The notes under the pieces are model-generated. The model made no database searches, was not told where the DNA came from, and was given only the letters and a program-made list of their open reading frames with translations. Positions 1 to 64,000 of a stretch of DNA of 64,000 nt are shown here, one piece after another. The DNA is from Bolinopsis microptera (lineage: Eukaryota; Ctenophora; Tentaculata; Lobata; Bolinopsidae): the NCBI RefSeq assembly GCF_026151205.1, contig NC_087078.1, forward strand, positions 9,006,675-9,070,674, given 5' to 3'. Within the stretch, counting starts at the first letter, position 1. Each line of letters starts with the position of its first letter. The position numbers and the translations under genes are program-made.

Positions 1-1
1 A

Positions 2-130
2 ATCTTCACAGGTGTCGATAACATCACGATAGAAGATGCAGAACAACAAGCAACAAACAGGGTACATTGGAGAGGCCTAATACATCGGAGAAAGGAGTTA
101 CTATGTGGTGCAGGCCACTCCAACGACTAG
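2..130 (+). pseudogene. Possible C-terminal end of a non-LTR retrotransposon ORF2
   Basis: The second forward frame is open from the window edge to a TAG at 128-130. It reads an acidic helix-like stretch (TIEDAEQQATNR) followed by VHWRGLIHRR and GAGHSND. An 'A-x-x-R-x-x-W-R' tail like this is common at the end of LINE reverse-transcriptase polyproteins. Only about 42 residues are visible, so the family assignment is tentative. It ends about 35 bp before the start of the duplicated segment at 164. Confidence 0.4.
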
Positions 131-1270
131 GAGGAGACCTTTTCAAGTACAAGTACAAGTAAGTATTTCAATCTTAATCATGACCTATCTGGATCATGAT
201 TAATAATCCGATTTTTAATAAGTTAATCGGGCGACGCCAGCACCCTTAATTCATCGGAAAAACATTTCCCAATTTTAAATTTCATCTTCCGGGATTAATG
301 ATCATAATGTCCATTCCCCATATCATTTAACAGTAAGTTTTCCAGGTAAGTGGGATCAAAGTGAAGAGAACAGCAGCTTACCACGTACACAGGAAGAATA
401 CTAACTGAAAGTGAAAGTGAAAGTGATGCTAATGTACTGTGTCTGTTAGTGTCGCTGATCAGTAAATTTATAATTACAGGTAAATATTGAGTACAGAAAC
501 CGATAATGGCAAATTCCTATTTTAACCATGAATTAGCATTAAATGTCACAAGTGTGTAGGAAGAGGGGTGGGCAGGGGGCCGGGGGGACCGCCCCCCCCC
601 CCCCCCCCCATAAAATCTGGAAAATGGGCCAAAAGGGGCCTGCAACTTTTTGGCCTCATTTGGCCTATCCTGTCTAGTGTCTAACTGCAGTCTAACTGCA
701 CGATGTCGATAGTTGCCGATTTATAAAATTCAGAAAACATTGCTAGTTACTCTTCTGTCCCGTGTTCAGTATCTTCAAGTAAATTATCAGGATACAATCC
801 AGCTGTGAGCTGGCATGAACCAAAAATCTGATAATTTATATTACATATTCCGATATTACGTGTCAGGATTCATCAGAAGTTCAGGAACCTAGCGATAATA
901 AAATTCAGATAACATTGCTGGTTACTCTTCTATGCCGTGTTCAGTATTTTCAATAGTAATACCAGAATTTTTCGATGAACCAGAAATCTGTTAATTTATA
1001 TTACATATTCTGATATTAAACGGGTTGCTGATTTTGATAAATAACATCTTGATCCGGCGTGATCAATTATTTTAATTAAAGTACAACGGCTGTACCCCTG
1101 ACTTTTTAACTTAATAAGCTAGACGTATATATTAGGACATTTGTAATTTGATAAAATTTAAAGTTTTGGTGTGTGAATTAAAGGTCTTTTTAAAAACAAA
1201 ACATATTACATGTCAGGATTCAACAGAAGTTCAGAAGCCTAGCGATTATAAAATTCAGATAACATGACTT

Positions 1271-1361
1271 TGTCCTGCTAATTTACTCCCACGGCATAAA
1301 AGAGTAATAAGTCATGATGACTTATTACTCTTTTATGCCGTGGGAGTAAATTAGCAGGACA
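1271..1361. repeat. Perfect 45-bp inverted repeat with a 1-nt loop
   Basis: The left arm (1271-1315, beginning TGTCCTGCTAATTTACTCCC) is the exact reverse complement of the right arm (1317-1361), with one base between them. Copy C carries only one arm at the matching place (about 7875-7920). The other arm was therefore either gained in copy A or lost from copy C. This is a strong hairpin or cruciform former. Confidence 0.95.
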
Positions 1362-2240
1362 CAGTTTGGCCCTTGTAGTCCAAATTTACATTACTTCATT
1401 GCTAGAATTCATTCCTTAAAACAAATTTTCCAAGAATTGTTCCAGTTTCTCCCTCTTTGCATGTTGTAACCTTTTTGAGAGTGAGACCTATTACTGTAAG
1501 AATATTTTTCAAAAGTTGCAGGACTTTTCCTTTGACCCTTAAATAAATTTGCACAACAAAATCTTTCTGGATTTATCATTTCATATTGCTAGATTTCAAT
1601 TCTGGAAGCAAATTTCCTGAAATTCTTTTCGAGAGAATGCAATATACATTCCTTTTTCAAACTAGTACGCTACACTTATATTATTTCGCAAGAGCTGCTT
1701 GCAGGCCCTTATAATATGCATTTAAAATCGTATTATTTTAATCGTTCTTGAAACTGAAAACCATAACTGATTACACACCGAATAGTAGACGTAGTAGCTA
1801 GTGCTATAATGTTCATACCTTTGTGCTGCTATGATATGATATTTCAGTTAATTACCTTTATATCATTATTTAGATTAACAAAATTGCTTTAACGTGTAGT
1901 GTTCCTTTCAGTAACATGCCGCCACCTCTAAGTCGCCCACAAAACGCCACTGAGCTGCAATTTTCTAGAAAGTGTCATCGATCTATTAAAGTTAAACTGA
2001 TGAAAATTCGTAAGCCGTGAATAAATGGGAAAAGCGAGCGACTGATTTCATTCTCGGTATCATTTTGCATTTGAGAACGGTTATTCCAATTTATATCATT
2101 TCCTTTTGTTTGGGAAAGGGAGACATTGCAACGGTCCACTCTACCCAATTATGGGTTTTGGTAAAATTATACGATACTAACTTATCGTATCTTCCTCATT
2201 ATTATTAACTTAGTATACGATACTAAATATCCTATCTACC

Positions 2241-3259
2241 GTGCGTTATTTGTGGTTATTAGTCGCTATACGGCTGAGTGGGTGCAGTGTACTGTGTGTC
2301 TTTAACACAGGGGACTCTAACACAGGGGACTCAGCTCCCAACACGATGAAAGATACACTACAAATATTGCACCTTCCTTCAAACAGTACTCGCCTGACTC
2401 TATTGATAATTATAAAGGCGAATGTTTTGAGACCGAACAGAGCTTGTCTGATTCTATCGATAAAGACGGGAGTTTTGAAACCGAACAGAGCTTGCCTGAT
2501 TCTATCGCATATCGAGAAAAGCAGGAGTTTTGAGACCGAACAGAGCTTGCTTAATTCAAGACCAAAGCACTCCGTTTCCAAACAACTATTTAGTCAGTTT
2601 TTAGCTGGCACAGGGTCAGAGAAAGTAAAGGATAACAGAGAAACGAGGATAGTAGATGGAACACCCTCTCTATTGTTGGACCTGAGAGGATGGGAGACTA
2701 GATACCCAGGATTAGAATCACCTCCGTACTCTAATGCAGACTTAATACTAGCTCTGGTTAGAAACCTTACTGAAAGACTGTACTCAGATTACCTATCCCA
2801 GCAGGAAGGGATCAGAGTCCGCAGAAATTCCACCTTGAAAGCTTGAAGTAGTTGTGGAAATAAGAAAGTTTAATAGTTGCCTGGAGAGGAAAACCCTTAG
2901 AAATTGCTGTTACTCCTCAGACCAGTCTTAGACTGAGAATTGCACTTGGGGTTTATGTCTGCTACATCAGAGACTTTTTAGAAGTATTTGAGGATAACTT
3001 GTTAACAGTAACTTTGAAAGAGTATCATCCCATAGAAACTCTCACGAAAGTTTTTAATCATATTGTTGTTGCAAAACCAAATTTAGAAGATTTGGGAAAT
3101 TCTATAAAGCAGTCTACAATACACAATGTGAACACATACGTGAAGGTTAAAGTTGGCGATATGCTTAATGGAACCGCAGAGTTATTGGATGAATTCTATA
3201 GCCCTTATAACTCAGAACTGTCAGACATTCTAGGAGATTCAAAATTTCTTTTTCTTTGA
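2241..3259 (+). pseudogene. Decayed CHST15-like carbohydrate sulfotransferase, copy A
   Basis: Three frames together spell the C-terminal half of a GalNAc4S-6ST/CHST15-type Golgi sulfotransferase. The first has RIVDGTPSLLLD and then LVRNLTERLYSDYLSQQ, which is the 3'-PAPS-binding 'LRNPVERLYSDYL' region. The second, about 2840-2925, has EVVVEIRKFNSCLERKTLRN. The third, about 2915-3259, has IALGVYVCYIRDFLEVF and then ELLDEFYSPYNSEL, which matches the family's terminal 'FYRPFN' block. Frame changes near 2815-2840 and 2920 and a stop at 2926-2930 break the gene. No 5'-PAPS-binding 'PKCGTT' loop is visible upstream; in its place a unit containing GACCGAACAGAGCTTG is repeated three times. An upstream ATG (1917) after a TTTCAG acceptor, with a GTAAGC donor at 2009, could be a relic 5' exon. 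I infer a non-functional copy; the family call rests on the C-terminal motifs. Confidence 0.7.
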
Positions 3260-3968
3260 CCTCTCTAGTCTCTATTTTCTTTATGAAAAATAAGAAAAAA
3301 GCGTGTTTTGTTAATTGCTGGCTCTGTTACGTCACAAGGACAACTCCATTGCTCACCGTAGCTGAACAGCCAATCAAATAGTTGCCAGCTAGATAAGAGC
3401 CCAGGGGATCATTCTCAGGAACTGAGAATTTTGAAATCTAAATAATTATCACAAGGTGGAACTACTCAAGTTTTTTCTGATAAATATAATCTTGGTCATA
3501 TTATTGACCATGACTATGATACGTGTCTGAGGGGTGAACGATGTATGTTCAAATTCCTGATTATTATAGAACTATACGTGTATAATTAATGAGTCTAAGC
3601 TAGCAGGCATCTTTTTTAAATACTACATTTAGCTGCAAGAGCTACCTGGAATACGAATCACAGTATTTTGATAATAGCGATATATGTAATATTTGCTTTT
3701 AGGAAGATATTGATATACCAAAATAGAAAATTTAGCACGTTAACTCTGCAAGAGCTGAAATCTTTGCTAGGATCGTATTGAACTAACATTCCAACGATCT
3801 CGATCAGCACCCAATCAATGAGTTACAGATTTATAACAGACAATCGAGGTTACTCTCAGCAAATGGGGATAAGGCTAGAGCAATCTTTGGAGCCAATCAA
3901 ACACAGAATGAAATTAAGTATTGCAAACAGTAATTTCAGACAACTAATAATTATAAAGAGCGCCTCAT

Positions 3969-4063
3969 CACGTGACACAACACCCACGTGGGCGCCCACG
4001 TGGTCAAGTGGCCGCCCAGAGCTGATTTGGTGCAGGGAAACAAAGCAAGCTGAAAGGTATAAA
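3969..4063 (+). promoter_or_regulatory. Putative core promoter of the peptide gene: three E-boxes and a TATA box
   Basis: CACGTG palindromes lie at 3969-3974, 3985-3990 and 3997-4002. A TATAAAT box follows at 4058-4064, 95 bp before the ATG at 4155. Initiation would be expected near 4088. The spacing is that of a classical TATA promoter with proximal bHLH-type sites. This is inferred from sequence only. Confidence 0.5.
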
Positions 4064-4154
4064 TGTGGCAGATTCTGTAGCACTGCCTCACTCTCAAAGT
4101 TTGACTCGGTGATTTTACTACAGAATTTCAAGTTTCCTCAATCTCCATCTCATC

Positions 4155-4526
4155 ATGATCAAGTCCTCAGTATTCTTTCTGCTAGCGTAAGTTATCATCT
4201 GCATACTGATACGCAGTACTATATTCTCGATTTACTGGGCCTGATTTAATTCTCCAATTATCGGTTTTATATGCACCGGCTGTTTTGAGATTTATCGCAA
4301 ATGGATCACCAGTCCAAACTACAAGTTCATTATCTTACAATTCTACAGATCTGAAATTTAACATCATTTCAGTTCTCTGTTCCTGGCAATGATAGCAGAG
4401 TTAGTTTTAGTGGAATGTGGTGTAATAACCAGCGGTGAGGAGAGTTTGCAGACACCCATGGGATCTGAAGAGGAGCAGTGGCCAAACTGGTGGGGACGGG
4501 GTGCAAACGGGGTGGGTTTATTTTAA
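4155..4526 (+). CDS. Candidate secreted peptide precursor, 61 aa, two exons
   Basis: I joined 4155-4186 to 4373-4526. The donor is GC|GTAAGT and the acceptor ATTTCAG|T; the phases fit and the stop is TAA at 4524-4526. The protein opens with a strong signal peptide (MIKSSVFFLLASLFLAMIAE, then LVLVECG). An acidic spacer with several Glu follows, then EEEQWPNWWGR and a short tail GANGVGLF. Cleavage after the Glu run and at Gly-Arg would release an N-terminal Gln peptide (pGlu-WPNWW-amide). Acidic N-terminal cleavage plus G-R amidation is known from cnidarian precursors. Only one peptide copy is present, whereas most such precursors have several, so another secreted small protein is possible. A longer single-frame ORF (3818-4249) crosses exon 1 but resembles nothing. 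I recognise no homologue. Confidence 0.5.
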
Positions 4527-5410
4527 CTAAACTTATTAAACAACACACATCCAGTGATAATGTTTTATGTTGTTAGTTTCGCATAAATAGAGTGGCTCTA
4601 CCATATCTTAGTTCGTTTGATAAAGATTGAAGCCGGAGGTCCCCAGGTTATGTAATGTTACAAAATTTCATACATTTGCAGGGAGGTAACCCGCAATAAG
4701 GACACTAACTGTCGATGAACGATAACAAAGTGAAAGAGAAACTGACAGAAAAATTACTAAGGGATAATTCATTTGAACCAGCCTGTTTATGCAAGCTCAA
4801 CCTTGTGATTGTGATTAAGTATATAATATGCAAGTTTTGGTTTACATGAATTATGTGTTTCATTTATTGATGTTTTAATATCTGTAGTCTAGTGATGAAC
4901 CATGAGATATAATCAGATTCTGGACTTCTGTGCTCACACAAACCTAGTAGAATAAAATAAAATACAACAATTAAATTAAATTATCGATTCAGAAGAAATC
5001 GAGTTTAAGATAAATCAGATTTCACTCTAAGATAAGTTCTGTGGTTGTGACTCAATCTTATGACATGTAAAATCAATAAATGTTTTTGCCATGAAACGGA
5101 CCAAACTGATCCTAACTCATATTCCACTCATCATAGCATATCGCTTCAGCATGTACAAAGGGCATAACCTCAATCAGTTTAATGTAGTGAAATGACTGGT
5201 GTGAATGAAGTAGTGTACTAATACAAGATGGAGAGGATCAGGTAAGCTTAGTCAGCATCCATGATGTTACAAACCCTCTGGGACATTACTGCGCCCAGTC
5301 TCCAAAGTTACAGTAAATTCCTACTACGGACAAACAAACACAGACAAAACACCAACAAGAAACTGATATACACTAGCTAGCTCAGAGAGGAAATGAGTAC
5401 CGGCTCAGGA
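4527..5410. other. Non-coding stretch, no gene seen
   Basis: AT-rich sequence follows the peptide gene. There is no canonical AATAAA close to the stop codon, and no coding pattern on either strand. An isolated donor-like AG|GTAAGC occurs near 5240 without a convincing exon. Confidence 0.5.
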
Positions 5411-7630
5411 GGTATGTCAAAACAGGGCGCCCTTTCGAACACTACTCGGGCTAGAATCAGTGCAATTCGGACACTACTATGCAACTGAACCATGCAAAAC
5501 TATATAAGTACACCTATGCTGGCAAGGCAATAGGTCAGACTGCCAGTCCTTATGACATGTAATCCCATTTTTCTCAATCTCCTTTGCATGCTATTTGCTG
5601 AAATCGCGATCAAATCACAGTATTTATTAACCGGGTTTTATAATAAATTACATTATTTCAATCTTAATCATGACCTATCTGGATCATGATTAATAATCCG
5701 ATTTTTAATAAGTTAATCGGGCGACGCCAGCACCCTTAATTCATCGGAAAAACATTTCCCAATTTTAAATTTCATCTTCCGGGATTAATGATCATAATGT
5801 CCATTCCCCATATCATTTAACAGTAAGTTTTCCAGGTAAGTGGGATCAAAGTGAAGAGAACAGCAGCTTACCACGTACACAGGAAGAATACTAACTGAAA
5901 GTGAAAGTGAAAGTGATGCTAATGTACTGTGTCTGTGTCTGTTAGTGTCGCTGATCAGTAAATTTATAATTACAGGTAAATATTGAGTACAGAAACCGAT
6001 AATGGTAAATTCCTATTTTAACCATGAATTAGCATTAAATGTCACAAGTGTGTAGGAAGAGGGGTGGGCAGGGGGGCCGGGGGGACCGCCCCCCCCCCCC
6101 CCATAAAATCTGGAAAATGGGCCAAAAGGGGCCTGCAACTTTTTGGCCTCATTTGGCCTATCCTGTCTACTGTCTAGTGTCTAACTGCAGTCTAACTGCA
6201 CGATGTCGATAGTTGCCGATTTATAAAATTCAGAAAACATTGCTAGTTACTCTTCTGTCCCGTGTTCAGTATCTTCAAGTAAATTATCAGGATACAATCC
6301 AGCTGTGAGCTGGCATGAACCAAAAATCTGATAATTTATATTACATATTCCGATATTACGTGTCAGGATTCATCAGAAGTTCAGGAACCTAGCGATAATA
6401 AAATTCAGATAACATTGCTGGTTACTCTTCTATGCCGTGTTCAGTATTTTCAATAGTAATACCAGAATTTTTCGATGAACCAGAAATCTGTTAATTTATA
6501 TTACATATTCTGATATTAGAGGTATGTCAAAACAGGGCGCCCTTTCGAACACTACTCGGGCTAGAATCAGTGCAATTCGGACACTACTATGCAACTGAAC
6601 CATGCAAAACTATATAAGTACACCTATGCTGGCAAGGCAATAGGTCAGACTGCCAGTCCTTATGACATGTAATCCCATTTTTCTCAATCTCCTTTGCATG
6701 CTATTTGCTGAAATCGCGATCAAATCACAGTATTTATTAACCGGGTTTTATAATAAATTACATTATTTCAATCTTAATCATGACCTATCTGGATCATGAT
6801 TAATAATCCGATTTTTAATAAGTTAATCGGGCGACGCCAGCACCCTTAATTCATCGGAAAAACATTTCCCAATTTTAAATTTCATCTTCCGGGATTAATG
6901 ATCATAATGTCCATTCCCCATATCATTTAACAGTAAGTTTTCCAGGTAAGTGGGATCAAAGTGAAGAGAACAGCAGCTTACCACGTACACAGGAAGAATA
7001 CTAACTGAAAGTGAAAGTGAAAGTGATGCTAATGTACTGTGTCTGTGTCTGTTAGTGTCGCTGATCAGTAAATTTATAATTACAGGTAAATATTGAGTAC
7101 AGAAACCGATAATGGTAAATTCCTATTTTAACCATGAATTAGCATTAAATGTCACAAGTGTGTAGGAAGAGGGGTGGGCAGGGGGGCCGGGGGGACCGCC
7201 CCCCCCCCCCCCCCCATAAAATCTGGAAAATGGGCCAAAAGGGGCCTGCAACTTTTTGGCCTCATTTGGCCTATCCTGTCTAGTGTCTAGTGTCTAACTG
7301 CAGTCTAACTGCACGATGTCGATAGTTGCCGATTTATAAAATTCAGAAAACATTGCTAGTTACTCTTCTGTCCCGTGTTCAGTATCTTCAAGTAAATTAT
7401 CAGGATACAATCCAGCTGTGAGCTGGCATGAACCAAAAATCTGATAATTTATATTACATATTCCGATATTACGTGTCAGGATTCATCAGAAGTTCAGGAA
7501 CCTAGCGATTATAAAATTCAGATAACATTGCTGGTTACTCTTCTATGCCGTGTTCAGTATTTTCAATAGTAATACCAGAATTTTTCGATGAACCAGAAAT
7601 CTGTTAATTTATATTACATATTCTGATATT
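5411..7630. repeat. Two tandem 1.11-kb units, including segment copy B and the start of copy C
   Basis: The sequence beginning GGTATGTCAAAACAGGGCGC at 5411 recurs at 6521, a period of 1110 bp. Each unit has about 243 bp of unique head (5411-5653, 6521-6763), then the same 850-bp segment that starts copy A at 164. Unit 1 ends abruptly after CATATTCTGATATTA (about 6518) and re-enters the head. Unit 2 runs on into the full-length copy C. Confidence 0.9.
5511..5518 (+). promoter_or_regulatory. TATA-like box in duplicated head (second copy at 6611-6618)
   Basis: TATATAAG stands in a GC-richer context in both tandem heads, before a purine-rich start region (GGCAAGGCAATAGG). In copy C it lies about 1.9 kb upstream of the sulfotransferase relic, so it may be the remnant promoter of that gene. 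The evidence is weak. Confidence 0.25.
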
Positions 7631-10150
7631 AAACGGGTTGCTGATTTTGATAAATAACATCTTGATCCGGCGTGATCAATTATTTTAATTAAAGTACAAC
7701 GGCTGTACCCCTGACTTTTTAACTTAATAAGCTAGACGTATATATTAGGACATTTGTAATTTGATAAAATTTAAAGTTTTGGTGTGTGAATTAAAGGTCT
7801 TTTTAAAAACAAAACATATTACATGTCAGGATTCAACAGAAGTTCAGAAGCCTAGCGATTATAAAATTCAGATAACATGACTTATTACTCTTTTATGCCG
7901 TGGGAGTAAATTAGCAGGACACAGTTTGCCCCTTGTAGTCCAAATTTACATTACTTCATTGCTAGAATTCATTCCTTAAAACAAATTTTCCAAGAATTGT
8001 TCCAGTTTCTCCCTCTTTGCATGTTGTAACCTTTTTGAGAGTGAGACCTATTACTGTAAGAATATTTTTCAAAAGTTGCAGGACTTTTCCTTTGACCCTT
8101 AAATAAATTTGCACAACAAAATCTTTCTGGATTTATCATTTCATATTGCTAGATTTCAATTCTGGAAGCAAATTTCCTGAAATTCTTTTCGAGAGAATGC
8201 AATATACATTCCTTTTTCAAACTAGTACGCTACACTTATATTATTTCGCAAGAGCTGCTTGCAGGCCCTTATAATATGCATTTAAAATCGTATTATTTTA
8301 ATCGTTCTTGAAACTGAAAACCATAACTGATTACACACCGAATAGTAGACGTAGTAGCTAGTGCTATAATGTTCATACCTTTGTGCTGCTATAATATGAT
8401 ATTTCAGTTAATTACCTTTATATCATTATTTAGATTAACAAAATTGCTTTAACGTGTAGTGTTCCTTTCAGTAACATGCCGCCACCTCTAAGTCGCCCAC
8501 AAAACGCCACTGAGCTGCAATTTTCTAGAAAGTGTCATCGATCTATTAAAGTTAAACTGATGAAAATTCGTAAGCCGTGAATAAATGGGAAAAGCGAGCG
8601 ACTGATTTCATTCTCGGTATCATTTTGCATTTGAGAACGGTTATTCCAATTTATATCATTTCCCTTTGTTTGGGAAAGGGAGACATTGCAACGGTCCACT
8701 CTACCCAATTATGGGTTTTGGTAAAATTATACGATACTAACTTATCGTATCTTCCTCATTATTATTAACTTAGTATACGATACTAAATATCCTATCTACC
8801 GTGCGTTATTTGTGGTTATTAGTCGCTATACGGCTGAGTGGGTGCAGTGTACTGTGTGTCTTTAACACAGGGGACTCTAACACAGGGGACTCAGCTCCCA
8901 ACACGATGAAAGATACACTACAAATATTGCACCTTCCTTCAAACAGTACTCGCCTGACTCTATTGATAATTATAAAGGCGAATGTTTTGAGACCGAACAG
9001 AGCTTGTCTGATTCTATCGATAAAGACGGGAGTTTTGAAACCGAACAGAGCTTGCCTGATTCTATCGCATATCGAGAAAAGCAGGAGTTTTGAGACCGAA
9101 CAGAGCTTGCTTAATTCAAGACCAAAGCACTCCGTTTCCAAACAACTATTTAGTCAGTTTTTAGCTGGCACAGGGTCAGAGAAAGTAAAGGATAACAGAG
9201 AAACGAGGATAGTAGATGGAACACCCTCTCTATTGTTGGACCTGAGAGGATGGGAGACTAGATACCCAGGATTAGAATCACCTCCGTACTATAATGCAGA
9301 CTTAATACTAGCTCTGGTTAGAAACCTTACTGAAAGATTGTACTCAGATTACCTATCCCAGCAGGAAGGGATCAGAGTCCGCAGAAATTCCACCTTGGAA
9401 GCTTGAAGTAGTTGTGGAAATAAGAAAGTTTAATAGTTGCCTGGAGAGGAAAACCCTTAGAAATTGCTGTTACTCCTCAGACCAGTCTTAGACTGAGAAT
9501 TGCACTTGGGGTTTATGTCTGCTACATCAGAGACTTTTTAGAAGTATTTGAGGATAACTTGTTAACAGTAACTTTGAAAGAGTATCATCCTATAGAAACT
9601 CTCACGAAAGTTTTAGTCATATCGTTGTTGCAAAACCAAATTTAGAAGATTTGGGAAATTTCATAAAGCAGTCTACAATACACAATGTGAACACATACGT
9701 GAAGGTTAAAGTTGGCGATATGCTTCATGGAACCGCAGAGTTGTTGGATGAATTCTATAGCCCTTATAACTCAGAACTGTCAGACATTCTAGGAGATTCA
9801 AAATTTCTTTTTCTTTGACCTCTCTAGTCTCTATTTTCTTTATGAAAAATAAGAAAAAAGCGTGTTTTGTTAATTGCTGGCTCTGTTACGTCACAAGGAC
9901 TACTCCTTATTCTTGAAGTTGAGCGGGTAAATTTATGGCATTAGAGCATTAGGTGGCATTGCTCACCGTATCTGAACAGCCAATCAAATAGTTGCCAGCT
10001 GGGACCAGGGGATAATTCTCAGGAACTGAGAATTTTGAAATCTAAATAATTCTTACAAGGTGGAACTACTCAACAAAAAAGTTCGACTATTTTGGAAGTT
10101 TTTTCTGATAAATATAATCTTGGTCATATTATCATGATTATGATACGTAT
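6764..10150. repeat. Segmental duplication, copy C (full length)
   Basis: This is nearly identical to copy A (164-3530). It lacks one arm of the 45-bp inverted repeat and carries an extra stretch near 9900-9960 (ACTCCTTATTCTTGAAGTTG and following). A third, 150-bp fragment of the same family lies at about 10421-10570. Confidence 0.9.
8801..9818 (+). pseudogene. Decayed CHST15-like carbohydrate sulfotransferase, copy C
   Basis: This is the second copy of the relic at 2241-3259. The 201-codon open stretch differs at two residues (Tyr for Ser after SPPY, Glu for Lys near the end). The reading frame has the same shift after SDYLSQQEGIRV. It has one further lesion: a base missing in TTTTAGTCAT (near 9613; copy A has TTTTTAATCAT), which breaks the C-terminal block that copy A keeps open. 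Copy C is therefore more decayed at its 3' end than copy A. Both lack the upstream PAPS loop. Confidence 0.7.
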
Positions 10151-10420
10151 TGTATAATGTTTTATTTTTAACAAAAATTATTTGTGAAATATCATTCAGC
10201 AGTCTATGCATTAAAAAAATAAAATGTAGACAATGCAGCGCTGACTCTGCCGAGAAACAAAAACAAATTTTGCAGTAAGGAGTCGGGGCGAAACACTCAG
10301 TGTCAACCATGCCTGTAAAAAAGTTCAAGGTTATGGCAGAGGGGGGGGGGGGAATCGCTCACTAGACAAAAAGAAAGACATTGATTTTACAATATAATTT
10401 TAACAATGGAAAATACAACA

Positions 10421-10570
10421 CTGAAAATCATAACTGATTACACACCGAATAGTAGTAGCTAGTGCTATAATGTTCATACCTTTGTGCTGCTATAATATGA
10501 TATTTCATTTAATTACCTTTATATCATTATTTAGATTAAAAAATTGCTTTAACGTGTAGTGTTTCTTTCA
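10421..10570. repeat. Third fragment of the duplicated segment
   Basis: This matches about 1752-1910 (ACTGATTACACACCGAATAG through the pyrimidine-rich GTGTTTCTTTCAG). It is the part just upstream of the relic acceptor and is cut on both sides. Confidence 0.8.
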
Positions 10571-10842
10571 GTTACAACTAACATCATGGTGGTTGCCATG
10601 GTTACATCATGCTGAAATTAGATAATTTTCAGTCAGCTAACGTTGCTAAAAGAAGCTTAATTTCCTTTTACCAAATTGCAGAGAAAATTACAGAAAAATT
10701 GTATCACAAAAAGCAATAAAATTAATTTGCAAAACTATTCATCTTCATTCTAATAAATTCCCATAAAGTTCATTAGATATTACATTTTATTTGATGCCAA
10801 AAAATAACTAATTTGAATTTACTCTAAATAAAGGTCGGTGTG

Positions 10843-11346
10843 ATTAATAGTAACGGTGCAACTAATAGTAACGGTGCGACTAATAGTAACGGTGCGACTA
10901 ATAGTAGCGGTGCGACTAATAGTAACGGTGCAACTAATAGTAACGGTGCGACTCTAATAGTAACGGTGTGATTAATAGTATCGGTGCAACTAATAGTAAC
11001 GGTGCGACTAATAGTAACGGTGCAACTAATAGTAACGGTGCGACTAATAGTAACGGTGCGACTAATAGTAACGGTGCAACTAATAGTAACGGTGCAACTA
11101 ATAGTAACGGTGCGACTAATAGTAACGGTGCGACTAATAGTAACGGTGCGACTAATAGTAGCGGTGCGACTAATAGTAGCGGTGCAACTAATAGTAACGG
11201 TGCGACTAATAGTAACGGTGCGACTAATAGTAACGGTGCGACTAATAGTAACGGTGCGACTAATAGTAACGGTGCGACTAATAGTAACGGTGCGACTAAT
11301 AGTAACGGTGCGACTAATAGTAACGGTGCAACTAATAGTAACGGTG
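10843..11346. repeat. 18-bp minisatellite (ACTAATAGTAACGGTGCG), about 28 units
   Basis: The 18-bp period creates long spurious ORFs in several frames (for example GATNSN repeats). Unit variants are A/G changes. One unit near 10950 carries a 2-bp insertion (GACTCTAATAG). No coding function is apparent. Confidence 0.95.
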
Positions 11347-11820
11347 AAGCAATCCCAGAACTTCATTAAATAAACAGCCAAGAAAACATATCACTGCACT
11401 TTCTGATAAAAATTAATTAATAGTTCTGAACTAATTAACTAATTAACTTATTATATTCTTATAAACTCAAAGAATGAATTATGAACTAAACTAAATTAAA
11501 TGCTAAGTAGAAATACGGAAATCTAAATTGTGATCATATTACATATAAACTTTAAGTTATCTTAACGCACAAATTAATTATATATCCTCTTTAATTTCTT
11601 TTCATTAAACACAAATAGCTCTTCATGCTCTAAATAATAACACTGGTTTATGTTTTAACTTAAAACTTATAATTCAAAATTCACCCAAAAATCAAATATC
11701 TGTTTTTATGTGGAAAAACTTTAAAACTTTATGTGTTAAAACCCCCCCCCCAGCAGTTCTACTTCTCAAACTATGAAAGTCCCGCGTAATGTCCCCTTAA
11801 TATTGCACCTTTTTACCAGA
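11347..11820. other. AT-rich non-coding stretch downstream of PCIF1
   Basis: This is the 3' flank of the minus-strand cap methyltransferase gene. It contains a C10 tract near 11742-11751. No coding sequence or clear polyadenylation hexamer was identified. Confidence 0.5.
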
Positions 11821-14800
11821 TCAGTTCCACTCTCTATTATAAGACATGGCATCCCGGAGATGGTCCATATCTTTGTGGCTTATAGGCCACTCGTCGATGG
11901 CGGCGTCGTTTTGCAGGACGTACACTTGCGTACCGTGGACTGCATCATAGTGGGTAACTGATTGTAGGTGCTGGTTTCCTGCAGAGTCAGCGGCTTAATT
12001 ATTTATAGTAATAGTCAATATCAATAGTTAATACCACCGACGGGTAAAAATACAAAATACACTGGCGAACTCTACATTTGCCGACATCGTAAGTTACATT
12101 TTTAAAACAAGCTACAGAAGGACCAAATAAACTACTGAAAAAATGATTTGTGAAAATATCAAAACTTACAAGGGACTGATTTAAGTGTACAATATTGAAA
12201 CTACTACAAGAGGAGGGTACCTACCAGTAATGTACTGATGAGATCTGCTGGCTAATAAAATATTGTGGGTGCAATAAATTGTGTTTTCTAGTCTAGTAAT
12301 GGCGGGAGTCATCGGCTCCCTCCAGTCAGGAATGAAGATAACGAACATGAGAGGATCCTGCGAATCTGAGGAGAGGGGTATGGGGTTAATTTACATTTTA
12401 CAGCTTAATACGTTACTGTATATATGGGAGAGGACTTTTGTTAAAAACGTTAAATTAAAATAATGATAAGGGCCAGCATGCAGGGATGACAAATAGTTCC
12501 ACTAACCCTCAAGTAAACTAATCATGTGATCCGCCATGGTTAACATGACTTCTTCTGAAAAGGGTGGGTTGGCTTGAAACGAGCCTCTCTTGGGCTTGAA
12601 GTCGAAGAAGGAGCCCCGGGACCCGAAATAACAGTCAATGTCCGGGAAAGCTGAACAGTACTGACTGAAGTAGCAGTTAAAAGGGGACGCGAAACACTCG
12701 AAAGAGACGTGGAACTTGCGGTGAAGGAGGTGGAAGGCTTTGTGGGGTAGAGCTGCGTGGAGCCCGAAGTTTTCTTGGCACAACTTTGTTCCTACTATTG
12801 AGGAGCGCAACATCTGAAGAGGGATAAAAATTACGATTTTGGATAAGACAGCCGTTTTTATTTTATGAAATTTTACATATCAAGGTTGCCTCAGTCAGGT
12901 TGATCAAGATAAAAAACATGACGACATTTCGAATTTCTTGTAGCATAACAGTAATTTTCAACAGTAATTTTCAACAGTAATTTTCAATTTTCATCTTCGA
13001 TTGTACCATTTATATCTTTACATAATGATTTAAGAAGATGTTTACTAAGTTAGTTACTAAGCTGGTTACTAAGTTGGTTACTAAGTTGAACTAACCTTGT
13101 ATCTCTTTAGTAGGCACCACACCCTGCTATTAAACTCCTCTTTCTCTTTCTCTTTAGTGGCGTTGGTTGCTTTATATAGATCCTCCTGAAATAAAACACT
13201 GTTTTCAGATCACTCATTGTCATATTATCAATCAATTATATTCACTCAAAAGTCAAACACTTTTTAATCCATTCAGGGTGATAAGTTTGGAATTCCAGAA
13301 AATATCCACGATAAGTAATATTATAAACAAACCAGTTTCTTGTAGTGAGATCTGTTGATAGAGAGAGAACTTCCCTGATAAGTGATTCTACAACTACTAT
13401 CCTTATCAGTGCTACACATGGTGACCGACACGTCACCCCCACGTACACTTTCCTCACTGATGAGGGGCGTGGCCGGGCGGCATCCTACCACTGAGGATAC
13501 GGAGTCGTTCACATATTATTACCTTATCTCTTTTCGGCCATTTATTAACCCCTCATTTCTTTTCTGTAATCAGTTTCAAGCATAACTGTTCAAGAAAACA
13601 ACAAGCATAACTGTTATGTTAAAATTACGCTAGCGTAATGAGTAATCACTTACAAACCCCCTCCCTCTCTCCCCCTTAGTAATTACGTAATATGTGTGTG
13701 TTTCTAGCTTATTAGAAAATAATAATTATAAAGATATTCTCTTTGTAGAATTTTGATTTTTTTTAAACAGTTCAGAGACAAGAAGGAGAGGAATGGGAGA
13801 CAAGAAGGAGACACAAGAAGGAGAGAGAGAAGAGACAAGAAGGAACTAACGTCTAGTGGAGGTAGAGACAGAGGGAGGGGGCATAGTCCGGTCCAATCCC
13901 TCCGATCTGGAGAACTCCATAACTTTAACAGCACTGTCTCTGCACTGGTCGTTCATCAGCTCGCACACCTCGTCTACCTTAACTTTGAAGTGTCGCTCTA
14001 TCACATCTCTACATGAGTCTCGCAGCTCCGACATCAGCCCCTGGACATTATAGATTTCTGTAAACAGGGAAATACCAAGCATGATTCTAGAGCGCAGAGA
14101 CACAAATGCCGAGGAGCTACAACTTAACTACTGTGAACACTAGATATTATGATTGCTAGGTACAAGAATTAAAATAACTCACGAATTACGATAAAAATTA
14201 CTCTCAAATAATTGTATGGTTCACGATATTATTTGTATTAAATATTAACAGATAAATTACAATGAACTTTGCGACATTATGTCTAGTGTCTTAAAATGAA
14301 GTATACATTTATATACATTTTATTACAATATACTATACAGTAAAATACATCTTAAAATATATCTGAATTGTTGCCGCCATTATAACTAACCCTGGTGTCA
14401 GAGGATGGAACGTTTTTAGAAAGAACAGCCTCACATTTTTTGTCGACCTCATTTTCTTCTCCCCTGCGGTGAAAACGGTTGAAATTCTTGAATCCGTTAA
14501 TATGTTGAAGCCAATTTTGAATTAAATAACCGTTATTATTAACGAAACGAAATATCTTCCAAAACAGGTAAATACTCGATCCCGGCTGATTTATGATGAA
14601 ATCACGGCTTTTAAGAATTATGACATTAAAGCTAAATCAGTTTATCTGACCTAACAAAAAAAACTAATAAATTACCAGTTAATAACGTTACAATTCTCCC
14701 CAACTTAAACTGATCACTTACCACCATGGTAATTATGTATGGTAACTGATCACTAACCATTCTTTAGCGAGGTTCTTCATCTTGTCTACAAACTTTTCAA

Positions 14801-17800
14801 GAGTTTTAGTGCAGGTTTTAACTTGACGAGGTAGCTTGTACTTCATGGGCACGTCTTCCATTATTTCACGATACATAGAAACTGTCTTCTCATCTGTTTA
14901 TAAGTGGAGGTAACTACATGGTAACTGGTAACCATGTACATGGTAACTATGGTAAATATGGTAAATATGGTAAATATGGTAAATATGGTAAATATGGTAA
15001 ATATGGTAAATATGGTAAATATGGTAAATATGGTAAATATGGTAACTGGTAACGATGTACATGGTAACTATGGTAACTAAGCTATGGTAACTGGTAACCA
15101 TGTACATGGTAACTATGGTAAATATGGTAACTATGCACACAGTGGGCTGGGATGCTAGCATAGGCCAAAAATTGGCTTTTTCCCCCCTCTTTTCTAATTG
15201 ATTTATCTTTTAAGATAAAAATAATCCTGATGCAATGCAAAAAACCAAAATGAAAAAGGATGAATGGTGTGAAAATGGCACCGCGCCTAAAATCTGTATT
15301 TTTTGGCAGTGAAAATTCTGTATTTGACTGCCAAAATTTACTCTTCTTTTATCCTTTCACCATAAAATGTCTTTGTATTAGTTTCCTGAGTTATTTATGA
15401 GTTAGTGATGATCCAAGCATCCTAGTTACTAGAAAAAAACCCTAAGGGTCTAGCTAATTTGCTGATTTTTTGATGGAGCGCCGATTTTAAACTAAATTTC
15501 AGCATTTTTTTCTCTTAAAAAGGGCACAAATAGTTACTAACTTCATAATACTTCAAATGGAAACCTACTTCATCTTAAAGCTGAGACAATTTTGGTTTAG
15601 AAGCTTTTGGAATCTGTCTGGGCCACTTTGGGTTATATCTGTTTAAAAAATTAAGAAACTCAAAAATGGGGTCAAATTTGCTGCATTTTTAGATAATTTA
15701 TGAGCTCAATTTTGCTATTAAATTGACATATCTTAGTTATTCTCCATGTTTGTGGCGTTTTTTGCATCCTAGACTAGAAGCATATGGATGAAAAATCAAA
15801 ATAGTACAATTATTATAGTTAAAATTGATAAAAATCCAAAAAAATCGCGATTTTAAACGAAATTTTTGAAAATAACAGGAAAAATTTTGGTGTTTCAGAA
15901 AATTTTGGTCATATAAATGGGCACAACTTTTGTTCTGATCAATATTTTTTCATAATTCAAAAAGATTTGAGTTCCTAAGATAGCTGTCCTTCGTTTACAG
16001 TTCATAGAAGAGCTTTAAAATTGATTAAACCTCTAAAAAACAACTTTTCCTGGGGTCAGCCTCTTATTTTTGGACTACAGGAGTGCTCAAAATCGGCCCA
16101 AAATTTTTTTCTAAGACATTTTGGGCCCTGTAAATGATTGGAATCGTATTTTTGTACCCAAATTACCTTAAAAACAAAGTTAGGGGCATGTGTGATGGTC
16201 TAAAATACCCTATGCTAGCATGACCCCCACTCACAGCCCACTGTGCTATGGTAACTGGTAACCATGGTGAAAGTGCAGCTTAAAGAACTCAGATGTTAGA
16301 TTGAAATGTATAAGATTATTTATTTATATAAAAACTTTGTTATGAGCGCCTGCATGGTATCTGGTAACCATGGTAACTGTATTGTAACCGAGGTAACTAC
16401 ACTGTAACCATGGTAACTACATGGTAACTGATAACTACATACCAGAGAAGCTGAAGAAAGGGTCGATGTGTTCAGTACATCTGAGCTTTTGTTCCAATAA
16501 CCAACGGTTTAATGCTTCAGTCGGTTCTTCTAAACCTTCAATAAGAAGAGGTTTTATCAGTGTTGGTATTTGACTGGTATTTGGAGAAATAACTTAACTG
16601 TAAACTTATCATTTCCATAATTTCTACCCCTGAGGCATACCGTATAATTTTGAGTTTATTTTCACACTGAATTTCACTTACAAAAGCAAAAGTATTATAC
16701 ATACGAAATACGGTGTTTCTTTAGAGTATCAGTAATGAAACATGTGATAACTTTAAGAGGGTTTAAAATAATTACATATTTCAAATATCACAATAACAGT
16801 TAATAAAACAAGGACAGTTAATAAAATAATTGATATTGTTTGAGAAAAAGAAAGATATTAATGAAACACTATCAAAATAAGTATAAACATACTCAAATAA
16901 CAAATCATGTATTGTTTTCCTTCATTTATATCATTCATTAATATAATATTATATTTCGAATATAGAAGGTTTCTAGTATATCATAATATATTCATAATAA
17001 CATTTGGTTATAATTTGGAAATGTTCCACTCAACTTCAGTCCAAAATCATGTTCGTAAGTTAACGATATCTCATAATATCTACAATACATAATACAGACA
17101 CGGCATCTGGCTTACTTTTGTTGTTCAAAACACAGCATCATGTGTATTATTATTCCCTGGATAGTCCTTGTGATAAGTTCAGAATGAGGTTAAGAAGAAC
17201 CCCCCCCCCCCCCCCCCCCCCCCCCCTTAAGGGGACGCCCTGACGGCTCTTCTAATCATCATCATAACATTTCCCCTCATCTCTCTGCTTCTAACTAACA
17301 TGACGAGTGGTGACAGGAGAGCATGCAACAGAGGCAGAGTTGTACTCACCATCAGTTTGCAAACCTGCAAAGCAAATGAATCCAATAGATCACCTCCACT
17401 AGGACTTTGATAGGAGATAGTAATAACTGCTATTCCAGAGTTACAGACCAAGAAAACAGCTGACAGGATGGAAACTGTGGTGTTGACACGTGACCAATCA
17501 GTCATTACGGGGTGGTCAGGGTCACGTGCACGTGCTCTGTGCCACGTGACAATAAATTGGGTCACGAGGCAAGCAAGGACAACTCCGATTGGAGCTAGAT
17601 AGAGCAACCCTACTTGAAATTTAGATATCAATATGAGCTGGTTCCACGGTAACTTCCTAACTTCATCAAATATTTTGCGAAGAAGTTCTGTAAAATCGTG
17701 ACCCACAAAAGCAAGCTCTACATTATCCCAAAGAACCACCCACGCCGGCACTATAGAAACTGATCCATATTCTACACAGTAGTATACATCCCCAACACAC

Positions 17801-20800
17801 AGTAGCACTAGAATTGCGCTGAAAAGAGCTATTGCAATCTTCAGTGTTCCAACTTTGACCTGATGGAAAGGGAATGATATTTTAACCGTCCTCAAAACAG
17901 CGAGTACTATGTTCAAGAAAACGGACGAGGCGTAGCCGAGTAACGACAGTATGATGTGAATAACCGCGCACACCGTGGCACAAATAGGAGGTATGACGTC
18001 GTATGACAGGAGAACAACACATATCATGAGGACCAGGTGACCAACACACGTGATCAGGTCAGCTGCTGTTATCAGGATAAATAGTTTATTTGTGAGGGTA
18101 CCACGGTTTCTCCAGTAGTAGGATAGGACTGTGGTACAAACAGCTAATACTAGGATACACAGAGGAATGTTGAACGGGACGACGAACATAATACGGGCTG
18201 CAAATAGTCTTCCACTCCCATCAAGATTTGAAGAAAAAGGTAGGTCAACACAAAACATCAATCACGATAACAATATCTAAATATATTTCTAAATCTATGA
18301 CGGTTTTGTTTATAGCGCGTTGTCTCAGACTCAATTCAAGATTTCATCTGGAGCCAGTGAGGGGAGTATTGTCGTACATTTAAAAAAACTATACATAGAT
18401 TTCTCATTATCATACACAAAACATCAGTCACGATAACAATATCTAAATATATTTCTAAATCTATGACGGTTTTGTTTAAAGCGCGTTGTCTCAGACTCAA
18501 TTCAAGATTTCATCTGGAGCCAGTGAGGGGAGTATTGTCGTACATTCAAAAAAAACAATACATAGATTTCTCATTATCAAACATAAACCGGATATTGAGA
18601 AAAGTAGATGCTGGCAGATAGGGCTTGGACACGAATTTAGCTTATCGTGGGTTGAAAATTCAACCAATTATAAAATAGCTTTGTAATACAATAATGGCGA
18701 GGAAAAAGAGTATAAAACTATATTATATCATAAAAAATAGATAGTAGACTTGTTAGTCAGTTCTTGTAAGAAACTATAAACTTGTTTTCTATAAAAACCC
18801 TAGTGAAGTTTCCTTGAGTAGGTCCAGGAACATTCTTTAATTTTGAAAATTAATGTCACCTTCCAAACAACCGTCAAGTCCATCAGATTTAACAACAACA
18901 ACAAGGTAACCAATTATATAACCAGAGGCATAGGTGCAGATTTCTTTTTGAGGTGAACTTTTAAGTTCCCGAGAAATTTTCTTCAGTTTGCTTTTTTTCC
19001 TCCTCGGGCACATTCGTAACCTACGGGCCAGGTAAACCTAAACTACATATTGACCGTTATGTACGTCGGTATCTGTTGAGGAGCCAAATCATCTGAAAAG
19101 CCCTTAACCTATATTTTGCTCAGGCACGTAGCCAGGATTTTTCTTTGGGGGGGGGGGGCTGTCGGCGAGCGAAGCTGCAAGCTGTGGCAGGGGTCTGGGG
19201 GCGCAGCCCCCAGCGGGGTCCAGGTAAGGGGCGGACCACATTGGCGGGGGCTAGGGGGGCGCAGCCCCCCGGAAAAATTGTGCGAAATATGGTGTTTTAG
19301 GCTAAATTGAAAGTTTAATGAATTTACAAAAATGTATGGTTTGGCATAATCATTGCCTACAATCCTGACCTGAGTAATTTACCCCTTTGAGACTTTATTT
19401 TGGGTTGAAAATTAAGTTTATCGAGAGGAAGTGAAAAATCTCTGGTTCAAATTTGGATTTGAAGCCATGTTTAATTTTTCTGTTGAGGTCAATTTTTTGC
19501 GCAGAAAGCGCTCGATTTTAGGGGAAAAAATGTATGTTTGCTTTTAATTTTTATGGTGCCGACGGCACCTGAAATCGACGAAATCTGCAGGGGTGACCAG
19601 AGGTGAATAACAACAACAAGGTAACTAATTATATAACCAGAGGTAATACAGTAAATAACAACAACAAGGTAACTAATTATAACCAGAGGTAATACAGTAA
19701 ATAACAACAGCAAGGTAACTAATTATAACCAGAGGTAATACAGTAAATAACAACAACAAGGTAACTAAGTATAACCAGAGGTAATACAGTAAATAACAAC
19801 AGCAAGGTAACTAATTATAACCAGAGGTAATACAGTAAATAACAACAACAAGGTAACTAAGTATAACCAGAGGTAATACAGTAAATAACAACAACAAGGT
19901 AACTAATTATAACCAGAGGTAATACAGTAAATAACAACAGCAAGGTAACTAATTATAACCAGAGGTAATACAGTAAATAACAACAGCAAGGTAACTAATT
20001 ATAACCAGAGCTAGAGGTAATACAGTAAATAACAACAACAAGGTAACTAATTATAACCAGAGGTAATACAGTAAATAACAACAACAAGGTAACTAATTAT
20101 AACCAGAGCTAGAGGTAATACAGTAAATAACAACAACAAGGTAACTAAGTATAACCAGAGCTAGAGGTAATACAGTAAATAACAACAACAAGGTAACTAA
20201 TTATAACCAGAGGTAATACAGTAAATAACAACAGCAAGGTAACTAATTATAACCAGAGCTAGAGGTAATACAGTAAATAACAACAACAAGGTAACTAATT
20301 ATAACCAGAGGTAATACAATAAATAACAACAACAAGGTAACTAATTATAACCAGAGGTGATACAGTAAATAACAACAACAAGGTAACTAATTATATAACC
20401 AGAGGTAATACAGTAAATAACAACAACAAGGTAACTAATTATAACCAGAGCTAGAGGTAATACAGTAAATAACAACAACAAGGTAACTAATTATAACCAG
20501 AGGTAATACAGTAAATAACAACAACAAGGTAACTAATTATAACCAGAGGTAATACAGTAAATAACAACAGCAAGGTAACTAATTATAACCAGAGCTAGAG
20601 GTAATACAGTAAATAACAACAACAAGGTAACTAATTATAACCAGAGGTAATACAGTAAATAACAACAACAAGGTAACTAATTATAACCAGAGGTGATACA
20701 GTAAATAACAACAACAAGGTAACTAATTATATAACCAGAGGTAATACAGTAAATAACAACAACTAGGTAACTAATTATAACCAGAGGTAATACAGTAAAT

Positions 20801-23800
20801 AACAACAACAAGGTAACTAATTATAACCAGAGGTGATACAGTAAATAACAACAACAAGGTAACTAATTATAACCAGAGGTAATACAGTAAATAACAACAA
20901 CTAGGTAACTAAGTATAACCAGAGGTGATACAGTAAATAACAACAGCAAGGTAACTAAGTATAACCAGAGCTAGAGGTAATACAGTAAATAACAACAACA
21001 AGGTAACTAATTATAACCAGAGGTAATACAGTAAATAACAACAACAAGGTAACTAATTATAACCAGAGCTAGAGGTAATACAGTAAATAACAACAACAAG
21101 GTAACTAAGTATAACCAGAGGTAATACAGTAAATAACAACAACAAGGTAACTAATTATAACCAGAGGTAATACAGTAAATAACAACAACAAGGTAACTAA
21201 TTATAACCAGAGCTAGAGGTAATACAGTAAATAACAACAACAAGGTAACTAAGTATAACCAGAGGTAATACAGTAAATAACAACAGTAAGGTAACTAATT
21301 ATAACCAGAGGTGATACAGTAAATAACAACAGCGAGGTAACTAATTATAACCAGAGGTAATACAGTAAATAACAACAGCAAGGTAACTAAGTATAACCAG
21401 AGGTAATACAGTAAATAACAACAACAAGGTAACTAAGTATAACCAGAGGTAATACAGTAAATAACAACAGCAAGGTAACTAATTATATAACCAGAGCTAG
21501 AGGTAATACAGTAAATAACAACAACAAGGTAACTAATTATAACCAGAGGTAATACAGTAAATAACAACAACAAGGTAACTAATTATAACCAGAGGTAATA
21601 CAGTAAATAACAACAACAAGGTAACTAATTATAACCAGAGCTAGAGGTAATACAGTAAATAACAACAACAAGGTAACTAATTATAACCAGAGGTAATACA
21701 GTAAATAACAACAACAAGGTAACTAATTATAACCAGAGGTGATACAGTAAATAACAACAACAAGGTAACTAATTATATAACCAGAGGTAATACAGTAAAT
21801 AACAACAACAAGGTAACTAAGTATAACCAGAGCTAGAGGTAATACAGTAAATAACAACAACAAGGTAACTAATTATATAACCAGAGGTAATACAGTAAAT
21901 AACAACAACAAGGTAACTAATTATAACCAGAGGTGATACAGTAAATAACAACAACAAGGTAACTAATTATATAACCATAGGTAATACAGTAAATAACAAC
22001 AACAAGGTAACTAATTATAACCAGAGGTAATACAGTAAATAACAACAACTAGGTAACTAATTATAACCAGAGGTAATACAGTAAATAACAACAGCAAGGT
22101 AACTAATTATAACCAGAGGTAATACAGTAAATAACAACAACAAGGTAACTAATTATAACCAGAGGTAATACAGTAAATAACAACAGCAAGGTAACTAATT
22201 ATAACCAGAGGTAATACAGTAAATAACAACAACTAGGTAACTAAGTATAACTAGAGGTAATACAGTAAATAACAACAACAAGGTAACTAATTATAACCAG
22301 AGGTAATACAGTAAATAACAACAACAAGGTAACTAATTATATAACCAGAGGTAATACAGTAAATAACAACAGCAAGGTAACTAATTATAACCAGAGGTAA
22401 TACAGTAAATAACAACAACAAGGTAACTAAGTATAACCAGAGGTAATACAGTAAATAACAACAACTAGGTAACTAAGTATAACCAGAGGTGATACAGTAA
22501 ATAACAACAGCAAGGTAACTAATTATAACCAGAGCTAGAGGTAATACAGTAAATAACAACAACAAGGTAACTAAGTATAACCAGAGGTAATACAGTAAAT
22601 AACAACAACAAGGTAACTAAGTATAACCAGAGGTAATACAGTAAATAACAACAACTAGGTAACTAAGTATAACCAGAGGTGATACAGTAAATAACAACAG
22701 CAAGGTAACTAATTATAACCAGAGCTAGAGGTAATACAGTAAATAACAACAACAAGGTAACTAATTATAACCAGAGGTAATACAGTAAATAACAACAACA
22801 AGGTAACTAAGTATAACCAGAGGTAATACAGTAAGTAACAACAACAAGGTAACTAATTATAACCAGAGGTAATACAGTAAATAACAACAACAAGGTAACT
22901 AAGTATAACCAGAGGTAATACAGTAAATAACAACAACAAGGTAACTAATTATATAACCAGAGGTAATACAGTAAATAACAACAACTAGGTAACTAATTAT
23001 AACCAGAGGTAATACAGTAAATAACAACAACAAGGTAACTAATTATATAACCATAGGTAATACAGTAAATAACAACAACAAGGTAACTAATTATAACCAG
23101 AGGTAATACAGTAAATAACAACAACAAGGTAACTAATTATATAACCAGAGGTAATACAGTAAATAACAACAACTAGGTAACTAATTATAACCAGAGGTAA
23201 TACAGTAAATAACAACAACAAGGTAACTAATTATAACCAGAGCTAGAGGTAATACAGTAAATAACAACAACAAGGTAACTAATTATAACCAGAGGTAATA
23301 CAGTAAATAACAACAACAAGGTAACTAAGTATAACCAGAGGTAATACAGTAAGTAACAACAACAAGGTAACTAATTATATAACCATAGGTAATACAGTAA
23401 ATAACAACAACAAGGTAACTAATTATATAACCAGAGGTAATACAGTAAATAACAACAACTAGGTAACTAAGTATAACCAGAGGTAATACAGTAAATAACA
23501 ACAGCAAGGTAACTAAGTATAACCAGAGGTAATACAGTAAATAACAACAACAAGGTAACTAATTATAACCAGAGGTAATACAGTAAATAACAACAACAAG
23601 GTAACTAATTATAACCAGAGGTAATACAGTAAATAACAACAACAAGGTAACTAAGTATAACCAGAGGTAAGACAGTAAATAACAACAACAAGGTAACTAA
23701 TTATAACCAGAGCTAGAGGTTATACAGTAAATAACAACAACAAGGTAACTAATTATAACCAGAGGTAATACAGTAAATAACAACAGCAAGGTAACTAATT

Positions 23801-26800
23801 ATAACCAGAGGTGATACAGTAAATAACAACAACAAGGTAACTAAGTATAACCAGAGGTAATACAGTAAATAACAACAGCAAGGTAACTAAGTATAACCAG
23901 AGGTAATACAGTAAGTAACAACAACAAGGTAACTAATTATATAACCATAGGTAATACAGTAAATAACAACAACAAGGTAACTAATTATATAACCAGAGGT
24001 AATACAGTAAATAACAACAACTAGGTAACTAAGTATAACTAGAGGTAATACAGTAAATAACAACAGCAAGGTAACTAATTATAACCAGAGGTGATACAGT
24101 AAATAACAACAACAAGGTAACTAAGTATAACCAGAGGTAATACAGTAAATAACAACAGCAAGGTAACTAAGTATAACCAGAGGTAATACAGTAAGTAACA
24201 ACAACAAGGTAACTAATTATATAACCATAGGTAATACAGTAAATAACAACAACTAGGTAACTAAGTATAACTAGAGGTAATACAGTAAATAACAACAACT
24301 AGGTAACTAAGTATAACTAGAGGTAATACAGTAAATAACAACAACAAGGTAACTAATTATAACCAGAGGTGATACAGTAAATAACAACAACAAGGTAACT
24401 AAGTATAACCAGAGCTAGAGGTAATACAGTAAATAACAACAGCAAGGTAACTAAGTATAACTAGAGGTAATACAGTAAATAACAACAACTAGGTAACTAA
24501 GTATAACTAGAGGTAATACAGTAAATAACAACAACAAGGTAACTAAGTATAACCAGAGGTAATACAGTAAGTAACAACAACAAGGTAACTAATTATATAA
24601 CCATAGGTAATACAGTAAATAACAACAACAAGGTAACTAATTATATAACCAGAGGTAATACAGTAAATAACAACAACTAGGTAACTAAGTATAACTAGAG
24701 GTAATACAGTAAATAACAACAGCAAGGTAACTAATTATAACCAGAGGTGATACAGTAAATAACAACAACAAGGTAACTAAGTATAACCAGAGGTAATACA
24801 GTAAATAACAACAGCAAGGTAACTAAGTATAACCAGAGCTAGAGGTAATACAGTAAGTAACAACAACAAGGTAACTAATTATATAACCATAGGTAATACA
24901 GTAAATAACAACAACAAGGTAACTAATTATATAACCAGAGGTAATACAGTAAATAACAACAACTAGGTAACTAAGTATAACCTAGAGGTAATACAGTAAA
25001 TAACAACAACTAGGTAACTAAGTATAACCAGAGGTAATACAGTAAATAACAACAACAAGGTAACTAATTAAATAACCAGAGGTGATACAGTAAATAACAA
25101 CAACAAGGTAACTAAGTATAACCAGAGGGTAATACAGTAAATAACAACAGCAAGGTAACTAAGTATAACCAGAGGTAATACAGTAAATAACAACAGCAAG
25201 GTAACTAATTATAACCAGAGGTAATACAGTAAATAACAACAACTAGGTAACTAAGTATAACCAGAGCTAGAGGTGATACAGTAAATAACAACAACAAGGT
25301 AACTAATTATATAACCAGAGGTAATACAGTAAATAACAACAACAAGGTAACTAATTATAACCAGAGGTGATACAGTAAATTACAACAACAAGGTAACTAA
25401 TTATAACCAGAGGTAATACAGTAAATAACAACAACTAGGTAACTAATTATATAACCAGAGGTAATACAGTAAATAACAACAACTAGGTAACTAAGTATAA
25501 CCAGAGGTGATACAGTAAATAACAACAACAAGGTAACTAAGTATAACCAGAGCTAGAGGTAATACAGTAAATAACAACAACAAGGTAACTAATTATAACC
25601 AGAGGTAATACAGTAAATAACAACAACAAGGTAACTAATTATAACCAGAGCTAGAGGTAATACAGTAAATAACAACAACAAGGTAACTAATTATAACCAG
25701 AGGTAATACAGTAAATAACAACAGCAAGGTAACTAATTATAACCAGAGGTGATACAGTAAATAACAACAACAAGGTAACTAAGTATAACCAGAGGTAATA
25801 CAGTAAATAACAACAGCAAGGTAACTAATTATAACCAGAGGTAATACAGTAAATAACAACAACAAGGTAACTAAGTATAACCAGAGGTAATACAGTAAAT
25901 AACAACAGCAAGGTAACTAATTATAACCAGAGGTGATACAGTAAATAACAACAACAAGGTAACTAAGTATAACCAGATGCAGAGGTAATACAGTAAATAA
26001 CAACAGCAAGGTAACTAATTATAACCAGAGGTAATACAGTAAATAACAACAACAAGGTAACTAAGTATAACCAGAGGTAATACAGTAAATAACAACAGCA
26101 AGGTAACTAATTATAACCAGAGGTAATACAGTAAATAACAACAACAAGGTAACTAATTATATAACCAGAGGTAATACAGTAAATAACAACAACAAGGTAA
26201 CTAAGTATAACCAGAGGTAATACAGTAAATAACAACAACAAGGTAACTAAGTATAACCAGAGGTAATACAGTAAATAACAACAGCAAGGTAACTAATTAT
26301 AACCAGAGGTAATACAGTAAATAACAACAACAAGGTAACTAATTATATAACCAGAGGTAATACAGTAAATAACAACAACAAGGTAACTAATTATATAACC
26401 AGAGGTAATACAGTAAATAACAACAACAAGGTAACTAATTATAACCAGAGGTAATACAGTAAATAACAACAACAAGGTAACTAATTATAACCAGAGGTAA
26501 TACAGTAAATAACAACAGCAAGGTAACTAATTATAACCAGAGGTAATACAGTAAATAACAACAACAAGGTAATTTAGTATAACCAGAGGTAAGACAGTAA
26601 GTAACATAACAAATAAACAAACCAAGTTTGTGTTGACAGAGGTTGGAGAAGAGTTGTCTGAGAGCCTGAACTTCAGAGTACCTCAGAATCTCACAGTCAG
26701 GGTGAGGGGGAGGGTTTGATAATCTGATCAGATCTACTTCCGGAACCAGCACGTTACTTTCAACTTCACTCAACAGGAACCTGGAAAAGAGAACACGTTA

Positions 26801-29800
26801 CTTTCTACTTCACTCAACAGGAACCTGCAAGAGAGAACTGGCTACATGATTTTCACAGTTGAAGTTGCCTCAATGGCTATTTTTGCAATGATCGGGGAAA
26901 ATGGTGGAAGCTAAGAATCCCATAATTTGTGTAATGAATGGAGAGTGGCAATGATGATGACTGCTGACGCATCTCCACTCTCCAGAGTTTGTTAAATTAG
27001 AAGGAGCTAAGATTTACATCGGCCAATTTAAGATACAAGCCTCAGTTAATTACCCTAATTAACTAAATATACTAATTAATTAATTACTCAGATTAACTAA
27101 TTACCCTGATTAACTAATTACCCTAATTAATTAACTACGCAGATTAACTAATTACCCTAATTAACTAATTAATTACTCAGATTAACTTATTACCATAATT
27201 GAATAATTAAATAATTGCATAATTAGCCTAATTAGCCTAATTAACCTAATTACTCTGATTACTCACGGTTCAGGAGCACATATTGGAGTCCTGATACCGA
27301 GTCTATCGTGGACACTTCTTCCTGGTTTCACTCCTGACAGAGACAAGCGCTCTTTTGCGGGCAATCTAAACAAACGTAATGTAAACAAACGAGGTCATTT
27401 ATCATTAAAAATAGAGAATTTCATGAATATAATAAAGTATATCAACCTGGAAAAAACACTTGGCACAAGAATAATACCCAGCTAACTTAACTACGCGAGC
27501 TAACTAATATAAGGAGTTACTTGTGTTCCATCAAAGGGTCTCAACTACGATAACAGACAGAACAGCATACCTGACATGGTTGGGTGAACCAGCTAGTTTT
27601 CTATTCGGAGTTGGATCACTACGCCTACTTAGGATCACTCTTCTCTTACCTGCAAATTTTTCAACATCACTGACAAAGCGAAACATAAGTCTCTTGGAGA
27701 AATAGACCTAGGTTTTTAGGTTTCTGTGCCGAAATAAACTGCCTAGTTTGTGCCTGCCAATTTTCATAACGATCCCATGAGATCTTTAGGAAGAGTAGAG
27801 GATTGAAGTTTCAAAAATGATAATTTTTGGTGAATCGCGATTGAAAATGGCGCTTTTAATAGAAATATAAATATTCAAAACCCGTAACTTTAGTCAGGAT
27901 CCGTATTGCATCAGGTAGGTCTTACTGTCGTCTTTTATAGGACACAATAAAATTAATGTCCACGGTCCAAAATATCGAGACCCTCCCCACATTAAAATCG
28001 GGATATTGAAAATAAGATAATTATATTAGTTACCGTTTCGGTTGCGCATTTTCGGCTCCTCAATGGACGAATCATCTTCTGTCTTTTTTTCGGTTTGAGA
28101 CAAATCGCTACACGACAGGGTTTTTATCTGCTCCAGAGGCCTGAGGAGTTTAGTAGTTAATATCACCTTATGTGGACATCAAGTGACAGCAATTGACCAA
28201 TTTAATGCAAGTATCGCTGTCAAGTGCCGAAACAAACTTTTCAATCTTGTCATAACAACCTACTTATTTGAGGATAAATCAATTCTTACACATTTATTAT
28301 AGAACCTGTAAAGGCAGAAACGAAAGGCAGTTTAAAATTTCACCTCGGAACGAAAGGTTTAGCGTTGACGTTAAGTGTGGACGTCATTTCAAAACACGGC
28401 GCGTCAACATTCAGAGTGGATTTTGAGAGGATCTCATCTTCTTCATGATCTTCTTCTTCTTCTTCTTCTAATTCTTCTTCTGATAAAACACCTGATTGCG
28501 CAATTTAGATAAGGATAATCAACTTGTCAGAAAACGCATTTTGTACCGTTATACTCAGCTAAATCATGAACAAATAAAATCTTGAAGAGAATAAATATTG
28601 TGGTACCTAAACAAAAACAGCGATCATCCATTACAAATTCAAATTGCAGAATGACTATTAATCACGACCTTAAAATTGCAATTACAATGTGAGCTAAGCA
28701 ATTTATTTAAATATCATGACTACTAACTATCATTGAGGTTGCTGTTCAATGTGCCGTTCCTGTAAATCTCCGATTTCTTCAGGTTTGCGTTCTCGATAGC
28801 TTTTTCCGTCTCGGCAGCTGTTTTTAAGTAAAGTAAGGAAATCAACGATTCTAAATCACTACCCGACGAAAACATGTCAAACAAATCTATCCAAGTCAGA
28901 GGCAACGAGAAAGCTATGTTATCATATTAAGAATGAGTGCAACCTAAGACGCGAGTTTGCTCCTTCGTAAAACTTTACATTCGTATATCTTCAGTTGCCA
29001 GAAAAATGGCAGAATGTAAGCGTTACCAGTGAAAATTAAATCCCAGAATCTTATAATGTCACATTATGTGGAGAATAAGAGAGCTTGCTGCTGTGTTGCA
29101 CTCAAGTTGCACAATAATGGCGCACACTAACTTAGGATCTTAGTATTATACGTTAACAATAGCCGACACATCTTACAAAGTACTGCTAGATACAATTTCG
29201 TAACATACATTATACAATATACAATAAATACAAATACAATAAACATATTATATACATTAAACATGGTTCAGATCTTGTAGAATCACACAACAACTCATGT
29301 ACCACTTAGCACCTACCACTAGCTGGTAGTTACCTTGGAAACAAGCATGCAGTTACCTTGGAAACAAGCTGGTCTCTTCCACTGAGAGATTTTAGTCTTC
29401 ATGTTGTAGTAGTAGTATATCTGTCTCTTCTCACTGAATACCTGTACGTAGTCTGAAATAACAGGGTAACATTACCTTATTATATGGTAACACTACCATA
29501 TAAAGTTATGTTGTAGTAGTAGTATATATATATATACCACTACTACAACTCCGTTATTTCAGATATATCTGAAATAACGGAGTTACTGGGGAGTTACTGG
29601 TTACGGAACACCAAGAATAATTAGACTTGCCCCCCCCCCCCCCCCCCCCCCCCCCATTAGACTTACTCGAAAGAATCGGTATTATATTAGAGAACCAAGC
29701 AAATTAACTTGTAAATAATAAACTGCAGCGAAGAGAAGTTTACCTCCTGCAGGATCCGATACAGTCTTATCAGCCATAGAATCTGATGTCATCCTGATCT

Positions 29801-30780
29801 TCTTTATATTTCTGATTTCTTCAGATGATAGCTTTGGAGACCGCTTTTTTGATGACTTATTCCGCTTTTTCTGATCTGGGAATTTATCGATTTGTTCAAT
29901 TTTGAAATATTTCCGTCTTAACTGTGTTCTAAGAGAAATCTACGCGTGGTACTGCAAATAATGCATCAAAACTAACCGGAGATTGTTACTATGGTTACTA
30001 TGGTTACTATGGTTACTATGGTAACACTTACTGGTTACTATGGTAACACTACCTGGAGATTGAGGAAGTCTGCCCTCTAAAGGTGCTAATTTTTCTTCTG
30101 CTGTATTTTTGTCTGGTTTGGAACCTGAAGAGCAGCTTGTTAATAAAACGAAATACGCATTAAAAAGGGGCAAAACTGCGTGTTCCTTTTCTCAGGATTA
30201 CAACTATTTAAGGTAAAAGTAATTTTACCTCCGTTTAAGGGTACAGTTTCAGAGGAAGGTTTCCTTTTTGTTAGTTGCCACTCTGCTATCTGAAGTAATC
30301 TTAGATGAAGGAGAAATATTGCGTTACTTCGGTCTACAAATATAATGATGGTGATAAAACGATTTACCTTAATGAACGTATATACTATATAAGGTACGGT
30401 ACAGTGAAGGATGGACACTTAATTTAACCTAACTTTATTATTTTCCAAAAAGATCACATTGTCATTACTCAAACAAAGGATAAAATACAAACTTTCTTTA
30501 GTTCATCTTCTGTCTCAAGGTAACCCTCAGGCTTCACCCAACTAGATTTCCGATTTTTTATGTTAACGTAAAATACCTGAAACAGCAACAATATATACAC
30601 AGACAAGGTGTCAGACTAACGTTTCATGAAAATGGTAAAATAATGTTTATTTAATTAATAGTTTGCTTAATTTCACTGCCAGCAAACCCGGACGGATCTA
30701 TGAATAGATAAAGTTGATAAAACACGTACTTTGTTTTTCCTGTCACTCCATCGGCAAAACCAGACTTTACTATCTTCCAT
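11821..30780 (-). CDS. PCIF1: Cap-specific mRNA (adenosine N6) methyltransferase, PCIF1/CAPAM homologue, 20 exons
   Basis: The enzyme methylates the first transcribed 2'-O-methyladenosine next to the cap (m6Am), recruited by a WW domain that binds the phosphorylated RNA polymerase II CTD. Minus-strand exons: 30730-30780, 30493-30576, 30229-30289, 30053-30124, 29744-29875, 29357-29452, 28728-28886, 28344-28491, 28034-28140, 27267-27333, 26623-26780, 16443-16535, 14758-14893, 14391-14463, 13851-14040, 13333-13490, 13096-13185, 12507-12813, 12225-12365, 11821-11957. All phases agree; the total is 2460 nt (819 aa; human 704). Family landmarks: [59 protein letters not shown], catalytic ANPPF (about 707-710), [21 protein letters not shown]-like modules lie at 7-33 and 134-161 and a PAM2 motif at 256-268. 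The start Met is the first in frame in the first exon found; a 5' exon may be missing. The 13851-14040 acceptor is chosen for phase. Confidence 0.9.
14930..15130. repeat. Short GGTAAATAT / GGTAAC tandem repeats beside a PCIF1 exon
   Basis: About eleven ATGGTAAAT units (9 bp) are flanked by GTAACCATGTACATGGTAAC, itself a perfect palindrome. The array lies in the intron directly upstream of the 14758-14893 exon. Related GGTAAC repeats continue at 16250-16440, beyond the inserted element. Confidence 0.85.
15136..16245. mobile_element. Non-autonomous TIR DNA transposon, about 1.1 kb, Transib-like ends
   Basis: The left end CACAGTGGGCTG (15138) followed by ATGCTAGCATAGG mirrors the right end CCTATGCTAGCAT and CAGCCCACTGTG (to 16245). 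CTATG stands on both sides (15131-15135 and 16246-16250), consistent with a 5-bp target duplication. The CACAGTG terminus plus a 5-bp duplication fits Transib elements. The flank is itself repetitive, so CTATG could be chance. The interior has no open transposase frame. The element sits inside a PCIF1 intron and splits the GGTAAC repeat array. Confidence 0.6.
16250..16440. repeat. Degenerate GGTAAC-type repeats
   Basis: Repeats of CTGGTAACCATGGTAACT type run up to the donor of the PCIF1 exon 16443-16535. They are the right-hand continuation of the array at 14930-15130, around the inserted TIR element. Confidence 0.6.
16536..17226. other. Intronic AT-rich DNA ending in a C26 tract
   Basis: This belongs to the 10-kb PCIF1 intron between exons 16443-16535 and 26623-26780. 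No exon was found on either strand. A C tract at 17201-17226 abuts the stop codon of the nested GPCR gene. Confidence 0.5.
17227..18261 (-). CDS. Intronless seven-transmembrane receptor, rhodopsin-like, nested in a PCIF1 intron
   Basis: A single 344-codon exon encodes seven hydrophobic helices: about residues 24-50 ([19 protein letters not shown]), 61-86, 95-128, 143-165, 214-239, 260-285 and 299-323. The end of helix 3 reads [10 protein letters not shown], keeping the Arg of the DRY motif but not Asp/Tyr. Helix 7 ends [13 protein letters not shown] where NPxxY is expected. Cysteines near helix 3 (PICATVC) and loop 2 (YYCVEYG) could form the usual disulfide. A short basic tail follows. This is a divergent family-A receptor of the orphan kind common in early-branching animals; the ligand is unknown. 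It is in the same orientation as the host gene and must have its own promoter. Its stop codon abuts a C26 run. Start: the first of two adjacent Met codons. Confidence 0.8.
   Translation of the reverse strand: MMFCVDLPFSSNLDGSGRLFAARIMFVVPFNIPLCILVLAVCTTVLSYYWRNRGTLTNKLFILITAADLITCVGHLVLMICVVLLSYDVIPPICATVCAVIHIILSLLGYASSVFLNIVLAVLRTVKISFPFHQVKVGTLKIAIALFSAILVLLCVGDVYYCVEYGSVSIVPAWVVLWDNVELAFVGHDFTELLRKIFDEVRKLPWNQLILISKFQVGLLYLAPIGVVLACLVTQFIVTWHRARARDPDHPVMTDWSRVNTTVSILSAVFLVCNSGIAVITISYQSPSGGDLLDSFALQVCKLMVSTTLPLLHALLSPLVMLVRSREMRGNVMMMIRRAVRASP
18253..18585. repeat. Tandem duplication of about 166 bp at the GPCR 5' end
   Basis: ACACAAAACATCA(A/G)TCACGATAAC and the following 150 bp occur twice (about 18248-18413 and 18414-18580). 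The first copy includes the receptor's start codons. The second duplicates the presumed 5' flank with a handful of differences. It may duplicate promoter elements. Confidence 0.85.
18889..19600. mobile_element. Isolated 46-bp satellite unit, then a DNA-transposon remnant (CACGTAGCCAGGATTTTTCT end)
   Basis: A lone satellite unit (AACAACAAGGTAACCAATTA...) lies at 18890-18925. It is separated from the main array by unrelated sequence. That sequence includes CACGTAGCCAGGATTTTTCT followed by G13 and the GC-rich GGGGGCGCAGCCCCC. Such 'GTAGCCAGGATTTTT...GGGGGGG' sequences are frequent short DNA-transposon derivatives in invertebrate genomes. The element boundaries are not clear. I infer insertion into, or just next to, the early satellite. 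Confidence 0.5.
19600..26592. repeat. 46-bp satellite array, about 150 units (7 kb), in a PCIF1 intron
   Basis: The unit is AGGTAATACAGTAAATAACA then ACAACAAGGTAACTAATTAT then AACCAG. Recurrent variants are AGCTAG or TATA insertions, A to C or G changes in CAACAACAAG, and AATTAT/AAGTAT. On the minus strand the last unit ends about 30 bp after the 5' splice site of the exon 26623-26780, and the linker itself (CTTACTGTCTTACCTCTGG) looks like a unit. The array creates many spurious 60-codon ORFs. Higher-order patterns of variant units suggest repeated local expansion. Confidence 0.97.
26781..26838. repeat. 44-bp tandem copy of a PCIF1 exon start and its 3' splice site
   Basis: CACGTTACTTTC(T)ACTTCACTCAACAGGAACCTG occurs both at the true exon boundary (26749-26783) and again at about 26790-26827. 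The copy supplies a second acceptor 44 bp upstream in the sense of transcription. Its use would shift the frame, so the proximal acceptor is preferred. Confidence 0.7.
27050..27260. repeat. TAATTACCCTAATTAAC-type AT-rich repeat in a PCIF1 intron
   Basis: Irregular 14-20 bp units of ATTAACTAATTACCCTAATT run up to the donor of the exon 27267-27333 (GTGAGT). No gene is present. Confidence 0.8.
28344..28491 (-). other. PCIF1: PCIF1 exon encoding an acidic stretch and a PAM2 motif
   Basis: The exon reads a Glu-rich stretch (partly (GAA)n), then [14 protein letters not shown] and directly [15 protein letters not shown]. The second copy fits the PAM2 consensus S-x-L-N-x-x-A-x-x-F-x-P, which binds the MLLE domain of cytoplasmic poly(A)-binding protein. 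The first is a degenerate copy. Entry phase (A+GT) and exit phase (AG+G) match the adjacent PCIF1 exons, so it is part of that transcript. Confidence 0.75.
29547..29584. repeat. Perfect 38-bp palindrome next to the second WW exon of PCIF1
   Basis: AACTCCGTTATTTCAGATA and its exact complement meet at 29565/29566. Just before it, GTAGTAGTAGTATAT (about 29512-29526) copies part of the neighbouring exon 29357-29452 (about 29425-29440). CTGAAATAAC copies the exon's splice acceptor. The block looks like an inverted, partial duplication of the exon edge. Confidence 0.85.
29630..29655. repeat. C26 homopolymer
   Basis: A pure run of about 26 C bases in a PCIF1 intron, comparable with those at 590, 6090, 7200, 11742, 17201 and the G runs at 10340, 33263 and 34387. 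Confidence 0.9.
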
Positions 30781-31266
30781 CAAGTTATACTGAACATCTA
30801 AAACTAAAGAAGAGGAAATTAATTAGTGATTATTATTAACTAGAGTAATTAATTACAGTAACATAATTGGACGATACATTTATCCATAAACTTCATAACT
30901 ATAAGTGGCCTAGAGAAAAAGGTGATAATTTTGTTTGGAAATATTCTGGATAAAATGATGATACGCTGTGTTAAAGTAAAATAAAATAAGTTAATAAGTT
31001 AAAAGAGATAAAAACATTAGAAACCATCCCCAATAAAATTAGTGTTACGGATAGTCATTACACTGATGTTGAATTGAAAAAATACCGCAACTGTATCTAA
31101 AAATCAAGGAAAATCCTAAAAAATCAAGAAAATTCCGGTACCTATCAAATAATATTCTAGAAAATTCTGGCTAGTTCTAGAAAGTTCTGATAAACATAAA
31201 GCTCCCATCTCTCTAGTAGTGAGAGTGAGACACACTCTCTAGTAGTGAGAGTGAGACACACACACT

Positions 31267-34200
31267 CTACTCTGACATTAACACGTGGGTAGACTGCTGA
31301 GAGTTGATGAGCTGTTTGCACTGTTCATCCCCTACTACTCTTACCAGCTTCTCACCGTCCAATCTGGGGTTGTTACAATGTAAATAGAGTACTGATCTGG
31401 GGGTGTTACAATGTAAGTAGAGTACTGGTCTGGGGTTGTTACAATGTAAATAGAGTACTGATCTGGGGTTGTTACAATGTAAATAGAGTACTGATCTGGG
31501 GTTGTTACAATGTAAATAGAGTACTGGTCTGGGGTTGTTACAATGTAAATAGAGTACTGATCTGGGGTTGTTACAATGTAAATAGAGTACTGATCTGGGG
31601 TTGTTACAGTGTAAATAGAGTACTGGTCTGGGGGTGTTACAATGTAAATAGAGTACTGGTCTGGGGGTGTTACAATGTAAATAGAGTACTGGTAGAATGC
31701 TGCCAACTATTATTGGGCACCCATTTCGAGACCACTATCTTATCTTTTAATGACGTGACAAGAACGAGCGTCTAGCCCTATACTATAGTACATATGAGTA
31801 TTGCTGAAAGCACAGTGTAAGGCCTACACGGACCGCCTCTAACTAGCCAATCCCTGTTTACATGCCGTGTAGCAGGGGACTAGAAAGAGCTAAACTAGTA
31901 AGCGGGGCATAGCCAATACACTATACTTCCATCATTGAGTATATTACCAACCAGAAGGAAAATTTCCTTGTGTTTGGAATCTACCAAGACGAAAGTTGTA
32001 CAATCCAGCGAAATTCCGAAGAATCATTCTCCATATAACATAACTATTTTCCCCCGAAAGTCTCCGAACATGATTGACTCGAATTCGAAATTGTCTACAT
32101 TTCCCGGGGCTTATGTGTCCCCTGGTAGTATCCCCTGTAATTTACACTCTACAACCGAGTAAGCTTTTCAGCTCATGTCTGTGATGGCGTTATTGGTGTC
32201 CTCCGTGCGTTATTGCCAAGGTCAGGGACCCTGTACCATTTTATGCTATGCAAACCATAGTTTGTTCCTTTTGATTTGTTAGAACTGCCCCTGACGGGGA
32301 TTGAACTCGCAACCTCTGGGATAGTAGCGCAGTGGCTTTTACCATTACCTACGCTACTTGTACCTTATTTCAAGATAAACCTGCTTACAGGTTCCCCAAC
32401 GTGTACTAAAAGTTTAAATATAAATAATTTACTTGTTATAAAGAAGAGTAGAAAGAGCCCCCTCTTCAGTCAGCATGTTCAAGTAGTGTGTGTAACACTC
32501 CGCATAAACTGGGCACTCGTAGAATACAACTTGTTCAACCTTTCTCAGCTTGTATCTGATGGGGTAACGTTAGGAAATTATAATAAAGATAATAGTGAGA
32601 CTTTAAATTTATTGCTGGAATAGCCCATTCATTTGTGCAACAGAGATGTATTACCGGGGGCACCGTCTAGCTAGTAGACTAGTAGCTGGGGTCTAACAGA
32701 TTACACCTCAATATAATCACCTTTTAAAGAAGAAGAATCGTTCAGTTGTGAGGAGATATTTAACGTTTCCCTCCGCGAAATCCCTTCGTATATTTGTTAT
32801 CTGTTTGTTTGTTGAGTTCTCAGATAACTGGGAGAACTTCAAGTTCTCCTTCTTGAAGTAATTCCTTATTCTGAAATGGGAGAGAAATTGGGGCCTTTAC
32901 TTAAAAATTAACATTTCATAAAGACACACCAATTCTATGGATATGGTAATTCAACTTCATTATAAAATACAAATATATGTATATTTTCATATATTGCTCA
33001 AGAAGACGATAAAACTATAAAATTATGCAGTACTTTGCGGACAGCGATGAAACAACAATTAAATGTTCCATTTACCTGACATAATCGTAGTAGGAAGGAA
33101 TGACGATGACGATGCTAGTCATATCACTGCTTCTCAGACGAGGGAGAATGTTATCTACAAAGTAATCGTATCTCCCGGTTGTGAGATAATCTACTAAACC
33201 CTCCCCGTCCTTCCTCTCCCTCATCCGGGAGAAAACTTGCCTGAGAGAGGGTATAAAGAAAGGGGGGGGGGGGGGGGGGGGGGTTGATAAGGGTATCCTT
33301 GTTTAAAATCAAATCAAATAATAATGACACACACGTCATCACAAATATTTCTACAAAAATTTTAAAATTTAAATAACATTCTGGGTTCAAAGACCCAGTA
33401 AAAATCTACCTAATTATACTTTTCACTACTATATAAGTTAATAAAACGTTTCTTAGCAACATGGGGATTAAACCTAAGATATTCATTATGCTTTTCTTTA
33501 TTAATAGCATGGTTCCCTCAATTTTTCATACAACTTCATTCGAAAAATTTCAAAAATAACTATCATTAACAAAACTCATAGAAATTATATCTTTCTTAAA
33601 TCCGTCTAATTTAACTTTAAAACTAAGAACTGTCTCTGAGCTCTTGACGTCCGGAGGAAGTTTGATCCAATGGTCTTACTCTCTACGGAAGAAAAGAACT
33701 ATTGAGATTCTACTACTATTTTTACTACATCTACTGTTTGATACCAGATTAAAACCGGATCTGCTCATTCTGAATAAACCTGATCCATAATCGGCCAAAC
33801 CGCTAATAACTTTGAAAGCTTCGATAAGATCACCACGTATTCGCCGCTCTGCCAGCGTTGTTAATCAAGCGATAATTATAATGGGGAACAGAATCAAAAG
33901 CTTTACTGAAGTCAACAGGGGCACCTTCATCTATTAAATCAAATATAATGTCAAATGTCTCTAAAAGATTTGACAGGGCAAGATTTACCTTTTACAAAAC
34001 CATGTTGGTGTTTCGAAATAAGGTCCTCTAAAAATTCTAAAACATAAGATCGAACAAACTGTTAATAAACTTTACAAAACATACAAGTTAAAGATGCTGG
34101 TCTATAATTAAGAAGGTCAGACTTATAACCTTTTATAAAGAGTGTTGTTACTCATGATAATGTAACCAACCTGACTGGATAGAGGACCTGACTGAGAACA

Positions 34201-36794
34201 TCCTTGCTGGAATGAGAAGATACCTTCACCAGACCCCTGTGACTGACGCACTCTTTCCCGAACAGAGCGGACACCTGTGCAGAGCTCAGGGAACTGAAAA
34301 CTAAGTTCTGTCGGAAGTTCTTGCCGTGTCCTTCCAGTGCCCAATGTTTTACCCTGAAACACAGTATGTTATTAATAGTGTACAATTGGGGGGGGGGGGT
34401 GGCAGGTTAAAACTACAGAAGAAAAGACTAAATTAAGCAAAATGAGTAGAACAGCAGGCTGATTAGAAGCGAGCTTACCTAGAAAAGTCAGTATATTTAG
34501 GTGAAGAAGGCTGCAGATTAAGATGTTCTAGACAAAGGAGAAGGTGCTCCCAGTTCTGCATTAGAAACACGTCTGACATGAACAGAGTCAGAACTTCGAT
34601 GGAGGACAGAAAATCAAAATCACGTTCTTTATCGCCTGAAATGGGGTCTTCTGTTAGAAATATATAGCCTCCTACGGAATTATCTATTATTATCTGTTTT
34701 ATTATTCCACTAGATACCCCAATTGTAATTGAAATTAAGTTGAGATAAAAGTAAGAAGTAAGAACATTTTACCTGGAGCCCCCACAACACTCCGTAACCC
34801 GAGAGGAGATGCCACAATCAAATCAGAATTGTAGAAATCTGTGTATAGCTTGACACTGTTCTTAGCGAAAGCAACTCCCAGAGTGAAGAAATCATCGTTG
34901 TTACCAAGGAAAGTCTTCTGATAAGAGAGAGCTTTTGAGAGATTTGGTTTCTCGGTATCTCCAGGCCCATACTCCTCTTCAAACCTCTTCTTATTGCTGA
35001 CCTGCAATGTTCATTGATCATAAAGTCGTATCGCTCAAATTGAACGTAAGGATTTTGATCATTGAAAAAAACTGAATACGCCCCACCCTCACGACGAACA
35101 TGATGACACGCGCGTCGCGTCAGTCAATGCGGCGCGCGCAGTGGCACCAGGATAACAAATGTTATTGATATACAAGAAGATCCTCGCGCGTTACAAACAT
35201 GATATATAAGCTGTCACTTTCCAGGAGGACTTTCGTCAAAACTGTATCAAATTGAGAGATCAATTTTCTTGTGTTTGAACTGATATCTCAAATTTGGCAC
35301 ATAGAAATTTGCCCAAACTTACACAGATTATTAGTCTAATAGCTATCTTACTTTCTTAAAACCCTTCAGAAAATCGTACAATAGGATCTCTAGATAAATG
35401 CCTTGGTACCAAATATTGTACTTTGGTACAGTTTGGTACAGAAAGTCCAACTTCAGCTGTTTTTAGTCGCATGAGGCCAATTATTTCAACTATTGTAGCA
35501 AATGCAAATTATAAATATTTGCTAGCAAAGAATCAGGGACAAAGCTTTAAAAACTATGCGAGTATCTCGCATCATTAGAAATGTCAAAATTTCAATGTTC
35601 GCAAGCGCATAATCAGCAAAAAGATAGCTAGGCCGACTAGTAACACAGCTCAGCATAACGTGAGAAACCATACAAAATGGTAAAAATTCAACAATTATAT
35701 AGAATTGACGTCTAATAAAACCATCAAAAAAGTTAACTCACCTGCTTTTTAGAGCCAGTCAAGGCTATCTTCAGGACCTGATGAATAAATTTATGTGCCA
35801 CATTTCTGAAAGGAAACAGCAGCAATATCTTCGGTCTGGTAAATCCTTGATCCTTCATTGCATCCACTAACCCATCTGGGTCGCTCCTCAATTTAGCGTT
35901 GTTTTTCAAAACAGTTTTCCTAGTCTGCAAAGCATGATTAACAGTATGTAATGCTAGTAACTTGAGAAGCTCAGCTTGATTCTCAAACGTACTGTCAGTG
36001 AATAAAAAATCTTGTCCGGTTGCTATATAAGGGAATATTGCAGCGGATACCGGCTTCATAACACCTTTAGTATGGATCTGTTTGGTTGTGCTCGTCCATT
36101 GTTTCACTAAGGCGGGATCTAATCCCAAGTTCGATAAATCAGCTGGGGTTTTCATTTCTGAAATATTGCCCGAAATATTAGTCGACTTCTGAACTCTGTA
36201 GAGAGTATGAGGAACATTCGTCATGGACACATCTTTTGTGTATTTTAATGCAACATCAGATCCAAAGTTTAACTTGAGATAATCACTTGGACTCTCAGCT
36301 TCATCTGACTCTGATTCATCATCACTTTCATCCTCATTCTGCTCATCAGAATCATTACTAGCCCCACTTTCTGACTCTCCCTCTTCACCCTCACCCTCAC
36401 CCTCATCCTCACCCTCTTTATCACTCTCCTCTCCCTCTGAACTCCCACCTAATAACTCTTCAAAATATGCCCTCGGTCGTTTCTTCAGCGATCCTATCAG
36501 TTCTGAGTAATGGTCTTGTTGATTGATAACGGGCTGATCTTCTTTCGTATTTTGAGTATTTTCATCTGGTGCAAATTGATCTTCACGTTTTCGTTTCTTG
36601 TCACTTTTGAGATCTTGTCCACGGTAAGCTTTACCATGCTTGTTCAGCAACTTATTCGTCCGTTTGAAGGAGTGCCCACCTCTTCCTCCACCTCTGCCAC
36701 CTCTGCCACCTCTCCCGCCTCTGCCACCTCTTCCACCTCTTCCACCTCTTCCCCCTCTGCCACCTCTGATCTCATTCATTGCTACTTTTGACAA
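31267..36794 (-). CDS. UTP25: UTP25 small-subunit processome component (DEF family), 8 exons
   Basis: A nucleolar protein needed for 18S pre-rRNA processing, with a degenerate DEAD-box helicase fold. Minus-strand exons: 35742-36794, 34773-35001, 34479-34635, 34171-34353, 33076-33240, 32721-32870, 32433-32555, 31267-31363. All phases fit; the total is 2157 nt (718 aa; human about 756). Landmarks: ILLLFPFRNVAHKFIHQVL, NKKRFEEEYG, FFTLGVAFAKNSVKLYTDFY, ASPLGLRSVVG, DVFLMQNWEH, IPSYYDYVR, IRNYFKKE, TTERFFFFKRY, VVGDEQCKQL. The DEAD position reads MSDV, in line with loss of ATPase function in the family. The N-terminus has about ten GGR units followed by a lysine-rich and a long Asp/Glu/Ser-rich region. 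The RGG block is unusual for this family. The start overlaps the end of N6AMT1 by 23 bp; a second in-frame Met is five codons later. Confidence 0.93.
31364..31692. repeat. 33-bp minisatellite, about 10 units, ending on the UTP25 last-exon acceptor
   Basis: On the minus strand each unit reads CAGTACTCTATTTACATTGT then AACAACCCCAGAT. It carries the same CCCCAG that serves as the 3' splice site of the last UTP25 exon (31267-31363). Variants are A/G in TGATC/TGGTC and GGGG/GGGGG. The period is a multiple of three. Confidence 0.9.
32282..32357 (-). repeat. tRNA-derived SINE head in a UTP25 intron
   Basis: On the minus strand TAGCGTAGGTAATGG fits a Pol III A box. About 35 bp later GTTGCGAGTTCAATCCC fits a B box/T arm. 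The acceptor stem and anticodon arm are imperfect (CACTGCGCTACTATCCCAG), so it is more likely a SINE than a working tRNA gene. The body would extend toward lower coordinates, where I could not define an end. Confidence 0.55.
33590..34150 (-). mobile_element. Internally deleted LINE reverse transcriptase fragment in a UTP25 intron
   Basis: Broken minus-strand frames spell LINE reverse-transcriptase blocks in order: GYKSDLLNYRPASLTCMFCK, then ISKHQHGFVKGKSC, then VDFSKAFDSVPH. After a jump come IRGDLIEAFKVISGLADYG and a final LP-x-DV-like region. The catalytic middle is missing and there are several frameshifts. The motifs resemble CR1/Jockey/L2-type elements. The fragment has the same orientation as UTP25 and ends about 20 bp from the exon 34171-34353. 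Confidence 0.85.
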
Positions 36795-37413
36795 ACTTGA
36801 TCACCCACAACTTTTCAATACCAGCTTTTCTCTCTCCAACAATAGAACCAGACAGCTGAAACGATTTTGATATTTCACAGATTTCCCCTGGTCGATTCTG
36901 GCGGATTCCCAACAAGAAAAAGATTCCAGTTGGTGATAAAAACTTGGCCGCAGTAGGTAGAAACTTGTCAATAACCTCTCTACCGTCGATACCACCAGCC
37001 CAAGATGCCTCAATACCGGAACTAGAAACCTCTTCTGATTCAGTAGGAACGTACGGAGGGTTGAAGATCAGCAGATCTACTTTCCCAAACAATCCTGATA
37101 ATCCTGCTCCGAGATCACTGCACACTACTTCTACTTCTTTCTTGTTTACAAGTGAGGTTTCTTTGCTAGCTTCAGCGGCTTGCTTGTTGATATCAACAGC
37201 TATACAGTAAGTTTCAGGGCAGATTCCCTGAACAAATGTGGATATAACACCAGAACCTGAACCTATCTCAAGAGAAATGAGAGGGTGGTTGTTATCTCCT
37301 GCTGTGTAGAACTCTTCCAAACAGTCTAGGAGAAGGAATGTGTCCTCACTAGGTGGGTATACACTGGTGAACTCACTTCTCTTCAAATGAGGGGTTAGTG
37401 GTGTTGGAAACAT
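36772..37413 (-). CDS. N6AMT1: N6AMT1/HEMK2 glutamine and lysine methyltransferase, single exon
   Basis: With TRMT112 this enzyme methylates the Gln of the GGQ motif of release factor eRF1; histone lysine has also been reported as a substrate. The 213-aa frame has the family's usual length (human 214). SAM-binding motif I is LEIGSGSGVIST and the catalytic motif is FNPPYVPT, with the family signature GIEASWAGGIDGREVIDKFLP after it. It ends in LWVIKFVKSSNE like its relatives, so the stop at 36772-36774 is the true end. That end lies inside the first 23 bp of UTP25 on the same strand. No introns are present. An AATACAG 8 bp before the ATG could be a weak splice acceptor. Confidence 0.93.
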   Translation of the reverse strand: MFPTPLTPHLKRSEFTSVYPPSEDTFLLLDCLEEFYTAGDNNHPLISLEIGSGSGVISTFVQGICPETYCIAVDINKQAAEASKETSLVNKKEVEVVCSDLGAGLSGLFGKVDLLIFNPPYVPTESEEVSSSGIEASWAGGIDGREVIDKFLPTAAKFLSPTGIFFLLGIRQNRPGEICEISKSFQLSGSIVGERKAGIEKLWVIKFVKSSNE

Positions 37414-37734
37414 TAACCATCCTGTATTTTTATATCGGTTAGCTCAGTGATAATTATATATATCCCAATAATTATACTTTTTGGTCAGTCATTTCGAATC
37501 ATCAGCACATAAAATAACAATCTCGTTGAAGCAGTAATTTGGATCATTAGATTAAAACGAATTAAACACTGGATAGTTACTGTTGAATAGTCAGAAATTT
37601 ATTAAATATGTTATCAAACTTAAGAAAGTTACCAAATATGAAAACTGTACCAGAAAATTAATAGTTTACTTCAACTTCAACACATACAGTTTAAAATGTT
37701 AAAATAGAATATTAAGAAATTTAAAAACTTACAG

Positions 37735-38600
37735 TATAAAAGGAAAATAGGATATGTGGTACTATCACCGATTTCTAAGTTGAACAAACGAATGAATAAT
37801 TATTAGCTCAGAAACATGTTGATAATTGCATTCCTTTTTTAAATTTGGTTATTTAATTTCGACCGATTTATGAAGTGAAATAATTTATAAATAAGCTAAA
37901 TTTAACTTTCGATATAACTATTGACTATTATAGCTATCTATAAGAATTTTTAAATAAGCTTAGTTTGGGGAAAAACCGCTGATAAATCAGAGATAAGTTA
38001 AATCATTATTATTGTGCTTCTCGGTTCAAACTTTCTATTAGAAACGACAAATCACCGAAATTTTCAGATAAACACTACAATTTGACAATCTTATATAGTT
38101 ATGATCCAATATAATTCGGTAAGAAAGATCATATTCATAAATCATTGAAGTAAATATTTCCCCCAATTCCAACAGAAATTTAAAATCTCACAACTTATAA
38201 AAGGAAAATAGGATATGTCGTACTATCACTGATTTCAAACGAATAAATAATTATTAGCTCAGAAACATGTTGATAATTGCGTGGTTGCGTAATTTAGACC
38301 GATTTATGAAGTGAAATAATTTATAAATAAGCTACAGTAAATTTAACTTTTGGTATAACTATTGACTGTCGCTATCTGTATCATGAATTTTAAAATAAGC
38401 TTAGTTTGGGGAAATAAAACCCCTGATAAATCAGAGTTAAGGTTTTATTATCCCTATTATTATTGTGCTTCTTGGTTCAAAACTTTCTATTAGAAACGAC
38501 AAATCACTACAATTTGACTATCTTAATATGATCCAATATAATTTGGTAAGAAAGACCATAAATTATCGAATGTTTCCCCCAATTCCAACAGTAATTTTTA
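37735..38600. repeat. Diverged tandem duplication, about 460-bp units
   Basis: AAAAGGAAAATAGGATATGT starts both units (37738 and 38200). Shared blocks follow in order: TTAGCTCAGAAACATGTTGA, GACCGATTTATGAAGTGAAA, AAGCTTAGTTTGGGGAAA and TTTCCCCCAATTCCAACAG. Scattered indels show an older event than the duplication at the window start. No coding sequence is evident. Confidence 0.85.
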
Positions 38601-38605
38601 AATGG

Positions 38606-39030
38606 CCCGGACAGTGTAATGGACAGTGTAATGGACAGTGTAATGGACAGTGTAATGGACAGTGTAATGGACAGTGTAATGGACAGTGTAATGGACAGTG
38701 TAATGGACAGTGTAATGGGCAGTGTAATGGGCAGTGTTATGGACAGTGTAATGGACAGTGTAATGGACAGTGTAATGGCAGTGTAATGGACAGTGTAATG
38801 GGCAGTGTAATGGACAGTGTAATGGACAGTGTAATGGACAGTGTAATGGACAGTGTAATGGACAGTGTAATGGACAGTGTAATGGACAGTGTAATGGACA
38901 GTGTAATGGCAGTGTAATGGACAGTGTAATGGCAGTGTAATGGACAGTGTAATGGGCAGTGTAATGGACAGTGTAATGGGCAGTGTAATGGACAGTGTAA
39001 TGGGCAGTGTAATGGACAGTGTAATGGGGG
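38606..39030. repeat. 12-bp minisatellite (GTAATGGACAGT), about 35 units
   Basis: The 12-bp period gives spurious Cys/Gly/Asn and Met/Asp/Ser ORFs on both strands. Variants are GGGCAGT and a shortened GGCAGT unit. It lies just downstream of the MAD2L1BP stop codon. Confidence 0.95.
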
Positions 39031-39081
39031 TTCAGACAGTTCTAACCAACCCATTTGCCCCCCTCGCTTCAGCAGATAATT

Positions 39082-40611
39082 TCATGAGGTAATGGTATCA
39101 AGAATGTCCCGAGATCGGCTTGCTGGGCCAGCAGCTTTCCTTTTTCCTTCAGGTGAGGAACCGAAAACTGATTTAAAAGGTCTGGGTGAAGACATATACA
39201 CAGTTTCTAAACTCTCCTCAGCTATTTCTTTGTTCGTGATTTTTAAAGTGAACCTTGAACCTCTTTTACAAAGATAAAATCGCAATCTAGGAACAAAAAA
39301 GGAGGATGGGTTCTCAGCAACAGTCGCTTTATCCACCTTGAGAACAACATGGCAGTTAGTTGGAGCAAGGGGAGCAGGTAAGTCGCTGAGGAAGGGCTCT
39401 ATAAACAGACATTGCATAACTTTCCTCAGACAGCGGCCTTTATCATCATCAGACCCTTCAATCTCACTTCTCAGAGATGAGATATCTATAACGTAGGTCT
39501 CTCGAGGGGACATTATTGTACTTCCTATCAGGATGATAACTTGTTGAACATGCCAACCATTCAGAATGTGAGTGTGGACTTGGTCTACAATCTCGATCAG
39601 AAAATTATTTGTAGAACGGGACTTGTTTTCTTTTAAAGTCAGCTGAGGTGTAAGTGGCACTGAAACCTGAGAGATTGGATTGTGATAAAATCAGTAGCTT
39701 CAGTTGCAATGTGACCAAAACTGTTTTGATCTGCAAATTAATACAGTATGGTAAAAATTTAAACATTCAATCATGTTAGCACCGTCTGAAAAGGTCAAAA
39801 TCCAGCTTAAGTAATTTGTAGACAGTCGTAAGTACTATACAGTCATGACTTCGTTTAAAGCTCCACGGGTAACAACTAAAACAAAAAACAGATGTTTAAT
39901 GTCAGTTGTTAACAAAATATCAAGTTAAGAACTAGCAGTGAATATTAGTCCTACCTCTTGCAGTTTACCAAGCACCCTCCTCTGTTGTGCTGGGTAACCA
40001 TTTGTTCTTGTAGTGAGAGGTGTGTCTGCAAATATAGATAGGATAATTATCGAAAATCTTTTGTAGATCTCTTCAATTAATGTTGAGTGTCCATAAAACT
40101 CAAGAGAAAAATTAAATTACATATCATTGGATTTGGGAATTGGTAGTTAATTTGAAAATTTTGTAAATGAAAACATTTCCTCGTTATATCTTTATTTATG
40201 AGATTTATAAATCATTTACAAGTAGAGTTGAACCAAACCTGGGACAGATTCAGTGTTCTTGAGAGTTTCATTCCTTTTAAAACAAATATTTTCTTGAAGG
40301 CTCAATTCACTGACCAAGTCTGCAAGAATAGGTAAGTCTGACTCATTGGATGGTAAAGTTTCAGACTCAAGCTGAACACAGGGAGTTGCAAACAAATGAT
40401 TGCCTCTACTCTGATACGGAGTAGATCTGTTGGCATATTGTAGCTTGGTTTGTACTTCAGGGATGCTATCTTGTCTTAATTGATCTATGGGCTTTTCAAT
40501 TTGACCTCGAGAGTAGAGAAAGTTCCCAATTAGCCTCTCAATGAGTGATGATGTTGAAGGAAGGGAGAGAGATTCCTCGCTAACAGCAACATTTACTTCG
40601 CCAGCTTTCAT
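39082..40611 (-). CDS. MAD2L1BP: MAD2L1BP (p31comet) spindle-checkpoint silencing protein, 3 exons
   Basis: p31comet has a MAD2-like fold, binds closed MAD2 and, with TRIP13, dismantles the mitotic checkpoint complex. Exons are 40239-40611, 39955-40025 and 39082-39666, phase-consistent, 1029 nt (342 aa; human 274). Landmarks: ERLIGNFLYSRGQIEKPIDQ near the N-terminus; VQQVIILIGSTIMSPRETY, corresponding to the 'VLILLGGNALSPKE' strand; RCLRKVMQCLFIEPFLSDLP; and LRFYLCKRGSRFTL. An extra poorly conserved stretch at about residues 55-125 accounts for the greater length. A pyrimidine-rich GTTTCAG acceptor lies only 10 nt before the ATG, so a 5'-UTR intron or a trans-spliced leader is likely. A Lys/Arg-rich C-terminal tail (EGKRKAAGPASRSRD) follows the folded part. 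Confidence 0.85.
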
Positions 40612-40621
40612 AGTATAGATG

Positions 40622-41460
40622 CTGAAACATTATACATGTATTGGTTAATTTATAATCAAATCATTAGGTTAGCTCTTATTTTGCCCATGAGGAATACAAC
40701 AAATATCGATGCAAACAATACATCGATACATGAACAAGCAAATCTTTAAAAGCTATTATAAAGAAAGAAGGTTTAACACTGTTGATAACATAAATCATTC
40801 ACTGTATCATTTTCTACCTTATAGCTAACACATCCTTATATAGCATTAAATAATTAATAAACAACAGTTCTTCCCTAAAATCATCCAGTCACACCATCAC
40901 ATTACTATCTCTTGAAGCTGTCCTTCTTTAATCCATAACACCCACAACATAGTTGCAGTGCAAAAGCTAATACCAAGAGTGTCCCTTTGCCTTGTCAACT
41001 ATCACTCCTTCTGCAGTATGACTGGCAGTGGCAAAATGTACCTGTGGGCCGCTCCTTGCTAAATTTTTCCTGACAAAAGTATATGCTGAAACCCTAACCC
41101 TTACAAGAAATTAGACCAACTTCCATGTACGGTCATATCACGTGATTGTAACAGTTTTTCGCCAATATCCCGCCAGGGGAGCATTTTAACCCTATGTCAT
41201 GGGGGCCGGGGGTGATTTGGAATCAACGTCCAAACATGCATCCATTCGAGTTGGTTTCAACTGTCGGGGCCCTTTTAGAAAAATCCCAAAGATCGAGTGT
41301 ACAGTTAAATAAATCGTGGTATTTGGGGATTTTTCATCTCTTTTAATTTTACAAAAAGAAACCCGATATTTGAGAAAATTAAATACAAAAATCTTCTCAG
41401 ATCAGATGTTTCATTTTGTAAACAATTTCTCCAGAGCCTTGGAAAGTTAGCCTCAACTTA
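40622..41460. other. Intergenic, no gene seen
   Basis: Upstream flank of MAD2L1BP. I found no coding pattern and no recognisable element. The stretch 41160-41330 is locally GC-rich (GGGGGCCGGGGGTG). Confidence 0.4.
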
Positions 41461-41539
41461 ACTTATAATCTTCCAAAGGGTATCACAAACACATCAACAT
41501 CATCAAAAATCTTAACACTACACTCAGCAACAACAGACA

Positions 41540-41735
41540 AACTTACAGAACTGCAGTGCACCTCATCATTGTGGTTTAAATAAACACCTACACACCATCC
41601 GCAAATCAAGCACCAGTGCTTGTCCTGTGTGCGGCAACGGAGAGAAAACTGTGTCACACTTTCTAGGACAGTGTCCGGCTATTGCCCAAATAAGAGGTCA
41701 ATATTTCCAGGACTATTACCTCTCCGTTTAATTGA
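41540..41735 (+). mobile_element. LINE ORF2 C-terminal fragment with CCHC-like motif
   Basis: After a frameshift, plus-strand frames read NKHLHTIRKSSTSACPVCGN then GEKTVSHFLGQCPAIAQIRG and YFQDYYLSV. The C-x2-C-x8-H-x4-C pattern with HFLGQCP is typical of the tail of LINE polyproteins. The missing downstream part (IFDNQHISTIVNFANHTKCF) appears at about 42838-42900. Confidence 0.8.
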
Positions 41736-41884
41736 CGATGTCAATTCATGGCAGCTCAGCGCGGCACAGTAGCGCATCTCGCCGATCTCTGTGAGAAGCC
41801 TCATTGAGTGCGCGGCGCGGCACAGTAACGCATCGCGCTACAAACTCTCCGTCAATGACATATTCGACAACCAACTTTATATAT

Positions 41885-42682
41885 GTATATAAATTAATAA
41901 AATTATTCAAACAATCACCTTAATAACACCAGAATGTGTGTGTGTGTGTGTCTGTCTGTCTGTCTGTCCGTGTGTAATTTCCGGTCGGTTATACAAAAAA
42001 AACGGTAAGAGTTACGGGACTGATTTTTTCGGTATAGTGTCGACAAAACTCTGATGAAGCCCATAGGAAATTTTTAAAAAAATCGGCCGGTGGTTAGTGG
42101 TTTTATTGATGGTTTTGTACCACAAATGTTACATAAAGTTGCTTGAGCAGAACGGCAAGAGTTACGGGGCCTGCTCTCTCTTTCTCTCGCTCTCTCTCAT
42201 TACTGTGTAATATGTTATCTGCTGCATTTAAGTAGCGTCATAATTGGATTAGCCCGGAAGATTTGCTGTAATGTTATACCTTAAGCTTATTAGGGGAGGG
42301 AGTACTGTTAGTGTTTGGGGTCTGTTTGGACTGCAGAGAGAGAGAGAGAGAGAGTTCATACGACAATGTTATGCGTGTTTTCAAATATAATATGCGGGTG
42401 TGGTGCGGAGTTAACAAGGGTTAATTTCTATAACGATTTAAATAAAAATAGAAAGCGGTTCAGGACGGGAGTGATGAGGTGTAATACTCGGTGTTCAGAC
42501 CTTATGATCATGGAATGTGGTGCCTAATAATGATTAAATTATCCACAAGAAATAACTGATTATGAGATTATTGTTTAAGAAACTATTGGGTCACCTAATG
42601 CGGGTTTTGACTCAGCGGGTAATTACTCCTACCCTTTTTAACTGCGGCAGTGAAATCCCGGCCGTAGGCCGGGTTACACTAG
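41885..42682 (+). mobile_element. Non-autonomous Helitron with hairpin and CTAG 3' end
   Basis: The 3' terminus is clear: CCCGGCC-GTA-GGCCGGG (42657-42673) forms a 7-bp stem, followed by TTACA and CTAG (42679-42682) and then a T. This is the Helitron hairpin plus CTRR signature. The body contains AAACGGTAAGAGTTACGGGA twice in variant form, a (TG)n(TCTG)n tract and (GA)n. The 5' end is inferred from where the LINE sequence is lost. No Rep/helicase frame is present. Confidence 0.6.
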
Positions 42683-42799
42683 TATACACATAATATAGCA
42701 ATGACCCTATATAAAATCAACCCTTAAAGAATTCAAAAAATTCCCTTAACAATCAAAAATTACCCTTGGCCTTGTGGCTCCAAGTTAAGATCTAGACTG

Positions 42800-42960
42800 T
42801 TTATATCGACAACCAACACATCTCCAACACATCTCCATATTCGACAACCAACACATCTCCACTATTGTCAACTTCGCAAACCACACCAAATGCTTTGGAG
42901 GAGGAGCTGGACCAGACTGGTGTGACATTGCAACTACTCACACATCGTCTTAGTTCACCT
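42800..42960 (+). mobile_element. Displaced 3' part of the LINE, with a duplicated CGACAACCAACACATCTCC stretch
   Basis: CGACAACCAAC occurs at 41869, 42807 and 42844. The last copy continues in frame as HISTIVNFANHTKCF, which belongs to the LINE tail interrupted at about 41735. The order suggests nested insertions followed by a small tandem duplication. Confidence 0.6.
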
Positions 42961-44695
42961 TTCTCTTTCACACCCAGTTGACACTTCTATCCTCTCGTGG
43001 GCCACCCAGGTCCAGCCTCTCTAAAAAAAGGGTATAAGAGACCGACAGAGTTTGTTATCTTCCAATACTCCCAAAATGTCACCGCCATGGCCAATAACGT
43101 AGTGACAGAGCTTGCTATGTCTTTCACCTTAACCAACCGGCTTTTGAGGTTGCTTCCTTGATAAGTAAACAGTAAATCGATAAAGTCACAATTAAGGAAA
43201 ATACGTGCAAAATAATTTGGGGAAAATAATGATGGTAACCTCAATTTTGGTAGTCCAAAAATATGGTGTTTTAAAAAAACACCGCCGACTGTCGTTATAC
43301 CATTTAAACATGTTTCATAACAACAACTTTTTGTAAATATAACTGTGTTGTATATGCTATGGTATCCGTGAAAGTTTCCGTTGTTTAATTTATGTAGCGC
43401 TCGATTTTCACAATACGGTATAAATCATTTGAAATTCTAAACACTAAAAATATGCGCGGCACGTAAAATATTTCATTTCAACTTTACAGTCAAATTTTAT
43501 TGAGTACAATACTGATTGCACGCGTGACGCGTGTCAATGTGCAAGCAGCACGTGACACAATTTAGCCAATCAGAGAACAAAAATTCGTAAAGTTAAAAAC
43601 TTTTATTTATTAGCCCAAAATAAGACTTTTTGAAATAATTATAAACTTTAATTTAATTGTTATGTCCCAAATTGAGCTCCACAGAAGCTAAGCTAATTTT
43701 AAATTATTAGTTTTACGAAACGAATATTTTGCTGAAAATCGGATCGGATGTCGATCGCGATTCGCGATATTTTTTAACTTTTGGATACTATTATACCCTA
43801 CTCAGTCTAGTAGGGTTAAAAGTATTTTACTGGTTCACCTAACCATGTGCTTTCGCGCCACTGCAGGCGCGCGCCACTGTAAGCGCAAGGGACCTGGATA
43901 AAGCAATTTTACTGGTTTCCTGGATGGAAAAAGTTGACAACGAGTTTTTTTAGTTCTACAAAGTAGATTATCTCGATCATGAGGTACAAATTATTTTAAC
44001 ATTTAATAAATTAATTTAATTGAAATAAATCCATCTTACCATTTAAAAATAAAACAACCAGAAATTATAACTCATGAGTTACGATTGTGCTTTGCCAATT
44101 GCATTTCTTTATTTAACTAAAATTTTGTTTTTCTATGTGAAAAATAAAATACGAACATCGTTCATGGAGGACTTCGGCGCGCCGCGCAAACTAGCATTCT
44201 TTGTTTCGCATTGACTAAATCGTTGACTAAATCGTTGCTTTACAAAGCAACGATCTGGAAGGGTTGACATTGTCAATCAACGAACATCGTCGTATTATAT
44301 GCTCTGTTCCCAGAAATTTTCACAATCGTCGCATCGTTTTTTTTGACACACGCTGTAACCCCTTTTGAGCGCGCGCGAGAGGTATACAACGTGTAGCAAC
44401 GTTTTTTGACTCACTCAAAAGTCAAACTGCAATCTACCATCCCATTAAGCTAAGACTTACTCGTCCATACCACATTTTACACTTTCTCCACTACTCTAGA
44501 TAACTGATCAGCATTTGCTGGAATTATGCATTCCATAATAATTTAATTTATACGACGATGTTACTGTTTTTACTATCACGATTGTAATACAAAACTTATA
44601 ATTTGTAATCCTTGTTATCATTGTAATCCTAATGTTTGCCAAGGCATCCTTACTTTGTTTATGGGTAGTGGATCCATTTGCTGTAACATTTGCTG
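42961..44695. other. Intergenic, no convincing gene
   Basis: One minus-strand open frame (42987-43244) has no recognisable domain or splice context. A small hairpin ATCGTTGCTTT-AC-AAAGCAACGAT lies at 44231-44254. CATGGTTAGGTGAACCAG (minus, about 43830) resembles sequence near 27576 in a PCIF1 intron, so a dispersed element is possible. Confidence 0.35.
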
Positions 44696-44962
44696 TTATT
44701 CTTTTTCCTTCCTCTTTTCCTTGTCATCCCCTTTAGTTTTAAGATTCTTGCTATAAATGGCTACAGCTAACACTATTAATGCTAAGTACCAAACAAAAAG
44801 TGGGAGGTGGATCGTTGGTATACCATTAAATCGATTTAACACCGCAATTCCAGTCGCAAGCCTGGGACCACTACTAGCATAGTCACAACATCTACAAAGC
44901 TGCCATATAGCCTGACTGACAATTTTCTCGACTGACTGACAATGTTTCTTCTTTTTCCCCAT
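44696..44962 (-). CDS. Possible small single-pass membrane protein, 88 aa
   Basis: The frame starts MGKKKKHCQSVEKIVSQAIW in a favourable context (TAAATGG). It has a Cys-rich middle (LCRCCDYASSGPRL), one strong hydrophobic helix at about residues 52-70 (HLPLFVWYLALIVLAVAIY) and a charged tail rich in Lys and Glu. I do not recognise it. Length, order of segments and start context favour a real gene over a chance frame. It would be divergently arranged with the unknown gene at 45813. Confidence 0.4.
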   Translation of the reverse strand: MGKKKKHCQSVEKIVSQAIWQLCRCCDYASSGPRLATGIAVLNRFNGIPTIHLPLFVWYLALIVLAVAIYSKNLKTKGDDKEKRKEKE

Positions 44963-45812
44963 TTAGAATACAAAGATTAGTACATTTTAGCTTATGATTA
45001 ATATTATATTTTTACCTATAGTTTACCTAGATGAGAATAAAAAATGTTGACCTGGATTCTTTTCGACGTATTTTTGTATTTGGTATAAAGGTCCTGCTAG
45101 TTATATATAAAATATATTTATATTTGCTTTAATTGATACTAGAAATAAAATTATCGTTTTCTTGAAATTGTTGTTTTCTTCATAGCCTTTTAGAGTAAAT
45201 CGTAAATCGATGTTGTTTACAGTACAATCTTATGTTTTTGTACTGAAGGATAGCCGGTAGCCTACTTAAACTTGGCCTTCAATTTTTGGCATGGCCCATT
45301 TTCATTCAACCTATCACAGTTCCTCAAATCATTCGGCTGAGTTGATCACATGTGCTTGCCTTGAACTTTTGAAGTCTTAAAGCTCATTGATAACATAATG
45401 AGCCCTACGATTTCCACTCACTCAGAGTTTTGATTATTTTGTGAATCTTATGTCATATATATAATCATTGGAAAGAGAATTGGAATAGCGGACGATCACA
45501 ACAAAGATGAAGTTATTTCGACTTTCCTTTGTCTAGATATATTATTGAAAAACACATCTGAATGTGCAAATGCGCTAACTTCACGTGCAGAATAGCATTT
45601 TTAAGTCAACATTACCAGCTAAGAGAATGATTTTTCCTGCAATGAGCTATCAATGAACTATTTAGAAATGTGCATTAAACCTTACTGTAGTGAAAATAGA
45701 ACTGTTCTAAATTGATGCTGAGAAATTGTAGGGGGACTCGGTCAGGTATCTTGTCAAACAGTTAACCTACCATAACTGTTTTATATGTCAGATAATATGT
45801 AAAAGTAGCATT
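44963..45812. other. Intergenic between divergent genes
   Basis: AT-rich, about 850 bp between two divergent starts, so it may hold promoters. No TATA box at a convincing distance was found for either. Confidence 0.35.
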
Positions 45813-47597
45813 ATGTGTAAGGAAGACTTGAAAGCTGCTTTGTCATCAACAAACAGAGGAAAAAATGTTCCTCTTATTTGCTGGGATGACGCACTGCAAA
45901 GAAGTAAAACTATAGATTTGAAGGAGGAAGACAATGTTAGCAAGGTAAGAATTAGTAGTGCCATTTCTTTTATTATATAAGTTAATTTTATTAAATTATA
46001 ATCATAATCTGGTTGTTTTATGATTCACTTATAATTCACCTCAGATAATTGTTGACAGTAACAACTCACTGTTGGAAGCCAGGAAAAAGTTTTACCTCCA
46101 ATCTACTCCACCCAAACCTCCGCTTCTCGCTCCATTTTCAGGTTTATCAACTTTTTAGGAATACGTTTTCTTCCTTCAATATTTTCATGGTAATTAAACC
46201 TGGTAGTGTCAACCTGGTAGTGTTAACCTGGTAGTGTTAACCTGGTAGTGTTAAGTGTTAACCTGGTAGTGTTAACCTGGTAGTGTTAAACTGGTAGTGT
46301 TAACCTGTTAGTGTTTACCTGGTAGTGTTTACCTGGTAGTGTTAACCTTGTAGTGTTTACCTGTTAGTGTTAACCTGGTAGTTTATCATGTTGTACCCTA
46401 GGTTCAGTAACATGGCAGTGTGAAACACAAGACTCTGATCCCAACAAAGGTTCAGATCTCCTCGTCATCTGGATAACACCAGCAATTGATACTTCTGCTG
46501 AGGTCATATTTTAGTTGATTTGTCATTTATCTTCAAGATTTGTCATTCATCTTGATTTAAAGTTATCTAATATGCATTAAGTTTTGCCCGATTGCGTGCC
46601 TAATTGAACCCATATTTCAGACAGAGAAACTGATTGCAGCGTATCCACCAGTGACTGAGTGGAAGTTTGATGTTTATCTGAACGATTTGACTGACAAAAC
46701 TCCTCTTCAAACCCTCCTTGACAGGTGATTTTGTTACTTCAACCCAGAGGTGGCTCGTGGGAGCTGGCTGGTGGTTGTGTCAGGGCATGTATGTACTATG
46801 TAATGTGTGACAGGCGACAGCAAACAAAAACGGAAACTTATGAAATGAGTGAAATACCACACGTTTACGATCTCAGCCGCGCAGTATGATAGCAGATAGT
46901 TCAAATAGCATGGTCGCTAAAGGGTCCTGATCGTATTAATTTCCAGTACGTTGATGCGATAATGTGCTTTGTAGCATTTACAATAAAGTGTGTGTTATTT
47001 CAAGCACCAGATTATAATTTTAGGGTGTCCACGGACGCCTGCACGCCCTCAACAGCCGCCTCTGTTTCAACCCTCTCACCCCTCAAACCATGTCAAACGG
47101 GACCCCCTCAAATGGAAAAGTGTATAACAATAAGTTGATAAGATGTCCCTTGTTCGCAGAGTCCCAGACAGTACAGATCCGACCTGTATAAAGATACCAC
47201 TCTCTACAGCACTCTCTAGAGGTAAACACATCGGGGATATGACTGGACACCGGTTGAAGGTATCTGCTAACGGCGTGTGGCCTTTCAGGTGAGATATTTC
47301 ACTTTCATTTTCACATTCTCTTTTAATTTCGGTCCAATCTTACTTCACTTTTGTTTTATTTTCACTTTTTCGTTCAAGGTCAACAATTCAGGTTATACTA
47401 ATACTACTCATCTAACCAGGTTCTATCTGGTTAACACTGTGATAAGACTAGGAGATAAGGCAGAATGTGGTATTGATGATAAAACACCGGAATCACTCAC
47501 TTTCGAGTCTTACAGTACTCCTCAGGTCGGTTATTTAAATATTACTATAAATGATAATGCCATTTTTATTTCAGCTATTGTTAATTTAGTAAACTAA
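45813..47597 (+). CDS. Unrecognised protein, 246 aa, six exons
   Basis: Exons are 45813-45944, 46045-46141, 46402-46502, 46621-46724, 47160-47288 and 47420-47597. They have canonical GT-AG ends and consistent phases (741 nt). Visible segments include VPLICWDDALQRSKTIDLKE, LLEARKKFYLQSTPPKPPLL, SDLLVIWITPAIDT, YPPVTEWKFDVYLNDL and CIKIPLSTALSRGKHIGDM. There is no signal peptide or membrane helix, and mixed alpha/beta content suggests a soluble domain. I could not assign a family. The last exon may instead splice at CAG|GTCGGT (47526). The acceptor at 47420 is used because a nearer CAG (47390) would put a stop in frame. Convergent with the SRCR receptor gene. Confidence 0.65.
46194..46385. repeat. 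14-bp repeat (CTGGTAGTGTTAAC), about 13 units
   Basis: Sits in intron 2 of the unrecognised plus-strand gene, starting about 55 bp after its donor and ending just before the next acceptor. Units vary (TTAACC/TTTACC, GGTAG/GTTAG). Confidence 0.9.
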
Positions 47598-47814
47598 TTG
47601 TTTCTGTAATTAAATGATTTGCCTGGTTCATCCTGTCGGTATGATGTTATGACAAATCATAATTACATCTTTACAAAAGAAAAGAAAAACTTACAAAATA
47701 AAAAAGTAAAGCAATCAAATGTTACAAACAAGATGATTAGTAAAACTGTAACACCATTATTAAAAGATAAAATGAATTAACTGAGCTGTACAAAATAGCA
47801 AATAAAAGTAAAAA

Positions 47815-48062
47815 TAATCGTAACCGCGGCAACACTACCATGTAAGGTAATTTAACCGCGGCAACACTACCATATAAGGTAATGTAACCGTGGCAACACT
47901 ACCATATAAGGTAATGTAACCGTAAAACACTACCAATTACCATATAAGGTAATGTAACCGCGTCAACACTACCATATAAGGTAATGTAACCGTGGCAACA
48001 CTACCATATAAGGTAATGTAACTGTGGCAACACTACCATATAAGGTAATGTAACCGTCAATA
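47815..48062. repeat. GGCAACACTACCATATAAGG repeat, about 7 units
   Basis: Units of about 35 bp: GTAACCGCGGCAACACTACC then ATATAAGGTAAT. A second block of about four units lies at 48830-48960. Single or partial relatives occur at 29465-29505, 49235-49280, 58290-58330 and 58690-58866. The core is an imperfect palindrome. Confidence 0.9.
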
Positions 48063-48493
48063 TACAGTCTAACCACGATACTGAACAAAGCGTTTGTTGT
48101 TAAATACTGAATTAAATCATAATCGGTAGTATGAATGATGATGTAAATGTTATATGCAAATTTTAATTAAGAAAAAGAATGTAATTTCCAATATTTTAGA
48201 CACTATTTTCGTCTGTTGTAAAATAATTTACGTAGCAAGGTTTTTTGTCATAATTTTATGTAGACAGGTCACTGTATCATCGAAGCGAAATCTAATTTGA
48301 TTGTTACAAAAATATGCAGACGTTCTTATTATATTAGAATAACGGTTAGTCAAGCCAATCTGACAATACCAAAAAACGGATTTCATTGTGAATCAATAAT
48401 TAACGTTATCGTAAAAATTGATTTTGTATTTTGTTTAATTAAATTGTTTTTGTTAAATAGTAGGAGGCCTCATAACAGTTATTGTTATTCAGC

Positions 48494-48550
48494 ACTCATC
48501 ACTCAGCACTCAGCACTCAGCACTCAGCACTCAGCACTCAGCACTCAGTA
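48494..48550. repeat. 7-bp repeat (CACTCAG), about 8 units
   Basis: A short pure array in the intergenic space between two convergent genes. No gene is visible in 48063-48977 outside repeats. Confidence 0.9.
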
Positions 48551-48829
48551 CTCATTTATCATAATTTGAAAACCCACTCTTATTAATGTGTTCTAATCGC
48601 TTCAGGTCATATTTAAAATTATCAACAATCAAATAAGATCGCACACCTAAAATAAAGTTTGTTGTTTGGATCTGGGTTGTGCCGGCAGTCTTGTGTAAAT
48701 TTAACTGAATGTCAAACTTAAAATAAGATATTTGTACGTATCTGATATCTACCAATACAAACTGAAACCCTAACCTTAGTACCCATCTCACATATTATCC
48801 CAGTTTTTGTCCATATAAAGTATGTACTA

Positions 48830-48960
48830 TGTAACCGTGGCAACATTACCATATAAGGTAATGTAACTGTGGCAACACTACCATATAAGGTAACGTAACT
48901 GTGGCAACACTACCATATAAGGTAATGTAACCGCGGCAACACTACCATATAAGGTAATGT
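48830..48960. repeat. Second block of the GGCAACACTACCATATAAGG repeat
   Basis: Four units of the family seen at 47815-48062, ending 18 bp before the stop codon of the SRCR receptor gene. It probably lies in or next to that gene's 3' UTR. Confidence 0.9.
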
Positions 48961-48977
48961 TCTCACTCCTCAGTCTC

Positions 48978-51900
48978 TCAGAACCTCTGGTCGGGTTCCT
49001 CCAGGAAATGATAGATGTTCTCCTCACTCCCCGGCATTGGGTTACTTGTCCCTCCTCCGCAGTAATCCCTCTCCTCTGCTGGTGCTGCTACACTGTCTGC
49101 TCTCATGTCCTGCCAGTCACTCTCTGATCCTCCTGAAATAAAAAAACAACGTGAAACTTTGTTGTTATATCACACAAGATTCTACTTTCTATCTTTGTAC
49201 TATTTGATTATTGAATTTTAAGTATCTACCATGATGACATATAAGGTAATATCACCATGGTATCACTATCATATAAGGTCATACGTATTCCCTCTGAAAC
49301 GAACCTGTAAGAGGCGCTGTAGAATAGGACATCCTCGGAACTTTCTTCTTCTTCTGTTTGCGTGACTTTGCGATGAGTAGAACTATTAGAGTTATACAGA
49401 CCACTGCCAGTACAACTATAATCCCGGTGAATATGGCACTGAGACTGCTCCTAGGACTTGTTCCCCTTATACCCTTAGCAGAACCTTTGTAATGCTGCGT
49501 CTCTATATCATACTGCTGCACACAGAATACCCCATTACCTATCTGGTCGGAATCATTGCAGGTCTCACAGGTGTAGTTAGTCCAGTACTCTCCGTTCTGA
49601 CAGTGGTTACACTGAGAGGCTCCTGCTGTAGACACTGTGTAGGCAGGACACTTGGTACATTCTACTGAGGAACCCTCACTGAAGTGGTTAGCTGGGCAGG
49701 CAGTGCACGTCTTGGTTACAGGATCCCACTTACTACCAGCACTACAACTACAGGCAGTGTGTCCGTGTACTGGCAATGTGTGAGCAGGACACTCAACACA
49801 CACTTTACCAGCATTGTCAAACCAAGCAGTACCAGTGCACATCACACACGCTCTGTTGCTCCAGTGCGTTCCCTGATCACAGCTACATTCCGCAGAGCCA
49901 GCAGGAGTTGTGGAGGTGGAGGGACACACTTCACAAGACACCATCTCTCCTTGTTTGTAGGTGTCCTGTAAGCAGGGTGAACACTGGCCATCTTCCCACT
50001 TCCAGACTGCACCGTCAGGACACAGACACGAGGCTTTATCTTGTGCTGCTCCTAGCGGACAAACCAGGCATTCTGTTCCAAGTCCATTACTTGCTGTTCC
50101 CTCTTCACAGTCCACACATTGTGCTCCATCCCACACCTTACCACCATCACAAGAGCAGCCAGCAGAGCCGGAGAGAGAAGTAGATCCCTCAGGACAGAAA
50201 AGACACGTTCCAGCCTCATTGTTCTTATAGCTTCCTGAGGAGCAGGGTATACAGGACCCATCACCTGAACTGTTCCACTCCCAGACCGTTCCATCAGGGC
50301 AAGTACACTTTTCTTCAGTAGAGGAGGATCCCAGGGGACAGATGGAGCAGCTGAGAGAACCCTCTAAGCTGACAGACCCTGCTTCACAACTGTTACACTC
50401 TTCTCCGCTCCAGTGCTCTCCTGGAGGACAGCTACAATGTTCAGCTCCTGCTGCAGATGTAGAACCTAGGGGACATGTTGAGCAGGAGGACATGTTCCCT
50501 GTTTTATAGGTGCTGGCAAGACAAGGCCTGCAGGACCCTGTGTTCTGATCTACCCACTCCCAAACCAGACCATCATCACACAGACAACTAGATCCTGCTC
50601 CTCCGTTCTCACAGGTCACACAGACTGTTGCTCCAGCGTTGCTTGCAAATCCTGGGCTGCATTCCACACATTCCTGGTTACTCCAGTAGGTCCCTGCTTC
50701 ACAGGAGCAGGAACTGGACCCTGTTAGAGCTGTGGATCCTGTAGGACACAGCTCACAATGCAGCATCTCTCCTTCTATAAATTTATCCTGAGGACATGGC
50801 ACACAGGCTCCCAAAAGGGCGTGGTTCCACAGCCAGTACAGTCCGTCAGGACACGAACAGGACCTATCACTGTCTACAGGTTGTGAACCTTCAGGACACT
50901 GGTGACAGGTTCCCTCCACTCCTGCGTAGTCATCAGGACACCTCTTACACCTGCCGTTACTCCACATAGTACCAGGACGACAGTTACACTTATCAGAACC
51001 GGGCCGGGAGGTGGAGATACCCGGACAACTTGAACAGGACGTGGAACCGGAGACTGAGCTGTAGAAGTTAGCAGGACACTCCTCACAGGTTGAGTTTATC
51101 AGGTAGTGGCCAGCCGGACAGGTTACATAACACTCTGAAGTGGGACACTCCAGGATAGGTGGACAGGTCTGTGGAGGATCTGTTTCAACCTGCGGGGGAT
51201 CTGTTTCAGTCTGTGGAGGATCCGTTTCAGTCTGTGGAGGATCTGTTTCAGTCTGTGGAGGATCTGTTTCAACCTGCGGGGGATCTGTTTCAGTCTGTCG
51301 GGGATCTGTTTCAGTCTGTGGGGAATCTGTTTCAATCTGTGGAGGTTCTGTTTCAACCTGCGGGGGATCTGTTTCAGTCTGTGGGGAACTTGTTTCAATC
51401 TGTGGAGGTTCTGTTTCAACCTGTAGCTGTGGTGGTTCTGTGTCAGCAGGATCTGTTGCAAACTCTGGCACTTCAGTTACGTGAGCTGGTGTATTTGTTA
51501 CAGTCGCCGAGCAAGTCAGGTGAACATCCTCATTGTGCTGACAGTTGTGAACTGTGCTGTGTGTGCAACTAGACCAGCTCTCACTGCTACAGTCCACATT
51601 ATCCAACCCTATCTCCAGCCCGGTCTGAATATCGAACAGGCTCCCAGCAATCCAGCCCAAGGATCCAGGACGACCCATCTGACGACAGATAGCGTTAGCA
51701 GCGTTCTCGTCAAAGCTATCGTCACACACTGTGTTTCCGTTGTAAAGGAGCAGTCCTTGTTCTTCTCCGAGTATATCGTTACTGTCAGCGTCTATCAGGG
51801 AGAAGGGAGAGTGTCCTGCTTCTGAGGGAGGGTACCTGTGTTACTAATACTGATAGTAACGATCATTCTGATTCACAATTTCAGGTCTTTCCGGGTTTTT

Positions 51901-54900
51901 TTTCGTTTGTTTACAATCGTTAATATTCAAGTTGTTTTAGGGAAATTTCAGAATTGTCTTAAAACTTTATTAAAATGAATGATACGATAAACAACTTGGT
52001 TGCAGTCAGTGCCATTTGCCAATAAAACAACACTAAATACGGGTAACTCAGTGTGCCACCTTTTGGTTCCTCTGAGTTGCAGCTGAGGAACACGTCCTCA
52101 ATATGCCCACAGTTGTAACTAACCTGTTGGTTCCTCTGAGTTGCAGCTGAGGAACACGTCCTCAATATGCCCACAGTTGTAACTAACCTGTTGGTTCCTC
52201 TGAGTTGCAGGTGAGGAACACGTCCTCAATATGCCCACAGTTGTAACTAACCTGTTGGTTCCTCTGAGTTGCAGCTGAGGAACACGTCCTCAATATGCCC
52301 ACAGTTGTAACTAACCTGTTGGTTCCTCTGAGTTGCAGCTGAGGAACACGTCCTCAATATGCCCACAGTTGTAACTAACCTGTTGGTTCCTCTGAGTTGC
52401 AGCTGAGGAACACGTCCTCAATATGCCCACAGTTGTAACTAACCTGTTGGTTCCTCTGAGTTGCAGCTGAGGAACACGTCCTCAATATGCCCACAGTTGT
52501 AACTAACCTGTTGGTTCCTCTGAGTTGCAGCTGAGGAACACGTCCTCAATATGCCCACAGTTGTAACTAACCTGTTGGTTCCTCTGAGTTGCAGCTGAGG
52601 AACACGTCCTCAATATGCCCGCAGTTGTAACTAACCTGTTGGTTCCTCTGAGTTGCAGCTGAGGAACACGTCCTCAATATGCCCACAGTTGTAACTAACC
52701 TGTTGGTTCCTCTGAGTTGCAGCTGAGGAACACGTCCTCAATATGCCCACAGTTGTAACTAACCTGTTGGTTCCTCTGAGTTGCAGCTGAGGAACACGTC
52801 CTCAATATGCCCACAGTTGTAACTAACCTGTTGGTTTCCTCTGAGTTGCAGCTGAGGAACACGTCCTCAATATGCCCACAGTTGTAACTAACCTGTTGGT
52901 TCCTCTGAGTTGCAGCTGAGGAACACGTCCTCAATATGCCCACAGTTGTAACTAACCTGTTGGTTCCTCTGAGTTGCAGCTGAGGAACACGTCCTCAATA
53001 TGCCCACAGTTGTAACTAACCTGTTGGTTCCTCTGAGTTGCAGCTGAGGAACACGTCCTCAATATGCCCACAGTTGTAACTAACCTGTTGGTTCCTCTGA
53101 GTTGCAGCTGAGGAACACGTCCTCAATATGCCCACAGTTGTAACTAACCTGTTGGTTCCTCTGAGTTGCAGCTGAGGAACACGTCCTCAATATGCCCACA
53201 GTTGTAACTAACCTGTTGGTTCCTCTGAGTTGCAGCTGAGGAACACGTCCTCAATATGCCCACAGTTGTAACTAACCTGTTGGTTCCTCTGAGTTGCAGC
53301 TGAGGAACACGTCCTCAATATGCCCACAGTTGTAACTAACCTGTTGGTTCCTCTGAGTTGCAGCTGAGGAACACGTCCTCAATATGCCCACAGTTGTAAC
53401 TAACCTGTTGGTTCCTCTGAGTTGCAGCTGAGGAACACGTCCTCAATATGCCCACAGTTGTAACTAACCTGTTGGTTCCTCTGAGTTGCAGCTGAGGAAC
53501 ACGTCCTCAATATGCCCACAGTTGTAACTAACCTGTTGGTTCCTCTGAGTTGCAGCTGAGGAACACGTCCTCAATATGCCCACAGTTGTAACTAACCTGT
53601 TGGTTCCTCTGAGTTGCAGCTGAGGAACACGTCCTCAATATGCCCACAGTTGTAACTAACCTGTTGGTTCCTCTGAGTTGCAGCTGAGGAACACGTCCTC
53701 AATATGCCCACAGTTGTAACTAACCTGTTGGTTCCTCTGAGTTGCAGCTGAGGAACACGTCCTCAATATGCCCACAGTTGTAACTAACCTGTTGGTTCCT
53801 CTGAGTTGCAGCTGAGGAACACGTCCTCAATATGCCCACAGTTGTAACTAACCTGTTGGTTCCTCTGAGTTGCAGCTGAGGAACACGTCCTCAATATGCC
53901 CACAGTTGTAACTAACCTGTTGGTTCCTCTGAGTTGCAGCTGAGGAACACGTCCTCAATATGCCCACAGTTGTAACTAACCTGTTGGTTCCTCTGAGTTG
54001 CAGCTGAGGAACACGTCCTCAATATGCCCACAGTTGTAACTAACCTGTTGGTTCCTCTGAGTTGCAGCTGAGGAACACGTCCTCAATATGCCCACAGTTG
54101 TAACTAACCTGTTGGTTCCTCTGAGTTGCAGCTGAGGAACACGTCCTCAATATGCCCACAGTTGTAACTAACCTGTTGGTTCCTCTGAGTTGCAGCTGAG
54201 GAACACGTCCTCAATATGCCCACAGTTGTAACTAACCTGTTGGTTCCTCTGAGTTGCAGCTGAGGAACACGTCCTCAATATGCCCACAGTTGTAACTAAC
54301 CTGTTGGTTCCTCTGAGTTGCAGCTGAGGAACACGTCCTCAATATGCCCACAGTTGTAACTAACCTGTTGGTTCCTCTGAGTTGCAGCTGAGGAACACGT
54401 CCTCAATATGCCCACAGTTGTAACTAACCTGTTGGTTCCTCTGAGTTGCAGCTGAGGAACACGTCCTCAATATGCCCACAGTTGTAACTAACCTGTTGGT
54501 TCCTCTGAGTTGCAGCTGAGGAACACGTCCTCAATATGCCCACAGTTGTAACTAACCTGTTGGTTCCTCTGAGTTGCAGCTGAGGAACACGTCCTCAATA
54601 TGCCCACAGTTGTAACTAACCTGTTGGTTCCTCTGAGTTGCAGCTGAGGAACACGTCCTCAATATGCCCACAGTTGTAACTAACCTGTTGGTTCCTCTGA
54701 GTTGCAGCTGAGGAACACGTCCTCAATATGCCCACAGTTGTAACTAACCTGTTGGTTCCTCTGAGTTGCAGCTGAGGAACACGTCCTCAATATGCCCACA
54801 GTTGTAACTAACCTGTTGGTTCCTCTGAGTTGCAGCTGAGGAACACGTCCTCAATATGCCCACAGTTGTAACTAACCTGTTGGTTCCTCTGAGTTGCAGC

Positions 54901-57900
54901 TGAGGAACACGTCCTCAATATGCCCACAGTTGTAACTAACCTGTTGGTTCCTCTGAGTTGCAGCTGAGGAACACGTCCTCAATATGCCCACAGTTGTAAC
55001 TAACCTGTTGGTTCCTCTGAGTTGCAGCTGAGGAACACGTCCTCAATATGCCCACAGTTGTAACTAACCTGTTGGTTCCTCTGAGTTGCAGCTGAGGAAC
55101 ACGTCCTCAATATGCCCACAGTTGTAACTAACCTGTTGGTTCCTCTGAGTTGCAGCTGAGGAACACGTCCTCAATATGCCCACAGTTGTAACTAACCTGT
55201 TGGTTCCTCTGAGTTGCAGCTGAGGAACACGTCCTCAATATGCCCACAGTTGTAACTAACCTGTTGGTTCCTCTGAGTTGCAGCTGAGGAACACGTCCTC
55301 AATATGCCCACAGTTGTAACTAACCTGTTGGTTCCTCTGAGTTGCAGCTGAGGAACACGTCCTCAATATGCCCACAGTTGTAACTAACCTGTTGGTTCCT
55401 CTGAGTTGCAGCTGAGGAACACGTCCTCAATATGCCCACAGTTGTAACTAACCTGTTGGTTCCTCTGAGTTGCAGCTGAGGAACACGTCCTCAATATGCC
55501 CACAGTTGTAACTAACCTGTTGGTTCCTCTGAGTTGCAGCTGAGGAACACGTCCTCAATATGCCCACAGTTGTAACTAACCTGTTGGTTCCTCTGAGTTG
55601 CAGCTGAGGAACACGTCCTCAATATGCCCACAGTTGTAACTAACCTGTTGGTTCCTCTGAGTTGCAGCTGAGGAACACGTCCTCAATATGCCCACAGTTG
55701 TAACTAACCTGTTGGTTCCTCTGAGTTGCAGCTGAGGAACACGTCCTCAATATGCCCACAGTTGTAACTAACCTGTTGGTTCCTCTGAGTTGCAGCTGAG
55801 GAACACGTCCTCAATATGCCCACAGTTGTAACTAACCTGTTGGTTCCTCTGAGTTGCAGCTGAGGAACACGTCCTCAATATGCCCACAGTTGTAACTAAC
55901 CTGTTGGTTCCTCTGAGTTGCAGCTGAGGAACACGTCCTCAATATGCCCACAGTTGTAACTAACCTGTTGGTTCCTCTGAGTTGCAGCTGAGGAACACGT
56001 CCTCAATATGCCCACAGTTGTAACTAACCTGTTGGTTCCTCTGAGTTGCAGCTGAGGAACACGTCCTCAATATGCCCACAGTTGTAACTAACCTGTTGGT
56101 TCCTCTGAGTTGCAGCTGAGGAACACGTCCTCAATATGCCCACAGTTGTAACTAACCTGTTGGTTCCTCTGAGTTGCAGCTGAGGAACACGTCCTCAATA
56201 TGCCCACAGTTGTAACTAACCTGTTGGTTCCTCTGAGTTGCAGCTGAGGAACACGTCCTCAATATGCCCACAGTTGTAACTAACCTGTTGGTTCCTCTGA
56301 GTTGCAGCTGAGGAACACGTCCTCAATATGCCCACAGTTGTAACTAACCTGTTGGTTCCTCTGAGTTGCAGCTGAGGAACACGTCCTCAATATGCCCACA
56401 GTTGTAACTAACCTGTTGGTTCCTCTGAGTTGCAGCTGAGGAACACGTCCTCAATATGCCCACAGTTGTAACTAACCTGTTGGTTCCTCTGAGTTGCAGC
56501 TGAGGAACACGTCCTCAATATGCCCACAGTTGTAACTAACCTGTTGGTTCCTCTGAGTTGCAGCTGAGGAACACGTCCTCAATATGCCCACAGTTGTAAC
56601 TAACCTGTTGGTTCCTCTGAGTTGCAGCTGAGGAACACGTCCTCAATATGCCCACAGTTGTAACTAACCTGTTGGTTCCTCTGAGTTGCAGCTGAGGAAC
56701 ACGTCCTCAATATGCCCACAGTTGTAACTAACCTGTTGGTTCCTCTGAGTTGCAGCTGAGGAACACGTCCTCAATATGCCCACAGTTGTAACTAACCTGT
56801 TGGTTCCTCTGAGTTGCAGCTGAGGAACACGTCCTCAATATGCCCACAGTTGTAACTAACCTGTTGGTTCCTCTGAGTTGCAGCTGAGGAACACGTCCTC
56901 AATATGCCCACAGTTGTAACTAACCTGTTGGTTCCTCTGAGTTGCAGCTGAGGAACACGTCCTCAATATGCCCGCAGTTGTAACTAACCTGTTGGTTCCT
57001 CTGAGTTGCAGCTGAGGAACACGTCCTCAATATGCCCGCAGTTGTAACTAACCTGTTGGTTCCTCTGAGTTGCAGCTGAGGAACACGTCCTCAATATGCC
57101 CACAGTTGTAACTAACCTGTTGGTTCCTCTGAGTTGCAGCTGAGGAACACGTCCTCAATATGCCCACAGTTGTAACTAACCTGTTGGTTCCTCTGAGTTG
57201 CAGCTGAGGAACACGTCCTCAATATGCCCACAGTTGTAACTAACCTGTTGGTTCCTCTGAGTTGCAGCTGAGGAACACGTCCTCAATATGCCCACAGTTG
57301 TAACTAACCTGTTGGTTCCTCTGAGTTGCAGCTGAGGAACACGTCCTCAATATGCCCACAGTTGTAACTAACCTGTTGGTTCCTCTGAGTTGCAGCTGAG
57401 GAACACGTCCTCAATATGCCCACAGTTGTAACTAACCTGTTGGTACCTCTGAGTTGCAGCTGAGGAACACGTCCCCAATATGCCCACAGTTGTAACTAAC
57501 CTGTTGGTTCCTCTGAGTTGCAGCTGAGGAACACGTCCTCAATATGCCCGCAGTTGTAACTAACCTGTTGGTTCCTCTGAGTTGCAGCTGAGGAACACGT
57601 CCTCAATATGCCCACAGTTGTAACTAACCTGTTGGTTCCTCTGAGTTGCAGCTGAGGAACACGTCCTCAATATGCCCACAGTTGTAACTAACCTGTTGGT
57701 TCCTCTGAGTTGCAGCTGAGGAACACGTCCTCAATATGCCCACAGTTGTAACTAACCTGTTGGTTCCTCTGAGTTGCAGCTGAGGAACACGTCCTCAATA
57801 TGCCCGCAGTTGTTCTCCTCTGAGAAACTGCAGCTCCCCCAGTGTGGGTCACTACAGTCCACATTGTCCAGCGTTATCTCGTAGCTATCCTGGATTTCTA

Positions 57901-60739
57901 TACGCGTCCCTCTACTCGACCACCTGGGAGTGTATTTACGTAATATATTAATTTAGTTATGATTTTATCACAATATTTTGATACTATTATCTCAAAGGAA
58001 ACAAAAGAAAAAGTCTCATTCTCCATGAATTTTACAATTATATTCAATTAAATTTCGTTCTGATAGATGATGCAGCAGTAAAGTATCAATAACACAAGAC
58101 CACATTATTACCTGTTCATGTCAGTGTATCCCAAGTTTCTGCAGATAGCAGTAGCAGCAGTAGCGTCAAAACTATCGTCACAAACAGTTCCACCTTTATA
58201 AAGGAGTAAACCTAGCTCTTCTCCTTCAATAACGTTCCCTTCTGAGTCAACTAGTCTGAACAGGGGCTCTTCTGTATCTGTGAGGGGTTACCAGGGTGAC
58301 ACTACCATATACGGTTATGTTGCTATGGTAATACTAAACTATTTCCCTTAAATAGCATAATGATAAACATAAAGGTACATTTAACATTACATTTTAATTT
58401 ATCAAATTACCTGTTGGTACAGTAGGTACTGTAGGTACTGCGGGAATATCAGAAGATTGCTGCTCTATTTCGCCATCACAACTCAGAAACACATCTTCTC
58501 TGTTAATTTAGTAAATTTAATAAAACACAAATAAAGTTTCATTTACGTTACCCTTGAAATCAGACCGTGAGCTGTAATATTAAAAAACGTTGTCCGATCA
58601 CTATGAGACTATGTAGCACGGTCACAATAAGATGTTATAGGGTTATCGAGAAATGACCCTATATTATAGTAGTGTTACTATGGTAACTCACTACAAGGAC
58701 ACCATAGTAACGTTACCTTATATGGTGCTATTAGTTATTACCTCCATAGTAACGTTACCTTATATGGTGCTATTAGTTATTACCTCCATAGTAACGTTAC
58801 TTTATATGGTGCTATTAGTTATTACCTCCATAGTAACGTTACCTTATATGGTGCTATTAGTTATTACCTGTGCATACAGTTATGAGACTCAGAATAACTA
58901 CAACTCTCCCATTCTCCACGTCTGCACTCCACGTTGTCAAGTTTTATCTCGTAATCTGTCTGTATGTCAAAGCTATCTGCTGGTGTCCATCTGGTTGCAC
59001 CTGTGTACCTGTGGGTTTAGATGGTAACAAGCAAGGAACAAGCAAGGAACAAGCACGTAATAAACAAGTAATAAACAATTAACAAACCAGTTTATTATAC
59101 AAATTTTCTCTATTAATAAATTTATAAATTAACCTCCAAACTTTATTTGGTAGTTTGGTTTCTTGTACAATCACAAATATTACAGATTAGTTGTATAAAA
59201 GTAGTGTTTACCCGATTTTGCGACATATAGCGTTAGCAGCATTGTTATCAAAGTTATCGTCACACACGGTACCACCATTATAAAGGAGTAAACCTAGCTC
59301 CTCCCCTCGGATAATTTCACCAGCTGAATCTACCAGTGTGAATCTGGGGGCTTCTGAGAGATCAGTCTGTTATTAGGGGGAGGGGGCTTCTGAGGCTAAA
59401 AATGGCTCCATAACATTTTGGTGACAATAAAATTGAATAGTCGTAGCAGATAAAAGATGACAGATACGAGAATAGTGTTGAATCCGGTAAATACCTTTAC
59501 AAGTAAGAAAGATGTCCTCAGAATGTCCACAGTTGTGGGACTCCACGTAACTGCAACTATCCCAAGACCCACTGTCATCACAGATGACGTCATCAAGTAC
59601 TATCTCGTATTGCTCCTGTATAGCCCAGGTCACGTGAGAGTTCCAGGTCTGTGCTCTGTCATATCTGAGGGGAGGGACGTGAAACAGATGAGGGACGTGA
59701 AGCAGATGAGGGACGTGAAACAGATTAGGGATGTGAAACATATTAGGGATGTGAAACAGATTAGGGATGTGAAAGAGATTAGAGATGTGAAACAGATTAG
59801 GGACGTGAAACAGAAGAGGGACGTGAAGCACAGGAGGGACGTGAAACAGATGAGGGACGTGAAACAGATGAGGAACGTGAAGCAGATTAGGGACGTGAAA
59901 CAGATGAGGGACGTGAAACAGATAAGGGACGTGAAACAGGAGGGACGTGAAGCAGATTAGGGACGTGAAGCAGATTAGGGACGTGAAACAGATGAGGGAC
60001 GTGAAACAAATTAGGGATGTGAAACAGATTAGGGATGTGAAACAGATTAGGGATGTGAAACAGATTAGGGACGTGAAACAGAAGAGGGACGTGAAGCACA
60101 GGAGGGACGTGAAACAGATGAGGGACGTGAAACAGATGAGGGACGTGAAGCAGATTAGGGACGTGAAACAGATGAGGGACGTGAAACAGATTAGGGACGT
60201 GAAACAGGAGGGACGTGAAACAGATGAGGGATGAGAAATACAGGATAAGAGATGAGGAAGAGTTGATTTGCTCTAAAAGATTTTCTCGACATCGACGTTA
60301 ATTCTGACTAATTCCGCCAGACTAAACAATACAGAATGGAAACTGTTTATAAAATATCAAATAACAAAATAACAAGCACCCCATTTGACGACAGACTGCA
60401 TTGCCCGAGTTCTCATTAAAACTGTCGTCACAAACTGTCCCCCCATTATAAAGGAGTAATCCCTGAGCTTCGCCTACTATCTGCTGTCCCCTTCTGTCGA
60501 CTAGGGTAAACTCTCCTGAAACATGAACAGTGAACACGAACGTTATATTAAAAGTTCGGGACATTTTTATTAATCTGGGAAACATACTCTTAATTAATTT
60601 GTTGGGTTCAAGCAAAAGTCTTTGTTAACTCAAGATGAAAGTCATGGTCACAATTGTACAAATTCCCAACTTTAAACATAAATATAAACTGACCTGAAAC
60701 GGTGGTTGCTGCGATTAAACCAACTAAAATAAATAACAT
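48978..60739 (-). CDS. Type I membrane receptor with four SRCR domains and Cys-rich repeats, 10 exons
   Basis: Minus-strand exons: 60694-60739, 60380-60515, 59495-59664, 59212-59353, 58868-59008, 58411-58499, 58112-58271, 57757-57923, 49305-51821, 48978-49132. Phases agree; 3723 nt, 1240 aa. Order: signal peptide (MLFILVGLIAATTVS); SRCR1 about 16-117; SRCR2 118-220; SRCR3 242-350; SRCR4 351-450, each with the YNGGTVCDDSF-type and NCGH-EDVFLSC-type ends; a TETDPPQ repeat stalk about 456-570; about a dozen CxxCPxGS-type repeats (TNFR/GCC2-GCC3-like) to about 1115; a membrane helix (FTGIIVVLAVVCITLIVLLI) about 1144-1168; KKKK; and a tail with YSTAPL and YHFLEEP. SRCR1-3 are split by introns; SRCR4 is intronless. 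SRCR proteins bind microbial or matrix ligands, so a recognition or adhesion role is inferred. The last intron (GTTCGT donor) could be retained, giving a short alternative tail. Confidence 0.88.
52064..57756. repeat. 64-bp satellite, about 90 units, made from an SRCR exon end and its 5' splice site
   Basis: On the minus strand a unit reads TGTGGGCATATTGAGGACGT then GTTCCTCAGCTGCAACTCAG then AGGAACCAACAG|GTTAGTT and ACAAC. The first part is the 3' end of the SRCR3 exon (NCGHIEDVFLSCNSEEPT) with its donor. The array starts at that exon's donor (57757) and fills almost the whole intron to 52064. Units are nearly identical; rare variants (CCCGCAG, GCAGGTGAG, GGTTTCC, GTCCCC) mark single copies. 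The 64-bp period is not a multiple of three. Exact copy number may be limited by assembly. Confidence 0.97.
58690..58867. repeat. 42-bp repeat, 4 units, starting at an SRCR exon donor
   Basis: Units (CCATAGTAACGTTACCTTAT then ATGGTGCTATTAGTTATTAC, CT) run up to the 5' splice site of the exon 58868-59008. On the minus strand each unit carries the same GTAATAACTAATAG that follows the true exon end. It also contains the CCATATAAGGTAACGTTAC palindromic core. Confidence 0.9.
59670..60236. repeat. 18-bp minisatellite (GGGACGTGAAACAGATGA), about 30 units, abutting an SRCR exon acceptor
   Basis: Begins a few bases upstream (in transcription) of the acceptor of the exon 59495-59664, whose own intron end is CACGTCCCTCCCCTCAG. 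Each unit contributes TTTCACGTCCCTCATC on the minus strand, which resembles that polypyrimidine stretch. Variant order suggests a larger block (about 230 bp) was duplicated. It produces spurious Val-Lys-Gln repeat ORFs. Confidence 0.9.
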
Positions 60740-62090
60740 ATTGAAATAAACTACAGGTGCACTACTCTTATCATTCCACTCCTACACTGATAAGGAGATT
60801 GTGAAGTTAGCTACTAAAGCAAGTAGTATTTCATTAATAGTGATTGCATCAGGAGGGAGTATCTACTGTTTATATGATAACACTCTGGTGATTACACTGA
60901 TGGCAGATCAGCGGACCCTGTCTGTATTTAAACCACTACTATAAGGAACTAGAATATAGTATGAAATCATTGTATTATAAGTTGCAGTGCCGCTACCCTC
61001 AGTTATTTTAATCACGAAACGCTCCCTTTGGCTTCAGGCCTTTAAAATCTGCTACTATATTTCAGATTTGTGAAGCAGGGAGATTTTTGGCACACCCTAA
61101 TTTTTCCAGTATCTCAATTTTCCCCGTACAGTTTCTATCTTTACCAGCGATCATCTACTCATTTTTATAATATCACATTTAGTGAGCTTCACAATTTGAG
61201 GTCTGTTAAATCACGAGAGAACAAATTACTCAAGTCAGTATCCTTATAAATGGTATAAATGGTTGTAAATCGCTGAATGAAGTCAAAGATTAAGATAAAT
61301 TAAACGTGGTATATAAGTCATTCGATTTCTGTGTCCGAGTATTATCAATTACCACTTTTATCAACAGCATCAACTATTCCAATTCCTGACATGGTACAAA
61401 TTGATGGTACAAATTGATGGACCCACGGCCCACGCCCTCCATATTAGAGAATGCTCGAGACTTCTTATTCCAGAAAAAAAAACTTTAAAGAACTCTATGT
61501 CCTGTCCCTTACATTTAGGAGGACAGATCGAGGAGGAGAAAATGTAGAGTTGTCTGGCGTCAGAAGCGGTCGCTGGGTCGTATGCGGAGCAGTATATACC
61601 AGCATGTCAATTAATGCTAGTCTTATTGTCTTAACTAATTGCATCCAAGATACCTTTAATATGATCTGTTTATCATGATGTCATAAGTAGTACGCGGACT
61701 GGTACGCGGACTAGTCCTCGGACTGGGTCGGGCTTCTTGGATACTGCCCAAGTGAGATTATTATTAAACTGTATCGTATGAATATTAAATAATTCTGCCA
61801 TGACATAACATATCGAAACTATGGTATTCAATTCTACAGTTATTACTTAAGTCAACTCCTGATTTTATAAGAAATGTGAAGATACCGGTAAACTGGTGAA
61901 TGTTAAATTAGGGCGTGGTGACTTCTTACCGTACCAATCTTGGAAATAAAAAAGCCAACAAAAACTCGAGGAAAACAAATGGATGGTCACACAAACATGA
62001 TATGTACTACTAACTATCCGTGTGATACGAGCAAACTGTCAGAAGTTGTTTATGAAGGAGCAAGTAAGTTAATTCAGTTTGACGAAGTAT
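60740..62090. other. Upstream flank of the SRCR receptor gene, no gene seen
   Basis: No convincing coding pattern. GGTACAAATTGAT is duplicated at 61393-61420. (TACGCGGACTGG) is duplicated at about 61690-61710. Confidence 0.4.
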
Positions 62091-62336
<246 letters not shown>

Positions 62337-62890
62337 AGAGAAATACTAAGCACAGATTATTGACAGGGAAACCGGGATTGTAATCACGCGGATAATATTA
62401 TGAAGGAGCAAGTAATGTCTGATACGTCAGTTTAATAATGCTGTGTAGAACACGAAACAAAGAATATGTTTAAACAAGTTTATGAAGGAGCAAGTTTAGG
62501 CAGTTCAATGTACCTAGAAAATAACTGTAGCAACTTTGTGAGCCGGTAAATTCCTGGCTAAAATATATATAGAATTAGGGAAATATAGGAATTAGGGAAT
62601 TTGGGAAATAGTCACACAATCCTGATCAGCAGACACGTACAAACTAGTGGGGTAAACTCTCCACAGAGATTGGGGGAAACCTGTGAACATTCCTTATATT
62701 TGGCAGTATTAGTGGTTGTGGCATAGTGGCGTACATGCCATGTGTATGGTATCTGTATCCGGTGCGGTGAGATAATATCTGGATCATTATTAAACAATGT
62801 TAAGTATAACTGACATATCTTGTATTCTAACATAATACATATAAATATAGTAAGTGTACTTAGAATTTAAATGATATCACGCGACAAGAC
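62337..62890. other. No gene seen
   Basis: TATGAAGGAGCAAGT occurs four times between 62048 and 62495, suggesting that the sequence around the (GA)n tract was duplicated. No coding pattern was recognised. Confidence 0.4.
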
Positions 62891-62897
62891 ATTCTAT

Positions 62898-62954
62898 CAC
62901 GTGATAACACGTGATACCCTAATCAAGTGTCACGTGATGACGTCATATCACGTG
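62898..62954. promoter_or_regulatory. Cluster of CACGTG E-boxes with a consensus CRE
   Basis: CACGTG at 62898-62903, 62908-62913, 62931-62936 and 62949-62954, all flanked as (A/T)TCACGTGAT or close, with TGACGTCA at 62938-62945. Near-matches flank it (ATCACGCGAC, GATCACGTCC). The flanks resemble sites for Myc/USF/MITF-type bHLH-zip factors, and the CRE a bZIP site. The target gene is not visible in the window; a start to the right is possible. Confidence 0.5.
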
Positions 62955-63130
62955 ATACGCTGATCACGTCCCAGTTCAGCTGTAGTTGTAGCGCTGCTGA
63001 CTAGTATAGTTAAGGTTTCATAGTCCACACACGAGTAGATCATATTGTCTTGTTATTTACTGTGAACTCTCCAGGCAGTACCTGTGAAATCATAACTCTT
63101 TAATTATACCACAAACCACGTCTTATTAGT

Positions 63131-63312
63131 TAGGTACTGTGGGGGTACCCTGCACGTGATATTAGTAGGTACTGTGGGGGTACCCTGCACGTGCTATTAG
63201 TAGGTGCTGTGGGGGTACCCTGCACGTGCTATTAGTAGGTACTGTGGGGGTACCCTGCACGTGCTATTAGTAGGTACTGTTATGTGGGGGTACCCTACAC
63301 GTGATATTAGTT
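63131..63312. repeat. 35-bp minisatellite, 5 units, each with a CACGTG site
   Basis: Units GGTACTGTGGGGGTACCCTG then CACGTGCTATTAGTA. Each unit has CACGTG and a GGTAC...GTACC short palindrome. The array lies 180 bp beyond the E-box/CRE cluster, bringing CACGTG to nine within about 410 bp. Confidence 0.9.
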
Positions 63313-64000
63313 GGTAAATATTTGGCAATATTCCATGGAATGTTTACTTTAAAGTGCTACAATGATTTTAAGGGAAACTGACGGGGCAAATAACGAGAAA
63401 ATGATAATCAATAATCTGGCGCGGAAAGCACCTAATTGTTAATGAATACTGATTAACGATACCAAAGGTAAAATGAAGTGTCTTGATTTTAGTGTAACTA
63501 AATATCGTTAATAAACGGAGTGGAATGTAAGGTACAAATAACAAATATCAGACTAAAAAACAGAAGCATTACTTTAAACAAATGCGTTCGGAAATTTCCT
63601 AAAATGTTTCATAAGGTTTCAACTAAACTTTTATATCGGCTTCAAAGCTCATAATGGCAAATTGCCAATAATGCCAGATGGATAACTACAGAACGAAATT
63701 GTGGCAAATATTAAGAATAAGTAAGGGCGTGTTTACAAATATAATACTCAAGTTGCGGTACAATGTACAAAATTCAAAATCGTGTTGGTCACAAGACTCG
63801 CTGAGCAGCCTTATTCACAGAAGATACCGAAAAGTTATAGCTGAGCAGCAACATTTCTTACTGGTCACCTGCCAACACTTCTGAAAACATCTGTTACGCT
63901 ATGTTTTACATTTTTAAATTCTTCAGAAATGGTTGAAAAAGTTTAAATTAAAAAAACACGCGGGTATAAAAAATATAAAACATGTTTAATACTGGGCCAG
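63313..64000. other. Right end of the window, no gene seen
   Basis: AT-rich. One plus-strand frame (63678-63884, 68 codons) has no signal, domain or splice context that I recognise. Confidence 0.35.

Follow-up and report, generated by a model that had tools for sequence, protein, structure and literature searches.

How does a cell choose one 5' splice site when an intron offers some 90 matching copies of it? The question is raised by an SRCR receptor gene of the ctenophore Bolinopsis microptera, in which a minisatellite begins inside an exon and fills nearly all of the intron that follows. The gene lies in a 64,000-nucleotide stretch of DNA that was analysed as a whole and is referred to here as the window (G000:C7:9,006,675-9,070,674, with a GC content of 38.0%, in a genome of 264.65 Mb in 232 contigs). 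The genome gave no match to the zf-C4 nuclear-receptor domain, which is in line with a ctenophore, although this search had no positive control. Such a locus is a natural stress test of how one 5' splice site is picked among identical ones.

A hand-made splice model of ten exons gives the receptor gene an intact open frame of 1243 amino acids. The Pfam model PF00530 finds four SRCR stretches in the N-terminal 459 residues (165.2 bits against a cut-off of 26.1), and the signal peptide and transmembrane segment were assigned by eye. The features of the gene and of its array, all on the minus strand, are as follows.
48978..60739: SRCR receptor gene, at C7:9,055,652-9,067,413, 10 exons, 1243 amino acids (hand-made splice model, Pfam)
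60739-60694, 60515-60380, 59664-59495 and 59353-59212: exons 1 to 4 (hand-made splice model)
59008-58868, 58499-58411 and 58277-58112: exons 5 to 7 (hand-made splice model)
57923-57757, 51821-49305 and 49132-48978: exons 8 to 10 (hand-made splice model)
57757..57923: exon 8, which encodes the second half of SRCR domain 3 (splice model, Pfam)
49305..51821: exon 9, with SRCR domain 4, a TETDPPQ-type linker, ELAPOR/ephrin-receptor-like cysteine repeats and the transmembrane segment (splice model, Pfam)
51822..57756: intron 8, 5935 nt (splice model)
52058..57813: tandem array, a mirage-type minisatellite with a 64-bp unit (TRF, unit census, homology into the exon)
57751..57759: first and, by the frame, productive donor, CAG/GTTAGT, with its G at 57756 (unit census, splice model, frame)
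52118..52126: last exact donor, CAG/GTTAGT, with its G at 52123 (unit census, frame reading)
52058..52123: terminal 90th copy, with the degenerate donor AAAAG/GTGGCA (unit census)
58702..58869: donor-flush array of 42 bp x 4 at the start of intron 5 (TRF, frame reading)
The acceptor of intron 8 is likely CCCTCAG/AAGCAGG at 51822/51821, as placed from the open frame. The other eight introns measure 133-715 nt.

TRF describes the array as having a period of 64, 89.9 copies, a 99% match and a score of 11440 (52058-57813), far above chance. It occupies 96% of intron 8, and its start sits within exon 8, whose last 52-57 nt form the first copy. The unit consists of the last 52 nt of exon 8 followed by GTTAGTTACAAC, and homology between exon and unit extends, with a single mismatch, as far as 57 nt before the first donor, so that the unit spans the exon-intron boundary as this is taken from the open-frame splice model. 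A census of the units on the minus strand counts 89 exact CAG/GTTAGT donors, spaced 64 nt apart 87 times and 65 nt once. Among the donor-ending units 81 of 89 are identical; variants are confined to units 4, 5, 12, 13, 77, 81 and 87 and to the exon and terminal copies. Units 14-76 are all the same, giving a homogenised core with divergent edge copies, a contrast that polishing could exaggerate. All 89 matches in the genome fall at this locus, in the one assembly searched, with no second haplotype among them. The original prediction of about 90 tandem copies that join an exon end to its donor, and hence of about 90 equivalent donors, is thus borne out by TRF and by the census. It had placed the array at 52064..57923, and here the array stands and the limits do not, being 52058-57813, with 57923 the start of exon 8; likewise, its statement that every unit carries the donor holds for 89 of the 90 copies and fails for the terminal one.

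An array of this regularity could be a product of assembly, in which case it would be much shorter or absent in the animal. The long stretch of identical units points that way, as does the use of wtdbg2, TGS-Gapcloser and pilon polishing for the published B. microptera assembly, according to the portion of the genome report available to us (PMC10232365). Against this, the same portion puts more than 70x PacBio reads behind the genome (PMC10232365), the window contains no N, unique sequence flanks the array on both sides, variant units occur near both of its ends, and two similar arrays exist elsewhere, one with 27 distinct unit types. We consider an artefact very unlikely; polishing could nonetheless homogenise units, and the copy number and unit identity are accordingly provisional.

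The reading frame sets the first donor apart from all the others. Splicing from donor 1 would give the full 1243-residue product, and in the reading frame GGT TAG follows the first donor, so that each of the later donors (88 of 88, donors 2-89) leads to one identical 353-residue product ending in EEPTG, just as the original prediction of a stop after any donor but the first had it. This product retains three SRCR domains and is without SRCR4, the cysteine repeats and the transmembrane segment. Its stop lies at least 59 nt ahead of the next junction, and under the distance rule for nonsense-mediated decay the truncated mRNA should be open to that pathway. Because the downstream donors share one product, any switch between donors would be two-state as far as the product is concerned.

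The repetition of CAG directly before GTTAGT also allows a lossless route, in which each copy would act as a joined acceptor and donor and the units would be removed stepwise, with the junction regenerated each time. In two joins examined, splicing donor 1 to a later unit end does restore an identical junction. A recursive (ratchet) splice site has a pyrimidine-rich acceptor directly before its donor. That feature is missing from the 64-bp unit, where the 15 nt preceding this CAG are 0.40 pyrimidine, against 0.53-0.87 at the nine acceptors of the gene. Another AG in the unit reaches 0.67 and is possibly a weak inner acceptor. We regard recursive removal as extremely unlikely.

To see whether the array is unique we took 59 other SRCR exon ends from 150 scored matches, by rank and distinct place and irrespective of any repeats they held. 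The sample comprises 40 and 19 ends, in which the donor could not be placed within about five codons of the last cysteine in 9 of 40 and 1 of 19, which brings the effective sample down to about 49. Some gene clusters also contributed more than one end, and such ends are not independent. Exon-spanning arrays were present at two of the 59, one on C11 and one on C4.
L072:530-3882: C11 array, in the region C11:15,338,701-15,343,700, 32 bp x 104.8 copies, 92% match
C4 array: in the region C4:10,395,400-10,398,361, 93 bp x 22 copies, 95% match, with a unit of about 30 exon nt and 63 intron nt
The C11 unit, of which there are about 105 copies, consists of 19 nt from the end of an SRCR exon and 13 intron nt; AG/GT is intact at 100 of the 103 joints between its 104 units, which fall into 27 distinct types. 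The C4 donor, CAA/GTATGA, is weak and was placed from the frame. At both loci donor 1 joins the next exon in frame, with introns of 4164 nt (C11) and 2153 nt (C4), and the later exact donors all lead to stops (99 of 99 and 19 of 19, respectively). The intronic parts differ among the three units, which suggests that the arrays on C7, C11 and C4 arose separately. A further end, L062, holds a single decayed exon-end copy (79% over 76 nt). Two other candidates were rejected as arrays, L052 because it is a coding repeat and L074 because its copy falls on the next SRCR exon (match C11:19009264). Similar SRCR exons spaced about 770-845 bp apart also occur at C2 8.06 Mb, C2 17.77 Mb, C3 20.33 Mb and C5 16.77 Mb; judging by match positions alone, these clusters look like tandem repeats of a whole exon plus intron.

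All three loci bear on the possibility that the last donor is the one normally used. Under such intron definition the gene would in effect be truncated in this individual, and the array would be recent damage. The short lengths of the other eight introns (133-715 nt) are suggestive of intron definition and count against the reading that we favour below, as intron definition would favour the donor nearest the acceptor, at least in the part of the human study available to us (PMC9225289). Use of the last exact donor (52123) would leave a 302-nt intron, akin to the gene's others, and a stop. The last exact donor would likewise leave 190 nt at C4 and 100 nt at C11. At C11, however, this donor belongs to a two-copy block apart from the main array, whose own last donor would leave 836 nt. 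Against this, each of the three genes keeps an open frame beyond the array over the stretch that was read, and the 27 unit types among 104 at C11 indicate that this array has had time to diverge. We therefore find it improbable that the last donor is the usual one. Donor usage at the three loci, where about 20 to 100 matching donors vie for one acceptor, the first alone in frame and the last leaving a more ordinary intron, would tell cross-exon from cross-intron pairing in a non-bilaterian animal.

Human data on competing donors speak to the choice of the first. In the accessible part of one study, exon definition favours the upstream of two donors matched in strength and intron definition favours the downstream donor; five minigenes spliced under exon definition, each with a pair of identical CAG/guaagu donors, used the upstream donor exclusively (PMC9225289). 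The upstream preference is heightened where a short intron precedes the exon and a very long one follows, a class into which exon 8 falls, with its 167 nt, its preceding intron of 188 nt and its very long following intron (PMC9225289). When donor strength was left unmatched, the preference in each of the four intron classes was for the downstream donor, again in the part of the study accessible to us (PMC9225289), and this weighs against first-donor use. By analogy, a long array would itself favour the first donor, whereas the same need not hold for a short array within a short intron. The first donor of exon 8 has the top score among the nine donors of the gene on an ad hoc scale. Local folding gives it no structural privilege over the inner donors: the unpaired probability of its six intronic bases is 0.24 and that of inner donors mostly 0.19-0.32, falling to 0.03-0.08 in a small number of units that are variant or lie at the edge. 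The array RNA is mildly more stable than shuffled sequence (z of -1.7 and -1.9).

Taken with these data, the most probable reading, in which we place good confidence, is that of a giant mirage-type minisatellite that is near-neutral and tolerated through cross-exon choice of the first donor. The sequence and frame are observed, and donor usage and neutrality are inferred. A short segment that straddles the 3' boundary of SRCR exon 8, donor included, would have undergone tandem duplication, and unequal exchange or slippage would then probably have expanded it to about 90 copies within intron 8. A duplication that crosses the donor could be tolerated for as long as the first donor stays in use, since the exon and its donor remain intact and gain or loss of whole units alters only the length of the intron. 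The first donor would probably be picked by pairing of the 167-nt exon with its upstream acceptor, and would probably also be favoured by being transcribed first. The other 88 donors would mostly be ignored, with rare use yielding the truncated 353-residue product with three SRCR domains, from an mRNA that should be subject to nonsense-mediated decay. Recurrence at C11 and C4 without shared intronic sequence supports this account, and first-donor use at exon 8 is suggested by the intact frame and by analogy. Of the mechanisms that the original prediction had offered, strict first-donor choice thus appears the better supported, by the frame, the amphioxus mirages described below and the five human minigenes. 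Its copy-number-dependent switch to truncated or decay-sensitive transcripts found no support. Its proposal of a U1 sponge also found no support; given the abundance of U1, the nascent RNA of a single locus is unlikely to matter.

A survey of arrays with a period of at least 12 in 284 kb of sequence (the window with its flanks, and 200 kb of C1) kept 66, so tandem repeats of such size are abundant, and 11 of the 66 carry at least 0.7 consensus-like donors per copy on one strand. For five of these 11, besides the two in the SRCR gene, the flanks show none that clearly spans a coding exon. As a second control we took the 140 nt downstream of each of 18 protein-kinase match ends. None of the 18 has an exon-spanning array of at least three copies, in a control that is weak since AG/GT lies near the match end in only 8 of 18 and many are not true exon ends. 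At one of them (L110; G000:C10:11364119-11364318, minus strand) a kinase exon end and its donor occur as two copies 39 nt apart, and splicing at the second of these donors would lengthen the product by 13 in-frame residues (ECNLGGGGGGGLG). Two other kinase exons have intronic arrays by the donor, a donor-adjacent one of 61 bp (L109) and one of 18 bp close to the donor (L102). The tendency to donor-linked repeats thus looks genomic, and two of 59 set against the kinase control does not point to a higher rate in SRCR genes. Screening the array edges for coding sequence by codon bias missed even the known case, gave no other, and was abandoned.

No clear sign of selection for or against the decoy donors was seen. 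The 64-bp array has taken about 6-8 mutations, for which the chance of zero donor hits is 0.30-0.40, and with so few mutations it is too young to reveal selection. In the more diverged C11 array the donor sites average 1.8 non-consensus bases among 104 units against 7.1 elsewhere, but a handful of hypervariable sites account for the latter mean, and four further 9-nt windows, three of them overlapping the donor, score lower still. The C11 donor sites are hence neither clearly decayed nor clearly better conserved than typical sites.

These results also bear on a functional switch, in which downstream donors would yield a soluble three-SRCR protein or a decay target at the expense of membrane receptor, with decoy strength set by copy number. 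Its appeal is that the 88 donors after the first converge on a single 353-residue product, that two further SRCR genes share the layout in which all donors but the first lead to stops, and that 12 SRCR genes of the related Mnemiopsis shifted in expression after repeated bacterial exposure, 8 of them upwards, in the part of that study available to us (PMC11797021). Yet chance alone gives stops after nearly any donor read-through, the human two-donor minigenes, as far as that report was available, predict upstream use (PMC9225289), and the low rate of arrays (2 of 59 paralog ends) together with the donor-adjacent repeats at kinase exons is as expected of neutral repeats. We judge such a switch unlikely. 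The broader idea that ctenophore SRCR genes repeatedly grow two-state switch arrays, in which the first donor would give the membrane receptor and every other donor one and the same soluble multi-SRCR fragment, with array length setting the leak and mutating fast in populations, seems to us quite unlikely.

The near-neutral minisatellite has precedents. In the portions of the amphioxus reports available to us, mirages in Adh3, the globins BflGb6 and BflGb9, PGBD5 and troponin C have the same anatomy with reportedly regular splicing, and they show length instability, which at Adh3 is also somatic (PMC3087553, PMC3902484). As in B. microptera, the unit there lies across an exon-intron boundary and its copies carry AG/GT signals. 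The arrays described here differ in belonging to another phylum (Ctenophora), in involving SRCR receptor exons, in making up 96% of the intron at intron 8, and in copy number, at about 90, 105 and 22, where the BflGb6 haplotypes have 6 and 3, as far as those reports go. The array is therefore of a kind already described in amphioxus, far larger than the amphioxus cases compared, with counterparts in two or more related genes elsewhere in the genome, and it extends a little-known amphioxus curiosity to ctenophores in a large and recurrent form. Among the matches listed in a search of open-licence papers, we found no ctenophore case of a donor-spanning array.

Two more familiar classes can be told apart from it. 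In the intron-gain model, new introns arise when an exon segment that bears AGGT is tandemly duplicated in the genome, so that a segment with a splice signal is likewise copied. The B. microptera array instead enlarges an existing intron from the donor side; its unit does not include the acceptor, and no additional intron is seen. Ordinary intronic VNTRs have repeats of similar size, to which the 64-bp unit adds coding exon sequence and a full consensus donor.

The same receptor gene holds other repeats. The intron 5 array repeats GAG/GTAATA and AAG/GTAACG-like donors and has hardly any exon bases in its unit; its core, CCATATAAGGTAA, is also found in arrays at 47815-48056 and 48829-48960. Intron 2 contains an 18-bp array of 31 copies (59672-60231, minus strand) that runs up to the acceptor. 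Its 560 nt lack any AG, and the AG-free zone of this acceptor is thus itself a minisatellite. Within exon 9, an in-frame 21-bp coding repeat of about 12 copies (51168-51424, minus strand) encodes the TETDPPQ-type linker between SRCR4 and the cysteine-rich part.

Elsewhere in the window, a 7-kb array at 19606-26606 (46-bp unit, about 148 copies, 91% match) is rich in GGTAACT/GGTAATA on the plus strand and has no clear exon at its edges. A direct duplication of 2 kb, 99.3% identical, joins 1317-3347 and 7877-9906, and repeats 97.8-99.6% identical occur among 164-1270, 5409-6518 and 6519-7883. A gene for a methyltransferase small domain (36772-37443) and a UTP25-like gene (35733-36800) overlap on the minus strand; the stop of the former lies within ATGAATGA, which contains the likely start of the latter, an arrangement that resembles a dicistronic unit.
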